Assembly: GCF_024662215.1 (NCBI RefSeq)
Contig: NZ_CP096115.1
Span: 1,922,001-1,986,000 of the forward strand
Origin: Methanoplanus endosymbiosus
GTDB taxonomy: Archaea; Halobacteriota; Methanomicrobia; Methanomicrobiales; Methanomicrobiaceae
Direction: 5' to 3'
Length of the DNA stretch: 64,000 nucleotides
Positions 1-64,000 of this stretch are shown here, piece by piece. The notes beneath the pieces are model-generated. The model was not told where the DNA came from. It made no database searches and saw nothing but the letters and a program-made list of their open reading frames with translations. The position numbers and the translations under genes were made by a program. The first letter of the stretch is position 1. The number at the start of each line of letters is the position of its first letter.

Positions 1-2
1 TC

Positions 3-1229
3 AATTCAATTGGGAAGACGTTTCAGCAACATGCTGGATTGAGCAATGCGGTTCGGGATCTAATCACACCCCAAAACACAAGGGAAGGTATGGATCTCTA
101 TGTTCGGGCCACATATCCGGATTTAATTACAATTGCACAATCACTTAATGATAATAATTATCTTGAAGCCATTAAAAACAGATTCAGTGCGGATAGTGCT
201 TGGTTGTGGTGTAGCGATGATATCGATAATGCAATCATGGAAGTTGTCAGTGATTATCGGATTTTTGATTCCAGTAATCATTTCATTGGAACAAAAACAT
301 CAATCCAAGATGTAATTAGAGAGTGGAATAATAAATTGAATGAGATCCGTATTCCTTTTGATATTATCCTGTCCTCTGAGGAACAGTTAACAAAACCACT
401 CACCATGCTCTTTAACATGTGTAAGACAAGATCACTCTCATCTTCTGATAAGAGGGAACTAAGTGATGTGTTACAGTCATATAAAATAGAGTTGGATGAA
501 TTTTTTTGTTCTGACACTCAAATTCGAATATTCAATGAGAATTTTTCTGATAAATTCGCCAATCTAAGTATAGACAAAATTAAGGATTTGTATTTATCTC
601 TTCCAAGAGGGCAGATTTATCAGTCAAAATCAGAATATGATCAGCGTGTTGTGGCTAAGATTGAAGATCTTCGCTGTGTTCAGCTCTATCAGCATCTAGA
701 AAGTGAATGGTATAGAATATCCGGAGAAGTGGATCCAAAAGTATGGTCTAACAAGTATGAACTGCCGATACTGTACCTTTTCGATGATGAACCTGGAAAA
801 GCAAGAGACCTTTGTTCCATTCTTTTAAATAAAGGATCCAGCGATGAATCTAAAATAGAGGGAGCAACAGCGTTCCTCAAAAACTGTTCTGACTTTGCAA
901 AAATTAAAGATATGGAATATATCCAGATGGTGTTCCAGAAAAAAATACTTGGGGATTATGAGTATGTAATTGAACCAGAGGATATTTCCGCCCTTATTTT
1001 GGAACTCAAGTCCAAAGTTGATGAAGACATCTATTCATGGGTTGACAAGAGAACTCTTGTAGATAAAGTCGTGGAGGACTATGCAAAAAAATCATATCTT
1101 AAATCAGGATTTACGAAAGCATTCTCAAAGATTGATAATATGTCTCCGGATGAGGCAAAAAAATATCTCAAAGATCTTATCAAAAACGATCTGCGGGTAG
1201 GTATTGCAATCATCAGGCGTTTGGAATGA
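3..1229 (+). CDS. brxC: BrxC/PglY-like BREX protein, C-terminal part (cut by window edge)
   Basis: The reading frame is open to the left edge, with in-frame codons before the TTG at 39, so this is the last ~408 residues of a longer protein. No catalytic motif is visible in this part. It is a soluble, mostly helical, charged C-terminus ending in IAIIRRLE. The assignment rests on context: it lies 24 bp upstream of a PglZ gene and a BrxL gene. That matches the brxC-pglZ-brxL order of BREX type 4, whose first gene (brxP) would be off the window. BrxC/PglY proteins are large P-loop ATPases of the phage-exclusion complex, and their ATPase domain is N-terminal, so it would be missing here. The region is AT-rich compared with genes after 5.3 kb. 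An unrelated PglZ-linked protein is possible. Confidence 0.55.
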   Translation, partial: NSIGKTFQQHAGLSNAVRDLITPQNTREGMDLYVRATYPDLITIAQSLNDNNYLEAIKNRFSADSAWLWCSDDIDNAIMEVVSDYRIFDSSNHFIGTKTSIQDVIREWNNKLNEIRIPFDIILSSEEQLTKPLTMLFNMCKTRSLSSSDKRELSDVLQSYKIELDEFFCSDTQIRIFNENFSDKFANLSIDKIKDLYLSLPRGQIYQSKSEYDQRVVAKIEDLRCVQLYQHLESEWYRISGEVDPKVWSNKYELPILYLFDDEPGKARDLCSILLNKGSSDESKIEGATAFLKNCSDFAKIKDMEYIQMVFQKKILGDYEYVIEPEDISALILELKSKVDEDIYSWVDKRTLVDKVVEDYAKKSYLKSGFTKAFSKIDNMSPDEAKKYLKDLIKNDLRVGIAIIRRLE

Positions 1230-1253
1230 TCCTGTAAATATTGGGTTAAGATC

Positions 1254-3590
1254 ATGAATTATCAGACATACGAAGAACTCTTTGAAAGAATTACCCAATC
1301 GCCAGCAACAAGATCAGAAACGATCATTGTGAATGTTAATTCCCATGAGAATTACACGAATCTTGTTAATAATTTTTTAGAGAAAAAACAGGTTCAATTA
1401 AGTAATTATGTCAAAGGGGATCAATACCCTGATCTTTTACAGTGCTATGCAGAAATAGAGAAAAGCGAAAATACTACTCTTGTATATGGCTTTTCACAAC
1501 ATATGATGATGATCTCCGAGAAAGAACGTCGTGAGATCTGGTCAAATATATTAAACAACATCAAGTTATCTACGACTCCACAACATAGAGTAATTTTTTT
1601 GTTTTACCAGATGGAAGATGTTCTGGCGAAGAAAATATACGATGATTTACGGTTAAATGAACGAATATTTCTTTTAAAAGATGTTCGGTCTGATCCAACT
1701 GGAAACGTATTTTTAATTTCAAATTCTGTAGAGGTTGAATCATCAAATTCTGAAAGGATCTTCTCTGGCTATAACCAGTATTTGCAGGAAGTAGAAATAA
1801 ATCCAGCAACTAATATTACCGTTGTCACAAAATTCACACATGATCCATACTCTGAGCGGCTAATACAGGTTACGCTGATTCCATCAGCGTACAAATATCT
1901 TGTTGTCAAAAAACAGTTCCCCAAGAGTATCCCTGAGTCAGTTGGAACCGCAGATAATTGGCTAACTTTGGTAAAAGATATCAAGGGAATTGCATCTGTA
2001 ACCACATATTTTTCATCTATTTTTAAAGGCCAGATGTCAAAATCCCTTTTGGGAGAATGGAATGATCTTGAAAGCCCTCAGAAAAAATGGTATGCTTGGC
2101 TTCATATGAAATTGCTATCTCTCAAAGATATCAATTATACCAGCTGTTTTGAAGAATATATTCAGTATGTATTGAGTTTAAGTAATTCTGTTGATAAATT
2201 AATTCATGAATATTATTTTGGGATACTAAAGATCTCTCCAAATGATCCTTGTTATCAAACATATTATAATGAGAGAAAAAAAGGATTGAAGGATCTGAAT
2301 AATAACCTAATTCTCAGTGAATATTGTGAGGAAGTTAGTCATTATGGCGAGACGATGATTTACTATCTCACCGATACTTCCGATTATGAGAAAAAACTTA
2401 TCCTTGAGTGGATTTCGGGAAAAACCTCTTTTGATTCAGAGACCCTTGGTCTGATTAAGTTAACATATCCTGACCTCTGGATATATCTAAAAGAATATTC
2501 CGTTCCTTTGGACATTTCGGATCACAATATTTATACAAAATATTTTCAGGCATATAAAGAACAAAAAGTTCAAAACAGACTTGATCCACTGTTTTGTAAG
2601 GAAGTAAATACTATTGCAAATGTAAAGGAGGGGGAACGCCCATATTATAGTCTCTCAACCCGTGAGGCAGCTTTTGAAAAACTAGATGTTCAGAATACAC
2701 CTGTTTATTTTATAGATTGTCTCGGGGCAGAATATCTAAGTTTTATTGAAGCCTTTTGTGATAAAAATAAATTATCTTGCTCTGTACAGCTTGTAACTGC
2801 CAAATTCCCAACAGAAACTGAGTATAATACCGAATTCAGGAACAAAAAAGGAATGGACTTGACAGAAATGCGTGAGTTAGATCAACTCAAGCATAAAGGA
2901 ATTGAAACATATTCTGGTGATAATCCAATTCTCCCCTATTATTTAATTAAGGAATTGGATATCCTTCGTAAATACCTTAACTCAATCCTTCAGACTGTTC
3001 AAAAAAATCAAAAAGTCGTGATTGTGACAGATCACGGTTCTTCACGGTTGTGCGTTCTGAGTAAACAATCCTGCGATAATGATTATTCATATGACGGAGA
3101 TGCAAAGAATGCTAAAAGAAGATACTGTGAAAATATGAGTGGTGACATATCTAACCCCCATTTGCTCAGAGATGGGAACTACTGTGTTTGGGCAAATTAT
3201 AACCAGTTTACTGTCCGGGGCCCTCCTCCTAAATGGGAGCTGCATGGAGGAGCGACTATTGAAGAAGTTGTCATTCCGCTCATTGAAATCTCTAAAGACA
3301 ATACAAAAATCAAACTTATCTGCAAGACCAATGAAATCAAGCTCAAAGTTGATCAGATTCCAATAGTAGAGTTTGTCACAATACCTAAATGTCAGAGCGT
3401 CGTCTTTGTTGTTGAGAAAGAAACATACTCATGTAATACATCCGATAACGGATCCGAATGGATATGTGTCTTACCAAAAAATATCAAAACGGGAACATAC
3501 ACTGGAATCGTGAGAACAAATGAGAAAAATGTGGGTGAGCTGTCCTTCTCAATCACAAAAGGACTTAAAAAGAAATCATTTGATTTGTAA
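1254..3590 (+). CDS. pglZ: PglZ-domain alkaline-phosphatase-fold protein (BREX)
   Basis: This 778-residue protein is a putative metal-dependent phosphatase-fold component of a BREX phage-defence system. The PglZ core lies in the C-terminal half. VYFIDCLGAEY (about residue 483) corresponds to the first metal-binding Asp. AKFPTETEYN follows. VVIVTDHGSSR (about 583) gives the TDHG metal site, and ELHGGATIEEVVIPL (about 662) is the typical HGG-x-EE-x-VP signature. The N-terminal ~400 residues are a helical family-specific region, and the last ~100 look like a beta-rich domain. It sits 24 bp after the brxC-like gene and 13 bp before brxL, so the three are probably one operon. The ATG at 1254 follows a weak TTAAG-type ribosome site. 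Confidence 0.85.
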   Translation: MNYQTYEELFERITQSPATRSETIIVNVNSHENYTNLVNNFLEKKQVQLSNYVKGDQYPDLLQCYAEIEKSENTTLVYGFSQHMMMISEKERREIWSNILNNIKLSTTPQHRVIFLFYQMEDVLAKKIYDDLRLNERIFLLKDVRSDPTGNVFLISNSVEVESSNSERIFSGYNQYLQEVEINPATNITVVTKFTHDPYSERLIQVTLIPSAYKYLVVKKQFPKSIPESVGTADNWLTLVKDIKGIASVTTYFSSIFKGQMSKSLLGEWNDLESPQKKWYAWLHMKLLSLKDINYTSCFEEYIQYVLSLSNSVDKLIHEYYFGILKISPNDPCYQTYYNERKKGLKDLNNNLILSEYCEEVSHYGETMIYYLTDTSDYEKKLILEWISGKTSFDSETLGLIKLTYPDLWIYLKEYSVPLDISDHNIYTKYFQAYKEQKVQNRLDPLFCKEVNTIANVKEGERPYYSLSTREAAFEKLDVQNTPVYFIDCLGAEYLSFIEAFCDKNKLSCSVQLVTAKFPTETEYNTEFRNKKGMDLTEMRELDQLKHKGIETYSGDNPILPYYLIKELDILRKYLNSILQTVQKNQKVVIVTDHGSSRLCVLSKQSCDNDYSYDGDAKNAKRRYCENMSGDISNPHLLRDGNYCVWANYNQFTVRGPPPKWELHGGATIEEVVIPLIEISKDNTKIKLICKTNEIKLKVDQIPIVEFVTIPKCQSVVFVVEKETYSCNTSDNGSEWICVLPKNIKTGTYTGIVRTNEKNVGELSFSITKGLKKKSFDL

Positions 3591-3603
3591 AGAGGATTAA
3601 GTC

Positions 3604-5052
3604 ATGGAAAATAAGTTACGGACAGTTTTTTCAGATATGGTAGTATATAAGAATCTCAAGGAGAGCAATTACTTCTCTGACCTCAGTATTCCTTCTTTTT
3701 TAAGGGATTGGATCATGCAGGAATATTCCGACGATAAAGGAAATATTGACTATGAGATTGTCGGAAAACAGATTGAACGGCTCTATCCCCAAAAAGATGA
3801 ATGGCTTTCAATAAAAGACCGAATTATTCAGGGAAATGAGTCTGTAAAAATCCTTACAAGAATCAGTGTGGATATTGATATCTCTACCAATGATATTACA
3901 TTCTCTCTTCCAATTTATGATTTATATAACAAATTAACATTGATTGAACCATGGATCTGGGATAAGTATAAGGATGAGCTTCTGGTTTCAAAAGAAATAT
4001 GGGGTATTGTTGAACTTGGATATTTACCGCCAGGAGATAATAAAAAAGATGGTAAAATTATCCTGAAGAGTTTTCAGAATTTCTGTCCCTATGAAATCGA
4101 TTTGGAATATTATAAGGAGGCGCGAAAAAACTTTACAATAGATGAGTGGATAGATGTTCTTCTTGGTGCAATAGACTACAATCCATTAGGATATAAAGAT
4201 AATATAGATAAAAGGACAATGCTTTCCCGTCTTCTACCCTTTACAGAGAAACGTGTTAATATTGTGGAGTTGGCACCAAAAGGTACTGGGAAATCTTACC
4301 TATTTGGAAGATTGAGCAAGTATGGCTGGCTGGCATCCGGTGGGAAGATGAGCCGGGCAAAAATGTTTTATGATCTTCAGAAAAAAACGACTGGCCTAGT
4401 TGGATCGTATGATTATATTGCATTTGATGAGGTGCAGACAATTTCTTTTTCTGATCCTTCTGAAATGAAGGGAGCACTCAAAGGATATCTTGAAAGTGGT
4501 GAGTGTTCTGTTGGTGATAAAAAAATTGTAGGCAAAACTGGAGTCATCCTTCTTGGAAACATCGATATGAATGATATGGATGAAAATTGTGATATGTTTC
4601 GCTCTCTTCCAAGGGTTTTCTATGAGAGTGCACTTATTGATAGATTCCATGGTTTTATTGCCGGGTGGAAAATTCCTCGAATGAATGAGGATCTTAAAGC
4701 ACAAGGATGGGCACTAAACTCTGAGTATTTTACAGATATTCTTCATCAACTACGTGATGATCTGAGTTATCGTGCGATTGTAAATGAGCTAGTTATTATC
4801 CCCCCTCAGTCTGATACCCGGGATGTAGAGGCAATTAAACGTTTGTGTACTGCTTATATCAAGCTCTTCTTCCCTCATGTCCATCAGGCATCAGATATTA
4901 GCATGTTCGATTTTATGACCTATTGTCTTAAGCCTGCTATAGATATGAGAACGATTATTAAGAGACAGTTAGCTATAATTGACCCGATTGAATTTGGTAA
5001 AAAAGGAGTCCCATATCTTTCAATGAAGGATGTACATGAAAAAAACAATTAG
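3604..5052 (+). CDS. brxL: BrxL-like AAA+ protein, compact form
   Basis: This 482-residue AAA+ ATPase is typical of BREX BrxL. An N-terminal ~215-residue region precedes the Walker A APKGTGKSYLFGRL (about residue 224) and the Walker B-type YIAFDEVQTI. A sensor-like segment GVILLGNIDMND and the conserved LIDRFHGFIAGWKIPR follow. BrxL of BREX type 1 is around 660-680 residues and carries a C-terminal Lon-like domain. Here the protein ends shortly after the AAA+ lid region with MKDVHEKNN and a TAG stop. No frameshifted continuation is visible, because frames after 5052 close quickly or encode the small zinc-ribbon ORF. It is either a naturally short subtype-4 form or a truncation. An AGAGGATTAAG ribosome site precedes the ATG. 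Confidence 0.82.
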   Translation: MENKLRTVFSDMVVYKNLKESNYFSDLSIPSFLRDWIMQEYSDDKGNIDYEIVGKQIERLYPQKDEWLSIKDRIIQGNESVKILTRISVDIDISTNDITFSLPIYDLYNKLTLIEPWIWDKYKDELLVSKEIWGIVELGYLPPGDNKKDGKIILKSFQNFCPYEIDLEYYKEARKNFTIDEWIDVLLGAIDYNPLGYKDNIDKRTMLSRLLPFTEKRVNIVELAPKGTGKSYLFGRLSKYGWLASGGKMSRAKMFYDLQKKTTGLVGSYDYIAFDEVQTISFSDPSEMKGALKGYLESGECSVGDKKIVGKTGVILLGNIDMNDMDENCDMFRSLPRVFYESALIDRFHGFIAGWKIPRMNEDLKAQGWALNSEYFTDILHQLRDDLSYRAIVNELVIIPPQSDTRDVEAIKRLCTAYIKLFFPHVHQASDISMFDFMTYCLKPAIDMRTIIKRQLAIIDPIEFGKKGVPYLSMKDVHEKNN

Positions 5053-5236
5053 GTGTTGTTACTGCAATACGGTCCTGAGTAAGGATGAAATTGGGGCAAC
5101 ACAGAAATTTATTCATCGAGAGACTAAGCAGTTCATGTGTTATAGTTGTCTTGCCGAGTTTGTTGAATGTACTGTTGATGAATTAAAATGTCAAATAGAG
5201 CGTTTTAAAGAGGAAGACTGTGGATTGTTTAAGTAA
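5036..5236 (+). CDS. Small zinc-ribbon protein overlapping the brxL 3' end
   Basis: From the ATG at 5036 this encodes 66 residues. A GAAGG ribosome site at 5025-5029 favours 5036 over the ATG at 5030. Four cysteines form two CxxC knuckles (CCYC near the N-terminus and CYSC about 25 residues later), a treble-clef or zinc-ribbon arrangement. A short acidic, helical tail contains two more cysteines. It overlaps brxL by 17 nt, so it is translationally coupled and belongs to the same operon. I recognise no named family. Small Zn-ribbon proteins often bind nucleic acid or a partner protein, and that is only inference here. Being the last gene of the island, it may be a subtype-specific accessory component. 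Confidence 0.65.
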   Translation: MKKTIRCCYCNTVLSKDEIGATQKFIHRETKQFMCYSCLAEFVECTVDELKCQIERFKEEDCGLFK

Positions 5237-5331
5237 TATTTTACATCCTAAGTTTGACAGTTGAATAATTTTGTAGGGTAAAATATGTTTTTGAACCAAG
5301 TGTCATACTTTGGATAATAAAATTAATCTCT

Positions 5332-5910
5332 CTACAAAACTCCTCTCTTCTTTAATTCGAAAAAGCAGCGTGCACATGCCCTGACATCGGCAGCTGCGTC
5401 ATGGGCGCCAGCAAACGATTCTCCGAATAATATTTCATGCAGTTCACTAAGTTTCGGCGTTTTATATCCGCCGTTCTTTCTTGGCAGTGCACAATAGTCC
5501 TTAACCGGTTTTGGTCTCATTGTGCATACTGACTCTTTATCCTCTATCTCGTTTTCGATGCCATATCTGGCTAATTCCGCACATACAACCGGATAATCAA
5601 AACTAATGTTATGGGCAACCAGACATCTTGATTTTTTTACTTCGGCACTGAATGCACTGAAAGCCTCTTTGCCCGGAATTCCAACTTTGAGTGCTTTTTG
5701 TCTTGTAATCCCATGAACTTTTACGGTCTGCATGGGTATGCTGAAGGTCAGCGGCTTCACGATTGCATCATATGAGCTCCTCTCCTCTCCGTCTTCTGAA
5801 TATCTGGCAAAGGCAATCTGAACAACCCTCGGCTGGATTATTTCATTGTTTGACGGATCATGGCTGCGTCTTGGAAATCCGTTGGTTTCAACATCGAAGA
5901 AGAGATACAT
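5332..5910 (-). CDS. DnaQ-like DEDDh 3'-5' exonuclease
   Basis: This protein of about 192 residues has the three exonuclease motifs of the DnaQ superfamily. Exo I is FFDVETNG (Asp and Glu), Exo II is LVAHNISFDYP, and Exo IIIh is GAHDAAADVRA with the catalytic His and Asp. It would remove nucleotides from DNA or RNA 3' ends using two metal ions. There is no polymerase or other domain attached. The ATG at 5910 (MYLFFDVET) is the compact start. An in-frame ATG at 5973 would add 21 residues without homology-like content, and neither has a clear ribosome site. It is the first gene after the BREX-like island and is transcribed toward it. The biological substrate cannot be told. Confidence 0.82.
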   Translation of the reverse strand: MYLFFDVETNGFPRRSHDPSNNEIIQPRVVQIAFARYSEDGEERSSYDAIVKPLTFSIPMQTVKVHGITRQKALKVGIPGKEAFSAFSAEVKKSRCLVAHNISFDYPVVCAELARYGIENEIEDKESVCTMRPKPVKDYCALPRKNGGYKTPKLSELHEILFGESFAGAHDAAADVRACARCFFELKKRGVL

Positions 5911-6038
5911 TATGCACAATTTTCGGAGAGCATTGTATTTGTAGGTTTTTGATTCGGAAGATTTACCCGGCATTTAAACTGCCAAAATATTATGATGTTT
6001 CAAAATGAAGGATGATATAATACGGGTGATTATGAATT

Positions 6039-6620
6039 ATGACTGGTGAAAACGAAGTAATCAAAGCAATACTGAACCGGAGAAGCATCAGGAATTATCG
6101 TGATGAGGAGGTTTCTGACGAAGAGATTAAAAAGCTGATCAATGCCGGAATACATGCACCGTCTGCTCTTGCACTTCAGCCGTGGAGTTTTGTTGTAGTG
6201 AAGGACCGGAAACTTATGGATAAGGTCTCGGACTATGCAAAGCCGATAGTCATCGAGAGCCTGAAAAAAGCAAAGACGGGCGGGATGACTAAGAAGTACC
6301 TTGAGATGGTCGGGGAGGAGGGATTTTCTATATTTTACAATGCACCGCATCTTCTACTTATTCTCGGCCGGAATGATCTTTTATATTCTGATATCGACTG
6401 TTCCTTATGTGCTGAAAATATCATGCTCGCCGGAGCATCGCTTGGGATAGGGACATGCTGGATCGGTTCTGCAAAAACCGCAGAGAACAGTCCGGAACTG
6501 ATGGGTGAGCTTAAAATTCCGGATGGCTGTCACATCGTCGCCCCGATAATATTCGGCTACAGGGCAGAAGAGCCTGAAACTCCTGCCAGAAACCCAGCCG
6601 AGATCACCTGGCTGAAGTGA
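6039..6620 (+). CDS. Nitroreductase-family FMN oxidoreductase
   Basis: The 193-residue protein begins with the classic nitroreductase N-terminus: ILNRRSIRNYRDEEV, followed by APSALALQPWSFVVV. These segments bind FMN phosphate and the isoalloxazine edge. LGIGTCWIGSA and a C-terminal GYRAEEPETPARNP complete the fold. Such enzymes are homodimeric NAD(P)H:acceptor reductases, and the natural substrate is unknown. A GGTGATT ribosome site lies before the ATG. The gene is single, convergent with the DUF3307 gene. A second, diverged copy of only its last ~18 codons lies 1.8 kb downstream at 8426-8482, which points to a past duplication or rearrangement. Confidence 0.85.
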   Translation: MTGENEVIKAILNRRSIRNYRDEEVSDEEIKKLINAGIHAPSALALQPWSFVVVKDRKLMDKVSDYAKPIVIESLKKAKTGGMTKKYLEMVGEEGFSIFYNAPHLLLILGRNDLLYSDIDCSLCAENIMLAGASLGIGTCWIGSAKTAENSPELMGELKIPDGCHIVAPIIFGYRAEEPETPARNPAEITWLK

Positions 6621-6699
6621 AAAAAAGGCTATTGATATGGTTTGGTTATACTTCCCATGCAGATACTGTTTAGACAGTTTATCTGTCCCTGTCTTCCGA

Positions 6700-7533
6700 T
6701 TAAGGTAATATTCCGTATGACATGCTCAATATATTCGTCAGCCCGCTCAATGATCCCGGAGATAATACTGCCAATGAAAAAAGAGTTGCAAGACCTGCAA
6801 GTATTACAATTGTCATGCTAAGAAATGTTCCAAGAAGATAGTATTCGACCAGATCATTTCTCTCTTCCCTGAACCTGAATATAGATTTAGCGGTTATCAG
6901 GAATCCTATTGCTGCATACTGATTAATTAACAAAAATGTCAGTACCAGAATTCTTTCAAGATAACCAATTAATCTTCCCGCATTATCAAGATTCTCGTAT
7001 TTAACCTCTGAAAATGTGCCGTCTTCTTTTTTATTATCATTGGCAGTTATTTGATTCCTTAAAGGTTTTAGTGCATAATTTATCAGGAATCCTGATGGTC
7101 GGATTATGATAAGGTAAGCTGTTATTATTGTCAGAAGGAGCAGGTTTTCAAATATTTCCGGAGTAGATATTGCCAAATCCGGGCCACTAAACCCTTTAAT
7201 TATCACTATGATTCCAAATAATACCAGGATATGCAGAACCTGATCAAAAATAAATGAAAACACAGGCATTTTTCCTTTTGAATCAAGATAGACCTTTAAT
7301 ATGTCAATTGCAGCATGAGTTACAAATACCAGGGGAATAATCCATAATGCACTGAGTAAACCTGAAAAAAGATATGTTAGTGCCGCAACAAGAAATGAGT
7401 GAATGTATAACTTTTTTGATCTCCAGATATTCTCTCTTTTATCTTCGACCCATTCATCTTTCTGAAGGTAAAAGTCACCAATCAGGTGTGCGATGAACAT
7501 TCTGAGAAACACTGCCTGAACTGCAATGATCAT
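6700..7533 (-). CDS. DUF3307 integral membrane protein
   Basis: This 277-residue protein has about six to seven hydrophobic segments. It starts with the DUF3307 signature FIAHLIGDFYLQKDEWVEDKR, where His, Asp and charged residues lie next to the first helix. A hydrophilic loop of about 45 residues separates the N-terminal four-helix part from the C-terminal helices. A GGAG ribosome site sits seven bases before the ATG. It lies directly downstream of the SatD-like gene on the same strand, with an 82-bp gap, and I know this pairing as common for DUF3307 proteins. Function is unknown. A membrane effector or transporter controlled by the SatD partner is inference. Confidence 0.75.
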   Translation of the reverse strand: MIIAVQAVFLRMFIAHLIGDFYLQKDEWVEDKRENIWRSKKLYIHSFLVAALTYLFSGLLSALWIIPLVFVTHAAIDILKVYLDSKGKMPVFSFIFDQVLHILVLFGIIVIIKGFSGPDLAISTPEIFENLLLLTIITAYLIIIRPSGFLINYALKPLRNQITANDNKKEDGTFSEVKYENLDNAGRLIGYLERILVLTFLLINQYAAIGFLITAKSIFRFREERNDLVEYYLLGTFLSMTIVILAGLATLFSLAVLSPGSLSGLTNILSMSYGILP

Positions 7534-7615
7534 TGTTCAGCTCCGTCAATTAGTTCTCTATACCTTTCAATCCAGGCTGTGACAGAACTACAGTGGCGAA
7601 GTCATGTTATTTAAA

Positions 7616-8296
7616 TTAACTCTGGATTGAAGGCCTTATTTGGCTTCTTTTTATGACGATCAGGCATTGTGTCACAGCCTGAATCATCACCTTAGCTGAA
7701 TCAAAATTTGCTGAGTTTAATTTTGATGATACATTGCTCTGGCTGATATTCAGGATTTCAGCAGTTTCCATCTGGTTTTTCCCGGATAATGTATAATAAA
7801 CAACTTTTGCTTGATTTGATGTCCATTTTGAGATTACTGCGTCCAAAAGGGCACATTCAGTCTTTAGTTCTCTGTTTACTTCCGGAAAATTCGTTTTGAT
7901 AACCGTTTTTTGTCTTTTTTTATCCATCCTGTCAAGTTCCGGCCCGGAATTTCTGAATGCTTCGCCATCGGAACTGCTAATATTTTCTTCATTATAGTGA
8001 TCTATGTCCCCTACACCAATGGCGATCCTTACATCAGGTCTGATCTTACTTTTGGAATCAAATTTGCGGGAAATGATATAGGCTCTGATGATCAATGCAG
8101 TACTAAGGGCATCTCCTGGTGAAGGCAGAACCGCCTGAAAACTATCTCCCCGGAAGATTTGATAAATAAGTCCTCTCTCTTTCAAAATGCTTAGGATTTC
8201 CCGCAGGCAATTCACATAGTTGATTCTGTCTTCTTCTTCCAGTTTTGAATAGTCAGTTAAATCTCCGGTTAGAGCTGCAAATAATCTTTTACTCAT
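7616..8296 (-). CDS. SatD-family protein: cyclase-like domain plus C-terminal HTH
   Basis: From the ATG at 8296 it encodes about 226 residues. An upstream in-frame TTG lies before the GGAGAGAGA ribosome site and is unlikely to be used. The N-terminal ~145 residues follow the SatD pattern: AALTGDLTDYSKL, then IFRGDSFQAVLP, RIAIGVGDID and SSDGEAFRNSG. This strongly resembles the fold of class III nucleotidyl cyclases, but the usual catalytic set cannot be confirmed by eye. The last ~60 residues hold a sigma70-region-4-like helix-turn-helix (GKNQMETAEILNISQSNVSSK). It precedes the DUF3307 membrane protein in a probable operon. A regulator that senses or makes a nucleotide is inference. Confidence 0.7.
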   Translation of the reverse strand: MSKRLFAALTGDLTDYSKLEEEDRINYVNCLREILSILKERGLIYQIFRGDSFQAVLPSPGDALSTALIIRAYIISRKFDSKSKIRPDVRIAIGVGDIDHYNEENISSSDGEAFRNSGPELDRMDKKRQKTVIKTNFPEVNRELKTECALLDAVISKWTSNQAKVVYYTLSGKNQMETAEILNISQSNVSSKLNSANFDSAKVMIQAVTQCLIVIKRSQIRPSIQS

Positions 8297-8425
8297 CTTT
8301 TGTCTCTCTCTCTCTCCAAATATCAACTAATAATATGATAATGTTGCATTATAGTGTTTTATTGTAATATTGTGCTGTGGCATGATATTTATGATTTATC
8401 ATGTTCTAATTGGAAATCTGTGAAA

Positions 8426-8482
8426 GTAGAAGAACCTGATACTCCTGTTAAGAACCCACCGGAGATTACCTGGCTAAAGTGA
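8426..8482 (+). pseudogene. Remnant: duplicated C-terminal tail of a nitroreductase gene
   Basis: Reading from 8426 gives VEEPDTPVKNPPEITWLK followed by TGA. The end of the intact nitroreductase at 6039-6620 reads AEEPETPARNPAEITWLK followed by TGA, so 14 of 18 residues are identical. The DNA matches with mainly third-position changes, so the scrap evolved as coding sequence before decay or transfer. Nothing upstream of 8426 resembles the rest of the gene. It is a leftover of a second nitroreductase gene, most of which was deleted. Confidence 0.8.
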
Positions 8483-8497
8483 AATTCCGGATGATGT

Positions 8498-8620
8498 GAA
8501 TTGCTGAATTCAGTGAATAACGGTATAGTCGACCCTGAAGCACAATTTATCCGGCATGGTTTCAGACATTATGCTTTGAACCGTCCCGGCTGTCGGTTCC
8601 GCATATCTCCATTCTTTTTT
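8498..8620 (+). pseudogene. Possible scrap of a tyrosine recombinase (box II region)
   Basis: Frame 8528 reads VDPEAQFIRHGFRHYALNR. The spacing HGFRHY resembles the H-x-x-R-H box of tyrosine integrases (archaeal forms often read PHCFRHWF after an acidic EAQF-like segment). The frame is open only from 8495 to the stop at 8657 and loses resemblance after RPGCRF. No catalytic Tyr box is seen. It follows the nitroreductase scrap directly, so this 340-bp gap may be a scar of mobile-element traffic. The match is short and could be chance. Confidence 0.3.
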
Positions 8621-8663
8621 AATGAGAACAGTCACATATTATTCTCAGAAAATCGGTGATGAA

Positions 8664-9272
8664 ATGGACAAAAATGTATATCTCTATGTATGCCCGGACC
8701 TCGCTGACTGGGAAGCCTCACTTGCTATAGCAATGATATCCAATCTCAATACTGACCTTCCTAAGAAAATGAGCTATAATATCGTCACATTCGGACTTAC
8801 CAGAGATCCGGTTAAAACCTCCGGCGGGGTTACCATACTTCCGGATTGTGATGTCGATGCTGTCGATCTCACCGAAGCGGCGATGGTCATTCTTCCCGGT
8901 TCATCGCATTACGAACATGATGACCCTGCTCAGCTGGTCCCGCTCATCCGGAACTGTATCAATAATAATATCCCGGTGGCGGCGATATGCGGCGGAACAC
9001 TGTTTCTTGCAAGACATGGATTTCTCGATACTGTCAGGCACACAAGCTGCGGGCAGGAGTGGCTGAAAGAGCATGCCCCGGATTACCGTGGAGAGCACCT
9101 GTACGAGGCCGTGCCGAGTGTAAGCGACGGAGGCATCATCACGGCAAACCCCTTAGGTTTTGTAGATTTTGCCTATAATATCATACAGGCGCTGGATGTA
9201 TTCTCGCCGGAATTTCTGGAAATCTGGCATGGTGCGGTTAAATCCGGATATCTGGATGTGGATCAGTTTTAG
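8664..9272 (+). CDS. DJ-1/PfpI family protein (type 1 glutamine amidotransferase-like)
   Basis: Starting at the ATG at 8664 (after GGTGATG) it encodes about 202 residues. The DJ-1/PfpI fold is shown by an N-terminal strand VYLYVCPDLADWE, by AAMVILPGSSHYE and by the nucleophile elbow VAAICGGTLFLA with the reactive Cys. TANPLGFVDFAYNI lies near the C-terminus. Family members include glyoxalase III-like enzymes, deglycase-like proteins, chaperones and transcriptional regulators, and the exact role here cannot be assigned. An in-frame ATG 14 codons upstream lacks a ribosome site. It is monocistronic, convergent with tfuA. Confidence 0.8.
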   Translation: MDKNVYLYVCPDLADWEASLAIAMISNLNTDLPKKMSYNIVTFGLTRDPVKTSGGVTILPDCDVDAVDLTEAAMVILPGSSHYEHDDPAQLVPLIRNCINNNIPVAAICGGTLFLARHGFLDTVRHTSCGQEWLKEHAPDYRGEHLYEAVPSVSDGGIITANPLGFVDFAYNIIQALDVFSPEFLEIWHGAVKSGYLDVDQF

Positions 9273-9316
9273 AACAAAAAAGAGATCAGCCTGAAACTCC
9301 GGTGAATATTTTTATT

Positions 9317-9976
9317 TTATTCCCGCATCTTTCCGGCAATAAGAGAGAGCAGTGCCTTTGCATCCTCCCTCTTCTGTGAATAGGGGACTTTCCCGATGAA
9401 CTCCATGAAATTTCCGGCTGATGCTTCTCCGATGCTTTCCGATGCAGCCTTAATTATTTTTCTGTATGTCCTCTCCGGATAATAGATGTCAGAGGCTGTC
9501 TTCAGGATGATGGTGCTCTCATCCGGAGTTATGACTCCTTCATCAACAGCCCTCTCAAGATTGATTCTTATATCGATCAGGGCATCCGAGATGGACTCTC
9601 CGGTAAATGGGTCACAGGCAAGTGCAACCTCATCATCAGACTCAACAACACCGTCCCTGTACATCTCAAATACCCTGCCGATGCCTGTCATCCCGAAATC
9701 CTCAAGCTCACATGCACGAAGGGCACCCATAGAGGACGCACCATAAACTTTTATTCCGGAATTTAACAGCTTTAATACCTCACGATGGCCTACAGAGCAG
9801 TCCTGAAAGAAGAGGCCGTCTATTATGCAGACTATTTTTGGCTTCTCTGCCATTACTGCCTCAAGATCACCACGTTTTACGGGGGGACGGTATTCCGCAG
9901 AAGGGCCGGGCAGAATCTGTTCTGCCTCACTTAGCGGCAGACTTGGCCCTAGAAACACGACTGCGTCTGGCTTCAT
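9317..9976 (-). CDS. tfuA: TfuA-like protein, YcaO partner in thioamidation
   Basis: About 219 residues from the ATG at 9976 (MKPDAVVFLGPSLP). An AGAGGTGC ribosome site precedes it, and the start lies inside ycaO with a 50-bp overlap. The TfuA core is clear: IDGLFFQDCSVGHREVL, then GASSMGALRACELEDFGM. In methanogens, TfuA works with YcaO to install thioglycine in the active-site peptide of methyl-CoM reductase subunit A, and TfuA is thought to help deliver sulfur. That is family knowledge. The overlap and order after ycaO support a coupled pair here. Mature substrate McrA is not encoded in this window. Confidence 0.88.
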   Translation of the reverse strand: MKPDAVVFLGPSLPLSEAEQILPGPSAEYRPPVKRGDLEAVMAEKPKIVCIIDGLFFQDCSVGHREVLKLLNSGIKVYGASSMGALRACELEDFGMTGIGRVFEMYRDGVVESDDEVALACDPFTGESISDALIDIRINLERAVDEGVITPDESTIILKTASDIYYPERTYRKIIKAASESIGEASAGNFMEFIGKVPYSQKREDAKALLSLIAGKMRE

Positions 9977-11153
9977 TGCACCTCTTTCCATATCTCTCAT
10001 TGTCCATTGCAAATACCTCAAGTCCGGGTACGATTACCCTGACAACAGGTATGCCGGTCTCATCCATTGTCAGGTCAGAGACAATTATTCTCTCAAATCC
10101 GGCACTCTGAAGTTTATCAGAGAGATAGTTAATATCTGTCCGGAAGTCATCAGACTCAAAGGTATGTGCGGATGTAAAATCAGAGACCTCAGAGAGATCA
10201 AACCACTTCTTATTAAGCCTCTTTGTCCTCTCATAGCCAAGATTTATCCTGAATGAAGCTTCCGTTGCGTTCTCCCTTGCACCGTGAATCTGGGTTGCAC
10301 GGCTCTGTGCAACCTCGGTAACAGCCCTCATTGCGGCAACCGCCGGAGAGAGATGCGTTCCCATGCCTATGCAGAGAAGTGCCGGATCTTTAAGCTTAAC
10401 ATCGTCAGCAACTGCAGCAACGGTTGGAACACCAAGATCACTTGTGATATCCCTCAGAATTATATCAACATCGTTCTCCGCAAATTTAGAGACCATACCG
10501 TCAAGAATCTCATGTCTGAAGTTTTCAATGACCGGCCCGGCATTTCCCGATGCCTCAACAACCGACCAGGCATCCCTCTCGATAATCTCACATAGGGCAT
10601 GGAAGACCGCCTCTTCAGTCGCATTTCCGGATGCGATACCATTAGTCCCGGTCCTGAAAAACCTCACACTTCCGTGCGGCACAGGGTGAAATACCGCATG
10701 TGCAGGGACTAAAACCTCTTCATCACTTATTATGTCATATCCGGTTGTCCACGGGATTGGTGAATCGGGGTCAATTCCACGGGGAAGAATCAGATCTGCC
10801 GGATTGAGAGCTTCTCCCTCACCAAGAGAAGAAAACTTCTCCGTAATAAGATCACGACCGTTCAGCTCCGCAGAATATCTCTCAATGCCCTCCATAATCG
10901 CAGAGACCTTTGCGGCTGTATGGGTTGCCCCTTTTCCGTTGTACACCGAAATTGCACCCTCGGCTGCACCGGGCCTCATACAGGAATAGACCGGAATTCC
11001 AAGCCTGTCAAGTTTTGTAATGTCTGCAACCCTTGTAATGCCACAGGATTTCGCAAGCGGCTCAACGATCTCCAGTGTCTCCTCAGGTGATTTTGTCCTG
11101 TGTGTGCCGCCGCAGTACTTCTTTTTGCATGAATTAAGTTTCAGTGATGCCAC
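9927..11153 (-). CDS. ycaO: YcaO-type ATP-dependent backbone thioamidation enzyme
   Basis: About 408 residues from the GTG at 11153. The GGAGGAGG-rich run just upstream, which encodes the Gly-Glu tail of MoaE, is an ideal ribosome site, and the start overlaps the moaE stop by 13 nt. YcaO ATP-binding Glu-rich segments are visible: SAIMEGIERYSAEL near residue 108 and AVFHALCEIIERDAW near 196. The family activates peptide amide oxygens with ATP. In methanogens the enzyme makes thioglycine in McrA together with TfuA. The N-terminus has a Cys pair region (CKKKYCGGTHR) typical of methanogen members. The co-operonic sulfur-carrier genes upstream suggest where the sulfur may come from, which is inference. 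Confidence 0.88.
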   Translation of the reverse strand: MASLKLNSCKKKYCGGTHRTKSPEETLEIVEPLAKSCGITRVADITKLDRLGIPVYSCMRPGAAEGAISVYNGKGATHTAAKVSAIMEGIERYSAELNGRDLITEKFSSLGEGEALNPADLILPRGIDPDSPIPWTTGYDIISDEEVLVPAHAVFHPVPHGSVRFFRTGTNGIASGNATEEAVFHALCEIIERDAWSVVEASGNAGPVIENFRHEILDGMVSKFAENDVDIILRDITSDLGVPTVAAVADDVKLKDPALLCIGMGTHLSPAVAAMRAVTEVAQSRATQIHGARENATEASFRINLGYERTKRLNKKWFDLSEVSDFTSAHTFESDDFRTDINYLSDKLQSAGFERIIVSDLTMDETGIPVVRVIVPGLEVFAMDNERYGKRCNEARRSRVSRAKSAAK

Positions 11154-11539
11154 TCCTCTCCTCCTCCGGTTTTGATGTCCTTCTTCCATATCGGCACAAA
11201 TCTCTTTATTTCCTCAAGAATGAAACTGCACCCTTCAAATGCCTCATGCCTGTGTGCTGCCGAGACCTGAATTACAAGTATCGTCTCTCCGACAGCTAAC
11301 AGTCCGTTTCTGTGGATGATGTCAATGGATAGTAGAGAATACTTCTCCTCTGCCTCAGCGGCAATTTTATTCATATCCGAAACTGCCACCTCATCAAAGG
11401 ACTCGAAGTCTATCGCCTCAATGCCGTCATCCCTGACAGTTCCGACAAAGATTACAAACCCGCCTGCAAGAGGATTTGCAGCCTCCTTAAAGAGTGCTGC
11501 AATGTCAATATCCTCCTTTGTGATCTCAATTCTGCCCAT
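11141..11539 (-). CDS. moaE: MoaE, molybdopterin synthase large subunit
   Basis: 132 residues with the MoaE landmarks GFVIFVGTVRDD, VSAAHRHEAFEGC and the C-terminal VPIWKKD lysine pair that binds the pterin precursor. It converts precursor Z (cPMP) to molybdopterin using thiocarboxylated MoaD. Its ribosome site AGGAGG at 11547-11552 is formed by the two terminal Gly codons of the moaD-like gene, so the two are coupled. At the 3' end, its own GGA-rich codons make the ribosome site of ycaO. Molybdenum or tungsten cofactor is needed for formylmethanofuran dehydrogenase in methanogens. Confidence 0.88.
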   Translation of the reverse strand: MGRIEITKEDIDIAALFKEAANPLAGGFVIFVGTVRDDGIEAIDFESFDEVAVSDMNKIAAEAEEKYSLLSIDIIHRNGLLAVGETILVIQVSAAHRHEAFEGCSFILEEIKRFVPIWKKDIKTGGGEEWHH

Positions 11540-11542
11540 ATT

Positions 11543-11815
11543 TCATCCTCCTGATACCGGCGGGTAGATAATTATCTTATCCCCGTCTTCCGGAATTATC
11601 CCATCCGCAGATTCAGCGTCCACCCTCTGACGGTTCAGCATTATTAATACATCATCACGTAGTTCATCACCATAAAAGAGCGTCTCCCTGCTCTTCTTCT
11701 CTTCCGCAAAAATGAGTAAAGCCCCTTTTATTGTGGTCCCTTCCGGAAGTTTTACCTCTCCTCCGGGGCCGAAAACATCCTTATATCTTGCAAATGCCTG
11801 AAATTCCACTTTCAT
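11543..11815 (-). CDS. moaD: MoaD/ThiS-type ubiquitin-like sulfur carrier
   Basis: About 90 residues from the ATG at 11815. A TTG two codons upstream is an alternative, and AAGGAGAT lies about 11 bases before the ATG. It is a beta-grasp protein ending in PPVSGG, so it carries the exposed Gly-Gly tail that is adenylated and thiocarboxylated. FARYKDVFG and LNRQRVDAESADG fit MoaD/ThiS. Its place between a ThiF/MoeB-like activator and MoaE makes MoaD its likely main role. Sulfur donation to the YcaO/TfuA step from the same operon is a testable second role. Confidence 0.85.
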   Translation of the reverse strand: MKVEFQAFARYKDVFGPGGEVKLPEGTTIKGALLIFAEEKKSRETLFYGDELRDDVLIMLNRQRVDAESADGIIPEDGDKIIIYPPVSGG

Positions 11816-11903
11816 CCTCAAAAATCTCCTTTACCTATTATTTTACCTCATCCCTGAATATTTTATGATTTTACTGCCGGAATCTTTTTTACTGCCATTT
11901 TAT

Positions 11904-12635
11904 CTATATATCCGGAATGAATTCCTTATTGCCGCATACAGGACAGTTTGGAGCACGGCTGATCTCAATCCTCTCGGCAGTGCAGTATCTTCCGTCCCAG
12001 AGCATAAGAACATCCTCAAGTCCGCCTTTTTCCCCGGTAAGGACCCTTATCGCCTCACCCGCCTGAATGGTTCCTATAACACCGGCAGTCGGGCCGACAA
12101 CAGGAAATATTTCTGTCTTCCCCGATGCCGGGTAGAGGCAGGATAGGCATGCTGTCTTATGGGGTATTACGGTTGTTGCCTGACCTGACCATCCTGAAAT
12201 TCCGCCGTGTATCAGTGGAATATTCAGGTTTACTGCTGCCCTGTTCAGGACCTGCCTTGTCTCAAAGTTGTCAAGACAGTCAACAATTATATCACAGCCT
12301 TCAACAAATCCGGAGACATTCTCCTCAGTTATTTTCATGTCAATGCCGCGGACGAGAACATCCGGATTCATTGAGGAGAGCTTCTCTGCCGCAGATTTAG
12401 TTTTTCTTCTGCCGATGTCTTTATCATGGTGAAGGAACTGCCTGTTAAGGTTTGAGAGATCAACAGAGTCGCAGTCGGATATTATTACTTCTCCTACACC
12501 GGCAATTGTGAGATATGTCGCAACCGGACTTCCAAGCCCGCCTGCCCCTGCGATAAATGCCTTTGAATGGGAGAGCTTCTCCTGCGCCTCCTCACCGAAG
12601 AGGAGAATCTGCCTTTTGTATCTCTCAAAATTCAT
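11904..12635 (-). CDS. ThiF/MoeB/HesA family sulfur-carrier adenylyltransferase (E1-like)
   Basis: 243 residues from the ATG at 12635, chosen because AAGGTGATG sits five bases upstream; a longer frame to 12740 lacks this. It shows the Rossmann nucleotide loop AGAGGLGSPVATYL, the acidic ISDCDSVDLSNLNRQ, DCLDNFETR and a zinc site made of CLSC and CPVC. It activates the C-terminal Gly of the carrier protein with ATP. It is the first gene of the thiF-moaD-moaE-ycaO-tfuA unit; a short gap to the moaD-like gene follows. MoeB, ThiF and HesA cannot be told apart from sequence alone. Confidence 0.87.
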   Translation of the reverse strand: MNFERYKRQILLFGEEAQEKLSHSKAFIAGAGGLGSPVATYLTIAGVGEVIISDCDSVDLSNLNRQFLHHDKDIGRRKTKSAAEKLSSMNPDVLVRGIDMKITEENVSGFVEGCDIIVDCLDNFETRQVLNRAAVNLNIPLIHGGISGWSGQATTVIPHKTACLSCLYPASGKTEIFPVVGPTAGVIGTIQAGEAIRVLTGEKGGLEDVLMLWDGRYCTAERIEISRAPNCPVCGNKEFIPDI

Positions 12636-12845
12636 ATTCATCACCTTTAAGTGTCGCAATCCCGGAAATATATGTGGTTTCGCAGCCATTATGTTTATAG
12701 CAGATGCTCTCTGTAACGGCTGCATATTTCCGGTACACAACTATATATTGAATCTGCTCAAAGGGGTATTTAGATTATCGAAAGTTATGGGCATTTCATA
12801 TGGAATTTATAACCGGGATTTTCACTCTGCATTTTTGGTGTTTAT

Positions 12846-13658
12846 ATGATTTTGAGAAAAAACGGCATAGAAGAATGCCTTGAGGAAAAAATAAGAAAAT
12901 CCGGAAGCCTTCTGGTCTCATACTCCGGCGGGATTGACAGCACTCTTCTGGCAGTAATTGCAAGGGAAGTTTTAGGAGATAAAATGTCATGCTGCCTTGT
13001 AAAGACATCATTTATGCCTGAGAGTGAATATCTTTCTGCCATAAATACAGCGGAAGAACTGGGGCTTCCACTGGAAACAGTCAGCATTGATCTCCTGAAT
13101 AATCCGGATGTCTGCAAAAACAGCAGAGAACGGTGCTACTTCTGCAAGAAGGCATTATCTGAAATTCTTCTGAACCATGCAGCAGGTTCCGGTTTTAATC
13201 ATGTTGCAGACGGCACAAACGCCAGTGAGACTGAAGGCTACCGTCCGGGTTACACCGCCGGATGTGAGATGGGCATTCTGCACCCTTATGCTGAATGCGG
13301 GATTACAAAGCAAAGTATCATAAAATATGCTAAAGACCTTGGCCTCTCTAATGCTAATAAACCGCCATCTCCATGCCTGGCAACAAGAATACCGTACGAC
13401 ACTGAAATTACGGAAGAGAAGATTGGAAGGATTGAAAAAACCGAGGACTGCCTGAAAAGTCTTGGTTTTGAATATTTCAGGGTGAGGGATCACGGCGATA
13501 TTGCAAGAATTGAAGTTTCCGGCGATGAAATGATAAATATACTGGAATTCCGGGACGAAATAACCGAAGAATTCCAGAAAGCCGGTTATCTCTACACCAC
13601 ACTTGACCTTGAGGATTTCTCCGGCGGGAACTTTGACCGGAAATATTTGAGGGATTAA
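12846..13658 (+). CDS. larE: LarE-like ATP-dependent sulfur transferase (PP-loop, [4Fe-4S]-type cysteines)
   Basis: 270 residues. The PP-loop LVSYSGGIDSTLL binds ATP. RCYFCKK gives a CxxC pair and SPCLATRIPYD a third cysteine, the set used by LarE proteins that hold an Fe-S cluster instead of sacrificing a single Cys. LarE thiolates the pyridinium precursor of the nickel-pincer nucleotide. Related PP-loop proteins (ExsB/GuaA-like) act in other sulfur transfers. It is divergent from the thiF operon with ~210 bp between starts, so a shared control region is possible. No larB, larC or larA is in the window. There is no ribosome site before the ATG, and a TTTATATG box overlaps the start region. 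The gene ends convergent with the Cache gene with overlapping stops. Confidence 0.8.
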   Translation: MILRKNGIEECLEEKIRKSGSLLVSYSGGIDSTLLAVIAREVLGDKMSCCLVKTSFMPESEYLSAINTAEELGLPLETVSIDLLNNPDVCKNSRERCYFCKKALSEILLNHAAGSGFNHVADGTNASETEGYRPGYTAGCEMGILHPYAECGITKQSIIKYAKDLGLSNANKPPSPCLATRIPYDTEITEEKIGRIEKTEDCLKSLGFEYFRVRDHGDIARIEVSGDEMINILEFRDEITEEFQKAGYLYTTLDLEDFSGGNFDRKYLRD

Positions 13659-14512
13659 CCCTGAATTGCATCCTTAAAGATTATAATCCTCCACTCCTTG
13701 CCTAAATATTTGAGAGTGTTCCAGTATGCCAGTTTTTTTGTGAGCTGACCTGTGTTATCCGGAGATTTGTAGAATGTATATGCCCCGCTTCCGTCATCAT
13801 TTGCTGCGATTGTCTTGCCAAGCATCATCAGGTTTTTAAACCTCGTGAACGGTTCATCCACAAAGAGATTTTTGCCAACCTGACCACTGTCCCTGTCATA
13901 GAGAATAAATCCGTCAGGCTGCATTACTGTAACCGTAATCTCTTTTTCATGTTCAATCGGGCCGATTATCTCAGCAAGAAATTCCGAAGGGTCTGCCATT
14001 GCGAGAACACTGCCTCTGTATTCACCATCGGAGGATAATACCGGCCATGCAATCTCAATTCCGGTAAAACCCTCCTTTGCAATGAATGCATCAGATAAGA
14101 GGGGTTCTTCTGAACCGACTATGGTATCTCCGGGTTCGCTTCCTGTAATATCAATTCCGACAGATCCGGAATAGATCTCCGGTGCAACGGCTGTAATTGT
14201 ACCATCCGGATTTACTGTGGCATATGAAAGTGCATACTCTGATCTGTTCCACAGTCCGTCAAGGACCACCTGAACTTCCGGTGATGACAATGAATCACCT
14301 GCTGACAGTTCCCCGGAGGCGGATTCAAGATCACCTGATATGGAGTCGAGGATTGTCTTAATATTATTTTTCAGATAGTCAAGGTCGTTTATTATGGCCT
14401 TCTCCCCTTCACCCATCGCAGGAGGAAAAATATACTGTGCCGCAAGAAGAACGCCTGCTGCAATTATTACCACGATTATTGTTGATAGTGGGAGTTTTTC
14501 ATGCCAGGACAT
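13655..14512 (-). CDS. Membrane-anchored Cache-like sensor domain protein
   Basis: 285 residues. One N-terminal transmembrane helix (LPLSTIIVVIIAAGVLLAA) is followed by an extracytoplasmic helix-sheet domain. VNPDGTITAVAPEIYSG and VMQPDGFILYDRDSGQVGKN are typical of the two halves of double-Cache folds, which bind small ligands outside the cell. No cytoplasmic kinase, methyl-acceptor or cyclase part follows, so it is a stand-alone sensor or an extracellular scavenging protein. Its stop overlaps the stop of the larE-like gene. It lies after gadB on the same strand, but a hairpin between them suggests separate transcription. Confidence 0.65.
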   Translation of the reverse strand: MSWHEKLPLSTIIVVIIAAGVLLAAQYIFPPAMGEGEKAIINDLDYLKNNIKTILDSISGDLESASGELSAGDSLSSPEVQVVLDGLWNRSEYALSYATVNPDGTITAVAPEIYSGSVGIDITGSEPGDTIVGSEEPLLSDAFIAKEGFTGIEIAWPVLSSDGEYRGSVLAMADPSEFLAEIIGPIEHEKEITVTVMQPDGFILYDRDSGQVGKNLFVDEPFTRFKNLMMLGKTIAANDDGSGAYTFYKSPDNTGQLTKKLAYWNTLKYLGKEWRIIIFKDAIQG

Positions 14513-14646
14513 GATATAGAATTATCTCCCGGATATTATTATTGCTGTTACTTTAGCAACAGTCTTTTTCTTATGCTGCGGGTGAAGGGGGAGGGGAAAT
14601 CCTGATTTTGAAAGTTAAGTCCACTTTACCCTGCTCTGGCAGCCAA

Positions 14647-14682
14647 CATTCCGGTGAGGTATTATTTTCCTCCTCCGGAATG
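14647..14682 (-). terminator. Hairpin between gadB and the Cache gene
   Basis: CATTCCGG (14647-14654) pairs perfectly with CCGGAATG (14675-14682) around a T-rich loop, and an inner GAGG/CCTC match extends it. It lies 15 bp past the gadB stop, fitting a 3'-end structure. The stem consists largely of the locally abundant TCCGGA-type word, so chance is not excluded. Confidence 0.35.
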
Positions 14683-14697
14683 GTTCTGAATTAAGCT

Positions 14698-16092
14698 TCA
14701 GTGATGAAATCCCGTTCCTGAATCCTTATCGTGAACCGGCTCCGGCTGTTTCTCCAGAAGCGGGAGCTGTCTTTTAAGATCTGCAAGCAGCATATCCGCA
14801 AGGTCAAAGGAGAAGCCCCTCCTGATGACAATTCTGAGTGCTGCCAGATCTTCACGGTTTTTTGGGAATGTGTATGCCGGAATGAGCCATCCTCTCTCCC
14901 TCATTCTGTTTGAGACATCAAAGACCGTGAAATTGTCAATCCCGTCCTTTAACTTAAAGGCAAAGACCGGCAGTTCATCTCCTCTTGTAATCAGTTCAAA
15001 AGGGCCTAAGTTTTCAATTTCAGAGGCGAGGTGCATGGCAATATCGCGTGAATACTGCTGAACCTTCGTATAGCCCTCCATGCCAAGCCGCAGGAAATTA
15101 TAGTACTGAAGCACAATCTGTGAACCAGGTCTTGAGAAATTCAGGGCAAATGTGGGCATGTTTGATCCGAGGTAGTTGACATAAAATATCAGGTCCTCCG
15201 GGAGAGCTCCTGCATCACGCCATATAATCCACCCGACACCGGGATAGACAAGGCCATATTTATGCCCGGAAGTGTTGATGGATGCAACCCTTGGCAGCCT
15301 GAAATCCCAGACGAGATCCCTGTCAAGGAATGGTGCAATCATACCTCCGGAAGCTGCATCAACATGTACAGGGACGTTGATTCCTGTCTTTTCCTCGAAT
15401 CTGTCAAGGGCTGTGCAGATATCCTGTACTGGTTCATAAGAGCCGTCAAATGTAGATCCAAGTATTGCCACCACTGCAATTGTATTTTCATCACAGAGCT
15501 TTACCGCCTCTTCGGCAGAGATATGGAAGCGGTCTCCTTCCATCGGGACAAGACGCATCTCAACATCCCAGTAATTGGCAAATTTCTCCCAGCAGATCTG
15601 CACATTGATGCCCATAACGATATTTGGCCTGTCTGCCGGCTTTCCTTCCGCCTTTTGCTTATGCTGCCATCTCCTCTTGAGTGCAAGTCCGGCAAGCATC
15701 GCAGCCTCACTTGACCCTGTAGTCGAACATCCGGTGGCCTTATCCACATCCGGAGCATTCCACAGGTGGCTTAAAATGCTGACACACCTCATCTCCAGAT
15801 CGGCAGTCTGCGGGTACTCGTCCTTGTCGATCATATTCTTGTCAAATGTCTCGGCTGCAAGTTTCTGCGCCTGAGGTTCCATCCATGTACCGACAAAGGT
15901 TGCCATGTTAAGCCTTGCATTTCCGTCCAGCATCAGTTCGTCATGGACAATCTGGTATGCCAGATCCGGATCTGTCTCATTCTGTCCAAGCCTGTCACGC
16001 GGGATTGTTTCATTGCCTTCCTGTACGAAAATAGGATCAATTTTCAGATCTTTAATCTCTTTTTGTGGCCCTTTCGGATGTTTGAGTCCCAT
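14698..16092 (-). CDS. gadB: Glutamate decarboxylase (PLP-dependent, GadA/B type)
   Basis: 464 residues, the length of bacterial GadB. Family landmarks are LDGNARLNMATFVGTWMEP near the N-terminus, GCSTTGSSEAAMLAGLALK, PVHVDAASGGMIAPF and the PLP-lysine segment INTSGHKYGLVYPGVGW. It converts glutamate to GABA and CO2 and consumes a proton. In bacteria it serves acid resistance. The related but distinct archaeal MfnA (tyrosine/aspartate decarboxylase) is shorter and diverged, so MfnA is unlikely. No GABA antiporter gene lies next to it. The C-terminus ends in KDSGTGFHH, reminiscent of the His-containing tail of E. coli GadB. The gene is monocistronic. Confidence 0.9.
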   Translation of the reverse strand: MGLKHPKGPQKEIKDLKIDPIFVQEGNETIPRDRLGQNETDPDLAYQIVHDELMLDGNARLNMATFVGTWMEPQAQKLAAETFDKNMIDKDEYPQTADLEMRCVSILSHLWNAPDVDKATGCSTTGSSEAAMLAGLALKRRWQHKQKAEGKPADRPNIVMGINVQICWEKFANYWDVEMRLVPMEGDRFHISAEEAVKLCDENTIAVVAILGSTFDGSYEPVQDICTALDRFEEKTGINVPVHVDAASGGMIAPFLDRDLVWDFRLPRVASINTSGHKYGLVYPGVGWIIWRDAGALPEDLIFYVNYLGSNMPTFALNFSRPGSQIVLQYYNFLRLGMEGYTKVQQYSRDIAMHLASEIENLGPFELITRGDELPVFAFKLKDGIDNFTVFDVSNRMRERGWLIPAYTFPKNREDLAALRIVIRRGFSFDLADMLLADLKRQLPLLEKQPEPVHDKDSGTGFHH

Positions 16093-16335
16093 AATGATTC
16101 TCCATTTTAAATAATCTGTATAATCCGGAAAATTGGTGCATCAGCTGTGATGACTGTTTATGCCCGGAATCCTGAATGTTATTATCCAGTCAGTAATGTT
16201 CTTCTTACGGCAGACTGATTAATCTTTCCTGCTTCCTGAATTAAGATCTGATTAGATCCCGGTGTAGAATTCCGGAGTAAAAGCTATATCCGTTTAAGGA
16301 GGAATTAAAATATCAGAAAAAAGAGAGGAATTCAG

Positions 16336-17391
16336 ATGAAAAAATCCGGATTAATTACTATAACAGGACTTATCCTGTTCTTATTGTTCATAGCACCGGC
16401 ATCTGCTGTGCTGACAAATATCGGCCAGGGGGATACCGTATTTCTCGGCGAGGAGGGCCTGACGCTTACCCCGTCAGTATTTTACAGTTCAGGCGGCGTA
16501 ACAGATAACCAGCTTGCGTACTTTGGCTCAGGAGCAAACCCTGCGACATCTGCACCGTCATATATGATAACTCCTGACAAAAGCAGCTTTTATGTCGATC
16601 CCAATACATTTGGTGATAAACAGTCGGCCTGGTACTCCTATCCTAACGGCTCAAAGAACGGGCATGTTGCTTTTTATGTCAATTCCCCGGCAATAGGAAT
16701 TAAACTCTATGCTGTCAGGCCCGGAGACTCCTTTGACCTTACCAATGGCAAGGTTGTGAAGGGTGAAGGCCTTGACTTCAGAATTGATTCAAACCTCAAT
16801 CCGATATTTACCAGAAGCGGTGTTGCTGCCGGTGATGACGGCGTTGATATAAAGTTTCAGGATGGGGTCGGTGCAACCCTGACGGCACTGTACGACTGCA
16901 CCGGAAGCATTGTAAGCATAGTTAATATCCACCCGACATCGTCCATGTTTTACCTGCCGTCCGGAACCCCTGCGTGTGTATGGGATACGGGCAATGACGC
17001 CTATAAGATGGGCAGTTACAAAGTCTGGGCGGAATGCAATGTCAATGGCATGAAGGACAATCTTGGATCAATTACAGGTGAGACAGTAACCAGTCCGATC
17101 CCGTCACTTGCGGCTGCTGCAGCACCAACATCCACGCCGACTCCGGAAGAGACAACAGCAACAGAGACACCTGTGCCTGCTACAACTGCCCCCACAACTG
17201 CACCGACAGCTGTTGTAACTGAGACAGAAACACCAGCTCCTGTTGTAACCGAAACTCCGGTTGTGACTCCGGCTGTAACAGCTACGTCAAAAGGTCCGGC
17301 AGATCTTCCGCAGACTCCGTTAAGTATGTTAACAGTTATATCCGGAATTTTGGCTGTATTTATCGCTGTAAATATCCTGAAAAAAGAGTGA
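16336..17391 (+). CDS. Surface protein with DUF3821 domain and C-terminal membrane anchor
   Basis: 351 residues. A signal peptide (about residues 1-24, ending ASA) leads into a beta-rich DUF3821-type domain starting VLTNIGQGDTVFLGEEGL. This architecture is common in Methanomicrobiales envelope proteins. A Thr/Pro/Glu-rich linker of about 65 residues, repetitive in TPTPEET-like units, is probably glycosylated. The C-terminus has a hydrophobic helix and a KKE end after GPADLPQTPLS. It likely sits in or under the S-layer. A GAGAGGAATTCAG sequence precedes the ATG. No neighbour hints at a specific role. Confidence 0.75.
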   Translation: MKKSGLITITGLILFLLFIAPASAVLTNIGQGDTVFLGEEGLTLTPSVFYSSGGVTDNQLAYFGSGANPATSAPSYMITPDKSSFYVDPNTFGDKQSAWYSYPNGSKNGHVAFYVNSPAIGIKLYAVRPGDSFDLTNGKVVKGEGLDFRIDSNLNPIFTRSGVAAGDDGVDIKFQDGVGATLTALYDCTGSIVSIVNIHPTSSMFYLPSGTPACVWDTGNDAYKMGSYKVWAECNVNGMKDNLGSITGETVTSPIPSLAAAAAPTSTPTPEETTATETPVPATTAPTTAPTAVVTETETPAPVVTETPVVTPAVTATSKGPADLPQTPLSMLTVISGILAVFIAVNILKKE

Positions 17392-17428
17392 AATTCTTAT
17401 ATTTCTTTCCTGGGAAAAATCCCGGTCT

Positions 17429-18067
17429 TTATTTTTTGCTGTGATAATACAGAATGCCCGCAGTGATTACTCCGGTTATAACAAAGGGCAGTGGCAGGGG
17501 CGATTTTTCAGAATTATTCCCGCCTTCAGCCATATCCTCTGCATATCTTTTGTTGGCAACTGCACGGCTGTCTCCGGGTGAGATCTCAAGTGCCTTTTCC
17601 GATACGGCAATCTCTTCGTCATAGCGGCCAAGTTCACCAAGGGCTGTTCCCTTTGTTATGTACCCTTCAATGCACTCAGGATCTGTCTCAATTGCCATGT
17701 CAGATGCCTCTACAGCCTCTTCATACCTCTCAAGCCCTATCAGAGAGGATGCCATATTAACCCAGCCTTCAGGCTGATCGGGCCTGATTTCAGTCGCCTT
17801 TTTGGCAGACTCCAGAGCTTCATCATACCTGCCCATTGCATTCAGGACTCCGGCCTTTGTAGTATATGCAAGAGTGAAATTTTCGTCTATTGCAATGGCG
17901 CTGTCAGCCGCAGAAAGTGCCTCGTCAAAATTCCCTTCATTTGCATAGTCTACTGCAAGATTGTAGTACTCTATCTTGTTCATATCTCCGGCAGAGACCG
18001 GCTGTGCAGCGATAATCAGTATCCCTGCCATTGCTATAATCATTAATTTCAGGTATGTTATTTTCAA
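17429..18067 (-). CDS. Secreted/membrane TPR-repeat protein
   Basis: 212 residues. The signal peptide (MIIAMAGILIIAAQPVSA) is followed by about four tetratricopeptide repeats with the usual A-x-Y-x-x-G and G-x-x-E-A spacing (for example GRYDEALESAKKATEIRPD and ERYEEAVEASDMAIETDPE). A C-terminal transmembrane helix, LPFVITGVITAGILYYH, anchors it with the repeats outside the membrane. TPRs mediate protein contacts. The partner is unknown. It is convergent with the DUF3821 gene. Confidence 0.75.
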   Translation of the reverse strand: MKITYLKLMIIAMAGILIIAAQPVSAGDMNKIEYYNLAVDYANEGNFDEALSAADSAIAIDENFTLAYTTKAGVLNAMGRYDEALESAKKATEIRPDQPEGWVNMASSLIGLERYEEAVEASDMAIETDPECIEGYITKGTALGELGRYDEEIAVSEKALEISPGDSRAVANKRYAEDMAEGGNNSEKSPLPLPFVITGVITAGILYYHSKK

Positions 18068-18133
18068 ATTAGTGCCTCGCCTATTCTGTACTGGAATAGT
18101 TAGGATTGGGCAGGAAAAAAAGATATTGCGGGT

Positions 18134-19033
18134 TTAGTTTTTATCCGGCATCTTGATGTCAATGCCGTATTTTTCTGCATTATTGTCAGCGATAGCCTGA
18201 ATCTTTGCTATCTCCTCTGTGTTTTCAGCCGGCCTGTAAAGGTGGCGGAATCTCTTCTGGGATTTTAAGTAGGCATCGACAGGCTCTCTTTTAACCTTCT
18301 TTGCCTTTGTAACGACACCGTCCTCCATCTCGAAGTTAACCCAGAGTCCGGAGTTGATCGCCATCTTCCCGATATCCATTGTTTTGGCACCGTCAAATCC
18401 CCAGCCTGTGCAGCAGGGTGTGTGAACCTGAATATAACACGGACCTTCGGTATTGATGGCCTTTTTGACCTTCTTCATAAGGTCAGCCGGGTATGCCACA
18501 GAGGCCGTTGCCACATAAGGTGATCCGTGTGCTGCAAGTATTGCCGGAATATCTTTTTTGGGCCTCTTGTTTCCGGTTGAAAGTTTCCCTGCCGGACTTG
18601 TGGTCGTATCGGCATCATATGGTGTTGCACCTGAACGCTGAATTCCGGTGTTCATATACGCCTCATTGTCGTAGCAGATGTATGTCACATCATGCCCTCT
18701 CTCGAAGAGACCGCTTATACACAGGATTCCGATATCAAAGGTTGCGCCGTCACCTGCAATGACAACAACCTTCTCACTCCGCCCCTGCTTCTTAATCGAG
18801 GCCTCAACTCCGGATGCAACAGCTGCTGCATTCTGAAAGAGTGAGTGAACCCACGGGGTTTTCCATGCCGTTTCGGGGTAAGGTGTTGAGAATACTTCCA
18901 TACATCCGGTTGATGCAACAACGATTGTATTCTCACCTGCGGCTTTTGTAATCAGCCTTGCCGCAAGTGCCGGGCCGCATCCTCCGCATGCCCTGTGTCC
19001 TGCGTCAAAGTACTCTTTCTCTTCTCCCGTCAT
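18134..19033 (-). CDS. porB: Pyruvate:ferredoxin oxidoreductase subunit beta
   Basis: 299 residues from the ATG at 19033; a longer in-frame extension overlaps porA and is rejected. CGGCG near residue 18, TGCMEVF and CCTGWGF provide the four cysteines for the beta-subunit [4Fe-4S] cluster. VVIAGDGATFDIG and YDNEAYMNTG form the thiamine diphosphate-Mg site. With PorA, PorC and PorD it reversibly links acetyl-CoA, CO2 and reduced ferredoxin to pyruvate, the main entry to biosynthesis in methanogens. It is the last gene of a tightly packed four-gene operon. Confidence 0.93.
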   Translation of the reverse strand: MTGEEKEYFDAGHRACGGCGPALAARLITKAAGENTIVVASTGCMEVFSTPYPETAWKTPWVHSLFQNAAAVASGVEASIKKQGRSEKVVVIAGDGATFDIGILCISGLFERGHDVTYICYDNEAYMNTGIQRSGATPYDADTTTSPAGKLSTGNKRPKKDIPAILAAHGSPYVATASVAYPADLMKKVKKAINTEGPCYIQVHTPCCTGWGFDGAKTMDIGKMAINSGLWVNFEMEDGVVTKAKKVKREPVDAYLKSQKRFRHLYRPAENTEEIAKIQAIADNNAEKYGIDIKMPDKN

Positions 19034-19034
19034 T

Positions 19035-20195
19035 TTAAAGCAACTCCTCTCTAAGGCCGAAGAAGCAGTCATTTCTGCCCTGCTCTGCCCAGTCTGCAAG
19101 TTTCTGAATATCTCTCTTTCTGATGTCCCTTCCTCCGAGTCCGCCGACATACGAATAGACATCAGCACCCTGCTTACCTACGGCATCCTTGACCTCAAGG
19201 CCTACTGCGCCAAGCATTCTGGAACCGATTGAGATATTCTTCTCAAGGACTGCAACCTTTGAGACTCCTGAGAGTGCTGTTCTGACCTCTTCATACGGGA
19301 AAGGTCTGAATGAGCGTATCTTTAAGAGGCCAACCTTACGTCCTGCCTCTCTCATCTCATCAACAGCATCCTTTATTGTACCGCATATAGATCCGATTGC
19401 AACTATTGCAACATCTGCATCATCAAGGCGGTAGCCTTCCACAAGCTCTGAATAGTCGCGCCCGAAGGTCTCTGAGAATTCCTGACCGACCTCTCTTAAG
19501 ACTTTCTTTGCTTTGATCATTGCAGCATGAATCTCATACCTGAACTCCTGATAGTAGTCAGGCGTTGCATACATACCAAATGAGATCGGATCCTTTGCAT
19601 CAAGCCTCTGGTACGGTTTAAATGCAGGCAGGAAACTGTCAACCTCTTCCTGTGTGGGGATGTCAACCGGTTCATAGGTATGTGTGAGGATAAACCCGTC
19701 AAAGCAGACCATTGCCGGAAGGAGAACATCATAGTTCTCAGCCGCCTTGTATGCAAGGAAGTGAAGATCCATTGACTCCTGTGCATCCTCTGCATACATC
19801 TGCATCCATCCGGAATCCCGGAGGAAGAGTGAGTCCTGGTGGTCATTCCAGATGTTTAACGGAGCACCGAGTGCACGGTTTGCAATTGTCATTACAACAG
19901 GCTGGCGCATGCCTGCGACATTGAAGACAACCTCTGCCATAAAGGCGAGTCCCTGTGATGTTGTGGCTGAATATACTCTTGACCCGGCACATGCCGCACC
20001 AAGGCATGAGGAGAGTGCTGAGAACTCACTCTCAACACAGATATACTCTGCATCAAGATCGCCGTCAGCAACCATCTCTGCAAGCCTCTCGACGATATGT
20101 GTCTGCGGTGTGATTGGGTATGCCGATACAACTTCCGGTCTGGAAAGCCTGACTGCCTCTGCTACGGCATGTGATCCTTCCATTATCTGAAGCAT
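19035..20195 (-). CDS. porA: Pyruvate:ferredoxin oxidoreductase subunit alpha
   Basis: 386 residues. It starts MEGSHAVAEAVRLSRPEVVSAYPITPQ, typical of the alpha subunit of 2-oxoacid:ferredoxin oxidoreductases. ECIVESEFSALS-like acidic residues (CVESEFSALSSC) contact the thiamine cofactor, and NRALGAPLNIWNDHQDS is specific to the pyruvate type. The C-terminal half is the transketolase-like domain II (LKIRSFRPFPYEEV). It lies two bases after porD and one base before porB. A GGAG-type ribosome site lies upstream, inside the porD end. Confidence 0.93.
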   Translation of the reverse strand: MLQIMEGSHAVAEAVRLSRPEVVSAYPITPQTHIVERLAEMVADGDLDAEYICVESEFSALSSCLGAACAGSRVYSATTSQGLAFMAEVVFNVAGMRQPVVMTIANRALGAPLNIWNDHQDSLFLRDSGWMQMYAEDAQESMDLHFLAYKAAENYDVLLPAMVCFDGFILTHTYEPVDIPTQEEVDSFLPAFKPYQRLDAKDPISFGMYATPDYYQEFRYEIHAAMIKAKKVLREVGQEFSETFGRDYSELVEGYRLDDADVAIVAIGSICGTIKDAVDEMREAGRKVGLLKIRSFRPFPYEEVRTALSGVSKVAVLEKNISIGSRMLGAVGLEVKDAVGKQGADVYSYVGGLGGRDIRKRDIQKLADWAEQGRNDCFFGLREELL

Positions 20196-20197
20196 TG

Positions 20198-20458
20198 TTA
20201 TTTCTCCTCCTGTTTCATCTCAATTGCATCCTTTGGGCATTCCTCGGCGCACATGCCACACTCTTTGCAGAAGTCATAATCAACCTCAGGATAGCCTTCT
20301 TTGCTCTCTTCAATGCAGACTTCCGGGCAGATCATCGTGCATGTGCCGCACTTGTTGCATTTATCTGAGTCAATCTCCGGTTTGAACACGCGCCACGATC
20401 CGGTCTTATTGTCTCTTGCCTTTCCCGGTCTTGATGTGCATCCGACTGAAAGTGCCAT
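20198..20458 (-). CDS. porD: Pyruvate:ferredoxin oxidoreductase subunit delta (2[4Fe-4S] ferredoxin)
   Basis: 86 residues with two complete ferredoxin motifs: CNKCGTCTMICPEVC and CKECGMCAEECPKDA. It passes electrons between the PorB cluster and external ferredoxin. The start ATG overlaps the TAA of porC by one base. The N-terminal ~30 residues (GCTSRPGKARDNKTG) are usual for the delta subunit. Confidence 0.93.
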   Translation of the reverse strand: MALSVGCTSRPGKARDNKTGSWRVFKPEIDSDKCNKCGTCTMICPEVCIEESKEGYPEVDYDFCKECGMCAEECPKDAIEMKQEEK

Positions 20459-21003
20459 TATTGTGCCTCTCCCTTTATTAGTTCAAAGGCCTTCTTTGCG
20501 GCCATAATATTCTTTTCACCGAGTGCTCCGGGGAATCTCTCCTTTAAGGCCTCCTCAAGCGCCTCAATCTCGATCTCTCCTGTAGCTGCTGCAAATGCGC
20601 CCATAAGGGTTGTATTTGCGATTGGAAGGCCAAGTATTTCAAGCGCGATTGATGTTGCATCTATTTTTATAAGCCTTACACCTTCAGGAATTTCTGCTTC
20701 GATCTCCTTTTCAGTGTTAATCAGCGCAATTCCGCCGGATTTAAGGCCACTGAAGACATCAACGTCTTTGATCAGAGTGCTGTCCTGTACAATAACGTAA
20801 TCAGGTTCATAGACCTGGCTTCTGAGCCTGATTTTATTGTCATCAAACCTGACAAATGCCTGCACCGGCGCTCCTCTTCTCTCTACGCCGAATGCAGGGA
20901 ATGCCTGTGAATAGACTTTGCTCTTGAATGCTGCTGTAGCTATCAGCTCGGCAGCCGTCACTGAGCCCTGTCCTCCTCTTCCGTGTATCCTGAGTTCTCT
21001 CAA
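20458..21003 (-). CDS. porC: Pyruvate:ferredoxin oxidoreductase subunit gamma
   Basis: 181 residues. The N-terminal IHGRGGQGSVTAAELIA and the following FPAFGVERRGAPVQAFVR are signatures of gamma subunits. It completes PorCDAB and is the first gene of the operon on the minus strand. The ~250-bp gap upstream is AT-rich with several T runs. No distinct BoxA can be picked with confidence there. Confidence 0.93.
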   Translation of the reverse strand: MRELRIHGRGGQGSVTAAELIATAAFKSKVYSQAFPAFGVERRGAPVQAFVRFDDNKIRLRSQVYEPDYVIVQDSTLIKDVDVFSGLKSGGIALINTEKEIEAEIPEGVRLIKIDATSIALEILGLPIANTTLMGAFAAATGEIEIEALEEALKERFPGALGEKNIMAAKKAFELIKGEAQ

Positions 21004-21251
21004 AAAAATCCCTAAGTAATTTTACATGATTAATTAATAAGAATTGTCGTTATTCACAAACAGTTCATTTTTTTAAAAAAATAAATGTTAACCGGTTGTT
21101 TTTTTCCTGTTGGGTGGCTGATGTGCTGTAATGGGCCTGATATCAACTCTTATTTCTCATGTGTTCTCCATGATTTGGTTCGGTTTTTACTGCATCTCCT
21201 GTGCGTCTCTCAGGATTATATTTTTCTTATAACACCGTATAGAATAATACA

Positions 21252-21587
21252 ATGGATCTTCATAAGCAGAGATGCGACCCTGAACCTTCCAGAATCTCCC
21301 CGCTTGCCCGACGGGATATTCTTGATTATATTGACCGGGTGCCCGGATGGGAAATTTCCGAGAGAAAACTTGTCCGGAAGTTTGATCTCAAATCATTTGA
21401 GGGATGTCTTGACTTTCTTGCTGATCTGAATGATCTCTCAAAGCGCGAGGGTCATTTTCCGGATGTTATGATTTATAACCGTAAAAATCTTGTAATTGCC
21501 TGGTACACCTATGAAAGTGGCGGGATCACAAGGAATGATTTTATCATGGCAGCAAAAATGAACTTTAGTGAACGATTCAGGGTCTGA
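21252..21587 (+). CDS. Pterin-4a-carbinolamine dehydratase-like protein
   Basis: 111 residues. The C-terminal 70 follow the PCD/DCoH pattern: FLADLNDLSKREGHFPDVMIYN..., then GGITRNDFIMAAKMN. In active enzymes the motif is HHP(D/N) and a later T-H. Here the second His is Phe (GHFPD) and the later His is Tyr (WYTY), so catalysis is doubtful. Divergent PCD-like proteins are common in archaea, where they may act in pterin cofactor metabolism or have lost activity. The ATG follows a TATAGAATAATACA stretch without a clear ribosome site, so it may be leaderless. It stands alone. Confidence 0.6.
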   Translation: MDLHKQRCDPEPSRISPLARRDILDYIDRVPGWEISERKLVRKFDLKSFEGCLDFLADLNDLSKREGHFPDVMIYNRKNLVIAWYTYESGGITRNDFIMAAKMNFSERFRV

Positions 21588-21675
21588 TCTCTGTTTTAAA
21601 ATTATTTTCCCTGTCTCTATTTTTAGGATTATCTTTTAATGCTCTGTTATTTTTCACCGTTATTGTCTTTATTTT

Positions 21676-22101
21676 TCAGATCTGAAAGGTGGACTTTATT
21701 CTCTTCCTGATATTCTCCTTTGGATATGCGCCTGTAAGCCTGTCTGCTATCTGGCCCCCTGAGAAGAATAGAAGTGTCGGAATTGCAGAGATCTGAAAGC
21801 GCATTGCGATTGGCTGATTTTCATCGGTATTGCATTTGCCAAAGGCGACTTCCCCGCAGAATTCTGCTGCCAGTTCTTCCATTGCCGGCGCTATCTTTTT
21901 GCACGGGCCGCACCATTCAGCCCAGAGATCTATAACTGCATGCCTGTTTGCAGCAATAAAGTCATCAAGGCTGAGTTCGTTAATCTCTGTAATTCCCTGA
22001 CTGGTGCAGGCAGATCTTCTCTCAATTGTCTTCTGCATCTCCTTAAGCCTCTTCTGCCTTATCATCTCAAGGTCATCATCAAACCCTTCCTTCTCATCCA
22101 T
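21676..22101 (-). CDS. Thioredoxin with N-terminal helical extension
   Basis: 141 residues. The last ~100 form a thioredoxin fold with the active site AEWCGPCKKIAP and the cis-proline loop ISAIPTLLFF. The first ~40 residues are charged and helical (DDDLEMIRQKRLKEMQK), which is unusual for a free thioredoxin and could mediate binding to a partner. It reduces protein disulfides in the cytoplasm, as no signal peptide is present. It is divergent from the tRNA gene downstream. Confidence 0.88.
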   Translation of the reverse strand: MDEKEGFDDDLEMIRQKRLKEMQKTIERRSACTSQGITEINELSLDDFIAANRHAVIDLWAEWCGPCKKIAPAMEELAAEFCGEVAFGKCNTDENQPIAMRFQISAIPTLLFFSGGQIADRLTGAYPKENIRKRIKSTFQI

Positions 22102-22223
22102 GAAGAGTGTTCAGACTCATATCCTTTAATATATTCCGGATTTCTGAGATTATTTTTCAGAACCGTTTGTTTCAGCAATACTTCGGGCATATTCCGTTCC
22201 GGGATTTATATCTGAAATAGAAA

Positions 22224-22232
22224 GTTATATCC
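22224..22232 (+). promoter_or_regulatory. BoxA-like element of the first initiator tRNA
   Basis: GTTATATCC lies about 33-41 bp before the tRNA 5' end, the expected place for an archaeal TATA box with a short leader. A TAATATAGCAC block (22248-22258) six bases before the tRNA is repeated before the second copy. Confidence 0.5.
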
Positions 22233-22264
22233 CATCTCCGGTAAACATAATATAGCACTCGCAG

Positions 22265-22339
22265 AGCGAGGTGGGGTAGTCAGGAAATCCCGTCGGGCTC
22301 ATAACCCGAAGACCAATGGTTCAAATCCATTCCTCGCTA
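22265..22339 (+). tRNA. Initiator tRNA-Met (CAT), copy 1
   Basis: 75 bases fold as a full cloverleaf. The acceptor is AGCGAGG/CCTCGCT with discriminator A, the D-arm GGG/CCC, the anticodon loop CTCATAA and the T-arm AATGG/CCATT. An A1-U72 pair and three consecutive G-C pairs in the anticodon stem (GGG/CCC) are hallmarks of the archaeal initiator rather than elongator Met-tRNA. CCA is not encoded. Confidence 0.93.
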
Positions 22340-22649
22340 TTAATGTTCTTCTTTTTGTGAAATATTTTCCTTTAGCATATGCACTCTCTGTATCTTTCCT
22401 TCATTCAGAATCTCCCGGAATGCTGTATTATCATCTGATTGGGTCATCCGGAATATTTTCTGTAATCACAACTTCCGCGTCATTTCTGAGGTCAGAATTA
22501 ATTTTATCTCCTTTATGGTGTTACTTTCCTGTTATCTCTTCAGTTTGTGCTCTTATCTCCGCATTTTTTGATTTGTCTCTTTCGGATTTTTGCTGCTTAT
22601 GATGGTGAAGGTTTATCCCTTTGCAGGTGAATGTAATATAGCACAGTGG
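22340..22649. other. Spacer between the two initiator tRNA genes
   Basis: A 310-bp AT-rich stretch. No convincing gene: the longest frame lacks a start context and resembles nothing. Its right end carries the promoter block of the second tRNA (GTTTATCCC at 22611-22619 and TAATATAGCAC at 22634-22644). Confidence 0.6.
22611..22619 (+). promoter_or_regulatory. BoxA-like element of the second initiator tRNA
   Basis: GTTTATCCC occupies the position equivalent to GTTATATCC before copy 1, but matches the TATA-box consensus less well. The downstream TAATATAGCAC block is identical in both copies. Confidence 0.4.
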
Positions 22650-22724
22650 AGCGAGGTGGGGTAGTCAGGAAATCCCGTCGGGCTCATAACCCGAAGACCA
22701 ATGGTTCAAATCCATTCTTCGCTA
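22650..22724 (+). tRNA. Initiator tRNA-Met (CAT), copy 2
   Basis: Identical to copy 1 except one C-to-T change in the 3' acceptor strand (CTTCGCT), which turns a G-C pair into a G-U wobble. All initiator identity features are kept. The duplicated unit includes the immediate upstream block. Confidence 0.92.
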
Positions 22725-22869
22725 TCAGTTCTTTTATTCTGAATATTTTTTTACAGTAGCTAATGCCCTCTCCGGGTATTATCATATGTTGCAGTTCTCT
22801 AAAAAAACAGGTTTTTATCACATTTCGGGTATTTCTACCTGAAATATGTGGTTTTATCCCTTCAGAATA

Positions 22870-22898
22870 GTCATACATGAGCCTGCGGGTTCACAGAT
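22870..22898 (+). repeat. 29-bp hairpin-forming intergenic repeat, copy 1
   Basis: GTCAT..CATGA.CC.GCGGG.. ending TTCACAGAT matches 57654-57682 at 26 of 29 positions. A second shared block, TTTCATAGGAG, follows about 20-30 bases later in both places. In this copy the central palindrome is imperfect. Both copies lie just 3' of a minus-strand gene, which suggests a 3'-end or mobile structural element. Confidence 0.6.
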
Positions 22899-22921
22899 TA
22901 TGGATAAAAAATAGAAGTTTT

Positions 22922-25081
22922 TCATAGGAGATCTTTAAGTCCGTTAGCCGGATTGCCGGCGCTGCTTATGAAATCCGGAGTTTTTTCTGTCTCAGGGATT
23001 GCTGTGATTCCGGATAGCATCTCTTCCATCTTCTCATTGCCGCTTTCACTGATTAAAACCCCTGCATATCCTGTAATATTCTGGTACCCGGCGATAACAC
23101 GGATACTTCCGGGTGATATGGCAGTGAACAGGCCGTCTGACGATATTTTTCCTTTCTGACCGTCTGATACTGTCCATTCCGGCTCAACCGGGAAGTATCT
23201 GCCTTTTGTATCGGTCGCACCTGCCTCAAACACCACGCTCTCTCCCGGCTTTAATCCGGCTGATACAGGATTTATGTATATTTTTGTGATCTCATCCCCT
23301 GTTTTTCCGGCAGGAACAGACATTATGGTTTTAATATCGGATGCGAAGCCGTTCCCGGCCTCAAGTGTGATGTCATATATTCCCGGCTCTTCAAAAGTGT
23401 GCAGCGGGTTCTGCTCATCCGAATATTCTCCGTCGCCGAAATACCATAACCATGAATCTGTGTAGCCATCTGACTCATCGGCAAACTGAATGGTAAGCCT
23501 CTCAGAATTGTTCTCCGGATAGTGGCAGGAGAAATCTGCATAAACGCTGTTTTCTGCTGTTATATATCCGGTTTTATTCTCTGAAACCTCTCCGAATTCG
23601 TTTGAGACAGTGAGATTTACTGAATAAATTCCTGGCCTGGTATAGACATGCACCGGGTTTTTGTTGTATGATCTGCTCCCGTCACCAAAGTCCCATACTC
23701 TCTCGCTTATCTTTCCGGATGACATATCCCTGAACTGAACATTCAGCGGCGCGGCACCTTCCCGGTTGAATGCCGAAAAATCAGCTTCCGGGACTTCTTC
23801 TACGGAGATGATTTTCTTCCTCTCTGCCGTAAAGCTCCCAAGTTCATTCTCAACTGTAAGTGATACGTCATATATTCCGGGTTCACTGTAGGTGTGTACC
23901 GGAGATGAGGATTCTGAGTATTCGCCATCTCCGAAATCCCACAGGTATGCTGTTCCCGATGATGCGCTTACAATGGCCCTTCCTGTAAACGTAACTTCAA
24001 GTGGTGCTGTTCCCGACAGCGGTTCCGCCTCAAATCCTGCAAGCGGCAGGGTCTTAGCATCAAGCCTGCATATTACAATGCAGTGACTGCTGCTGTCTTT
24101 CTCTCTCCAGACAATCCGGTTTTCTGAGACCTTCGGGTCTGAAACACCTGTTTTTGGTTCTGAAAGGATGCCTCCGTTCTCCGTCCTTAAGTCATAGAGC
24201 CTTATTGCCGTTCCTCTGTCCCCATAGCATTCATACACCACATAATCCCCTGAGATGTCCGGGTTTCTGCAGAATCCATCTCCTGAACTGAGAACTGTCG
24301 TCTCACCGTTGTCAGTGTCATACATTACAACAGCACCTTCCTTATCTCCTCTTCCGTTAAAGACCACTTTTCCCCGGTAAACTTCAAAACTGTCCGGAAA
24401 ATCTCTTATGAGGATTACTTCATCTCCGGTTTTGAAGGATTTCCTGTGAAGGTCACCTGCTTCGGTCCAGTAAACATAATCGCTGTCTATTTTGGGGGAA
24501 TGCTTATCTGATGTTCCGGAGATCCGCAGAGGAATTCCTGCCTCATCCGGTGACATTTTTATGAATATATTGGTGTAGCCGTTTAAACGGCCGTCAAGCC
24601 AGACAAGAAGGTTTCCGGATATTCCTGCATCTCCCTGGCTGGATAGATGCGGATCTGCGGCTTTTGCTGTACCGTTCTGAATATTATATACAAAAATCTG
24701 CCCCGGTCCGTTCAGGGTTCTGTTCTGAAATGCAACCTTCCCGACCGAAATTTCGGGCCTGAAGTCTGAATATCGCGAATCTGTGATGTCTGTGAATGAT
24801 TCTTTACTGAAGTCATAAAGTCTGAGCCTGTTTATGCCGGAATCTGATTCTGTAAAGGCGAGATAATCCCCTTCGATGTCATAATTCAGCACCGGATTGT
24901 TGCCACAGCTGATCTCTGAGAGTTCTCCGGAGAAGGTGAACTCTATTGCAGAAGAGTCTGATACTAAAAATGCCGGAATGATGACTGTAATCATAATTGC
25001 TGATATTATGGTTTTCAGGTGAACTGCCCTGTCAGTCTCCGGAAATTTATATACTTTACAGGCCGTTTTTCCGGTGCGCAT
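22922..25081 (-). CDS. Surface protein: beta-propeller repeats, three PKD domains, BIG2-like domain
   Basis: About 719 residues from the ATG at 25081; the frame extends to 25141, but TATA-like boxes lie within that extension, so the start is uncertain. A signal-like helix (IISAIMITVIIPAFLVSD) is followed by roughly 300 residues of TolB/WD-like blades with repeated GNLLVWLDGRLNGY, GDYVVYECYGDRG-type motifs. Three PKD domains come next, each with a WDFGDG or WYFGDG core and H(T/V)Y..PGIY. A BIG2-like domain (LKPGESVVFEAGATD) precedes the end. Such proteins are extracellular adhesins or S-layer-associated proteins in methanogens. There is no C-terminal anchor. Confidence 0.8.
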   Translation of the reverse strand: MRTGKTACKVYKFPETDRAVHLKTIISAIMITVIIPAFLVSDSSAIEFTFSGELSEISCGNNPVLNYDIEGDYLAFTESDSGINRLRLYDFSKESFTDITDSRYSDFRPEISVGKVAFQNRTLNGPGQIFVYNIQNGTAKAADPHLSSQGDAGISGNLLVWLDGRLNGYTNIFIKMSPDEAGIPLRISGTSDKHSPKIDSDYVYWTEAGDLHRKSFKTGDEVILIRDFPDSFEVYRGKVVFNGRGDKEGAVVMYDTDNGETTVLSSGDGFCRNPDISGDYVVYECYGDRGTAIRLYDLRTENGGILSEPKTGVSDPKVSENRIVWREKDSSSHCIVICRLDAKTLPLAGFEAEPLSGTAPLEVTFTGRAIVSASSGTAYLWDFGDGEYSESSSPVHTYSEPGIYDVSLTVENELGSFTAERKKIISVEEVPEADFSAFNREGAAPLNVQFRDMSSGKISERVWDFGDGSRSYNKNPVHVYTRPGIYSVNLTVSNEFGEVSENKTGYITAENSVYADFSCHYPENNSERLTIQFADESDGYTDSWLWYFGDGEYSDEQNPLHTFEEPGIYDITLEAGNGFASDIKTIMSVPAGKTGDEITKIYINPVSAGLKPGESVVFEAGATDTKGRYFPVEPEWTVSDGQKGKISSDGLFTAISPGSIRVIAGYQNITGYAGVLISESGNEKMEEMLSGITAIPETEKTPDFISSAGNPANGLKDLL

Positions 25082-25200
25082 ACAATCTGATATTGTTGTG
25101 GTCTGTATTATAAAATAGTTGGATATTTGATCATCCGGCATCTCCGGACCTATACCCGGGTCCGCATTATCGCCGGATTACTTATTTCAGGATAAGTTAT

Positions 25201-26619
25201 TCAATCAAATTCTTTTAGCGCGCTCTGATATGTGCCTGATCTGTAGGCAACACATCGCGGGCAGGATTTCTCTTCTCCGATTTTAATCGGATATGTCCCT
25301 GTAAGACATCCTATGCAGAGATCATCTGGCGAAAGTCCTGTTGCCTTTATGAGGGACTCTATTGATATGTGATGCAGTGAGGTTGCCCCTATGTGTCTGC
25401 AAACCTCTTCCTGGCTCCTTGTACTGGCTATGAGCTCTTCTCTTGTTGCCATATCCACTCCAAGGTAGCAGGGTGATTTGATTGGCGGGGACCCTACTCT
25501 CATGTGGATCTCCTTTGCGCCTGCATCCCTGACAATATCAATGATTCTTCTGGCCGTTGTTCCCCTGACTATACTGTCATCCACAAGAACAACTGATTTA
25601 TTCTTTATGTGACCTTTAACAGGGTTGAGCTTTATTCTGACGGCGTTTTCCCTTGCTTTCTGATCAGGCATAATGAATGTACGGCCTATATACCTGTTCT
25701 TTATCAGACCTTCTCTGTATGGTATGCCCGAACTCTCGGAATATCCGGTTGCGTGTGCAATGCCTGAGTCAGGTACAGGGGAGATTATATCTGACTGTAC
25801 AGGTGCTTCAAGGTGCAGTGACTGGCCTATTCTTCTTCTGACATCATATACCAGTTTCCCGTCAATGACAGAGTCCGCACGTGCGAAATATATGTACTCA
25901 AATATGCAGTGGGCATGTTCTGATGATTCAGCAATCTGTGTGCAGGTTATACCCTCACTGTTAATTTTAATCAGTTCGCCGGGTTTGACATCGCGGATAA
26001 AATTTCCGTTCAGGGCATCTATTGCGACTGACTCTGAGCAGACTATATATCCGTCATTTAACTTCCCAAAACAGAGCGGCCTTATTCCAAGTGGATCCCT
26101 GAATGCATATACTGTATCGTCAACAAGAAGTGCAACTGAATAAGAACCCTCAAGTCTTTTCATACATGCTAAAACAGCGTCCTCTATGGATGAAGAATGC
26201 GTCAGCTCTTCAGCAATAATATTCCCGATTACCTCGGTGTCTGTGGTTGTACAGAATATCTGCCCGCGGTTTTCGTATTCTTCCTTTAACTGCCGGGTAT
26301 TTGTAAGATTCCCGTTGTGGGCAATGGCAAATTTTCTGTTTTTAAATGTGAAATAAAAAGGCTGAATGTTCTCAGGGATCTTTGCCCCGGTTGTCGGATA
26401 GCGGACGTGCCCGACACCTGAATTTCCTTTGAGTTCATCAAGGATTCCGGCATCGAATACTTCTGCAACAAGGCCCTGTGCCTTGTGTTTATACAGATTT
26501 ATGCCGTCAAAAGTAGTGATTCCCGCGCTCTCCTGTCCTCTGTGTTGGAGGGCATAAAGAGCGTAATAGATCGGGAAGGATACTCCGCCGGCATCTGTGA
26601 TGCCAACGATTCCGCACAT
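25201..26619 (-). CDS. purF: Amidophosphoribosyltransferase
   Basis: 472 residues. The N-terminus MCGIVGI exposes the catalytic Cys2 of the glutaminase domain after Met removal, with no propeptide. ALQHRGQESAG, HNGNLTN and TDTEVI are class II glutaminase motifs. VVLVDDSIVRGTTAR is the PRPP loop. Cysteines in HCIFEYIYF, SPCYLGVD and CIGC match the [4Fe-4S] ligands of the Bacillus-type enzyme. It makes 5-phosphoribosylamine, the first step of purine synthesis. The start is four bases after the L37e stop, so the gene is coupled to the LSm-L37e unit; purM is 6 kb away. Confidence 0.95.
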   Translation of the reverse strand: MCGIVGITDAGGVSFPIYYALYALQHRGQESAGITTFDGINLYKHKAQGLVAEVFDAGILDELKGNSGVGHVRYPTTGAKIPENIQPFYFTFKNRKFAIAHNGNLTNTRQLKEEYENRGQIFCTTTDTEVIGNIIAEELTHSSSIEDAVLACMKRLEGSYSVALLVDDTVYAFRDPLGIRPLCFGKLNDGYIVCSESVAIDALNGNFIRDVKPGELIKINSEGITCTQIAESSEHAHCIFEYIYFARADSVIDGKLVYDVRRRIGQSLHLEAPVQSDIISPVPDSGIAHATGYSESSGIPYREGLIKNRYIGRTFIMPDQKARENAVRIKLNPVKGHIKNKSVVLVDDSIVRGTTARRIIDIVRDAGAKEIHMRVGSPPIKSPCYLGVDMATREELIASTRSQEEVCRHIGATSLHHISIESLIKATGLSPDDLCIGCLTGTYPIKIGEEKSCPRCVAYRSGTYQSALKEFD

Positions 26620-26623
26620 AGTT

Positions 26624-26806
26624 TCAGTGGGTTGGAGTCTTTGACTTCTTGGTTACCCAGTTGTATGAGCGCATTCTGCTGGTTTTTCCGAATCCACAGG
26701 ATGAACATATCTTGTGGCGTTTGTGGTACGATAACTTACCGCATCTTCTGCAGACAATATGTGTCTGAGTCTGTCTTTTTCCTCTTGAAGGGGTACCCTT
26801 ACTCAT
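26624..26806 (-). CDS. rpl37e: Ribosomal protein L37e (eL37)
   Basis: 60 residues, full length. It begins [16 protein letters not shown] and has a zinc finger CRRCG...CSSCG, all typical of archaeal eL37 of the large subunit. It is between LSm and purF on the same strand, and LSm-L37e linkage is widely conserved in archaea. Confidence 0.95.
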
Positions 26807-26844
26807 CTTAAATCACCATTAACAAAAGCATCAGATTTTTTTAA

Positions 26845-27072
26845 TTATTCGACTGAAGGAGAGATGTAAATTACATTGTCGCCGCGTACAATCAGTGTGC
26901 CAGCTTTTGTTGTCACACCGTTTATCTCTTCCTCGGCATTCTCAAGTACAAGGTTCATGTGTACATCGTAACCCTGAAGTACTCCACGGATTTCTCTTCC
27001 GCCCTTAAGGCTTACGATGACAGGCTTCTGGTTAAGAGCCTTGTCTAAAATTTCAAGTGGTCTTTTGGTCAT
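26845..27072 (-). CDS. lsm: Sm-like archaeal protein (LSm)
   Basis: 75 residues with Sm1 ([19 protein letters not shown]) and Sm2 ([15 protein letters not shown]) motifs. It forms heptameric rings that bind U-rich RNA. It is the first gene of the LSm-L37e-purF unit and is divergent from the PUA-domain gene. Confidence 0.94.
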
Positions 27073-27188
27073 AAAATTCCCTTGTCTCTTTGATGAGGAT
27101 TAGTATAATTGCGAGTGGAAGATACATAAATATAGCGCAAGAGAATAAACAGGCATATGCCCGATGTTATATTCGTGAGGAATAAAGA

Positions 27189-27686
27189 ATGGCCAAAATT
27201 GGAGTGAAAAAGAGGTATAGTCTCCGGAAATCAAAAGTTTCTGATATATTTAAAAAACTTGAGGAGCAGATCGGAGAATCTTCTGCAATATTTAAGAAAG
27301 ACAGAATTGAGGTTGTTGAGACAACAGCTGATTTTGAACTATATCTGACTGACAGAAATCCGTGGCTTATGGAGCTTAACGGGTGGGTATTTCCTACCCT
27401 GCGTGGCATTGTTAAAAATTCCTTCCCTGAAAGGAAGGTTGTAGTGGATTCCGGCGCAGTCCCTTATATGGTGAACGGCGCTGATCTCATGCGCCCCGGA
27501 GTAATCTCTGTCAGCCATGATATTAAGAAGGGAATGCCATTTGTGATATATGAGGTCACGCACGGCAAGCCCCTTGCCATTGCCGAGGCGCTTATGGATG
27601 CCGCAGAGATGGAGGCGGCTGATAAGGGCAAGGTGGGGAAAAATGTTCATTATGTCGGCGATGACCTCTGGAATCTTGAGTTTTAA
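27189..27686 (+). CDS. PUA-domain RNA-binding protein (MCT-1/Tma20-like)
   Basis: 165 residues. The N-terminal half (about 1-75) matches the pre-PUA domain of archaeal MCT-1/Tma20-like proteins. The C-terminal PUA domain starts at RKVVVDSGAVPYMVNGADLMRPGV and includes GMPFVIYEVTHGKPLAIAEAL. Eukaryotic relatives act in tRNA/mRNA recycling on the small ribosomal subunit, so an RNA- or ribosome-linked role is likely. An AGGAATAAAG run precedes the ATG. It is divergent from LSm. Confidence 0.85.
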   Translation: MAKIGVKKRYSLRKSKVSDIFKKLEEQIGESSAIFKKDRIEVVETTADFELYLTDRNPWLMELNGWVFPTLRGIVKNSFPERKVVVDSGAVPYMVNGADLMRPGVISVSHDIKKGMPFVIYEVTHGKPLAIAEALMDAAEMEAADKGKVGKNVHYVGDDLWNLEF

Positions 27687-27796
27687 TGCTGCATTGGAAT
27701 TTTTTGCATAATTTCATGTGAGATCTCCCTTTTTTTTAATGCCGGCCGGGAACACAATGGATAATAATAAATAAAATTCATTCTACAATCTTTGCT

Positions 27797-28165
27797 ATGG
27801 CTAAAAAGTTTGGTTCTCTATTTAGAAGGGGCAACCAGCCGGAGGAGTCCGATTACATGGAGCTCGACCTTGCCTCAATTGAGTCTACAGGCGAAGGCGG
27901 ACCAGCTTCCATGTATATCAAGATCGCAACCATAAATGAAATCCGCGACACTCCAAGAATTAAGGACGAAGTATATAACGGCAATATTGTTATTGTTGAT
28001 ATCGGGCGGCTTAAGATGGACAAGATCACATATGAGAGGGTACTGAAAGATCTCAGTGATGTTGCACAGGATGTGAATGGAGATATCTGTGGTCTTGGTG
28101 ACCAGAAATATGTCATACTCACGCCTATGTCTGTGAAAGTTTCACGCGAGAAGATTGGAGGATAA
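27797..28165 (+). CDS. sepF: Cell-division protein SepF (archaeal)
   Basis: 122 residues. A short amphipathic N-terminus (MAKKFGSLFRRGNQ) for membrane binding, a linker and the SepF core with NGNIVIVDIGRLKMDK and GDQKYVILTPMSVKVS. Archaeal SepF tethers FtsZ to the membrane at the division site. No ftsZ is nearby. The stop is followed at once by the ribosome site of zpr1, so the genes are co-transcribed. Confidence 0.9.
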   Translation: MAKKFGSLFRRGNQPEESDYMELDLASIESTGEGGPASMYIKIATINEIRDTPRIKDEVYNGNIVIVDIGRLKMDKITYERVLKDLSDVAQDVNGDICGLGDQKYVILTPMSVKVSREKIGG

Positions 28166-28169
28166 TTAT

Positions 28170-28697
28170 TTGAAGAGGGTTATTGTTGCACCCTGTCCGA
28201 ACTGTTCGTCAGATATAGAATATATATACCAGACTGAAAATATTCCTTATTTCCCGGACATTCTGATCTCTTCTGTTGTCTGTGACTGCGGCTTTAAATC
28301 TGTTGATGTCCAGATTATGGGCGATACTGACCCTGTACGGTACACTCTTTCAGTTGAATCTGAAGAGGATCTCAGTGTAAGGGTCATCAGAAGTACGGGC
28401 GGGTCTATAGAAATTCCTGAACTTGGTATCCTTGTTGAACCGGGGCCAATGTGTGAAGGTTTTATCACAAATGTAGAGGGAGTTCTGTACAGGTTTGAAA
28501 ATACTATTGAGGGGATTCTTACCTGGGCAGAGGATGAGCAGAGGGAGAACGCTGAAAAACTGCTGGATACCCTCAGAAAAGCCAGAGCCGGAGAAATACC
28601 TTTTACACTCATCGTTCAGGACAGTTGCGGAAACAGCGGCATTGTAAGTGACAGGGCCGTGAAGTCTGATTTCATACCATATGAGCATGAGGATTAG
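28170..28697 (+). CDS. ZPR1 zinc-finger domain protein
   Basis: 175 residues from the TTG at 28170, whose GGAGG ribosome site (28157-28161) overlaps the end of sepF. APCPNCSSDI and VCDCGFKSVD form the four-cysteine ZPR1 zinc finger, followed by the beta-rich ZPR1 body (VEPGPMCEGFITNVEGVL). Eukaryotic ZPR1 binds eEF1A as a folding chaperone. The archaeal role is unknown but likely the same partner. It is coupled to sepF. Confidence 0.88.
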   Translation: MKRVIVAPCPNCSSDIEYIYQTENIPYFPDILISSVVCDCGFKSVDVQIMGDTDPVRYTLSVESEEDLSVRVIRSTGGSIEIPELGILVEPGPMCEGFITNVEGVLYRFENTIEGILTWAEDEQRENAEKLLDTLRKARAGEIPFTLIVQDSCGNSGIVSDRAVKSDFIPYEHED

Positions 28698-28815
28698 GAC
28701 TCCTGGATGAGTTTTTCTCCGGAATTATAGATTATATGCTGTGCGGTGCATGATTGTGTCAGGATAACTCCTGGCTGTTTTTTTATTGGATATATGCGAT
28801 ATCCGGCTGATAGAT

Positions 28816-29799
28816 ATGCTTGACAAATTTCTTGGAAAGGATCACAAACGGGAGCTTGAGGCGTTAAATTCAGAGATCTTCCGGCTTGGAAAGGAGAATG
28901 AAAAGCTGAGGCTCAGGCTCTCCAAAAGGGAGGAGAAGGCCGCTCAGGACCCTGCAAAAATTCAGGAACTCTCTGAGGCTCTCAATAGGGCTGAGACAAA
29001 AGTCCGGGTGCTTGAGCATGAGCTTTCGGCACTTAAGGATATGAGTACTGCTGATGATTCTCCTTCATACAGCCGTTTTACTCTGAGCAGAAGGGAGAGC
29101 CTTGGGTTTACTGAAAAGATCCTCCTCCTTGCCGGAAATTACAGTGTCAGGGCATGTTATCTCCCACCGGACGGGCTTTCTGACCTTACAGAGGATTTTT
29201 TGGATGAGAGGATGAGGGAACTGTCAGAGTCTGTACGTTCTGACACTGGTATTTTCTTCTTTTATGAACCGGAAAATGATCCATTCTTCTTTTTTGCAGT
29301 TATCCCGCCTTTCTCTGTCTCCGGAATATCGGGCAGGATTCCTGCTGAAGAGTGCGCAGGGCATCTCATGGATTCACTGTCAGGGCGCAGGGATATCTCA
29401 TTTGTGTGTGCCCATGCCGGCAGCAGTTTTATTGGTCTGGCATCTGAGGAGGGTTTTTTATCCGGGAAGTATATCGAGACCGGAGTTAAGGAGAAGCACA
29501 GCAAGGGTGGCTGGTCTCAGAAGAGATTTGAGCGGCTGAGAGAGGAGGACATAAAGAAGCACGGTGATAAGGTCAGGGAGAGTTATGAGGATTTTATCCG
29601 TGATTCAGGACTTATCCCGGACAGTGTCGTCCTCTGTGGTGAACCTGCGCTTAGTGAATATATAATTTCAGGCATTCATAATAGCGGCGGCGGTTCAGCT
29701 CCTCTGATTAAGAAAATTATTGATGCTAAGCCTGAGAAGCATGCCGGAGAAAGAATTGTAAAAGAGATCTGGTCATCTGTCTGGTACAGGATTGTCTGA
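28816..29799 (+). CDS. Vms1/eRF1-like (VLRF1-type) putative peptidyl-tRNA hydrolase
   Basis: About 327 residues from the ATG at 28816; an in-frame TTG at 28786 would add ten. A coiled coil (about 10-75, KRELEALNSEIFRLGKENEK) precedes a release-factor-like domain. The key loop is EKHSKGGWSQKRFERLREED (about 230-250), matching the GG-x-SQ-x-R-(F/Y) loop of Vms1/ANKZF1 and their prokaryotic VLRF1 relatives. These cleave peptidyl-tRNA on stalled large subunits. DSVVLCGEPALSEYI then follows as in the eRF1 domain. The coiled coil may bind the ribosome. Gene order after zpr1 hints at a translation-quality role. Confidence 0.72.
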   Translation: MLDKFLGKDHKRELEALNSEIFRLGKENEKLRLRLSKREEKAAQDPAKIQELSEALNRAETKVRVLEHELSALKDMSTADDSPSYSRFTLSRRESLGFTEKILLLAGNYSVRACYLPPDGLSDLTEDFLDERMRELSESVRSDTGIFFFYEPENDPFFFFAVIPPFSVSGISGRIPAEECAGHLMDSLSGRRDISFVCAHAGSSFIGLASEEGFLSGKYIETGVKEKHSKGGWSQKRFERLREEDIKKHGDKVRESYEDFIRDSGLIPDSVVLCGEPALSEYIISGIHNSGGGSAPLIKKIIDAKPEKHAGERIVKEIWSSVWYRIV

Positions 29800-29829
29800 A
29801 TCCCTGCACCTGACATTTATATTCCAAAA

Positions 29830-32061
29830 TTAAATTCTTTCTGTGTATCTTCTCTCTTCTGTCTCTGCTGCATTCCTCCATTTTTCCATAAGTTCTGAAT
29901 ACTTATCTGTAAATTTATCACTTGTCAGAAGTCCTGTCCCGCTGTTCTCCATTGAGTACAGTATATTTCCTGATTTGAAATCTCCTGCAAGTGTTTCATT
30001 TATTCCGGTTTTCACAGATCCTTCTATATTTTTCACAACCGAAGCGGCTATCACCCCTGGTGCAAGATACGACTGATCAACGTCTTCGCCAATGAGATAA
30101 ACTCCTCCGTGGTTTATTGCCGAATTTACGATGCCTGTATTTGAACTTCCGGCAAGCATGATTATAACGTCCACCCCGGAGTTATACATCCGGTCTGCAA
30201 CCTCTTCTGCTTTATCCGGCATTGAAAAACCTTCAAATCCGGAAGATACATAATTTACCGATGTATAGACATCCGGATCATAGGCATATGCCCCTGCTTT
30301 AAACCCTTCAGTGAACGGTTTTATCACTCCGGCATCAGTTCCGGCAATTATCCCTATATTCTCCGTCTCTGTCATCTCTGCGGCAAGGACTCCGGCAAGA
30401 TATGAACCTCCGTATGGCATGAATGTGCAGACTGCATGATTGCTCAGATTGCTCCCGCTCTGCTCAACTCCGATAAACCTGATGTCAGGGTTCTTCTCTG
30501 CCCAGTCTGCTGTGTATTCATCAAACTCGTAACCTATGGTTATCACAAGGTCTGGTTTTTCTGTAAAACTGCCCGATGCAAATATTTCATTCACTTTCGG
30601 TGCGTCATTCAGTGAGAACTCCCGTTTGATGAAACTGTTCTCTTCATATGCAGAAGAGAGTCCTGTATATGCTGCATCTGCAAAAGAGCGGTCACCTTTC
30701 ACTGAGGGATAGAATATCCAGACTGTGCCTTTTTCTTCACTTGTTTCTGCCGGAATTCCGGTATATGATAGTCCCGGAAGGCGCGGCTGATACTGCTTAT
30801 CTGATGAATAATATTTTCTCTCCCTGAAATCCCCCTCTTCAATGACCCAGCAGGCGTAATAGCCACTGTCCGGCCCAATCATACCGTCTCTGAAGTCAAG
30901 TGTGCCCGAAGCACCTGATACGTCAGGTTTACCTCCTGAAAGTATGTACGAGATCGACTCTCCGGCTTCCTGGCTGTCCCAGCCTTTGTATATGCCTGAG
31001 GTTGCTGTCACGCTTTCAAAGGCTTCTGCATATGTCTCTTCCGGGTGCGTCATATTCCACGCGGCTGTATATGCTGCAAGCATTACCGCGTCATATGTCT
31101 GTGCCGAAAATACTCCCGGAAGTTCTTTATTTCTTATTGAATATGGTATGTAATATCCTGTCGTGGGGTCATATGAGGGTGATATGCCACAGATTCCTTC
31201 CGCATTTATACCAAGTTTCTCAATTATATATGGTGATCTTCCGCCGTCTGTCAGGAAGAGTTCTGCATCTGATCCGGCATCATTCAGGTTCTCCTTTATC
31301 ATAACAGCCTCTTCGGGCATGACTGCGGCTATTATGTAATCCGGATTCAGGGCTGCGATGCTGTAAACCAAGTCTGAGTCCTGGGTTTTGTCATTTGTCA
31401 GTGTTATGCTTTTAATCAGTTCTATTCTGACAGATTCTGCATATTCGGGTGCATATCCGTCAAATGTCCTGCCATAGGCTGAATCCTCATATATAAGGCA
31501 TGCCGATTCTGCGCCCTTCTCTTTTAATATCTCAAAGATTACTGCTGCCTGTGCATGGTCCCCGGTGACTGTTCTTCTGAAATATCCGGAGTCCGTGAAC
31601 TGTGCGGATACTTCCATTGATGAAGCTGAAGGGCTGATCAGCAGTTTTTTATTTTCAATAAATACAGGTGCTGCCTTTAATGCCTCTTCACTTGATGAAG
31701 GGCCGATGAAGATGTTTATATCCGGATCTCCGGCTGCCTCTTCTGCAATCTCTGTGATCTCCTTTCCGTCTGTATCAAAAAAGAGAGCTTTCACAGGTGT
31801 ACCGCCAATTCCGCCGGCGCTGTTTATGTCAGATACTGCCATCTGCACCGGTGTTTTAAAATCAAATATTTCTTCGCCGGATATGGGCAGAAGAACACCT
31901 ATTTTTATTTCTGTTGTGCCCTGTGGCGGGCCGGCAGAGCTGTGGTCTGTTTCAGAACCACCTAAGCATCCGGCTGTGAATATTACCAGTGCAGATGCTG
32001 CAAGAACTGTAAACTGAAAAAAAAGCCTGAAATAATTATTGTAATTTTGTTTTATACCCAT
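29830..32061 (-). CDS. Lipoprotein fusing two periplasmic-binding folds (LivJ-like plus BMP/PnrA-like)
   Basis: 743 residues. A signal peptide with lipobox FTAGCLGG anchors it by Cys31. Domain 1 (about 50-430) is a branched-chain-amino-acid-type receptor: IKIGVLLPISGEEI, INSAGGIGGTPVKALFFDTDG and IFIGPSSSEEALKAAP. Domain 2 (about 450-735) fits the BMP/PnrA/TmpC nucleoside-binding family: DLVITIGYEFDEYTADWA, GGSYLAGVLAAEMTETENIGIIAG and IGEDVDQSYLAPGVIAASVVKN. No permease or ATPase gene is adjacent. Two different solute-binding families in one polypeptide is unusual. It may be a sensor or scavenger rather than part of a classic ABC importer. A CTATATAA box lies about 10-15 bases before the start. 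Confidence 0.82.
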   Translation of the reverse strand: MGIKQNYNNYFRLFFQFTVLAASALVIFTAGCLGGSETDHSSAGPPQGTTEIKIGVLLPISGEEIFDFKTPVQMAVSDINSAGGIGGTPVKALFFDTDGKEITEIAEEAAGDPDINIFIGPSSSEEALKAAPVFIENKKLLISPSASSMEVSAQFTDSGYFRRTVTGDHAQAAVIFEILKEKGAESACLIYEDSAYGRTFDGYAPEYAESVRIELIKSITLTNDKTQDSDLVYSIAALNPDYIIAAVMPEEAVMIKENLNDAGSDAELFLTDGGRSPYIIEKLGINAEGICGISPSYDPTTGYYIPYSIRNKELPGVFSAQTYDAVMLAAYTAAWNMTHPEETYAEAFESVTATSGIYKGWDSQEAGESISYILSGGKPDVSGASGTLDFRDGMIGPDSGYYACWVIEEGDFRERKYYSSDKQYQPRLPGLSYTGIPAETSEEKGTVWIFYPSVKGDRSFADAAYTGLSSAYEENSFIKREFSLNDAPKVNEIFASGSFTEKPDLVITIGYEFDEYTADWAEKNPDIRFIGVEQSGSNLSNHAVCTFMPYGGSYLAGVLAAEMTETENIGIIAGTDAGVIKPFTEGFKAGAYAYDPDVYTSVNYVSSGFEGFSMPDKAEEVADRMYNSGVDVIIMLAGSSNTGIVNSAINHGGVYLIGEDVDQSYLAPGVIAASVVKNIEGSVKTGINETLAGDFKSGNILYSMENSGTGLLTSDKFTDKYSELMEKWRNAAETEERRYTERI

Positions 32062-32130
32062 CCTTATATAGGGGTTGTTCTCTTTTTGGATATATATCAG
32101 TTGGATGACAATTGTTCATCTGTCTGACAA

Positions 32131-33141
32131 TCAGTGGAATTCCTCACCTTCAAGGCGGATTCCCGGTGATGAGGATATTCTTCCTACTACTGAGGCATCA
32201 GGGGCGGTTCTGAGAATTTCACTCTCCTCTGATTCCGGAGCTATGAATACATATCCCATGCCCATGTTGAATGTGCGGTACATCTCATGCTTTTCCACAT
32301 TTCCAACCTCTTCTATCCAGTCATATACCGGCTGGGGTTTTACCGGGTTTTCAATCTCAAAGCCGAATTTTCCGAGCCTTTCCAGGTTTCTGAGTCCGCC
32401 GCCTGTGATGTGGCACATGCCATGGACTTCTGCTGCGTCTGTGACCTTCAGGACTTCGCTGTAAATTCTTGTCGGTGTCAGCAGTTCTTCACCAAGTGTC
32501 TTTCCCCAGGGCATCTTCTCGTCATATCCTGCATATGAATCAACTATATTTCTGGCAAGGGTGAGGCCGTTTGAGTGAATTCCGCTTGATGGGAGGCCGA
32601 ATATAAGGTCATCTTCCTTAATTCCGGAGCCGTCTATGATCTTATCCTTCTTCTGAACACCAAGGCATGTGCCTGCAAGATCAAGGCCATTTACGAGACC
32701 TTTGAGGGTTGCAGTCTCGCCACCTATGAGGTTCATATTGGAGAGGCGTGCGCCTTCGTTTAGCCCCTCGCCTATCTGGCGCATCTTGTCGGTCTGCACA
32801 CTTTCGGTTGCGATATAATCAACAAATGCAATTGGCTCAATGTTCATCACATAGAGGTCGTTTACATTCATTGCAATACAGTCGATACCCAGTGTGGACC
32901 AGTCTTTCATCCGGTCAGCAACAAGCATCTTTGTACCGACTCCGTCAACCGCAAGTGCAAGGACATATTCTCCGAATTCAACAAGTCCTGCGAAATGGCC
33001 GACATTGCTGTACATACCAAAGTCACCTGTCCTTCTGTAGGTGAGCATCTTCACAAGTGCCGATACGCCTTCTGCCTCAAGGTTGATGTCAACTCCGGCA
33101 TCCCTGTATGTGTGGCTCTTTTTCTCAAATAGTGGGTTCAT
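32131..33141 (-). CDS. purM: Phosphoribosylformylglycinamidine cyclo-ligase (AIR synthase)
   Basis: 336 residues. ALAVDGVGTKMLVA, the glycine-rich NLIGGETATLKG and HITGGGLRNLER are AIR-synthase signatures. It closes the imidazole ring in purine synthesis with ATP. The start ATG overlaps the stop of the aspartate kinase gene by four bases, so the two are co-transcribed although the pathways differ. Confidence 0.95.
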   Translation of the reverse strand: MNPLFEKKSHTYRDAGVDINLEAEGVSALVKMLTYRRTGDFGMYSNVGHFAGLVEFGEYVLALAVDGVGTKMLVADRMKDWSTLGIDCIAMNVNDLYVMNIEPIAFVDYIATESVQTDKMRQIGEGLNEGARLSNMNLIGGETATLKGLVNGLDLAGTCLGVQKKDKIIDGSGIKEDDLIFGLPSSGIHSNGLTLARNIVDSYAGYDEKMPWGKTLGEELLTPTRIYSEVLKVTDAAEVHGMCHITGGGLRNLERLGKFGFEIENPVKPQPVYDWIEEVGNVEKHEMYRTFNMGMGYVFIAPESEESEILRTAPDASVVGRISSSPGIRLEGEEFH

Positions 33142-34538
33142 TCCTCACATTCTCCTGATAATTCAAATTCATCGTGAAGTACTTTTACAGCTTTTATTCC
33201 ATCGTCTTCCTTTACAATGAATGAGATGTTTACTTCTGATGAGCCTTGTGAGATCATCATCAGGTTGATCTCGTTTTTGCCAAGTGCTGTAAATATTCTG
33301 CCGGATATTCCAGGTGTGCCTGCCATGCCCACGCCTACAACTGCAACGGCGCATATGTCACGGTCATATGTGACTTCTCTGATGTAGCCGCCTTTTTTAA
33401 CAGAACCAAGGGCTGATATTGCTATGTCGAGATGTTCATCGTCCACTACGAGTGATATGTTGGCTTCGGAGGAGGCCTGTGATATCATCATTATATTGAC
33501 ACTGTTTGAGGCAAGTTCTCCGAATATTGCCCGTGCAACTCCCGGCCTTCCGACCATCTGTGCGCCGGTGATGTTGATTAAGGATACCTTGTCTATGTAG
33601 GTTATGCCTTTTACAACTCTCTTGTCCCTGTGCTGTTTTGAGAGGACACAGCTTCCGCCTGCGCCGGGATTGAAGGTGTTCTTCACCCTTACAGGAATTC
33701 CTTTCTGCATGGCCGGTTCGATTGATCGTGGGTGGAGGACTTCTGCTCCGAAGTATGAGAGTTCCATTGCCTCAAGGTAGGATATATCAGGCAGGACTCT
33801 TGCATCCGGAATAATTCTTGGGTCAGATGTCATAATTCCGTCAACATCTGTCCAGATCCAGATCTCTTCCGCGTCGATTGCCGCGCCTACGATTGCTGCT
33901 GAGTAGTCTGATCCTGATCGTCCGAGGGTTGTAACAATGCCTGTGCCTGTGCACCCCATATATCCCATAACTACGGGGACATACTCCTGCATCAGTGGCA
34001 GGACGCGGGACTTTATCTTCTGTTCACTTTCCGGGAGGACATTTGCACAGCCGTGCCTTTCGTTTGTCATTATGCCGGCTTCACATCCGTTTAGCGGAAC
34101 AGAGGGGATTCCTTCCTCTCTTAATGCAGCGCTGACAATTCTTGCTGAAAGCCTCTCTCCGAATGAGATTATATAGTCCTTTGATCTTGGAGTGAGCTCG
34201 CGCAGGTTGTGAATTGCAGTCAGGATATTTCTCAGGTTTTCGAGTTTTATGTCGATCTCCTGCATTACTGTATCTGTTTCGCCTGGTGCAACTGCCTCAA
34301 GGACCTTTTTATGGCGTGCCCTGAGTGAATGGATCGTTGTCTCGATCGGTGGTTCGTCCAGTGATTCAACTGCTTCCTTTGCAATGATATGGAGCTGATC
34401 GGTTACTCCGGACATTGCAGACACAACTACTGCCAGTTCGTTTCCGGTATTGTGGTGGTGTTTCAGTATAGAGACTACGCGGGCGATGCACTTTTCATCA
34501 CCTACGGATGTCCCTCCGAATTTCATTAAAAGTCTCAA
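33138..34538 (-). CDS. lysC: Aspartate kinase with tandem ACT domains
   Basis: 466 residues. The kinase domain starts MRLLMKFGGTSVGDEK and includes GRSGSDYSAAIVGAAIDAEEIWIWTDVDG. Two ACT domains (about 315-460: LINITGAQMVGRPGVARAIF and VAVVGVGMAGTPGISGRIF) bind regulatory amino acids. It makes aspartyl phosphate for lysine, threonine and methionine. The TTG at 34538 is chosen because GAGTGAG sits five bases upstream and archaeal homologues often begin MRxxMKFGGTSV; the ATG at 34526 is the alternative. A TTACATT/AATGTAA inverted repeat lies at 34569-34602 upstream. Confidence 0.94.
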   Translation of the reverse strand: MRLLMKFGGTSVGDEKCIARVVSILKHHHNTGNELAVVVSAMSGVTDQLHIIAKEAVESLDEPPIETTIHSLRARHKKVLEAVAPGETDTVMQEIDIKLENLRNILTAIHNLRELTPRSKDYIISFGERLSARIVSAALREEGIPSVPLNGCEAGIMTNERHGCANVLPESEQKIKSRVLPLMQEYVPVVMGYMGCTGTGIVTTLGRSGSDYSAAIVGAAIDAEEIWIWTDVDGIMTSDPRIIPDARVLPDISYLEAMELSYFGAEVLHPRSIEPAMQKGIPVRVKNTFNPGAGGSCVLSKQHRDKRVVKGITYIDKVSLINITGAQMVGRPGVARAIFGELASNSVNIMMISQASSEANISLVVDDEHLDIAISALGSVKKGGYIREVTYDRDICAVAVVGVGMAGTPGISGRIFTALGKNEINLMMISQGSSEVNISFIVKEDDGIKAVKVLHDEFELSGECEE

Positions 34539-34862
34539 TTCAGCTCACTCGTTTTTTGTTATATCTCTTTACATTTATGGCATTTTGATAGTATTAATGT
34601 AAGGGTGGGTATGGGGAATCCGGTTTTTTTGTTTGTGCTTATCCTGTGTGTGTCAGATCAGTTGAGCACTGTTAATAATAAAAATGAGTTCTCTCTCCTG
34701 AAGTTTTTTTGATTATGGTTGTCTGTGAATGATTCCGGAGATGTTTCTTAAGAATCTGCGCCGGTATAATCTCTTCATTATTTTTGTAAATTTTTCCGGA
34801 TGTTCATCTGACTTTTATATGGAGGTTTGTGGTGATTTGCGCGAGTGATCAAAATGTCATGG
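34539..34862. other. Gene-free spacer between lysC and the rRNA leader
   Basis: No gene-like frame is seen. The only structure is an inverted repeat, TTACATT (34569-34575) and AATGTAA (34596-34602), about 30-60 bp before lysC. It could be an operator or simply AT-rich chance. The rest is T-rich with poly-T runs near 34627 and 34707. Confidence 0.5.
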
Positions 34863-34888
34863 AAAAACGGCGTTCTGCCGTTTTTTTG
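34863..34888 (+). terminator. Strong hairpin with T tail upstream of the rRNA promoter
   Basis: AAAAACGGC (34863-34871) pairs with GCCGTTTTT (34877-34885) around a GTTCT loop, then T continues to 34887. It looks like an intrinsic terminator in either direction. It would insulate the rRNA promoters from upstream transcription or end transcripts leaving them backward. Confidence 0.5.
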
Positions 34889-34937
34889 TTACGGATGATT
34901 GGGTTTTTCCTGAAAATTCTCTCATTTCCTGCAAGGG

Positions 34938-34945
34938 TTTATATG
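34938..34945 (+). promoter_or_regulatory. rRNA operon promoter P1 (BoxA)
   Basis: TTTATATG is a near-perfect archaeal TATA box. The start site would fall near 34968, at the motif ACATTGTAAGG (34958-34968). The leader then runs ~340 bases to 16S and has a stem CCTGTGA/TCACAGG near 35025-35045. Confidence 0.7.
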
Positions 34946-35116
34946 TGGCGGCATACAACATTGTAAGGCCGAAGTATTACGGGAACAGACGCCTCAGGGT
35001 GGCTGTAACGTTTAATTCGGGAGTCCTGTGAGTTTTTTCACAGGGTGGAAGTAAAGCTAAGATGGATTCGCTGAGATATGCTTTCCTCTGCTTTTTGTAA
35101 ATCGTAAAACAATGTG

Positions 35117-35124
35117 TTTATATA
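35117..35124 (+). promoter_or_regulatory. rRNA operon promoter P2 (BoxA)
   Basis: TTTATATA is a consensus TATA box, flanked by the inverted arms AACAATGT (35108-35115) and ACATTGTT (35137-35144). The start site would be near 35148. The CCTTACATTGTT just downstream is a near-inverse of the motif at P1. Confidence 0.75.
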
Positions 35125-35162
35125 ACAATAAACCTTACATTGTTACCTCGATTCTTAGATGG

Positions 35163-35197
35163 AGAACCGAAAGCACCCGGATGGGGGTGTCGGTTCT
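35163..35197 (+). other. Leader hairpin after P2
   Basis: AGAACCGA (35163-35170) pairs with TCGGTTCT (35190-35197) with an inner CACCC/GGGTG helix. It is in the transcribed leader just upstream of the 16S processing stem. Confidence 0.6.
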
Positions 35198-35223
35198 GAC
35201 GTTGGCACTGACAATGCGGAAAT

Positions 35224-35243
35224 TTGTTTAATAACCGCTAATT
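35224..35243 (+). other. 5' arm of the 16S pre-rRNA processing stem
   Basis: This 20-base arm is perfectly complementary to 36795-36814 downstream of 16S. Unpaired bases (CC here; GGGG-T opposite) next to the helix fit a bulge-helix-bulge type cut site for the archaeal splicing endonuclease. Confidence 0.8.
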
Positions 35244-35305
35244 CCTTTTAGATAAACTAGTGAAAAATCGATAGTGTGCCGAAGTGTAAGTACTTCAAAC
35301 AATTA

Positions 35306-36774
<1,469 letters not shown>

Positions 36775-36794
36775 AACGAAATATCGTGAGGGGT

Positions 36795-36814
36795 AATTAG
36801 CGGTTATTAAACAA
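36795..36814 (+). other. 3' arm of the 16S pre-rRNA processing stem
   Basis: Perfect reverse complement of 35224-35243. Confidence 0.8.
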
Positions 36815-36853
36815 ACTGTAAAATTGTCAGTGTTAACATAAACAAAAAGCAGA

Positions 36854-36926
36854 GGGCTCATAGCTCAGCTGGAAGAGCGCGGCGTTTGCAACGCCGAGGC
36901 CGGGGGTTCAAATCCCCCTGGGTCCA
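36854..36926 (+). tRNA. tRNA-Ala (TGC) in the 16S-23S spacer
   Basis: 73 bases. Acceptor GGGCTCA/TGGGTCC with discriminator A, D-arm GCTC/GAGC, anticodon loop TTTGCAA in a GGCG/CGCC stem, T-arm GGGGG/CCCCC. A spacer tRNA-Ala(UGC) is normal for euryarchaeal rRNA operons. CCA is not encoded. Confidence 0.96.
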
Positions 36927-36927
36927 T

Positions 36928-36949
36928 AGCCGTTTTTTCGGAAACGGCT
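36928..36949 (+). other. Spacer hairpin after tRNA-Ala
   Basis: AGCCGTTT (36928-36935) pairs with AAACGGCT (36942-36949) and is followed by TTTT. It probably aids tRNA 3' processing, as transcription must continue to 23S. Confidence 0.55.
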
Positions 36950-37023
36950 TTTCAATGCACCCGTTGATGTGAATCGACGGGGAAGGGCTGAGAGTCAGTA
37001 AGGACTCTTTGAGGCCGTGTATA

Positions 37024-37063
37024 GGTATTCACACAACGACGTTAAATGGATTTTAACGGTTAA
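37024..37063 (+). other. 5' arm of the 23S pre-rRNA processing stem
   Basis: Two helices pair with 40010-40049. The outer one is GGTATTCACACAACGA (37024-37039) and the inner one is TGGATTTTAACGGTTAA (37047-37063), separated by an internal loop, the bulge-helix-bulge layout. Confidence 0.8.
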
Positions 37064-40009
<2,946 letters not shown>

Positions 40010-40049
40010 TTAACCGTTAAAATCCAGACGAAATCGTTGTGTGAATGCC
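40010..40049 (+). other. 3' arm of the 23S pre-rRNA processing stem
   Basis: Inner TTAACCGTTAAAATCCA (40010-40026) and outer TCGTTGTGTGAATGCC (40034-40049) complement the 5' arm with one G-U pair. Confidence 0.8.
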
Positions 40050-40107
40050 AATATGCCGGATAATTGCAGACAATAATTCAGGTTCGTGACCTGATGTCCG
40101 GTCTGTG

Positions 40108-40226
40108 ATTGCGGCCATAGCGGCGGGGAAACACCCGGACTCATCTCGAACCCGGCAGTTAAGCCCGCCCACGTTGGGTGCTGTACTAAGATACGAGAGT
40201 TCTTGGGAACCACCTAACGCTGCAAT
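40108..40226 (+). rRNA. rrf: 5S ribosomal RNA
   Basis: About 119 bases starting ATTGCGGCCATAGCGGCGGG and containing CCCGGACTCATCTCGAACCCG-type loop B/C sequence and AAGCCCGCCCACGTTGGG. The end CGCTGCAAT closes helix I with the start. A small stem TCAGGT/ACCTGA lies in the spacer before it. No tRNA follows. Confidence 0.93.
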
Positions 40227-40410
40227 TGCTCATGTGAGTGATTGTCTCTTCTGAAAAGTTAATTGCCTCTACTGGCCAGTTTATCTCTGTAATTTTAAAT
40301 TCTGCTCTAATGCCGTTTTTTGCTCAATTAGTGTTTATTTATTTTTTGTTTTATTCCCGGAGATCTGTATTATCCCGTGACACGTCATATCTGGCAATGG
40401 ATGATCAATA

Positions 40411-42081
40411 ATGTCAAAAAAGGAGATCCTGAACCAGATCTTATTTCCCCTGAGATCAGGGAATTTTAATGAAGATTCTAATGATGACGGGACTGAAGAA
40501 CCAGATATATCTCTGCCGGAAGCCCTGCCGATAACTGTAAACTTTGGACTTCTTGTAAATTGTGATGAATTTAATGTTGATGCAGTCTCCGGTTCAGTAA
40601 TTGAAACCTTAAAGAGAGTTGATAAAGTATTATCTGAAACTCCTCATATCTTTAAATTTCTTCTTCCGGGATGTCACGGAAAGAAGGAAGAAATGCTCAG
40701 AATGGTCTTTGAAAAACTGATCTGCACAGAGGATCTGAGGCTTGAAACTCAGTTTTTCATTCATTCTGAATCTCATGCGGATATTAATGAGTTTTTCATC
40801 CCTGGAATTTCATGTAGTATTCAGGAAATCTCCGGAGAAAGACGTGCATTGGGCTATGACCCTATATCAACCACAATTGTTGAAAATGGCACCCTGATGA
40901 TAATTATCGGTGATTCTGATACTGATGATCCGGATATCAAACCGGGCAGCATATATCTGCTTGCAAAGCGTTATGGAAGAACTGTAGTCTCTGTCAGTCC
41001 TGCTGACGGGAAAATAAGTGATTATCCTCATGATGACCGGATTTTTGAATCATATTCATGTCTGAATGAATATAATAAGGAAAAAATCAGTATTCATGCC
41101 TTTAAACAGAGAAGGAAAACCTCCATAGAGAAACTCCGGAGTGAATATCTAAAGGCCGGAATAGATGAAGATATGATAAAACCATCCTATGATTATCTGC
41201 TTCCGCATTATCTGAAGGCAAGAATTCTCGGCAGACAATACTGGTTTAAATATGCCCTCGTAGGTGTGATGATATATCTTCTTTCAGCCTTTGCTGTCTT
41301 TACAATTACTATGCAGACACTGTTTTTCCCGGATAATCCGGAGTTTGTATGGGTTGAAGTTGCTGAAATTGCATTAATTATACTTCTGATGGTATGTTCA
41401 AGAACCGGGAATTATCATATTAAGTGGATTGATTACAATTTTCTGGCAGAAAGAATCAGGAGTGCTTTCTTTCTGAGGTTTGTATGCACAGTATGTGAAA
41501 AACCTGAAGACCTCCCTTCTATGAGTCCTGTAAGGGTACCAAATGACTGGATGGTTATGACTTTTGAGGCTATAATCTCATCAGGTAAAATGAGTTACTG
41601 CAACAGGGAAGTGCCTTTTGACCCGGTAAAAAAATTCTTCATATCAGCGTGGATCCAGAACAGGATCGAATTTTATGAACATGAAGCAGGAATGGCCGGA
41701 TTAAGATATCACACTTTTGCTATATGTGGAGAGATTATATTTGCAGTAACCATGGTTCTTGCCATTGCTCATGCACTTGGAATCGGTCACTGGGAGAGAT
41801 TTATGGGTGCCGAAGTTCCGTTGATAATGGCTTTTCTGACAATTACACTCCCTGCATTTGGTGCTGCATTATCTGCAATCAGAGTTCAGAGGGAATATCA
41901 TAGAAATTCGGAGAGGTACTCACATCTGCTGAGGCACCTTACTGCAATAAAGACGGAGATGATACATATTACAAATATGAGTGATCTATGTGTCCTCTTA
42001 AGGGAGATGAATGAAATGACATTCCGGGAAATTAATGACTGGAAGATAGTATTCAGATACCATAATATTGAGGCTGTCTAA
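40411..42081 (+). CDS. Membrane protein with SLOG-like nucleotide domain and SLATT/DUF4231-like helices
   Basis: 556 residues. The N-terminal ~245 resemble the SLOG superfamily. ITVNFGLLVNCD takes the place of the usual strand with a GHR turn. VENGTLMIIIGDSDTDD is followed by PGSIYLLAKRYGRTVVSVSP, as in 'D-x-hIAhWDG ... GGTa-ivx-Ar-x-grPV'. The C-terminal part has two pairs of transmembrane helices (around 275-305, 315-332, 430-455 and 470-490), each followed by a charged helix, as in SLATT pore-like effectors. In other systems such proteins accompany nucleotide second-messenger defence operons. Here no cyclase is adjacent, so it is an orphan. Family assignment is by pattern only. Confidence 0.55.
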   Translation: MSKKEILNQILFPLRSGNFNEDSNDDGTEEPDISLPEALPITVNFGLLVNCDEFNVDAVSGSVIETLKRVDKVLSETPHIFKFLLPGCHGKKEEMLRMVFEKLICTEDLRLETQFFIHSESHADINEFFIPGISCSIQEISGERRALGYDPISTTIVENGTLMIIIGDSDTDDPDIKPGSIYLLAKRYGRTVVSVSPADGKISDYPHDDRIFESYSCLNEYNKEKISIHAFKQRRKTSIEKLRSEYLKAGIDEDMIKPSYDYLLPHYLKARILGRQYWFKYALVGVMIYLLSAFAVFTITMQTLFFPDNPEFVWVEVAEIALIILLMVCSRTGNYHIKWIDYNFLAERIRSAFFLRFVCTVCEKPEDLPSMSPVRVPNDWMVMTFEAIISSGKMSYCNREVPFDPVKKFFISAWIQNRIEFYEHEAGMAGLRYHTFAICGEIIFAVTMVLAIAHALGIGHWERFMGAEVPLIMAFLTITLPAFGAALSAIRVQREYHRNSERYSHLLRHLTAIKTEMIHITNMSDLCVLLREMNEMTFREINDWKIVFRYHNIEAV

Positions 42082-42192
42082 GGCGGATCAGATCTTATGA
42101 ATCTTTTTAATCCACCTGATTATTTTTTCCAAATATTTTTCTGATTTTTCCGGTTCAATACATTATTTTATACAGTCCGGATTTTCAGAGTA

Positions 42193-42423
42193 TTATTCTC
42201 CTGAAATTTCTTTAACTCTTCCGACCTGTCCGTCAGAGAGCCTCACCTTAATCCCATGCGGATGGTATGAGGAGTTTGTCAGTATTTCACTCACCTTTCC
42301 GTCTGTGAGCTTTCCGCTTCTCTGATCTCTCTTCAGGACAATTTTAACCAAAATTCCGGGAGTGATATTATTTCTCTGTCTTGCATCGGTAATGATAGTC
42401 ATCTCTTTACTTTTTCTCTTCAT
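42193..42423 (-). CDS. YwbE-family small protein
   Basis: 76 residues from the ATG at 42423, or 69 from the ATG at 42402. The body is ITPGILVKIVLKRDQRSGKLT, then HPHGIKVRLSDGQVGRVK, which is the YwbE signature. The family is small, basic and SH3-like, and of unknown function, possibly RNA-binding. It is convergent with the SLOG-SLATT-like gene across a T-rich spacer. Confidence 0.8.
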   Translation of the reverse strand: MKRKSKEMTIITDARQRNNITPGILVKIVLKRDQRSGKLTDGKVSEILTNSSYHPHGIKVRLSDGQVGRVKEISGE

Positions 42424-42644
42424 TATTTTAGGCAGAAATGAAATATTTCTTTGGTTTGCGGAAATCCGGACTCGTCTGATCTCATCTCTGATGTCTCTTC
42501 TCCCCTCTTTAGATCATCTTAGTTATGATCAGGCGCTGTTCTCATATGATTTATTGATCTAATCTTCTCTATATCCGGATGCTTTCTTTTCAGCGTCTAT
42601 TACTTCCTTTTCTCCGGCGAAGTACTGCATAAGGATAGGATCAT

Positions 42645-43544
42645 ATGCAGGAATCAGAGTATGTTCTTGAAACTAAAGGACTTATAAAAAATTTTGACGG
42701 CAGACGTGCCCTTGATGGTGTCAGTATGTCTGTATATAATGGTGAGGTCTTTGGTCTTCTTGGTCCAAACGGCGCAGGAAAGACAACGATGATACGGATA
42801 ATCCTGGATGTATTCAGGCCTGATGAAGGCGATGTAAGGATTCTGGGCGGCCCCTTCTCTGAAAATACCAAGGACAGAATAGGTTATCTCCCGGAAGAAG
42901 GGGGACTTGACAGAAAATTAAAGGTTATTGATGCCCTCAGGTTTTTTGCCGGACTTAAGGGTATGACAAATCCCGAACCTGAGATTGAACTCTGGCTAAA
43001 CCGCATGAAACTCTCTGATTATCGGGAGAAGAAGGTTGGTGATCTAAGCAAAGGTATGTCAAGGCGACTTCAGTTTATTGTTTCAGTAATACACAGGCCT
43101 GAGCTTCTGATTCTGGATGAACCGTTTTACGGCCTTGATCCGGTGAACAAAAAACAGATTAAGGACATCCTACTCGAACTGAAGAGAGATGGTATGACCA
43201 TAATAATGTCAACCCACCAGATGGATGAGGTTGAGAGGATGTGCGACCGCATCCTGATGATTAATAATGGCAGGTCTGTATTATACGGCAATATCAATGA
43301 GATAAAAGAGAGATTTGGCTTCTCAGCAGTGGTGGATTATGAAGGCATTCTTCCACAGATGGATGATGAATATATTGAATCGGTGAATGATTACGGCAGC
43401 CATGCTGAGATGGTCTTAAAACCCGGTGCAGACAGTCAGAAGATTCTTAAGCATCTGATGAAGTCTGTCAGTATAAGAAAGTTTGAGGTCAGCACAAGAT
43501 CACTGAATGATATCTTTATTGGGGTCGTTGAAGATGAACAGTAA
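42645..43544 (+). CDS. ABC transporter ATP-binding protein (NatA-like)
   Basis: 299 residues. Walker A LLGPNGAGKTTMIRII, Q-loop region YLPEEGGL, signature LSKGMSRRLQ (a variant of LSGGQ), Walker B LLILDEPFYGLDP and the switch His in STHQMDE are all present. A C-terminal ~75-residue extension is typical for exporters of the Nat/DrrA type. It works with the overlapping permease gene. The exported substrate is unknown; family members handle sodium, drugs or peptides. Confidence 0.9.
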   Translation: MQESEYVLETKGLIKNFDGRRALDGVSMSVYNGEVFGLLGPNGAGKTTMIRIILDVFRPDEGDVRILGGPFSENTKDRIGYLPEEGGLDRKLKVIDALRFFAGLKGMTNPEPEIELWLNRMKLSDYREKKVGDLSKGMSRRLQFIVSVIHRPELLILDEPFYGLDPVNKKQIKDILLELKRDGMTIIMSTHQMDEVERMCDRILMINNGRSVLYGNINEIKERFGFSAVVDYEGILPQMDDEYIESVNDYGSHAEMVLKPGADSQKILKHLMKSVSIRKFEVSTRSLNDIFIGVVEDEQ

Positions 43545-44727
43545 AACCTTAAAGATAGCGGGGCATGAATTTAAAAAAACCGTCATAAGAAAGGGTTTTA
43601 TCTTTGGGACATTTGTTCTGCCTCTGCTAATCGTTTTAGTATTTGGTCTGGTATTTTCCCAGATGCCTGCAATAGAAGAGGGATTTTCTGACTCCGGAGA
43701 TCTCGGTTTTATTGATAATTCCGGAGTTATTTTCCCTTCCGGAAAATTCATTCAGTATGATTCCCGGAGTTCTGCCTCGCAGGCAGTTGCAGCGGGTGAT
43801 ATTTCCGAGTATTTCGTTGTCCCGCAGGATTATATTGAATCCGGAAATATAACTGTTTACTCTGAAAACAGTCCCTTAAGCTCCGGAAATTCAATAGGTG
43901 ATATTGAGGAGTTTCTCAGGGGCAATATCGTTGAAATTTCTGTCAATGATCCGGTAAATTCCGGAAGAATCATATCTCCGGTATCAAACGCCGGATATGT
44001 CACAATCGGCAGTGAAGGTGAAGAGAAGGAGAGTAAATCCGCGGGTATGATCTTAATTACATTCTGCCTCTCATTTATGCTTGTATTCAGCATTCTTACC
44101 TCATCAGGCTATCTTATGCAGGGGATCGGTGAGGAGAAGGAGAGCAGAAGCGGTGAACTTATTCTCTCATCTGTATCTGCCGATCAGCTGCTCAGGGGTA
44201 AGGTGCTGGGATACGGCGGTGTCGGATTTTTGCAGATGGGCGTCTGGCTTGCAATGGCAGGAGCTGTGATATTATTAATTCCTGTACCCGGACTTTTTGA
44301 AGATCTCTCCCTCTCATGGATGTTTATTCTGACGCTTGTATATTTTGTCCTGGGATACTTCCTCTATTCGGTTTCGATATCATGCACCGCCTCAATTGCC
44401 TCAACGTCAGCCGAGGCTCAGCAGACCTCTATGATATTTACCATGTTTGCAGTCATTCCCCTGATTATGCTCCAGTTTATTATGGCAGTGCCCGATTCTC
44501 CTCTTGCAGTTATTCTGTCATACTTCCCCTACACATCTCCATTTATTATGATGTTTAGAATTGCACTCGGAGATGTTCCGGCCTTTGAGATTTTCCTGAG
44601 CCTTGCAGTTCTTGCAGTCTCAATTATGATTGCTGTGAAGCTCTCTGCAAAGATCTTCCGTGCCGGAATGCTGATGTATGGTAAAAAGCCGTCTCTTAGG
44701 GAGATCCTGAAATATCTGAAGAACTGA
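43534..44727 (+). CDS. ABC-2 type permease (NatB-like)
   Basis: 397 residues from the ATG at 43534, overlapping the ATPase stop by 11 bases. One N-terminal membrane helix (FGTFVLPLLIVLVFGLVF) is followed by a ~150-residue extracytoplasmic loop and five C-terminal helices. GIGEEKESRSGELILSSVSADQLLRGKVLG, the coupling motif of NatB/ABC2_membrane_3 permeases, lies in between. It is translationally coupled to the ATPase. Confidence 0.88.
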   Translation: MNSKTLKIAGHEFKKTVIRKGFIFGTFVLPLLIVLVFGLVFSQMPAIEEGFSDSGDLGFIDNSGVIFPSGKFIQYDSRSSASQAVAAGDISEYFVVPQDYIESGNITVYSENSPLSSGNSIGDIEEFLRGNIVEISVNDPVNSGRIISPVSNAGYVTIGSEGEEKESKSAGMILITFCLSFMLVFSILTSSGYLMQGIGEEKESRSGELILSSVSADQLLRGKVLGYGGVGFLQMGVWLAMAGAVILLIPVPGLFEDLSLSWMFILTLVYFVLGYFLYSVSISCTASIASTSAEAQQTSMIFTMFAVIPLIMLQFIMAVPDSPLAVILSYFPYTSPFIMMFRIALGDVPAFEIFLSLAVLAVSIMIAVKLSAKIFRAGMLMYGKKPSLREILKYLKN

Positions 44728-44994
44728 TGTCCGGAATGTGGGGCATCCTCTGACAATACTCCGGAATCTTTTTTTTGGTTAATCTGTGGCTTTCTGGCTG
44801 ATTTTTGCAGTTCTGCCGGTTTTTATCTTTCTGCCGCAATAATCAGTTATATATGTGGCTTTTGGTTTGCTCTTCCGGTTTATATATTTATTAATTCCGG
44901 GTGAAAAAATTATCAGTGGGGCTTATTAATTTACTATAAGACTAAGTTAACCATTGGCGTTGGGGGCGCCGGAAAGAGAAGGAGAGAATATCAT

Positions 44995-45459
44995 ATGTCA
45001 GACAAGATTATGGATAATCAACATCAGATTAATTTTCCAGTGCCTGAGAGACATTACAGTACAGTCCTTCACAGAAGAAATCCTCATGCACAGAGTGAAG
45101 ATGCCATTATATTTCTCAGCAGCATTTTAAACCGCTACGAAGAGAATCTGAGGGCATCAGGTACACTGCCGGCTCTCTCATCCGGAGTTACAGATCAGTT
45201 ATTTAAGATGACTGATGCAATGCCGGTCAGTGACCGTTTACTCATTTCAATGGCACTTGTAAATTTTGGAAATCCATCATCGACAGCTCTCTTTATAAAT
45301 TCTCTACACCATGAAAATAGCATAGTCCGGTACATCTCTGCCGAAAGTCTGGCAAAAATCTGTGATCCGAGATCCATCGATCAACTCTTCACCCTTTACA
45401 ATGATGAATCCGTGTCTGTACGTCTTGCAGCTGATAAAGCCCTTATTAAGATGCTCTAA
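44995..45459 (+). CDS. HEAT-repeat protein, small, cytoplasmic
   Basis: 154 residues. The C-terminal 80 contain two HEAT-like helical repeats (NSIVRYISAESLAKICDPRSIDQL and ESVSVRLAADKALIKML). The N-terminal ~70 are less regular. No signal peptide or catalytic motif is present. AAGGAGAGA precedes the ATG, and TTTATATA near 44880 could be its BoxA. Likely a protein-binding scaffold. Partner unknown. Confidence 0.7.
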   Translation: MSDKIMDNQHQINFPVPERHYSTVLHRRNPHAQSEDAIIFLSSILNRYEENLRASGTLPALSSGVTDQLFKMTDAMPVSDRLLISMALVNFGNPSSTALFINSLHHENSIVRYISAESLAKICDPRSIDQLFTLYNDESVSVRLAADKALIKML

Positions 45460-45713
45460 GGGTAAATGTTCGCTGTAATATCCATTCAGGTATAAATATC
45501 CGGAGAACTGCCAGAAAAGTACCGGAAAAAACTGCGGGGGCAAATAATATTTTCCATAAATATTGCGTCAAAAATCAGAATTAATTACACCAGAATTAAA
45601 TGATGCGCGTATCTATGGTGAGATATTTTTTGCCGGCCCGGGTAATTTTTTTCAGGGCTGGTTAAGGTTTAATTTTTTATTCATGAAGTTCCCATCCGCA
45701 GGTGGGCAAAAGT

Positions 45714-47672
45714 TTACTCTGAAGAATTTTCTGTGTTTATTATATACGGTACTGATGCATTTTTATAATACTGAAACAGTCTCTCTCCCCACATACATGC
45801 TTCAGGTGAAGTGCTTACAAGGTACTCTATAGAATCAAAAAATTTACAGTTGTCTGTCATTAATTTCATCTCAAAATACTTTTCTGTAACTATAATACTG
45901 AATGTGTGTGGGAATTTTGAGATGTGAATTTTTACAAAAGATGTTAATCTTTCATCAATATCCCTGATATGTTCTCTCAATTCAGGTCTCTCTTCTGCTT
46001 CATCTTCTGAAATAACGAATTCACAGTTGTGGTGGCGGCAGATCCGTGGAAATGATATTGACGGAAGGGAATGGAGTGAATAATCTGAAACACCGTGAAG
46101 ATATTTCGGCTCAAGAAGATGACTGCTGTTCAGTTCTTCGTTACTTATTATCTCATCCGGAGAATTATAATGAACTTCAGCATGTATCAGTTCGTACAAT
46201 GTGTCCTTTGCAAAGTCGGGCATCCAGTCGAGTGAGTGCCCTGCCCAGAAGTCTTCATTTCTGTATATAACTGCCGATGTCAGAATATATTCCTCAAGAT
46301 GTACTGCTACAATTCTGCCCTTTTTTGTGAGGCAGTATTCATGATCCTTCTCATCAATGAGTCCTTTCTCTTTTAACCATGCTATTTTAGGTGATAATGC
46401 CACAGAGGAACTTCCGGTAATCTCCCTTAACAGGTACCTGGATTTCATCTCCTCATATAGTGCCAGAAGTATTGTTGTCTGGATGGTAGATCGTATTATT
46501 GCCTGGGCATCTGATTTGTTCCTGATAAAAAAAGAGATGTCTTCTTCACTGTAATCCCTTTCTTCCTGTTCACTGCTCAGTTTATGGCATTCCCTGTTAA
46601 TTGAAATTATAAATCCTTTTATTTTGTCTGCGATTATAGATCCGGGGACAGTGAGCCTGTACTCATTGTTATTTTTATTGACAATATTTTTTTCTTTAAG
46701 AGCTTTAAGCCTTGAAGTGATATTCGGGGTGCTTGAATTGTTAATTTCGCATAATTCCCCCATGTTTTTTGGGCCGTCTGCGAGGGCAAATATAATTGTG
46801 GCGGCTATATCTGCTATAAGTGGGAACTGAATTGCAGCAAGGTTATCTTTATAGTGCTTAAGTTTCATCTCAAGTGATACTGAATGGCTGGCATCGCCCT
46901 CTTTCTTCTCCCCTTTCCTGAGTAATCTCTGGAAGTATGATATATACTGAAGATCTCCCCGACTGTTATAATGCGGCGTGATATAATTCTTATAGCGCTT
47001 TCCCATATATTCCTCATAAAAGATTGTCTCCTCTCCTTCTTCGGCGGTTTTATCTATTAAATTATTTTTTATTTCCGCAATCTGATGGGGAAGAATATCA
47101 TAGAATGACATCCCTGTAATGTCGGGCTTTAAACTGTCTGAAAAAGAATTAATAAAATTTCTGCCCCCTTTGTTGACAGTAATTATTTTTTTGTCAGCAT
47201 TAAGGAGGTATGCTGAATCAGGGGAATGTTCTATCATATCCTGCATTGCCTGTCTCTTATCCGACTGTGTAATTTTAATTATTCTCTCTTCTACAAGGGG
47301 TGGTATTTTTCTTTTAAGTTCAGAACATATACTGTCTATCTCAGCATCCTTTAACAGATAAAAATCAACTCCGGAATTTAAGGCTTCAATTACTACCTCT
47401 TCACTGCTTTTTCCGGTGAATATGATATATGGGATGTCATCTCCCCTGCCTCTGATAATTTTGAGCAGCTCCAGTCCATTCATTCCGGGCATGTCATAAT
47501 CAGATATGATTGTGTCATAGGAGGTATTCTCAGTCATATCGAGTGCCTGCATGCCTGAATGTGCAGAATCTACCTTAAAACCGGTGAGCATCTCCATTGT
47601 GGGTTTAAATGTTTTATGCAGTATGCTTTCATCATCCACATAGAGAATGCTGATCTCTTTTTTTATACTCAT
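45714..47672 (-). CDS. Response regulator: REC-PAS-duplicated winged helix-FilR1-like domain
   Basis: 652 residues. The REC domain (1-125) has YVDDE, the phosphoacceptor Asp58 in SDYDMPGMNG, and FTGKSS. A PAS domain spans about 140-250. Two winged-helix repeats follow: ATIIFALADGPKNMGELCEI around 290-360 and TTILLALYEEMKSRYLLREI around 405-470. Each starts a FilR1-type HTH. The last ~190 residues begin with FWAGHSLDWMPDFAKDTL, fitting the FilR1/DUF1724 ligand-like domain. In methanogens FilI/FilR two-component proteins control methanogenesis genes and filament form. The divergent histidine kinase 254 bp away is the probable partner. Confidence 0.8.
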   Translation of the reverse strand: MSIKKEISILYVDDESILHKTFKPTMEMLTGFKVDSAHSGMQALDMTENTSYDTIISDYDMPGMNGLELLKIIRGRGDDIPYIIFTGKSSEEVVIEALNSGVDFYLLKDAEIDSICSELKRKIPPLVEERIIKITQSDKRQAMQDMIEHSPDSAYLLNADKKIITVNKGGRNFINSFSDSLKPDITGMSFYDILPHQIAEIKNNLIDKTAEEGEETIFYEEYMGKRYKNYITPHYNSRGDLQYISYFQRLLRKGEKKEGDASHSVSLEMKLKHYKDNLAAIQFPLIADIAATIIFALADGPKNMGELCEINNSSTPNITSRLKALKEKNIVNKNNNEYRLTVPGSIIADKIKGFIISINRECHKLSSEQEERDYSEEDISFFIRNKSDAQAIIRSTIQTTILLALYEEMKSRYLLREITGSSSVALSPKIAWLKEKGLIDEKDHEYCLTKKGRIVAVHLEEYILTSAVIYRNEDFWAGHSLDWMPDFAKDTLYELIHAEVHYNSPDEIISNEELNSSHLLEPKYLHGVSDYSLHSLPSISFPRICRHHNCEFVISEDEAEERPELREHIRDIDERLTSFVKIHISKFPHTFSIIVTEKYFEMKLMTDNCKFFDSIEYLVSTSPEACMWGERLFQYYKNASVPYIINTENSSE

Positions 47673-47926
47673 AAAGCATTTTTACTTGTTGTTTATCTAG
47701 TATATATATATTTTTCAATTAAGCGGTTGCATATATCCTCAGATTACAACTATGGATGTATTTATGCTGCTTTATGTGTGGTGTGGAAGGGGATATTTTA
47801 TATGTCTCCGGATTGTTTTATATTTCTCATGAAACATTCACATTCAGGCACCTGAATGCTTCATTTCTATCTGTTGCAGGCAGAAGTTGCCTGCGCATGA
47901 GTGACTTATTGTCAGGACGGTAGTTT

Positions 47927-49789
47927 ATGCAGGAAGGAGTGGAAAAAAAGGCATCACAGCAGACAAAACTGGCACTTGGTTTTTTTGTTATATTTTTCAT
48001 TCTTATTCTGATCATCTCTGTTGCAACATATACCACTTTTAGAACAAGTTTTGAAACTCAGTATGATGATCGTATGGATGATGCGGTTGTTGTTGTGATA
48101 AATCATGTAAATCTGGTTAATACGGGCTTAAATACTTATGAAAATGCCTATGATCGGGAGTTGTTGGAATCATTCTCTCTCTTTTCAGAGGCCTATGAAA
48201 ATTCCGGCGGTGACCCTTCTGCAATTGATCTCAATGTTCTGAGAGATAACATCAGGCTTTCAAATTTTGGAACACTTGAACTATATATCATCAATGAATC
48301 CGGGGTTGTTGAATACAGCACTTATAAACCGGATATAGGGCTTGATTTCAGCAGATATCCGGAATTTTTTGAGAAAATTGATACAATCAGGAAAGGGGAT
48401 GTATTTGTCGGGGATCGTGCAACAGGTGGGTGGTCCGGAGATGTAAATCTTAAGAAATACGCTTATCTTCCCACATATGATCATAAGTATCTGCTCGAAT
48501 TCGGTTTTACATCTGAGGTTTTTGAAGAGGGAAGGAAAGTTTTCAAATACGGTGGTATTGGTGACCTGCTCTCGGAACAGAATTACAATCTCGTCTCATC
48601 AAAGGTGTATAATATTGCATTTAAAGAAGTCGGAGGTGATCTTGCAGATGACCTTACAAGAGAGAATCTCAGAACAGTTTTTAAGGAGGGTTGTGACCTT
48701 GAATATATCAACTCCTCCGGTGAGACGATAACAGAATATATTTTTATTGATCTCAATGACGGAAGCTCTCCTTCTTCAAGCCAGATGAATCTTGCTGTGA
48801 AACTGGTTTTTTCAACCGAAAATCTTAATGATACGCTGGATATGCTCTCATTTTACATCTGGATGTTCATCATTCTTGCCTCCGCCATCAGCCTTTTATC
48901 TGCCTATTATATAGCATATTACTTCACAAAACCGATCAGATCTATAATCCGTGACATTGAGGTTATTGCCGGAGGTGACCTTGATCATCCGATTAATAAA
49001 ACCCAGTCTGCGGAAGGTGAATATCTCAGGGGCGAGATTGAGATTCTCGTACGAAGACTTAAGGGTGAGATCGAACTCTTACAGAAAACCTCTGATAATC
49101 TGGACAGTGAACTTGAAAAGAACAGGCGAAAAGAGGAAGAACTGAAGAAAGTGAATAAAAAGCTGACACTTATATCCGGAATTACACTTCATGATATTCA
49201 GAATCAGATTCTTGCGCTATCTTCATATGTTTATTATATGAGACTTAACAGGGAGAATGGTAAAGATGATGATGATTACTTTAAGTTTATTGATGATATT
49301 GTCCTGGCAGTTAAGGATCACATCTCCTTTGCCTCTGATTACAGACAGGTAGGGCTTAAAAAGCCGGTCTGGCAGAATATAGGTGTACTTGTTGATGAAA
49401 TAATCCGGAAAAGTCCGTTTCCGGATATCAATTTTACAGTCAGTACTGGCAACCTGACTGTTCTGGCAGATTCCATGTTTAAGAGGGTGCTCTTCAATCT
49501 CTTTGAAAACTCCGTCCGGCACGGAAAGGGAGTTACTTCTGTCTCTGTCTCATTTTATGAGTCTGAAGGGTCCGGCCACCTTATTATTGAGGATGATGGG
49601 TGCGGCGTACCTGAGAAAGATAAAGAAAGGATATTTGAAAAGAAATTTGGGGAAAATACCGGCCTTGGCCTCTTCCTGGTACGGGAGATTCTTGCAACAT
49701 CCGGCATGGCTGTTTATGAATCCGGCACAGAAGGGGAAGGTGCGAGGTTTGAGATCTCCATACCTGAGGGGTATTACCGCTTCAGGTGA
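47927..49789 (+). CDS. Sensor histidine kinase: extracellular Cache-like domain, HAMP, kinase core
   Basis: 620 residues. TM1 (about 14-36) and TM2 (about 305-330) flank a ~265-residue outside domain with Cache-type TLELYIINESGVVEYSTY. A HAMP domain follows (YYFTKPIRSIIRDIEVIAGGDLDHP), then a coiled coil. The phosphoacceptor is probably His422 in TLHDIQNQILALSSYVY, a form common in methanogen kinases. The ATPase has N (LFNLFENSVRHG), G1 (IEDDGCGVPEKD) and G2 (GENTGLGLFLVREI) boxes. It faces the REC-PAS-FilR1 gene. Confidence 0.88.
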   Translation: MQEGVEKKASQQTKLALGFFVIFFILILIISVATYTTFRTSFETQYDDRMDDAVVVVINHVNLVNTGLNTYENAYDRELLESFSLFSEAYENSGGDPSAIDLNVLRDNIRLSNFGTLELYIINESGVVEYSTYKPDIGLDFSRYPEFFEKIDTIRKGDVFVGDRATGGWSGDVNLKKYAYLPTYDHKYLLEFGFTSEVFEEGRKVFKYGGIGDLLSEQNYNLVSSKVYNIAFKEVGGDLADDLTRENLRTVFKEGCDLEYINSSGETITEYIFIDLNDGSSPSSSQMNLAVKLVFSTENLNDTLDMLSFYIWMFIILASAISLLSAYYIAYYFTKPIRSIIRDIEVIAGGDLDHPINKTQSAEGEYLRGEIEILVRRLKGEIELLQKTSDNLDSELEKNRRKEEELKKVNKKLTLISGITLHDIQNQILALSSYVYYMRLNRENGKDDDDYFKFIDDIVLAVKDHISFASDYRQVGLKKPVWQNIGVLVDEIIRKSPFPDINFTVSTGNLTVLADSMFKRVLFNLFENSVRHGKGVTSVSVSFYESEGSGHLIIEDDGCGVPEKDKERIFEKKFGENTGLGLFLVREILATSGMAVYESGTEGEGARFEISIPEGYYRFR

Positions 49790-49890
49790 GGTGTTTATGT
49801 TATCTCCGCTATTTTTTTGCCTGTGATGTCTGACAGTTGGTATTGATTAACTATTTCTTTATGTTATTTCAGAACATATTGGATCATAAT

Positions 49891-51543
49891 ATGGTTTCAG
49901 AGAATTTGGAATATAATGATAACAACAGAAAGGTCATCTCCTGTCATGTCCTTGTAATCGGGAGCGGCGGTTCGGGTACAAGGGCGGCAATAGAAGCATC
50001 ACAATCCGGCGAGACTATTCTTGTTACCCGGACGATTGCCGGAAAGGGTGGATGCACAACTATGGCGGAGGGGGGTTATAATGCCGTTATGAAGGAGGAC
50101 GACTCATGTCCTTTGCATGAGGAGGACACTCTTAAAGGCGGTGCATATCTCAATGACCCAAAACTTGTTGATATTCTTGTGAATGAATCTCCGGAAAGGA
50201 TGAATGATCTTGTAAAGTGGGGAGCTGTATTTGACGTGACTCCTGAAAGGGAGATTGCACAGCGTCCTTTCGGCGGGCAGAGATTCCCCCGGACATGCTA
50301 CGCAGGAGACCGGACCGGCCATGAGATTATGATGACCTTAATTGAGCGTCTGAGAAGCAGTGATGTAACGGTGCTTGCTGAGGTGACAGTCATTGAGCTT
50401 CTGAAGGCCGGTGACATTGTCTGCGGTGCTGCCGCGATTGACATAAAAGGTAATCTGGTTATTATTGAGGCAGATGCAGTTGTTCTTGCAACCGGGGGCG
50501 GAACACAGGTATATGACATCTCCACAAACTGCGCCACCGGAAACGGACAGGGATTTGCCATGGGTTACAGGGCCGGGGCAGAGCTGATAGATATGGAGAT
50601 GGTGCAGTTCCATCCTACAGGTGCGGTTCATCCCTATGATGCAAGAGGCCGGCTTATCACCGAGGCTGTCCGTGGTGAAGGTGGTCTTCTCAAAGATTCA
50701 GAAGGCCGTCGTTTCATGGAAAAATATGATCCCGTACGGATGGAGTTATCCACAAGGGATGTTGTATCACGTGCCATCGCAACCGAAATTCTTGAAGGTC
50801 GTGGCACTGATAAGGGCGGTGTCTATCTTGATGTATCCCATCTGGGTGATAAGGAGATTGAGGAGAAACTCCCGGTTATGCTTGAACAGTTCCTTCTGTC
50901 CGGAGTTGACATCAGAAAGGAGCCTATGGAGGTTGCACCGACTGCCCATCATATTATGGGCGGACTGAGGATAACTCCGGAATGCAGGACCACTGTAAAG
51001 GGGCTTTTTGCCTGTGGTGAGGTGACCGGCGGTGTTCACGGTGCCAACCGCCTCGGCGGCAATGCACTGGCTGATACTCAGGTCTTTGGCAGACGTGCCG
51101 GTTTTTATGCCGGAAGTGAGCCTGAGATGGAGAAGGTTGCTGATGAGCATCAGATTGGCATAATCAGGCAGAAGCTTGATTCTTATCTCTCCGGGGATAC
51201 AAATCCTGCTGAAATAAAGAAGCGCCTTAAGAGAGTTATGTGGGATGATGCAGGCATATTCAGAACCGGGGAAAAACTCAAACTCGCTTTAAGGGAGATT
51301 GCAGAACTGAAGAAGTTAAAGCCAAAGGCTGCTGATTCCGGCTCTTTTATTGACTGCTGGACTATCCAGGATATGCTTGAGGTGGCTGAACTGATTGTTA
51401 AAGGGGCAATTATGAGGGAGGAGTCCCGTGGCGCTCATGTGAGAGCTGATATTGAAACTGCGTGGAATGCGGATAAATCTCCGTTTGGGCATACTTTTCA
51501 GTCGATTTCACGCTCAGGTATTGAGAAGAAGGAGGATTGCTGA
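49891..51543 (+). CDS. tfrA: CoM/CoB:fumarate reductase subunit A (flavoprotein)
   Basis: About 550 residues from the ATG at 49891; an earlier in-frame start at 49837 adds 18 hydrophobic residues and is less likely. FAD-binding VLVIGSGGSGTRAAIEA, the TMAEGGYNAVM region, VLATGGGTQVYD, MEMVQFHPTGAV, TEAVRGEGG and HHIMGGLRI are as in fumarate reductase/succinate dehydrogenase flavoproteins. With TfrB it reduces fumarate with coenzyme M and coenzyme B thiols, giving succinate for biosynthesis and heterodisulfide. Its stop overlaps the tfrB start (TGATG). Confidence 0.9.
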   Translation: MVSENLEYNDNNRKVISCHVLVIGSGGSGTRAAIEASQSGETILVTRTIAGKGGCTTMAEGGYNAVMKEDDSCPLHEEDTLKGGAYLNDPKLVDILVNESPERMNDLVKWGAVFDVTPEREIAQRPFGGQRFPRTCYAGDRTGHEIMMTLIERLRSSDVTVLAEVTVIELLKAGDIVCGAAAIDIKGNLVIIEADAVVLATGGGTQVYDISTNCATGNGQGFAMGYRAGAELIDMEMVQFHPTGAVHPYDARGRLITEAVRGEGGLLKDSEGRRFMEKYDPVRMELSTRDVVSRAIATEILEGRGTDKGGVYLDVSHLGDKEIEEKLPVMLEQFLLSGVDIRKEPMEVAPTAHHIMGGLRITPECRTTVKGLFACGEVTGGVHGANRLGGNALADTQVFGRRAGFYAGSEPEMEKVADEHQIGIIRQKLDSYLSGDTNPAEIKKRLKRVMWDDAGIFRTGEKLKLALREIAELKKLKPKAADSGSFIDCWTIQDMLEVAELIVKGAIMREESRGAHVRADIETAWNADKSPFGHTFQSISRSGIEKKEDC

Positions 51544-53009
51544 TGGAGAATATCAATATTAAGATCTCACGCTTCAGCCCGGACAGAGATGACAAACCGG
51601 AGCTGAAAGATTATAACGTACAGCTCAATGACGGTGCAATGGTTCTTGATGCCCTCATTTATGTTAAGGATAATCTTGACCAGACTCTGGCGTTCAGGTA
51701 CTGCTGCCGGGCAGGCCAGTGCGGGAGCTGTGCCATAAAGATGAATGGTGAACCTGTTTTAGCCTGCATGACTACGGCAGTGGATGGTATGGTCATTGAG
51801 CCGCTTGACTTTCCGGTGATAAAGGATCTCATCACTGATATTGAACCTGCACTGAAGGATATTCCGGGAGTTGTGCCATGTGAGTCCTCAGAAATCCCGA
51901 CAAAAGAGCAGATCGATGCGATAAAGCCTTTAAGGGATTGTATTGAGTGTCTCTGCTGTGTATCTGCATGTCCGGCGATGAAGGTCGTGGATTTTAAAGG
52001 GCCGACTGTAATGAGGCAGGAGATGAGACTTGAGCTTGATCCAAGGGATGTAAGAAATTTTGTTCCGGGAGCGGTAAATGAGGGTCTTTTTACCTGCACT
52101 TCATGCCAGAAATGCGTCGAGGTCTGCCCGAAGGATATCAGGATGCCACATAAGGCGATAGAGAAACTGCGTGAGCTTGCAAACCGGCAGGGCTTTACAC
52201 TTCCGAGGCACCAGGAGGTTGCAGAGCTTGTAAAGGTCACCGGAAGAAGTGTTGATCTGCAGAAGGAGACCTTATTCAGCCAGGTTCCTGAAGTTATTGA
52301 GCCTGAGGGTGAGGTCAGGGCTGAGGTCGGCTTCTTTGTCGGCTGCATGTACAATATGAGGGTTGTGCAGAACGGTCTTGATGCTCTTGAGGTTTTAAAG
52401 AGAAACGGGGTGCGGGTGATTATTCCAAAGGATCAGGTCTGCTGCGGCTCTCCGCTTATACGGACCGGACAGACGTCCTTTCTTGATGAGCTTAAGAGAA
52501 AGAATATCGAATGCTTTGAGAAGAGGGGTATTAAGAGGGTGATGACGATGTGCGCCGGATGTGGCTCCACTCTTAAAAACGACTATGATACTCCTTATGA
52601 GGTTATTGATATCAATGAGCTGTTAACAGAGATTGGTATTGAGCTTCCTGAAAAACTTGATGTAAAGGTGACCTATCATGACCCATGCCATCTTAAGAGA
52701 GGGCAGGGTGTGGAGAGTGAGCCGAGGGAGATTCTCAGAATGATCACCGATGATTTCGTTGAGATGCCGTCTATATGCTGTGGTGCAGGTGGTGGTGTCA
52801 GGTCGGGCCTGCCTGATGTGGCTGCAAGCCTTGGTAAGCTTAGAGATGAAGAGATCAAAAAGACCGGCTGTGATATTGTGGTCACATCATGCCCCTTCTG
52901 TGAATTTCATATTCAGGATTCCACAGATAAGCCTGTGAAGAATATAAATTCACTTCTTCTTGAGGGCTACCGGAAGAAGGATGCTCTGAAGTCCGAAGAT
53001 GAGAAGTGA
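51543..53009 (+). CDS. tfrB: CoM/CoB:fumarate reductase subunit B (Fe-S, CCG domains)
   Basis: About 488 residues from the ATG at 51543 with GGAGG eight bases upstream. The N-terminal third is like the SdhB/FrdB iron-sulfur subunit: a [2Fe-2S] motif (CCRAGQCGSCA) and ferredoxin-type clusters at CIECLCCVSACPAMK and CTSCQKCVEVCPKD. The C-terminal half has two CCG repeats, as in heterodisulfide reductase HdrB (VCCGSPLIRTG and ICCGAGGGVR). This fusion is diagnostic of TfrB and explains the thiol-oxidising activity. Confidence 0.93.
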   Translation: MENINIKISRFSPDRDDKPELKDYNVQLNDGAMVLDALIYVKDNLDQTLAFRYCCRAGQCGSCAIKMNGEPVLACMTTAVDGMVIEPLDFPVIKDLITDIEPALKDIPGVVPCESSEIPTKEQIDAIKPLRDCIECLCCVSACPAMKVVDFKGPTVMRQEMRLELDPRDVRNFVPGAVNEGLFTCTSCQKCVEVCPKDIRMPHKAIEKLRELANRQGFTLPRHQEVAELVKVTGRSVDLQKETLFSQVPEVIEPEGEVRAEVGFFVGCMYNMRVVQNGLDALEVLKRNGVRVIIPKDQVCCGSPLIRTGQTSFLDELKRKNIECFEKRGIKRVMTMCAGCGSTLKNDYDTPYEVIDINELLTEIGIELPEKLDVKVTYHDPCHLKRGQGVESEPREILRMITDDFVEMPSICCGAGGGVRSGLPDVAASLGKLRDEEIKKTGCDIVVTSCPFCEFHIQDSTDKPVKNINSLLLEGYRKKDALKSEDEK

Positions 53010-53100
53010 TCTGAAACGTTCAGATTTTCTGACCAAAAATCCAAAATATTTATTTTTCTGAATTTAAAACTTAAGCATATAACGGAAGCTGAATAACATT

Positions 53101-53571
53101 TTGATTGTAATAGGAATTGATCCCGGACTGGCCCGTGTCGGTTTTGGTGTAATTAAGGAAGAGAGGGGAAGGATAACGGCCCTTGAATACGGGTGCATCG
53201 AGACCGGTTGTGAACTCAGGTGTTCTGAGAGGCTTCTTGAGATATATAATGCCCTCTCTGAGCTTTTCGGAAAATACGAAGCTGACTGTATCGCAGTTGA
53301 AAAGCTCTTCTTTTCAAGGAATACAACCACTGCCCTGAGTGTCAGTGAGGCCCGCGGAATAATTCTTCTGGCAGCGGAGCAGAAGGGAATTCCTATAACG
53401 GAATTTACACCAAACCAGATCAAGCAGGCAGTGACTGGTTCGGGCAGGGCTGACAAACGGCAGATGCAGGATATGATCAAAAGGCTGCTTGGCCTTGATA
53501 AGATTCCGCGTCCGGATGATGCAGCAGACGGGCTTTCGATTGCTTTATGCCACATTCACATGGTAAGATAA
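53101..53571 (+). CDS. ruvC: RuvC Holliday-junction endonuclease
   Basis: 156 residues from a TTG start. Catalytic acids are in place: Asp in IGIDPGLARVG, Glu in AVEKLFFSRN, and two Asp in RPDDAADGLSIAL. The length matches bacterial RuvC. It nicks Holliday junctions as a dimer. It leads the ruvC-ruvA-ruvB operon. Archaea usually use Hjc for this step, so the gene is probably of bacterial origin. I do not see the archaeal Hjc in this window. Confidence 0.93.
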   Translation: MIVIGIDPGLARVGFGVIKEERGRITALEYGCIETGCELRCSERLLEIYNALSELFGKYEADCIAVEKLFFSRNTTTALSVSEARGIILLAAEQKGIPITEFTPNQIKQAVTGSGRADKRQMQDMIKRLLGLDKIPRPDDAADGLSIALCHIHMVR

Positions 53572-53572
53572 T

Positions 53573-54172
53573 ATGATTGCGCAATTGTACGGAATTCCGG
53601 TGCAGACCGGAGATAAATGGGCTGTTCTGGATGTCGGAGGTGTAGGTTACAGGGTTTTTCTTCCGAAATCATCACTGGACGGACTCTCCGTATCGGGCGA
53701 TAAACCTGTCAGAATATATACAAATATGGTGGTCAGGGAGGACTCGGTTGCACTGTACGGATCACTGCACCCGAACGAGGTCGAGATGTTTGCGGTGCTG
53801 ATCACTGTCTCCGGAGTCGGCCCTCAGACTGCCCTTAATATCATATCACAGATCAGCACTGAGGAGTTTGCATTTGCGATATTAAATGATGATGAGAAGG
53901 TGCTGACAAAAATATCCGGAATCGGGCCAAAGAGTGCAAAGAGGCTGATTCTTGAACTCCGGGATAAGATGAAGAAGATCAGCGAGACGATAGTCACCTC
54001 TGATTCCGGAACGAAAATTCCGGTGATGAACGATGCTGTCAGTGCCCTTTTATCACTTGGATTTCAGGAGAAGGAGTCAAGGACTGCGGTTGAGGCTGTG
54101 GCGGCAGAATGTGGCGATTCCTCCCTCCAGGAACTTATACGCAATGCACTTGCAGAACTTAAGGAGTACTGA
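53573..54172 (+). CDS. ruvA: RuvA Holliday-junction DNA-binding protein
   Basis: 199 residues. The N-terminal OB fold ([25 protein letters not shown]) is followed by two helix-hairpin-helix motifs ([15 protein letters not shown] and [20 protein letters not shown]). The C-terminal three-helix domain III ([19 protein letters not shown]) contacts RuvB. The ATG is one base after the ruvC stop. Confidence 0.95.
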
Positions 54173-54177
54173 CTGTT

Positions 54178-55170
54178 ATGGATGAAAGGATTGTCTCACC
54201 TGAGTCTGCCGGTGATGACGTTTATGAGGCAACGATAAGGCCGGAAAACCTTGAGAGCTTTGTGGGGCAGGAGCAGGTCAGGGAGTCACTTAGTATTGCA
54301 ATTGAGGCAGCAAAGATGCGGGGTGAACCTCTGGATCATATCCTCTTCTCAGGGCCGCCAGGGCTTGGCAAGACAACTCTTGCAAATATCATCGCCAATG
54401 AGATGGACTCTGCCATAAAGACGACTACCGGGCCTGTGCTTGAAAAACCCGGCGATGTTGCGGCACTTCTGACTGCACTGAAACGCGGGGATATTCTCTT
54501 TATAGATGAGATTCACAGGATAAACTCCGTTGTTGAGGAGATACTCTACCCTGCAATGGAGGATCTCTTCATTGATATCATGATCGGTGAAGGGCCGAGT
54601 GCAAGGTCAGTAAAGTTAAATCTTGAACATTTCACTCTCATTGGTGCAACGACAAAGCAGGGACTTTTGGGTTCTCCGTTTAGGGACAGGTTCGGTATAA
54701 TCTTACGTCTTTCGCTTTATACTCCGGAAGAACTAAAGAAAATTGTCTTACGGAGTGCCTCGATATTAAAAATTGAGATTACATATGAGGGTGCCGGGGA
54801 GATTGCTGCAAGAAGTCGTGGCACTCCGAGGATTGCTAACCGGCTGCTCAGAAGAGTGCGTGATTATGCCTCTGTTAAGGGTGACGGTACGGTTACAGAG
54901 GAGATTGCATCCGGGGCACTGGCTATGCTTCAGATCGATGAAATCGGGCTTGATGAGCTTGACAGGCGGATATTATCCGTAATTTCGGATGACTTCGATG
55001 GCGGGCCTGTCGGGGTAAAGACGATTGCGATTTCTGTCGGTGAGGAAGTCCGGACAATTGAGGATGTCTATGAGCCGTATCTCATTCAGATCGGCTTTAT
55101 AAAAAGGACTCCACAGGGCCGGGAGACAACACCGGCTGCAAAGGAGCATCTTCTGTTGTCCGGAAAATAA
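54178..55170 (+). CDS. ruvB: RuvB branch-migration ATPase
   Basis: 330 residues, the usual RuvB length. It opens with the family motif [18 protein letters not shown]. Walker A is [15 protein letters not shown] and Walker [11 protein letters not shown]. The sensor-1 segment [12 protein letters not shown] and arginine-finger SPFRDRFG are intact, and the winged helix ends with [12 protein letters not shown]. It drives branch migration with RuvA. It is convergent with the AlbA_2 gene only three bases away. Confidence 0.95.
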
Positions 55171-55173
55171 GAT

Positions 55174-57180
55174 TTAATCCTCGATATTAATATAACCGGG
55201 GACTGATTTCGGATCACTCTCTCCCTCCCCATCAACAGTCCGGTATTTCTGATATGGATGCGTGGTGACATTTTTGTATTTCTGCTCAAGCTTTCCTTCG
55301 CGGAGCATGGGGATAATGTAATGTATTCTTAGTGAATCCTTATTCCGGTTAAGAAGAGCAGACAGTTCCTCAAGCGTCAGATCCCGGTCTTTACATAATT
55401 CCAGAATGGTTGATATTACAAGTTTTTTTGGGGCCTTCTTTACAGAATTTACAGATTCTGCAATGATCTGCAATGCATCCAAATGTTCGGAGTTCTCTTT
55501 CAAATGTTCGGAGTTCTCTTTCAAATGTTCGGAGTTCTCTTTCAAATGTTCGGAGTTCTCTTTCAAATGTTCGGAGCTTGCCTTTGAACATATTTTTCCT
55601 CCAAACATTTCATCCTCCATCGGGTGCCTTCCCGGCATGTAGTAGAAAGTATTCCTTCCCGAACCCTCACTTGCCAATAATCCCTGTTTCACCAGGTGAT
55701 GAAGTGAAATGGTTATGTCGTGTGGGTGCTCTCTGCTTAGCTCTCTGAGCCTGCTGTGATTTACGCAACTTTCAGAATATGCAGTTACCATCGCAAGGCG
55801 CTCGACATTTCCCAAATCGCTGAATAGATCTCCAAATTCCAATTTCAACGCATACAAAGCATCTTCCGGCAGGAGACTTGTCATCTTCAGGATGAATACA
55901 GTCTGATTACTTTCATGCCTCTCTTCGAGCATTGGCTCACGCCAGTGTTGGAGTTGCCAGTTTAGGTAGATCTTCGGGAACCCTGATCCTGCCTGTTCAC
56001 CAAGGCCGATGAGCTGAAACATCTTCTGCAGATTCCGGTTACGACAGTCGCTGACTCCGCCACGGATTGCCTCTGATTTAGGAATTCTCATGAGTCCCGG
56101 ATTCCTGAAACCAAAGAGACCGGGGCGTTTTACGACAAGTAATGAGCAGTTTCCGGAGTAATCTGCATGAATTATCGTATTTACCAGAGCTTCACGCAGT
56201 GCCTCGTGTACCGGTGTGTCCTCGATTCTTTCATCACCATTCAGCTTAAAGGGCACTTTCAGATCAGAGGACAGTTTTTTCATTACTGTCCGGTAGAAAT
56301 CATACAGGCACCCAGACCATGATCCATCCAGAGTGATTCTGTCAATCCATCGGGTATCAGTATTTTCCCGTTCCTGATAATCTACAATATAATTGGGAAC
56401 TGCATCAAGAATTGAACGGAATTTACCAAACATTAATAGTCCTGCAAGGGTAAGACCTTCTTTTCCAGTCTGGCGGTTTCGTTTCCATCCGCCTATCTGG
56501 CGCAGAAATTCTCTGTCATCACATTCATTAAACGGGTGATTTGGTTTGCGATTTGAGAACTGCTGCCGGTATATACGAAATGATTCTTTGTCAATATCAT
56601 CAATGTTGAAGTCTTCAAGAGTAACGGCATCTCTGGTATCATTTGCCTGCTCACCGAGCATCTGTTTTACCAGTTCGGGCTGACACCTGTAATCGCCCTC
56701 ATTCTGACGTTGATATGTCCCTTCAAGAGGATTTGTTCCGATATAGACCGGGCGCTGTTTACGTGAAGCCTGTGGGACAGAGACAATTATGATATTTTTA
56801 TCGTCATCTCTGAGTGATTGTATGTCTTTATTTTGGAGTATGTTTGCACTCACTTTTTTTGGATTGTTAAGATTATTCCAGATGTCCTGAATCATCCGTT
56901 CATATTTCAGCAAATTATGAAATACAATACAATCCTCTGTTTCCTGTGCTCCAAGAATTATGATGCCCCCACTGGTATTTGCCATTGCAGAATAGGTCTC
57001 CCAGAAGGATTCAGGAACTGCTCCTCTTTTATCCCTTCCAAGTGCAGTTTTTAGTTCAACGTCAAAACCTTCCTTCAGGGAATCCAAGTCAAAAAAGTCT
57101 TCATGAATCATATTATGCTCCCTGAGGTGTGCATCAGGCAGCTCCTTTGCTATGCCCCTTTCAGTTTTTGTCTCTTTCAT
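55174..57180 (-). CDS. AlbA_2/Schlafen-domain ATP-binding protein with in-frame tandem repeat
   Basis: 668 residues. An AlbA_2 (Schlafen-like) N-terminal domain reads LKEGFDVELKTALGR, then SAMANTSGGIIILGAQ. A middle ATPase-like part has HEALREALVNTIIHADYSG and FRNPGLMRIPKSEAIRGG, as in COG2865-type predicted regulators. A winged-helix region follows (ELSREHPHDITISLHHLVKQGLL). Then comes four and a half copies of the heptad SEHLKEN, encoded by a 21-bp tandem repeat at 55481-55576, and a last winged helix. Members are often near defence or mobile genes. The start has no strong ribosome site. Confidence 0.82.
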   Translation of the reverse strand: MKETKTERGIAKELPDAHLREHNMIHEDFFDLDSLKEGFDVELKTALGRDKRGAVPESFWETYSAMANTSGGIIILGAQETEDCIVFHNLLKYERMIQDIWNNLNNPKKVSANILQNKDIQSLRDDDKNIIIVSVPQASRKQRPVYIGTNPLEGTYQRQNEGDYRCQPELVKQMLGEQANDTRDAVTLEDFNIDDIDKESFRIYRQQFSNRKPNHPFNECDDREFLRQIGGWKRNRQTGKEGLTLAGLLMFGKFRSILDAVPNYIVDYQERENTDTRWIDRITLDGSWSGCLYDFYRTVMKKLSSDLKVPFKLNGDERIEDTPVHEALREALVNTIIHADYSGNCSLLVVKRPGLFGFRNPGLMRIPKSEAIRGGVSDCRNRNLQKMFQLIGLGEQAGSGFPKIYLNWQLQHWREPMLEERHESNQTVFILKMTSLLPEDALYALKLEFGDLFSDLGNVERLAMVTAYSESCVNHSRLRELSREHPHDITISLHHLVKQGLLASEGSGRNTFYYMPGRHPMEDEMFGGKICSKASSEHLKENSEHLKENSEHLKENSEHLKENSEHLDALQIIAESVNSVKKAPKKLVISTILELCKDRDLTLEELSALLNRNKDSLRIHYIIPMLREGKLEQKYKNVTTHPYQKYRTVDGEGESDPKSVPGYINIED
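55481..55576. repeat. 21-bp coding tandem repeat (four full units plus a partial)
   Basis: The unit AAATGTTCGGAGTTCTCTTTC recurs exactly at 55481, 55502, 55523 and 55544, with 12 bases of a fifth unit. Identical copies at DNA level, including wobble positions, show recent expansion. As 21 is divisible by three the frame is kept, and on the minus strand each unit encodes SEHLKEN. Confidence 0.95.
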
Positions 57181-57258
57181 TGTTACCCTATAATTTTATC
57201 ATCAGTACCTTAGTGGAGCTAAATTTATAGATTTCAAAGCTCATAGCTGAATATAATA

Positions 57259-57621
57259 TTATATCTCTTTTATACTGATGATCTCAACCGGAATTCCCCA
57301 CTGCTGCACTGTCATAATATCATCCTTTGTATCTGCCAGGAATCTGACTTTAAGCCCGTCTTTTTTTATATCCTCGCCGAGATTTAAGGGGTAATACTTT
57401 GTGCCGTCATTTGAGATGATGCCGTAAAATCCTCCTTCGAGATCAACATATGTGACTGTGCCATCCGTATTTATGTCCACATCCGGAGCATCCTTCCATA
57501 TAGTGCTCTCACTACTGTTTGATATGCATCCTGATATCATAACAGCTGCGGAGGCTAATGCCAGGACAATAATTGTCAGACTGTACATCCGTTTTGATTT
57601 GGCAGATGAAGGGATATTCAT
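57259..57621 (-). CDS. Small predicted lipoprotein
   Basis: 120 residues from the ATG at 57621; a TTG at 57642 is less likely. The signal peptide (RMYSLTIIVLALASAAVMISGC) ends in a lipobox, so it is anchored outside the membrane. The mature part is a small beta-rich domain with DINTDGTVTYVDLEGGFYGI and YYPLNLGEDIKKDGLKVRFLAD. This resembles the common archaeal/bacterial OB-like lipoprotein domain. Function unknown. Confidence 0.7.
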   Translation of the reverse strand: MNIPSSAKSKRMYSLTIIVLALASAAVMISGCISNSSESTIWKDAPDVDINTDGTVTYVDLEGGFYGIISNDGTKYYPLNLGEDIKKDGLKVRFLADTKDDIMTVQQWGIPVEIISIKEI

Positions 57622-57653
57622 TAAATTTATTCTGATTTCCAAAATATAAAAAA

Positions 57654-57682
57654 GTCATTCATGAACCCGCGGGTTCACAGAT
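57654..57682 (+). repeat. 29-bp hairpin-forming intergenic repeat, copy 2
   Basis: Matches 22870-22898 at 26 of 29 bases. Here GAACCCGCGGGTTC is a perfect 14-bp palindrome. It is followed by a second hairpin, ATGAAACA-AA-TGTTTCAT, and by the shared TCATAGGAG. It lies 3' of the MBL-fold gene (minus strand) and, read that way, the palindrome is followed by TTTTTT. Confidence 0.7.
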
Positions 57683-57762
57683 GGCAGATGAAACAAATGT
57701 TTCATAGGAGTATTATCTTGTTTTTCCGGGATTTGGCTGCTGAATAGTGTTTGCTCTTCTCT

Positions 57763-58653
57763 TCAGTTCTGCAAATCCGGACTGTTCAGATCGAGAACGA
57801 CACCAATACCTGAATAACCTGTGTCACAGTACTGTGAGAGCTTCAGAATTTCATCAAACCCGGTGCAGTGTCCGGGGTATATCCTGCCTTTGACATTATC
57901 TCTCAGGTATTCTCCGGTCTTTTTAATCTTCTCATCCGGCAGTCCGGCAAGGTGAAGCCCGCCCATTATGCCGATTATCTCCTGCTCCTCTCCAAAGGCG
58001 GTCTTTGCCTGCTCGACAATGGAACAGATTCCGGAATGCGAACATCCGGTGAGGACAAATATACCCTTATCTGTTCTTAATGCAAGGGCGGTGTCATCCG
58101 GAATGGTATCGACAGTAAATCCTTTATCTCCTGTCTCATCCTGATACACCGACCAGTCACCAGGGTCCTCAAAGTCAAAAATCCGGTTGATCCCGCCAAG
58201 GAAGACTATATTTTCTGAAAGCTTTACAGGTTCTGACGTGGAGGTTACGCTGAAATATTTTTCAATATCCTCTCTTGTAAATGGATTTCCGATATATCTC
58301 AGGCCGTCATCGTCTCTTGCATACCTCTTCCTGAAAAACTCCGGGTGTACAACAACTTTGGTTTTATTGTTCTCATCCGGAACCGGACTGCCTTTCTCTT
58401 CTGCCTCCTGAATGGTGTGAATCATATGGAGAATTCCGCCTGTATGGTCATAGTGGCCGTGTGAGAATGCTATGATCTCAGGTTCAAAGACATCAATGTC
58501 CATCAGTTCGGCATTTTTTGCGAATAAATCCGTTTTTCCGGTATCGAATAGTATTTTACTCTCGCCGTCTTCAACCAGTGCTGAAAAGCCGTGTTCCCCG
58601 GAGAAAGGGGATGCAAATAGGACTGAATTTTCTGTAAGTATTGTTATTTTCAT
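57763..58653 (-). CDS. MBL-fold metallohydrolase (MJ0301-like)
   Basis: 296 residues from the ATG at 58653. The metal-binding signature is FSHGHYDHTGG. SALVEDGESKILFDTGKTDLF, LTGCSHSGICSIVEQAK and YPGHCTG are as in the group annotated 7,8-dihydropterin-6-methyl-4-(beta-D-ribofuranosyl)aminobenzene-phosphate synthase, known from MJ0301. Such an enzyme would serve methanopterin synthesis, but the in vivo role of the group is uncertain. Other hydrolase activity is equally possible. Confidence 0.8.
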   Translation of the reverse strand: MKITILTENSVLFASPFSGEHGFSALVEDGESKILFDTGKTDLFAKNAELMDIDVFEPEIIAFSHGHYDHTGGILHMIHTIQEAEEKGSPVPDENNKTKVVVHPEFFRKRYARDDDGLRYIGNPFTREDIEKYFSVTSTSEPVKLSENIVFLGGINRIFDFEDPGDWSVYQDETGDKGFTVDTIPDDTALALRTDKGIFVLTGCSHSGICSIVEQAKTAFGEEQEIIGIMGGLHLAGLPDEKIKKTGEYLRDNVKGRIYPGHCTGFDEILKLSQYCDTGYSGIGVVLDLNSPDLQN

Positions 58654-58683
58654 TTGTACCACTCATTTTACAGGTGAAACAGA

Positions 58684-59292
58684 TTAAACTGTCTCTTTTT
58701 CGGAGGGCATCTCCGTTGCTGTTGTGTTATCAAGCCTCTCCTGAAGTCCGGCTGTTGCATAGATAGATCGTATGACTGAATCAATCTCTGCAAGGTTTGA
58801 ATCCGGATTTGTGTTCAGTTCCAGTGAGAGCAGGGGCAGTACAGGGCCGCCGATCTTGATTAGTGCAAGTGATGCACCTTCAGTCTCTTCCTGATCTCCG
58901 GTATTAAGAGCATCGATTAACGGCTGATATGCCGGCTCACCTATACATGCCAGGATATTTGATGCCCATTCACGCTGGTTCTTATCATCTGATGACAGCA
59001 GTCTGATCATAGGTTCAACTGAAATTTCACCCATCTGGCAGAGGGCTACGGCTGCCCATGTTGCTGACTGTTTATCTTCAGATGAGAGCATAGCACTCAG
59101 CTGCGGTATGGCGGGTGTTCCGGTCTCTGCAAGTGCCTCCGCTGCCTCCTTCTTCTCTTCCTGTGTGCCTGATTTAAGAGAGTCAATGTACCCTGAAATC
59201 TCTGCATCTCCACTGCTCTCTCCTGTACATCCTGCAAAGAGAGAGATTATCAGAAGCAGGGACAGTAACACTGATGTCCAGAATATTTTCAT
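58684..59292 (-). CDS. HEAT-repeat lipoprotein
   Basis: 202 residues. The signal peptide LLSLLLIISLFAGC ends in a lipobox. About four HEAT/PBS-type repeats follow (KKEAAEALAETGTPAIPQL, QREWASNILACIGEPAYQPL). It would be a membrane-attached helical scaffold outside the cell. It ends 31 bp upstream of the MBL gene start and could be co-transcribed with it. Confidence 0.78.
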   Translation of the reverse strand: MKIFWTSVLLSLLLIISLFAGCTGESSGDAEISGYIDSLKSGTQEEKKEAAEALAETGTPAIPQLSAMLSSEDKQSATWAAVALCQMGEISVEPMIRLLSSDDKNQREWASNILACIGEPAYQPLIDALNTGDQEETEGASLALIKIGGPVLPLLSLELNTNPDSNLAEIDSVIRSIYATAGLQERLDNTTATEMPSEKETV

Positions 59293-59383
59293 TATAAATC
59301 TGTTGAACCTTTCTGAAGAAAAAAGTCATGTATGCAGAATTCCGGATGAAAAGCATTAATTAGTAATCTGCCTGTTTTAAATT

Positions 59384-59734
59384 ATGGTTATTAGCGAAGT
59401 TCCCTGTCCAAAGTGCGGGAAGACCGGATTATATGTCGAAACGCCATCTGACAATGAAGTGTGGGTAAAATGCCATGAATGTGATCTTTTTATCGGCATG
59501 AGTGATGAAGACTGGCACAGGATTCATAATTCTCCCAATCTTCATGAAAAAATTGCAAAGCTCTATAGAACAGAATATCCAGGGTCTGTCTCAGGGAGAT
59601 CGTGCCGTGCGTGTAAATCTGAGAAGGATGATCTTATATTTGGGATCTGCAAATCCTGCCTCTATAAATTTCTGATCGTAATTCTTGTCATAATGGTCAT
59701 AGGATCCTATGCCATCTGGATGGCTGTGCTGTAA
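59384..59734 (+). CDS. Zinc-ribbon protein with C-terminal membrane helix
   Basis: 116 residues. Two zinc knuckle pairs are visible: CPKCGK with CHEC, and CRACKSE with CKSC. A hydrophobic helix, FLIVILVIMVIGSYAIWM, ends the protein, so the ribbons probably face the cytoplasm. I recognise no family. It lies just before the PP2C-FHA-kinase genes on the same strand (211-bp gap), so a link with them is possible but unproven. Confidence 0.65.
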   Translation: MVISEVPCPKCGKTGLYVETPSDNEVWVKCHECDLFIGMSDEDWHRIHNSPNLHEKIAKLYRTEYPGSVSGRSCRACKSEKDDLIFGICKSCLYKFLIVILVIMVIGSYAIWMAVL

Positions 59735-59945
59735 TCCGGGATATTTATATCCTATATATTTTTTATTTAACCCTGCGGGAATACCGGTTAACCTATACTA
59801 TATAATATATTAATAACTCCTGAAATACAATCTCTACATGTATCATAAATCCCATTCTCCTGACAAGAAAAGAGGGTATGGGAATAGATAACATTGAAAT
59901 GGCTTAATTATCTTATAACACAACAGGCTAAACCTTAAGAATTAA

Positions 59946-60701
59946 ATGTCAGATAATATATGCCGGAAACTGGAGTCTTCCGGAAGAGCAGATATGGATT
60001 ACAGTTGTGTGACAGTTCCGGGTAAACGTGTTTACAATGAAGATTCCTGTATAGTTGAAGCTGTGGCTGACGGCATACTGCTTGCAGTGGCTGACGGCCT
60101 TGGCGGGCATGCTGCCGGTGAGGTGGCATCCGGAATCGCTATTGATACGCTCAGGTCTGTTTTTATGACTAAATACAGAACCGGGGCCGGAATTTTGGGT
60201 GCAGAGGCTTTAATGCGCCTTGCATTTGAGGAGGCAGACCGGATTATAACTTCAGAGGCGAAGGATGAACGGGAAGGCATGGGCACGACTCTCTCCGCAG
60301 CATTTATTATTGATGGTTCAGTTATTGTCGGAAATACCGGGGATTCAAGGGTTTATCTTCTTGACGGAAGTCTCAGGCAGATTACAAAGGATCACTCTCT
60401 TGTCCAGGAACTTGTGGACAAGGGAATGGTGGATGCTGAATCTGCAAGATTCCATCCGATGAAGCATATAATCAGGCATTCTCTCGGTGGTGATTTCAGG
60501 GTTGACATAATATCTGATACACTAAGCCCTAAAATAACGCTTCTTCTCTCAACAGATGGCCTTCATGATTATATTGGTGCAGACCGGATTGAAGAGATAT
60601 TAAAAGAGGGGGATGCCTGTGAGGCAGCAAAGAGTCTCATCGATGAGGCTCTTTCATCTTCAGATGACAATATCACAGCAGTTGTTATGAGGACTGACTG
60701 A
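59946..60701 (+). CDS. PP2C-type Ser/Thr protein phosphatase (PPM family)
   Basis: 251 residues. All main PP2C motifs are visible: GKRVYNEDSC, LAVADGLGGHAAGEVAS, VGNTGDSRVYLL, LLLSTDGLHDYI and SSDDNITAVVM. The aspartates hold two Mn/Mg ions. It is soluble. Its neighbours are an HTH-FHA protein and a membrane Ser/Thr kinase, so it likely reverses the kinase's phosphorylation. Confidence 0.92.
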   Translation: MSDNICRKLESSGRADMDYSCVTVPGKRVYNEDSCIVEAVADGILLAVADGLGGHAAGEVASGIAIDTLRSVFMTKYRTGAGILGAEALMRLAFEEADRIITSEAKDEREGMGTTLSAAFIIDGSVIVGNTGDSRVYLLDGSLRQITKDHSLVQELVDKGMVDAESARFHPMKHIIRHSLGGDFRVDIISDTLSPKITLLLSTDGLHDYIGADRIEEILKEGDACEAAKSLIDEALSSSDDNITAVVMRTD

Positions 60702-60805
60702 CCACTGTTATCAGGACTGACTGAATACAGCCCTTCTTGATTACCTGAGGGCTTTTAAACTAATTAACATCTCTATATTTACAGAATAAGGATAAGGAGG
60801 CTTTT

Positions 60806-61588
60806 ATGGCAGGAATTTATGACGGAAATGAGAAGACAATTGCAATTAATTCTGACCCGGATTTTTATGAGGACTTATCTGAGTACTTAAATGTCCTCTC
60901 TAACCCTACAAGGCTCAGAATGCTGAAATTCATTGAACATCATCCAAAAGAAGTGCGTGAGATCGCAAAAGAGATCAATACCAGTTATGAGAACACAAAG
61001 AAGCACCTTGATAAACTGCTTAAGACCGGAGTTATAAAAAAAGAGGCCGGTATGGGACGACAGACCTCTAAAGGTGCTCTTCCGGTCTGGAAATATTCGA
61101 TAATTCCGGGTGGGATGGAAGGAATAATCAGGAATTTAAGTATATTCTCAAATGTTGATGTAAGGATTGGCGAGAGTGAGATCAATGAAAAACTTGAGAA
61201 TATAAGAAAGATGATTGCAGAAGATTCAGGCTCTGATGTACCTGTCCTGGTTATGCTTGGGGGGGAAGCTGACGGGAGTGCCTATCCTCTCAAATCAGAT
61301 GATGTCAGGATTGGCAGGGAGGATAATTCTGCTCCCCAGTACAGTTCTTCAGATGACGCTGTTGTAGTTCCGGGTTCATATGAAGCCGTAACAAGAATTT
61401 CAAAACCCCATGCACGGTTTTTTAAAAGGCATAATATCTGGTATTTTGAAGACTGTGACTCCACAGGCGGTTCTTTTATAAACAGCGAAAAGATAAGTCC
61501 TTTCAGAGAGACTGCGTTAAAAGGCGGAGATATGATTGACCTTGGACGGGGTGCCCGCGGTGCGAGGCTCATATTTAATGCCCTTTAA
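60806..61588 (+). CDS. ArsR-like HTH plus FHA domain protein
   Basis: 260 residues with AAGGAGG before the ATG. A winged helix spans about 25-90 (LNVLSNPTRLRMLKFIEHHP, EIAKEINTSYENTKKHLDKL). A C-terminal FHA domain spans about 150-258: DVRIGRED, the conserved Ser-x-x-His in ISKPHARFF, and DSTGGSFINSEKI. FHA domains bind phosphothreonine, so DNA binding may be set by the neighbouring kinase and phosphatase. A direct HTH-FHA fusion is uncommon. Confidence 0.88.
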   Translation: MAGIYDGNEKTIAINSDPDFYEDLSEYLNVLSNPTRLRMLKFIEHHPKEVREIAKEINTSYENTKKHLDKLLKTGVIKKEAGMGRQTSKGALPVWKYSIIPGGMEGIIRNLSIFSNVDVRIGESEINEKLENIRKMIAEDSGSDVPVLVMLGGEADGSAYPLKSDDVRIGREDNSAPQYSSSDDAVVVPGSYEAVTRISKPHARFFKRHNIWYFEDCDSTGGSFINSEKISPFRETALKGGDMIDLGRGARGARLIFNAL

Positions 61589-61660
61589 GTAATATATTAT
61601 ATTATCATAATTCCTTTTTTGGTGGCGGAATTATTATTTTGGGCGAAGGAGGTAGCAGGA

Positions 61661-64000
61661 ATGACAATACCGGATATTCAATCTAAGTCTAAAATTAATG
61701 GATTTCTGTACTTTCTTCTTCTGCTGTCACTGCTTATTCTGTTAATCCCGAATGCTGCACTTGGTGCACCGGTTTATGTGGGTGGGAATGACGGCTTTTC
61801 AGATATTGCCTCTGCAGTCAATTCAACTAAACCCGGAGATACTGTAATTGTAAATTCCGGTGTTTATGCCGAGAATCTTCTCATTACAAAGTCCATAAAT
61901 ATTATTGGCAATGACTCCGGGCAGGGCACTCCAAAGATTGAGAGTTCATACGGGGATGCAGCTGTTAAGATAAATGCGGATTATGTTACGGTTGATGGGC
62001 TTATCATAAGCGGAAACGCTGATTCCGGGGTGGTTGTCCGTGGTAATAATATAACCGTCAGCAATTGCGATATTCAGTCCACTCCTTCCGGAATTACAAT
62101 ATCTCAGTCTTTGTATGTTACAGTCCGGGAGAATACTATTCGCGGGCATGAGTTGGGCCTTTTCATCGATGAGTCTGATGGGTGCAGTGTATATCTCAAT
62201 GATTTTGAGAATAATGACAATGTCAGATGTCTCTCTTCCGGTGTGGTGTGGCATTCATCCGATACTGTGTATAATTATAGGGGGAATAATTTCACCTCAT
62301 CTCTGGGCAATTACTGGAATGATTATGTCGGCACTGACGGGAGCGGTGATGGTATAGGGGATGTGCCTTATACCGGTTATTCCGGGGGAAAAGTCTTTGT
62401 TCCGGACAGGAATTTCTATGCCGTAAACGGGGTGAATCCTTCTGGAGGCAGAATTTTTTCCGGGGAAAATCTCGTTGAGGATGATTATCCACTCATATCC
62501 CATGTTTCTGATTATATGCTCCCGCATCCCGGAGGTTTTTCTGGTGTAGACGGATTCCACGGTAAAACTGTGGGGGATAACCGGAGCAGAATTCCTGAGT
62601 ATAATATTGGTGATCTTTCCGAAATGAATCTCAGCCGCCCGCCTCAGAATCCTCCTGCTACGCCGTTGCTTTCAGGTGTTTCTCCTCCTGAGGTGGTTGT
62701 TCTGATGCTTCTCATGTCCGGTGTTATTGCCGGAATGTTTGATCTTGTAGGAGGTTACAGGGAGGTTGATTACAGGGATACACGCATCAGGAGAAACGGG
62801 ATAAAATTCCTTTATGGTGGCTATATCGCAATTGCAATTGCAATGCTGTATTCTGTAATTTCATATACCTCACGGCTGATCATCAGAAATATCGATTATG
62901 GTATTATTCAGATCTCATTTATTGCTTTGACAACATTTCTGATCGCTTCCTCGGCAATATTGTCATACAATTTTATAAAAGGGGGCGTGCCGGTTCTTCT
63001 GAGCAGGCTGCATGCCCCCCTTGCAGCATTTGGGTTTATATTTTATTTTATCTCCATTTATACAGCGCCTGTTGATCTTGGCCCTTTTAACAGTATAATT
63101 TATCCTGTATGTCTTATTCTGTCGGTATTCATGCCCCTTCTATATTTTTATATCTATGAGAGTTCTGCGCAGAAATCGGTAAAGGAAGAGATAATTTCTG
63201 GTTTTTATCCGGAAGTTCTCTCATCTGATACCATTGTTGCCTCTGTGGATTACAATAATACCACGATATTTGATAATGAATCCGGCATTATGGGCTCGGC
63301 ACTTTCAGGTTCATATTTCCCCGAATGTCTTGGTGAGCGTTATTCCGATGTGGAATTTATCGGTAAAGGCGGAATTGCCAGAGTATTTAAAGTCTCCAGG
63401 AGGGATGACGGTGCAGTTGTTGCTGTGAAAGTTCCGATCAATTTTGATGAGGTTACAGGGCGTTTTTTCATGAAGGAGATGAGGATATGGGAAGAACTGT
63501 CTCATAAGAATATTGTGAAGCTTTTTTCAGTCAATATTCTGCCTGTACCCTTCGTTGAGATGGAGTATGTCGTTTCTGACCTTTCGGAGTCAGAAAAACC
63601 GCTCTCTGTAATGGAGACTCTTAAGATTATTGAAGGAATAGCTGAGGGCCTTTCATATGCGCACAACCTTGGTATCATTCATCGTGATATAAAACCGCAG
63701 AATATCTTAGTGACTGAAGAGGGTATTGCAAAGATCACCGACTGGGGCCTTGGCAAGATGATTGCAGATGGGCATGAGACAACTGTGGTGGGTTTTTCAC
63801 TGAATTATGCCGCTCCTGAACAGATTGCCCCACGCAGGTTTGGCAGCCCTGATGAGAGGACTGATATTTATCAGATGGGCGTTGTCCTTTATGAGCTGGT
63901 CGTAGGCATGAGGCCGTTCTTCGGAGGAGGTGTGGGTGAGATGACTGATGAGATTATCCACCGGATGCCGATGAAACCATCAGAAAACCGCTCTTCTGAT
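61661..64000 (+). CDS. Membrane Ser/Thr protein kinase with NosD-like beta-helix (runs off edge)
   Basis: 780 residues are visible, and the frame is open at the right edge. GAAGGAGGT precedes the ATG. Residues 1-36 form a signal peptide (LLLLSLLILLIPNAALG). About 40-300 is a parallel beta-helix of the NosD/CASH type, with short repeats such as ITVSNCDIQS and the GNYWNDYVGTDGSGDGIGD block. Five membrane helices follow (about 350-530), placing the C-terminus inside. The kinase domain begins near 560: GKGGIARVFK (568), Lys590 in VAVKV, HRDIKPQN (674; Asp676), and DWGLG (694) where most kinases have DFG, then APEQ. The kinase C-lobe is cut by the window. Confidence 0.88.
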   Translation, partial: MTIPDIQSKSKINGFLYFLLLLSLLILLIPNAALGAPVYVGGNDGFSDIASAVNSTKPGDTVIVNSGVYAENLLITKSINIIGNDSGQGTPKIESSYGDAAVKINADYVTVDGLIISGNADSGVVVRGNNITVSNCDIQSTPSGITISQSLYVTVRENTIRGHELGLFIDESDGCSVYLNDFENNDNVRCLSSGVVWHSSDTVYNYRGNNFTSSLGNYWNDYVGTDGSGDGIGDVPYTGYSGGKVFVPDRNFYAVNGVNPSGGRIFSGENLVEDDYPLISHVSDYMLPHPGGFSGVDGFHGKTVGDNRSRIPEYNIGDLSEMNLSRPPQNPPATPLLSGVSPPEVVVLMLLMSGVIAGMFDLVGGYREVDYRDTRIRRNGIKFLYGGYIAIAIAMLYSVISYTSRLIIRNIDYGIIQISFIALTTFLIASSAILSYNFIKGGVPVLLSRLHAPLAAFGFIFYFISIYTAPVDLGPFNSIIYPVCLILSVFMPLLYFYIYESSAQKSVKEEIISGFYPEVLSSDTIVASVDYNNTTIFDNESGIMGSALSGSYFPECLGERYSDVEFIGKGGIARVFKVSRRDDGAVVAVKVPINFDEVTGRFFMKEMRIWEELSHKNIVKLFSVNILPVPFVEMEYVVSDLSESEKPLSVMETLKIIEGIAEGLSYAHNLGIIHRDIKPQNILVTEEGIAKITDWGLGKMIADGHETTVVGFSLNYAAPEQIAPRRFGSPDERTDIYQMGVVLYELVVGMRPFFGGGVGEMTDEIIHRMPMKPSENRSSD

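Follow-up and report, generated by a model that had tools for sequence, protein, structure and literature searches.

REC and DNA-binding domains are rarely joined in archaea. In a 2018 census, 116 of 1,875 archaeal response regulators contain an HTH, archaeal signaling is described as proceeding mostly by protein contacts, and REC and HTH genes are often adjacent, with contact of their products undemonstrated (PMC5847659). FilR1 of Methanosaeta (Methanothrix) harundinacea is one such join, with HTH, DUF1724, and a C-terminal REC in one chain (PMC5847659, PMC3991700); it is encoded divergently from the kinase FilI, receives its phosphate, and binds both promoters (PMC3991700). A preliminary description of the locus reported here had taken known FilR proteins to be either HTH-FilR1 or REC only, which these accounts of FilR1 contradict.

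The locus lies within a 64,000-nucleotide stretch of the Methanoplanus endosymbiosus genome (the window) and consists of a regulator gene and a histidine kinase gene transcribed divergently, with the following features.

45714..47672, minus strand: response regulator gene, 652 aa (open reading frame, Pfam, same-length ortholog 80% identical)
47316..47648, minus strand: REC domain, residues 9-119 (Pfam Response_reg, PF00072, 82.7 bits)
47226..47339, minus strand: long helix joining the final helix of REC to the PAS, residues 112-149 (AlphaFold model, pLDDT mostly >80)
46944..47231, minus strand: probable PAS domain, residues 148-243 (PAS_4 below cut-off, PAS-like model)
46593..46859, minus strand: first winged helix (HTH1), residues 272-360 (HTH_5, profile match to solved wHTH proteins)
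46275..46523, minus strand: second winged helix (HTH2), residues 384-466 (HVO_A0261_N, profile match to solved wHTH proteins)
45759..46121, minus strand: FilR1_middle (PF08350, formerly DUF1724), residues 518-638 (Pfam 35.1 bits, cut-off 27)
47673..47926, no strand: shared spacer, 254 bp (same-genus conservation confined to its two ends)
47701..47712, minus strand: TATA-like stretch preceded by a BRE-like GAAAA element, putative promoter (sequence and ortholog alignment)
47841..47858, no strand: perfect inverted repeat, 8-bp arms separated by 2 bp, CATTCAGG-CA-CCTGAATG, candidate operator
47927..49789, plus strand: membrane histidine kinase gene, 620 aa (open reading frame, Pfam, solved-kinase profile, ortholog 83% identical)
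48059..48823, plus strand: extracytoplasmic sensor region, residues 45-299 (flanked on each side by a hydrophobic stretch of the sequence)
49190..49192, plus strand: H422 of the H-box (H-D-I-Q-N-Q), predicted phosphorylated histidine (invariant in 13 homologs)

The coordinates, strands, 652-residue length, and 254-bp spacer first reported for the pair agree exactly with the sequence and open reading frames. The regulator reads REC, probable PAS, HTH1, HTH2, and FilR1_middle, and its REC has the acceptor Asp, acidic pair, Thr/Ser, and Lys of a response regulator (D13, D14, D58, T86, and K108), with D58, T86, and K108 invariant across 17 REC proteins; we take the residue roles from CheY, with D58 presumably the phospho-acceptor. 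FilR1_middle passes the curated cut-off, so it belongs to PF08350, and scores 31.3 bits in the ortholog; a profile search of solved structures gave no relative for it. The PAS domain is the one element of the originally proposed REC-PAS-double-HTH-FilR1 chain that stands as probable only, with PAS_4 at 18.6 bits (20.1 in the ortholog) and a cut-off of 23.1. An AlphaFold model of residues 1-262 gives REC, the long helix, and a PAS-like order of strands and helices, with pLDDT below 50 in part of the last strands, and the top 50 Foldseek hits for this model are all receiver-domain proteins, with no PAS fold among them.

Both winged helices are real, and the concern that only one of them might be genuine was not borne out. 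HTH_5 spans residues 293-333 (25.1 bits against a cut-off of 22), HTH_45 scores 36.9 bits, and HVO_A0261_N, the N-terminal winged-helix region of the HVO_A0261 family, matches two stretches of the regulator (68.2 bits). Profiles of HTH1 and HTH2 built from 14 relatives each match solved winged-helix proteins, and hhalign aligns them with each other end to end over 81 columns (probability 99.4, E 1.9e-21); the regulator is a tandem winged-helix protein.

The kinase has the layout TM, extracytoplasmic sensor, TM, HAMP, DHp, and HATPase, with HATPase_c at 63.4 bits and a core that aligns with solved kinases starting at the H-box; D423 and N426, like H422, are invariant among the 13 homologs. Its description as a Cache-HAMP kinase holds for the HAMP, which is matched in 12 of the 13 homologs and falls below the cut-off in the window kinase, and for the kinase core, but the Cache domain found no confirmation: Pfam matches of the 13 homologs (E up to 1) include none of its families, and the sensor has no solved relative by profile search (E up to 5). 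A single-sequence AlphaFold model of the sensor has a mean pLDDT of 37, too low for use. Pfam detects no CHASE4, PAS, or GAF domain in the window kinase. The next gene on the kinase strand codes for a fumarate-reductase-type flavoprotein (FAD_binding_2/Succ_DH_flav_C), not a FilR2-like REC-only protein.

In a second genome of the genus, the two genes are again arranged divergently, and both are under purifying selection relative to the orthologs there (dN/dS 0.14 and 0.12), so the pairing is not a matter of chance. Within the regulator, HTH2 is 88% identical to the ortholog and the linker between HTH1 and HTH2 46%. The same-genus alignment of the spacer is strongly conserved only at the regulator core promoter, where the TATA-like stretch about 30 nt ahead of the regulator start and its BRE-like element are retained, and at the kinase start. 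The search for conserved spacer sites that the preliminary description proposed gave no conserved operator in this comparison, a result that we count against a system of the FilI/FilR1 kind, and no regulator target or operator was found otherwise. The spacer of the ortholog lacks the 18-bp hyphenated palindrome; with two mismatches or fewer allowed, the palindrome has four further sites in its own genome and none for a backwards-read control pattern, but we dropped it as a regulon motif because three of the four lie inside open frames.

Double-helix FilR1 proteins are present in 10 of 232 genomes of the order (14 genes) and are fused to REC in three of those genomes; a search for full-length relatives in genome contigs retained matches to the REC/PAS part. 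According to a tree and an AU test (p 7e-5), REC was fused on two separate occasions. The second is represented in another genus (genome G127) by the following protein, which has an N-terminal REC and a partial PAS only.

3807-5561 of locus L115, genome G127: REC-HTH-HTH-FilR1 protein, 584 residues

Plain read-through of adjacent genes as the origin of L115 was rejected because the REC gene in genus g7 lies downstream, the opposite of the fusion's domain order. Beside unfused relatives, REC genes are found in 3/3 cases in g7, 3/3 in genus g4, and next to a paralog in the window genome itself. None is present in the wider flanks of six other unfused double-helix loci (L116, L117, L125, L228, L229, and L230), which also speaks against the FilI/FilR1 kind of reading. 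REC or kinase genes within 1.5 kb accompany 5 of 18 double-helix rows versus 3 of 52 others with REC-fused rows excluded (Fisher p 0.023), an enrichment that we treat as weak because a gene already counted recurs among the 18 rows as a truncated copy, flank lengths are unequal, and related genomes are not independent.

We conclude that the pair probably forms a FilI/FilR1-type two-component system in which the regulator has been rearranged. An extracytoplasmic signal would alter the kinase, with HAMP transmitting the change; H422 would be phosphorylated and pass its phosphate to D58 of REC. The long helix and PAS may relay the signal, or add a second, internal one, to a DNA-binding unit formed by the two winged helices and the FilR1 domain. 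Going by FilR1, the regulator's targets probably include the kinase promoter and its own, as well as other genes. Such an architecture would allow the coupling of an external signal to DNA binding that was originally proposed.

The adjoining kinase is the probable partner, but other candidates have to be considered. At least 43 kinases of such type are first-look candidates in the same genome, and another may therefore serve the regulator's REC. In genus g5, the kinase orthologs (42-44% identical) have a radical-SAM/SPASM gene as their divergent neighbor, and the flanks searched, about 4 kb, contain no REC gene; the pairing is thus not ancestral. The 5.8-kb contig carrying L115 also has no kinase gene. 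It could be, then, that the regulator is phosphorylated mainly from elsewhere and that the neighborhood is incidental or reflects shared regulation alone, but the divergent pair is present in both comparable species of the genus and FilI/FilR1, of like layout, is a proven pair as published, and we consider another kinase unlikely as the main partner. Preliminary data cited in PMC11784639, which exclude two Msr (HTH-DUF1724) regulators as relay components of a Methanosarcina kinase lying close by, are also counted against the FilI/FilR1 kind of reading.

Judged from its sequence, the regulator is most likely controlled by phosphorylation. A mainly one-component mode, with PAS or FilR1_middle binding a small molecule and REC a minor input, would fit the probable PAS domain and the far more frequent occurrence of FilR1_middle and HTHs without REC, but is improbable given that no domain of the regulator is better conserved across the two species than REC (93% identity, dN/dS 0.05), where every acceptor-site residue is retained. 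Single-HTH relatives align with the regulator from HTH2 onward, making HTH2 the counterpart of their only HTH; HTH2 would be the older helix and HTH1 an added copy, likely broadening the DNA contact of one chain. The preliminary description suggested that the duplication may allow binding as a monomer or the bridging of two sites. There is some possibility, though not the favored one, that HTH1 has lost DNA binding to become a dimerization or protein-contact module, leaving one site read as in single-helix relatives, since it evolves faster than HTH2 (76% versus 88% identity, dN/dS 0.24 versus 0.09). It nevertheless retains a winged-helix profile in the 14 relatives that aligns end to end with HTH2, and HTH1 copies mostly cluster, with weak support, on a domain tree that took in 17 of 33 available single-HTH sequences, as if kept since one duplication. 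That a sequencing or assembly error joined two genes is hardly conceivable: L115 does sit on a short MAG contig, but the same 652-residue frame occurs in two genomes that are each a single contig, that of the window and that of the second species, and the ortholog refutes an artifact for the window gene.

Since the REC join to the twin helices arose at least twice, the double-helix FilR1 family may take orders from sensor kinases, and the two joins together with unjoined neighbors in relatives amount to Rosetta-stone evidence that the family is an output of REC signaling. We suggest, tentatively, that these proteins could be a dedicated DNA-binding output of archaeal phosphosignaling, REC being gained repeatedly by fusion (the window and G127 lineages) or as a neighboring gene (g4, g7, and the paralog in the window genome). 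Were this so, many "orphan" archaeal REC proteins would reach DNA via such partners, and the doubled helix would allow DNA binding by a single chain, with no need for the usual dimer switch. As two genes here supply a kinase, a REC, and a DNA-binding unit, one of each, the question of whether the family is such an output is directly testable.

Among relatives, the Methanomicrobiaceae double-winged-helix FilR1 proteins (L116, L117, L119, L123-L125, and others) share the HTH1-HTH2-FilR1 order of the window regulator, but their chain is without REC or PAS, whereas L115 shares the N-terminal REC and double-helix FilR1 unit and differs in its partial PAS, independent origin, and kinase-free contig. 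As described, the Msr regulators of Methanosarcina have HTH and DUF1724, to which the window regulator adds REC, a probable PAS, and a second HTH (PMC11784639). LtrK/LtrR of Methanococcoides burtonii likewise pairs an archaeal kinase with a response regulator that binds DNA, but LtrR is HTH-REC, with no FilR1 domain mentioned, whereas the window regulator has FilR1_middle (PMC5847659). With FilI/FilR1, the pair shares a membrane HAMP kinase and a divergent regulator that combines winged helix, FilR1_middle, and REC. It departs from that system's HTH-FilR1_middle-REC order and from its REC-only FilR2 co-transcribed with the kinase, in place of which the window kinase adjoins the flavoprotein gene, and the CHASE4, PAS, and GAF domains of FilI are not detected. 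Compared with the one HTH and C-terminal REC of published FilR1, the window regulator is set apart by the domain order that places REC first, the probable PAS that follows it, and the duplicated helix.

The divergent regulator and kinase genes form a real and conserved pair, and their proposed placement is correct, with a spacer of 254 bp. The preliminary description had assigned REC, PAS, two helices and FilR1 to one 652-residue chain; the receiver, both helices and FilR1_middle (PF08350, formerly DUF1724) are confirmed, and the PAS domain is only probable.

Features of the gene pair
45714-47672, minus strand: regulator, 652 aa
Regulator residues 9-119: receiver domain (REC), Pfam 82.7 bits
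Regulator residues 148-243: PAS_4 match, Pfam 18.6 bits, below the 23.1 cut-off
Regulator residues 293-333: ArsR-type HTH (HTH1), Pfam 25.1 bits, cut-off 22
Regulator residues 387-463: second HTH (HTH2), HVO_A0261_N 68.2 bits, in two stretches
Regulator residues 518-638: FilR1_middle, Pfam 35.1 bits, cut-off 27
47927-49789, plus strand: kinase, 620 aa

The acceptor-site residues D13, D14, D58, T86, and K108 are all found in the regulator REC, with D58, T86, and K108 invariant across 17 sequences; their functions we take to be those known from CheY. AlphaFold, given 17 REC-PAS sequences, models residues 1-262 (mean pLDDT 79) with a confidently predicted receiver and a long helix at 112-149, followed by elements arranged as in a PAS domain, the last strands being poorly predicted; residues 148-243 are probably a PAS domain.

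That both helices are true winged helices, as first proposed, is borne out by separate alignments of HTH1 and HTH2 from 14 relatives, whose profiles align with each other over 81 columns (probability 99.4, E 1.9e-21) and each match solved winged-helix proteins. In a profile search of the order's 232 genomes, single-helix relatives match the HTH2 and FilR1 parts, so HTH2 is the helix that was inherited and HTH1 the copy that was added. A tree of the helix domains puts HTH1 from the 14 proteins and HTH1 from the proteins of genus g4 into one group with weak support (86/74), as would be expected of one old duplication.

Both genes are present and divergent in a second genome of the genus (G025), the regulator 80.2% and the kinase 83.4% identical (dN/dS of 0.14 and 0.12), with a HEAT-repeat protein, a fumarate-reductase-type pair, and ruvCAB as common neighbors. 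Amino acid identity is 93% for REC, 77% for PAS, 76% for HTH1, 88% for HTH2, and 79% for FilR1, with 46% in the linker between the helices, a pattern that fits selection on separate domains, most strongly on REC and HTH2. In the spacer, conservation is high at the two ends, beside the regulator start and at the kinase start, and the middle has drifted. A GAAAA-TATA element lies ~30 nt before the regulator ATG in both genomes. An 18-bp palindrome (47841-47858) in the spacer is missing from G025, and three of four other near-matches in the genome lie inside open frames; it was not taken for a regulon motif. The spacer also holds a 13-nt imperfect direct repeat at 47796-47828 (TTTTATATGTCTC / TTTTATATTTCTC, 20 bp spacing).

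Several other genes in the window are of note. A fumarate-reductase-type flavoprotein and an iron-sulfur/CCG subunit (49837-53009, plus strand) follow the kinase by 48 bp on the same strand, an order kept in G025; they are possibly co-transcribed with the kinase and a candidate target. A complete ruvC-ruvA-ruvB cluster (53101-55170, plus strand; RuvC 170.7, RuvA_N 68.8, and RuvB_N 257.3 bits) codes for bacterial-type Holliday junction functions, is 86-95% identical in the same-genus genome, and is uncommon for a methanogenic archaeon. A single protein at 29833-32061 (minus strand) joins two different periplasmic-binding domains, Peripla_BP_6 and then PnrA-like Bmp.

A profile of the 14 double-helix FilR1 units (both helices plus FilR1_middle), run against the 232 genomes, gave full-length matches only to those 14 sequences themselves, in 10 genomes (9 of 28 in the family and one from another family); the other matches listed span at most HTH2 and FilR1 (from about position 83) and are single-helix or partial relatives. 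Four frames among the matches listed exceed 500 aa, namely the window gene, its ortholog, and proteins of genomes G127 (585) and G120 (508), and a receiver profile finds REC in all but the G120 protein. The domain architecture search of the order thus places the fusion of REC to the double-helix unit in 3 of 232 genomes, and in a 392-genome sample of the phylum the window gene and its ortholog were the only frames over 500 aa among the matches listed. In a phylogeny of 67 relatives the G127 protein falls with unfused proteins of genus g7 (100/100), apart from the window pair; well-supported branches force two changes, and a one-origin topology is absent from all 200 bootstrap trees. A constraint that unites the three fused proteins lowers the log-likelihood by 41.9 units (AU p 6.9e-5), a test that carries any model bias because several branches are long. 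The trees thus argue that the REC fusion arose twice, with the G127 case provisional because that genome is a MAG of 76% completeness, with the gene on a contig of only 5.8 kb.

REC genes also lie beside some unfused double-helix genes.

REC genes near unfused double-helix genes
L223:4153-5483, L224:4045-5349, L225:3666-4973: g4 two-helix protein without FilR1_middle and REC-only gene
L226:10002-11270 and 5465-8854 (own genome, C1): double-helix FilR1 paralog (422 aa) and REC-kinase gene (1129 aa)

The g4 REC-only gene follows the shorter two-helix protein by 136-198 bp on the same strand in 3/3 genomes, an arrangement resembling a split window regulator. In g7 (3/3 genomes) the L123-type gene is followed on its own strand, after 0.9-3.0 kb, by a REC-PAS-PAS-type gene, and the own-genome REC-kinase gene is 1.15 kb downstream of the paralog, also on the same strand; no REC gene was found near six loci with wider flanks (L116, L117, L125, L228, L229, and L230). 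REC or kinase genes occur within 1.5 kb of 5/18 double-helix rows versus 3/52 others, a count only suggestive of association.

The kinase has a HATPase_c domain (Pfam, 63.4 bits). Its H-box retains H422, D423, and N426, and the N, G1, F, and G2 boxes contribute residues to its invariant columns. Its HAMP falls under the Pfam cut-off but is matched in 12/13 homologs, and the 13-homolog profile matches HK853-type cores, starting at the H-box, as well as solved HAMP domains. The sensor, at most a putative Cache domain, is ~255 residues flanked by two hydrophobic stretches; no Cache family matched in any of the 13 homologs, comparison with solved sequences gave no match, and structure prediction gave no usable model. 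Relatives at E <=1e-40 occur in 200/232 genomes of the order, and orthologs 42-44% identical over their length, sensor included, are found at five loci of genus g5 (L182-L186) with no REC gene in the flanks searched; by these comparisons the kinase predates its pairing with the regulator. Each g5 ortholog is divergent from a radical-SAM/SPASM gene (3/5 by Pfam; the other two read alike), a layout that could reflect a kinase-controlled maturase. Because the divergent position is conserved and FilI/FilR1 provides a precedent, the kinase is the probable partner of the regulator.

In Methanosaeta harundinacea (PMC5847659, PMC3991700), FilR1 starts with a winged helix, continues with DUF1724, and ends in REC, its gene is divergent from filI-filR2, and FilI passes phosphate to FilR1, which binds both promoters; HTH domains are given for 116 of 1,875 archaeal response regulators (PMC5847659). 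In Methanosarcina, HTH-DUF1724 regulators (Msr) have a hybrid kinase nearby, and a role for Msr in the relay of that kinase was ruled out by preliminary data given in the same paper (PMC11784639). No published description of REC-PAS-HTH-HTH-FilR1 was found in a literature search outside which subscription papers mostly fell. The window regulator differs from FilI/FilR1/FilR2 in domain order and in the FilR2 gene, and so falls outside that system as defined. It most likely regulates transcription under the control of phosphorylation, as a newly arranged regulator of the FilI/FilR1 kind, and most likely works in the FilR1 manner.

Follow-up and report, generated by a model that had tools for sequence, protein, structure and literature searches.

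Little is known about control of archaeal genes by Ser/Thr phosphorylation outside Sulfolobales. The right end of a 64,000-nucleotide stretch of Methanoplanus endosymbiosus DNA (hereafter the window; G000:C1:1922001-1986000 in a focal genome of 3.16 Mb, one contig) raises the question of whether a phosphatase, a DNA-binding phosphothreonine reader and a membrane kinase encoded side by side constitute a signalling pathway from the cell exterior to a promoter.

Gene order and linkage of the kinase-regulator pair

Three genes are located in line on the plus strand, as the original prediction had it, and both ORF coordinates and Pfam domains agree with this order: a Stp1/IreP-like PP2C phosphatase (59946-60701; 251 aa; Pfam PP2C_2, 2.5e-12; 190 bits against the NCBIfam Stp1 model, under the 230-bit cut-off), an HTH-FHA regulator (60806-61588; 260 aa) and a membrane Ser/Thr kinase (61619-64000 within the window; 836 aa in total, of which the final 42 residues are encoded beyond the window). 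The zinc-ribbon membrane protein noted ahead of this set is encoded there (59384-59734, plus strand), but its gene forms its own unit outside the operon, since the operon's own promoter sits between this gene and that for PP2C; being absent in several orthologous loci, the zinc-ribbon protein was rejected as an operon member or pathway component. A divergent gene for a HEAT-repeat lipoprotein (58684-59292, minus strand; Pfam HEAT_2, 5.7e-14) is a conserved neighbour of PP2C-containing modules among close orthologs. Further to the left, a Schlafen AlbA_2 protein gene (55174-57180, minus strand) carries a tandem SEHLKEN heptapeptide repeat, possibly a hypervariable coding repeat.

The full-length HTH-FHA protein is confined to Methanomicrobiales, where a strong match was identified in about 98 of 150 genomes, and matches in the rest of the phylum cover the HTH alone. 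A same-strand kinase gene follows 115 unique HTH-FHA genes, with a median gap of 30 bp (more than 400 bp in three pairs, reaching 3.9 kb in one of them), and the linkage on which the original prediction depended is thus conserved in relatives. The eight HTH-FHA genes without a downstream kinase are all located near a contig end; L088, which has the longest sequence left behind it, was dismissed as a kinase-less exception: the ORF downstream, of sensor type, encodes an extracytoplasmic region and membrane helices and is cut off by the contig end. PP2C neighbours the pair in only about 15 loci, most of them orthologous to the focal locus, and what recurs universally is HTH-FHA plus kinase. This pair occurs in up to four copies per genome. 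Related kinases were detected in all of the eight tested genomes with HTH-FHA vs one of the 11 without, several of these counts being inflated by kinship of genomes and sequences. When partners were swapped within 14 genomes, the distance correlation, 0.754 as observed, fell to 0.408 on average (sd 0.092), and only one of 5000 swaps reached the observed value, indicating that cognate kinases and HTH-FHA proteins co-evolve, as judged from sequence distances. A third module of the focal genome (L007:8571-14701), without HTH-FHA, consists of a kinase with PEGA-like repeats, a PP2C and a zinc-ribbon/SPFH-like protein.

Domains and candidate phosphosites

Extension of the contig to the right completed the kinase, which stops at L006:11130 (about 64129 in window numbering) and includes a full C-lobe. 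Pfam identified a kinase domain (Pkinase, 3.7e-39; 63317-64000 within the window) and NosD (about 2e-16 to 4.1e-16), and the alignment revealed the Gly-rich loop, VAVK, the alpha-C Glu, HRDIKPQN (HRD at 63680-63688), DWG (63740-63748), APE and the C-lobe Arg. The inactive kinase lacking C-lobe motifs, which would have spoken against a pathway, was therefore not what lies beyond the window. By its motifs the enzyme is catalytically complete and fits a Hanks-type (PknB-like) Ser/Thr kinase, for which phosphotransfer is predicted; it gives 192 bits against the PknB model, falling short of that model's full-length cut-off for lack of PASTA domains. The DWG variant of DFG, pointed out earlier as a peculiarity, is present but is the family norm, since it replaces DFG in 99% of 113 related kinases. 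CK2 is an active kinase bearing DWG. The HRD Arg is replaced in about 10% of related kinases, by Cys (L130, L132, L137, L156, L163), Leu (L052, L063, L159) or His (L133, L138), and activation-loop control may therefore differ in these modules.

The AlphaFold model of the kinase (33-row alignment; mean pLDDT 73) shows a kinase fold and contains both the NosD-like beta-helix and the five membrane helices of the original prediction, which had overlooked an additional N-terminal hydrophobic segment (residues 22-47; signal peptide or anchor) ahead of the helices. The beta-helix (residues 75-220; 61841-62278; pLDDT mostly above 90) is predicted to be extracytoplasmic, and is connected through a disordered stretch to the membrane helices (residues 356-529; 62684-63205, by hydropathy and the model). 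Translation of the kinase may in fact begin with the ATG at 61661 instead of the TTG at 61619. Among 57 kinases, 23 carry NosD and 13 PEGA, and the remainder have membrane helices only or unrecognised ectodomains; NosD is thus one of several interchangeable sensors, with the output partner being constant.

Between the membrane helices and the kinase domain lies a disordered juxtamembrane linker (residues about 530-562; 63206-63316), of which Thr549 (codon 63263-63265) is a candidate docking site for FHA. It is the one alignable Thr column, 73% conserved, in an otherwise poorly alignable linker. Since alignment itself can create conserved Thr columns, linkers were also analysed unaligned: T[ILV][ILVFM] was found in 10 of 23 non-redundant linkers vs 1.9 in shuffles (z 6.8), the Ser and Ala versions were not above chance in this set, and the reversed pattern was mildly raised (z 2.5). 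The second kinase of the focal genome has no clear T-hydrophobic-hydrophobic match at the place of T549.

The regulator consists of a winged HTH (residues about 18-99; ArsR-type HTH_5, 3.7e-6), a helical linker and an FHA domain (147-258; 1.7e-10), a layout supported by Pfam, AlphaFold, Foldseek and alignments of 62 and 115 members. G170, R171, H202 and N226 are retained in 100% and S/T199 in 98% of 115 sequences, and with its phosphothreonine-binding residues kept, the FHA domain is predicted to be a phosphothreonine reader. The set of kinase, reader and phosphatase is complete, as first supposed. The N-terminal tail (residues 1-17) is predicted to be disordered (pLDDT below 50), and its sole invariant residue is T11 (codon 60836-60838), kept in every family member possessing the tail. 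T11 is followed by [ILV] and hydrophobic residues, with L, V or I at +3 in about 82%, and the consensus T-[ILV]-hydrophobic-[LVI] resembles a short FHA-binding motif, making T11 a candidate phosphosite.

Winged-HTH arms are able to touch DNA. It is conceivable, but in our view unlikely, that T11 is kept for structure or DNA contact, and that the FHA domain only docks on the autophosphorylated kinase while the regulator is phosphorylated elsewhere. Activation-loop Ser/Thr residues, which are common in the kinase family, agree with this possibility, and EmbR interacts with PknH through its FHA domain (PMC4601284). T11 is, however, located in a predicted disordered tail with the hydrophobic +3 of a short FHA-binding motif, and exactly such tails are used by three known FHA proteins.

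The reading that we consider probable is instead a one-kinase/one-regulator phosphothreonine module with a tail-capture switch acting on operators; linkage, conservation, motif statistics, operator architecture and distribution were obtained by computation, and from these we infer phosphorylation, docking, operator binding and activation. The kinase would sense an outside signal via the NosD beta-helix on the five membrane helices and autophosphorylate, probably also on a Thr of the flexible juxtamembrane linker. HTH-FHA would dock through its FHA domain on this linker phosphothreonine and then be phosphorylated by the kinase on T11 of its disordered tail. Capture of pT11 by FHA, either in the same subunit or in another one, as happens in GarA, OdhI and DgcB, would alter dimerisation and DNA binding, and PP2C would reset the switch.

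Operators and candidate targets

The dyad AACC-N4-GGTT was detected in 18 of 80 non-redundant HTH-FHA upstream regions vs 0.1 expected, and GGTT-N9-AACC in 15 of 80; after shuffling of these regions, no dyad was above 7. A PWM built from these sites identified further sites directly behind the kinase gene in other clades, and also in the focal genome (C1:1986242-1986288) and its sister genome. In a scan of six genomes of the family, in which TTTATA was demanded 20-34 bp downstream of the operator, the operator-TATA spacing was 29 bp in 17 of 25 matches (binomial P about 7e-15 for fixed spacing). The fixed position 29 bp upstream of TATA suggests HTH-FHA as an activator, and activation is preferred over repression because the operator lies upstream of TATA. 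A scan for sigma-70-type promoters was set aside as inapplicable to archaea.

The candidate operator and TATA of the PP2C-HTH-FHA-kinase operon form a 47-bp architecture at 59769-59815 (plus strand), consisting of AACC-CTGC-GGGA, a third half-site AACC (59790-59793) and TTAATA (59810-59815). The same architecture ending with TTAATA precedes the operon in all of the 10 orthologous loci examined, with 11-14 of 14 fixed positions matched (12 in the focal site). None of 300 shuffles was as good in nine of these promoters, including the focal one, and 11 of 300 were in L126.

It is highly improbable that the palindromes have no role in regulation and are copies of a dispersed repeat. A repeat family, AACCNGCNGGTTCACAGATGATGAATGAAAC, does share this palindrome; about 20 members occur in the sister genome, and a similar sequence lies at window position 57664. 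The operator-TATA sites, however, vary between their fixed elements, hold the 29-bp spacing and occupy orthologous promoters. The repeat itself, found at window 57644-57695 and in the sister genome (G025), is a different element sharing the operator palindrome; the palindrome at 57664, before a lipoprotein gene, was rejected as an operator, being part of this repeat with a different TATA spacing.

HTH-FHA is predicted to bind the AACC-N4-GGTT operators. Many HTH-FHA loci, among them those of Methanoculleus and the focal genome's second one, had no operator in the PWM scan, and kinase and HTH-FHA might be a signalling pair while the operators belong to another regulator. We regard this as rather unlikely, because in different families the operators occupy promoters of the module itself, because they also lie directly behind its kinase, and because 14 related genomes without full-length HTH-FHA show no operator-TATA pattern. 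Four Methanofollis-like genomes gave no match to the strict pattern although they have HTH-FHA, but PWM sites do occur behind their kinases.

As part of the proposed switch, HTH-FHA would bind AACC-N4-GGTT operators, often with further half-sites, at the fixed distance of 29 bp upstream of TATA. It is predicted to control its own PP2C-HTH-FHA-kinase operon, or in other families the HTH-FHA gene itself, along with a candidate small RNA encoded just after the kinase gene; in relatives, genes for an XRE regulator, secreted proteins and lipoproteins would also be targets.

The candidate small RNA (L006:11243-11430, equal to C1:1986242-1986429) is located just outside the window, with operator and TATA ahead. 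The stretch after the operator is conserved between the focal and sister genomes without a stable reading frame, and a 161-aa ORF in this region was not supported as coding because the region is conserved at the DNA level with frame-changing indels. A 51-nt segment is predicted to form a hairpin (-18.3 kcal/mol, z -3.6), and a second copy (C1:974108-974231), 81% identical over 123 nt, has its own operator and TATA ahead. Rfam searches of the region behind the kinase gave only matches far under gathering scores. At C1:1817215 (L220; L255 in the sister genome), another operator-driven stretch without an ORF carries a conserved ACACCTCC and a hairpin with a T run. It looks like a second small RNA with a terminator-like hairpin, and ACACCTCC is complementary to the Shine-Dalgarno sequence, as read by eye.

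An operator also precedes an operon of a small protein and an XRE-family regulator in four genomes (L247/L252, C1:1542408; equivalents L227 and L225 in G001 and G007). Other operators are located before genes for lipoproteins, one of them of DUF4349, and for other signal-peptide proteins in several families, and the common theme of these putative targets is the cell envelope.

A wider reading, which we offer tentatively and hold to be somewhat less probable than its negation, is that of an archaeal counterpart of two-component systems that extends across the order. In it, each of a range of interchangeable receptor kinases would have its own HTH-FHA with a tail-phosphothreonine switch, and through a nearly invariant recognition helix all copies would converge on one operator controlling envelope lipoproteins and small RNAs.

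Comparison with known systems

The view that no archaeal pathway of this form has been described holds within the open-licence papers searched, in which no such description was found. The proposed route leads from the outside to a promoter, with kinase, reader, phosphatase, candidate phosphosites, operator and targets all named; it is conserved across a methanogen order, and each of its steps becomes directly testable.

The vWA-PP2C-kinase triad (TerY-P type) resembles the focal module in having kinase and PP2C side by side, but has neither FHA nor a DNA-binding protein, and no membrane sensor was seen. The focal genome also has a TerY-P-like triad at L009:8364-12005, in which a vWA protein, a PP2C and a soluble kinase are encoded consecutively. 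In Sulfolobales, which belong to a different phylum, ArnA and ArnB link an archaeal FHA protein and Ser/Thr kinases to gene regulation (PMC10470591, PMC6509490). ArnA combines zinc ribbon and FHA in one chain and is partnered by a vWA protein, whereas here the zinc ribbon has a gene to itself and the cluster showed no vWA gene.

By Foldseek, the FHA fold is closest to GarA, OdhI and DgcB, in which FHA binds a phosphothreonine of the protein's own N-terminal tail and the +3 residue matters (PMC6733907, PMC5448819). The conserved Thr in a disordered tail with hydrophobic +3 is shared, but these proteins regulate enzymes or carry a GGDEF domain, without a winged HTH between tail and FHA, and GarA's ETTS motif is absent from the HTH-FHA tail.

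The PknH-EmbR/MstP system of Mycobacterium tuberculosis consists of a receptor Ser/Thr kinase, an FHA regulator and a PP2C phosphatase that dephosphorylates the regulator, and has cell-envelope outputs (PMC4601284). Similarly, a DNA-binding regulator with C-terminal FHA, to which EmbR aligns over the FHA part (Foldseek), is encoded here beside a receptor Ser/Thr kinase, together with PP2C and predicted envelope outputs. By this analogy the module appears to work like PknH-EmbR, yet is no member of that family, because the OmpR/SARP-type HTH and the BTA domain of EmbR were not found and only an ArsR-like HTH and FHA are present. It further differs from PknH-EmbR in the NosD beta-helix on five membrane helices, in the presence of up to four copies of the pair, and in the candidate operator of an archaeal promoter.
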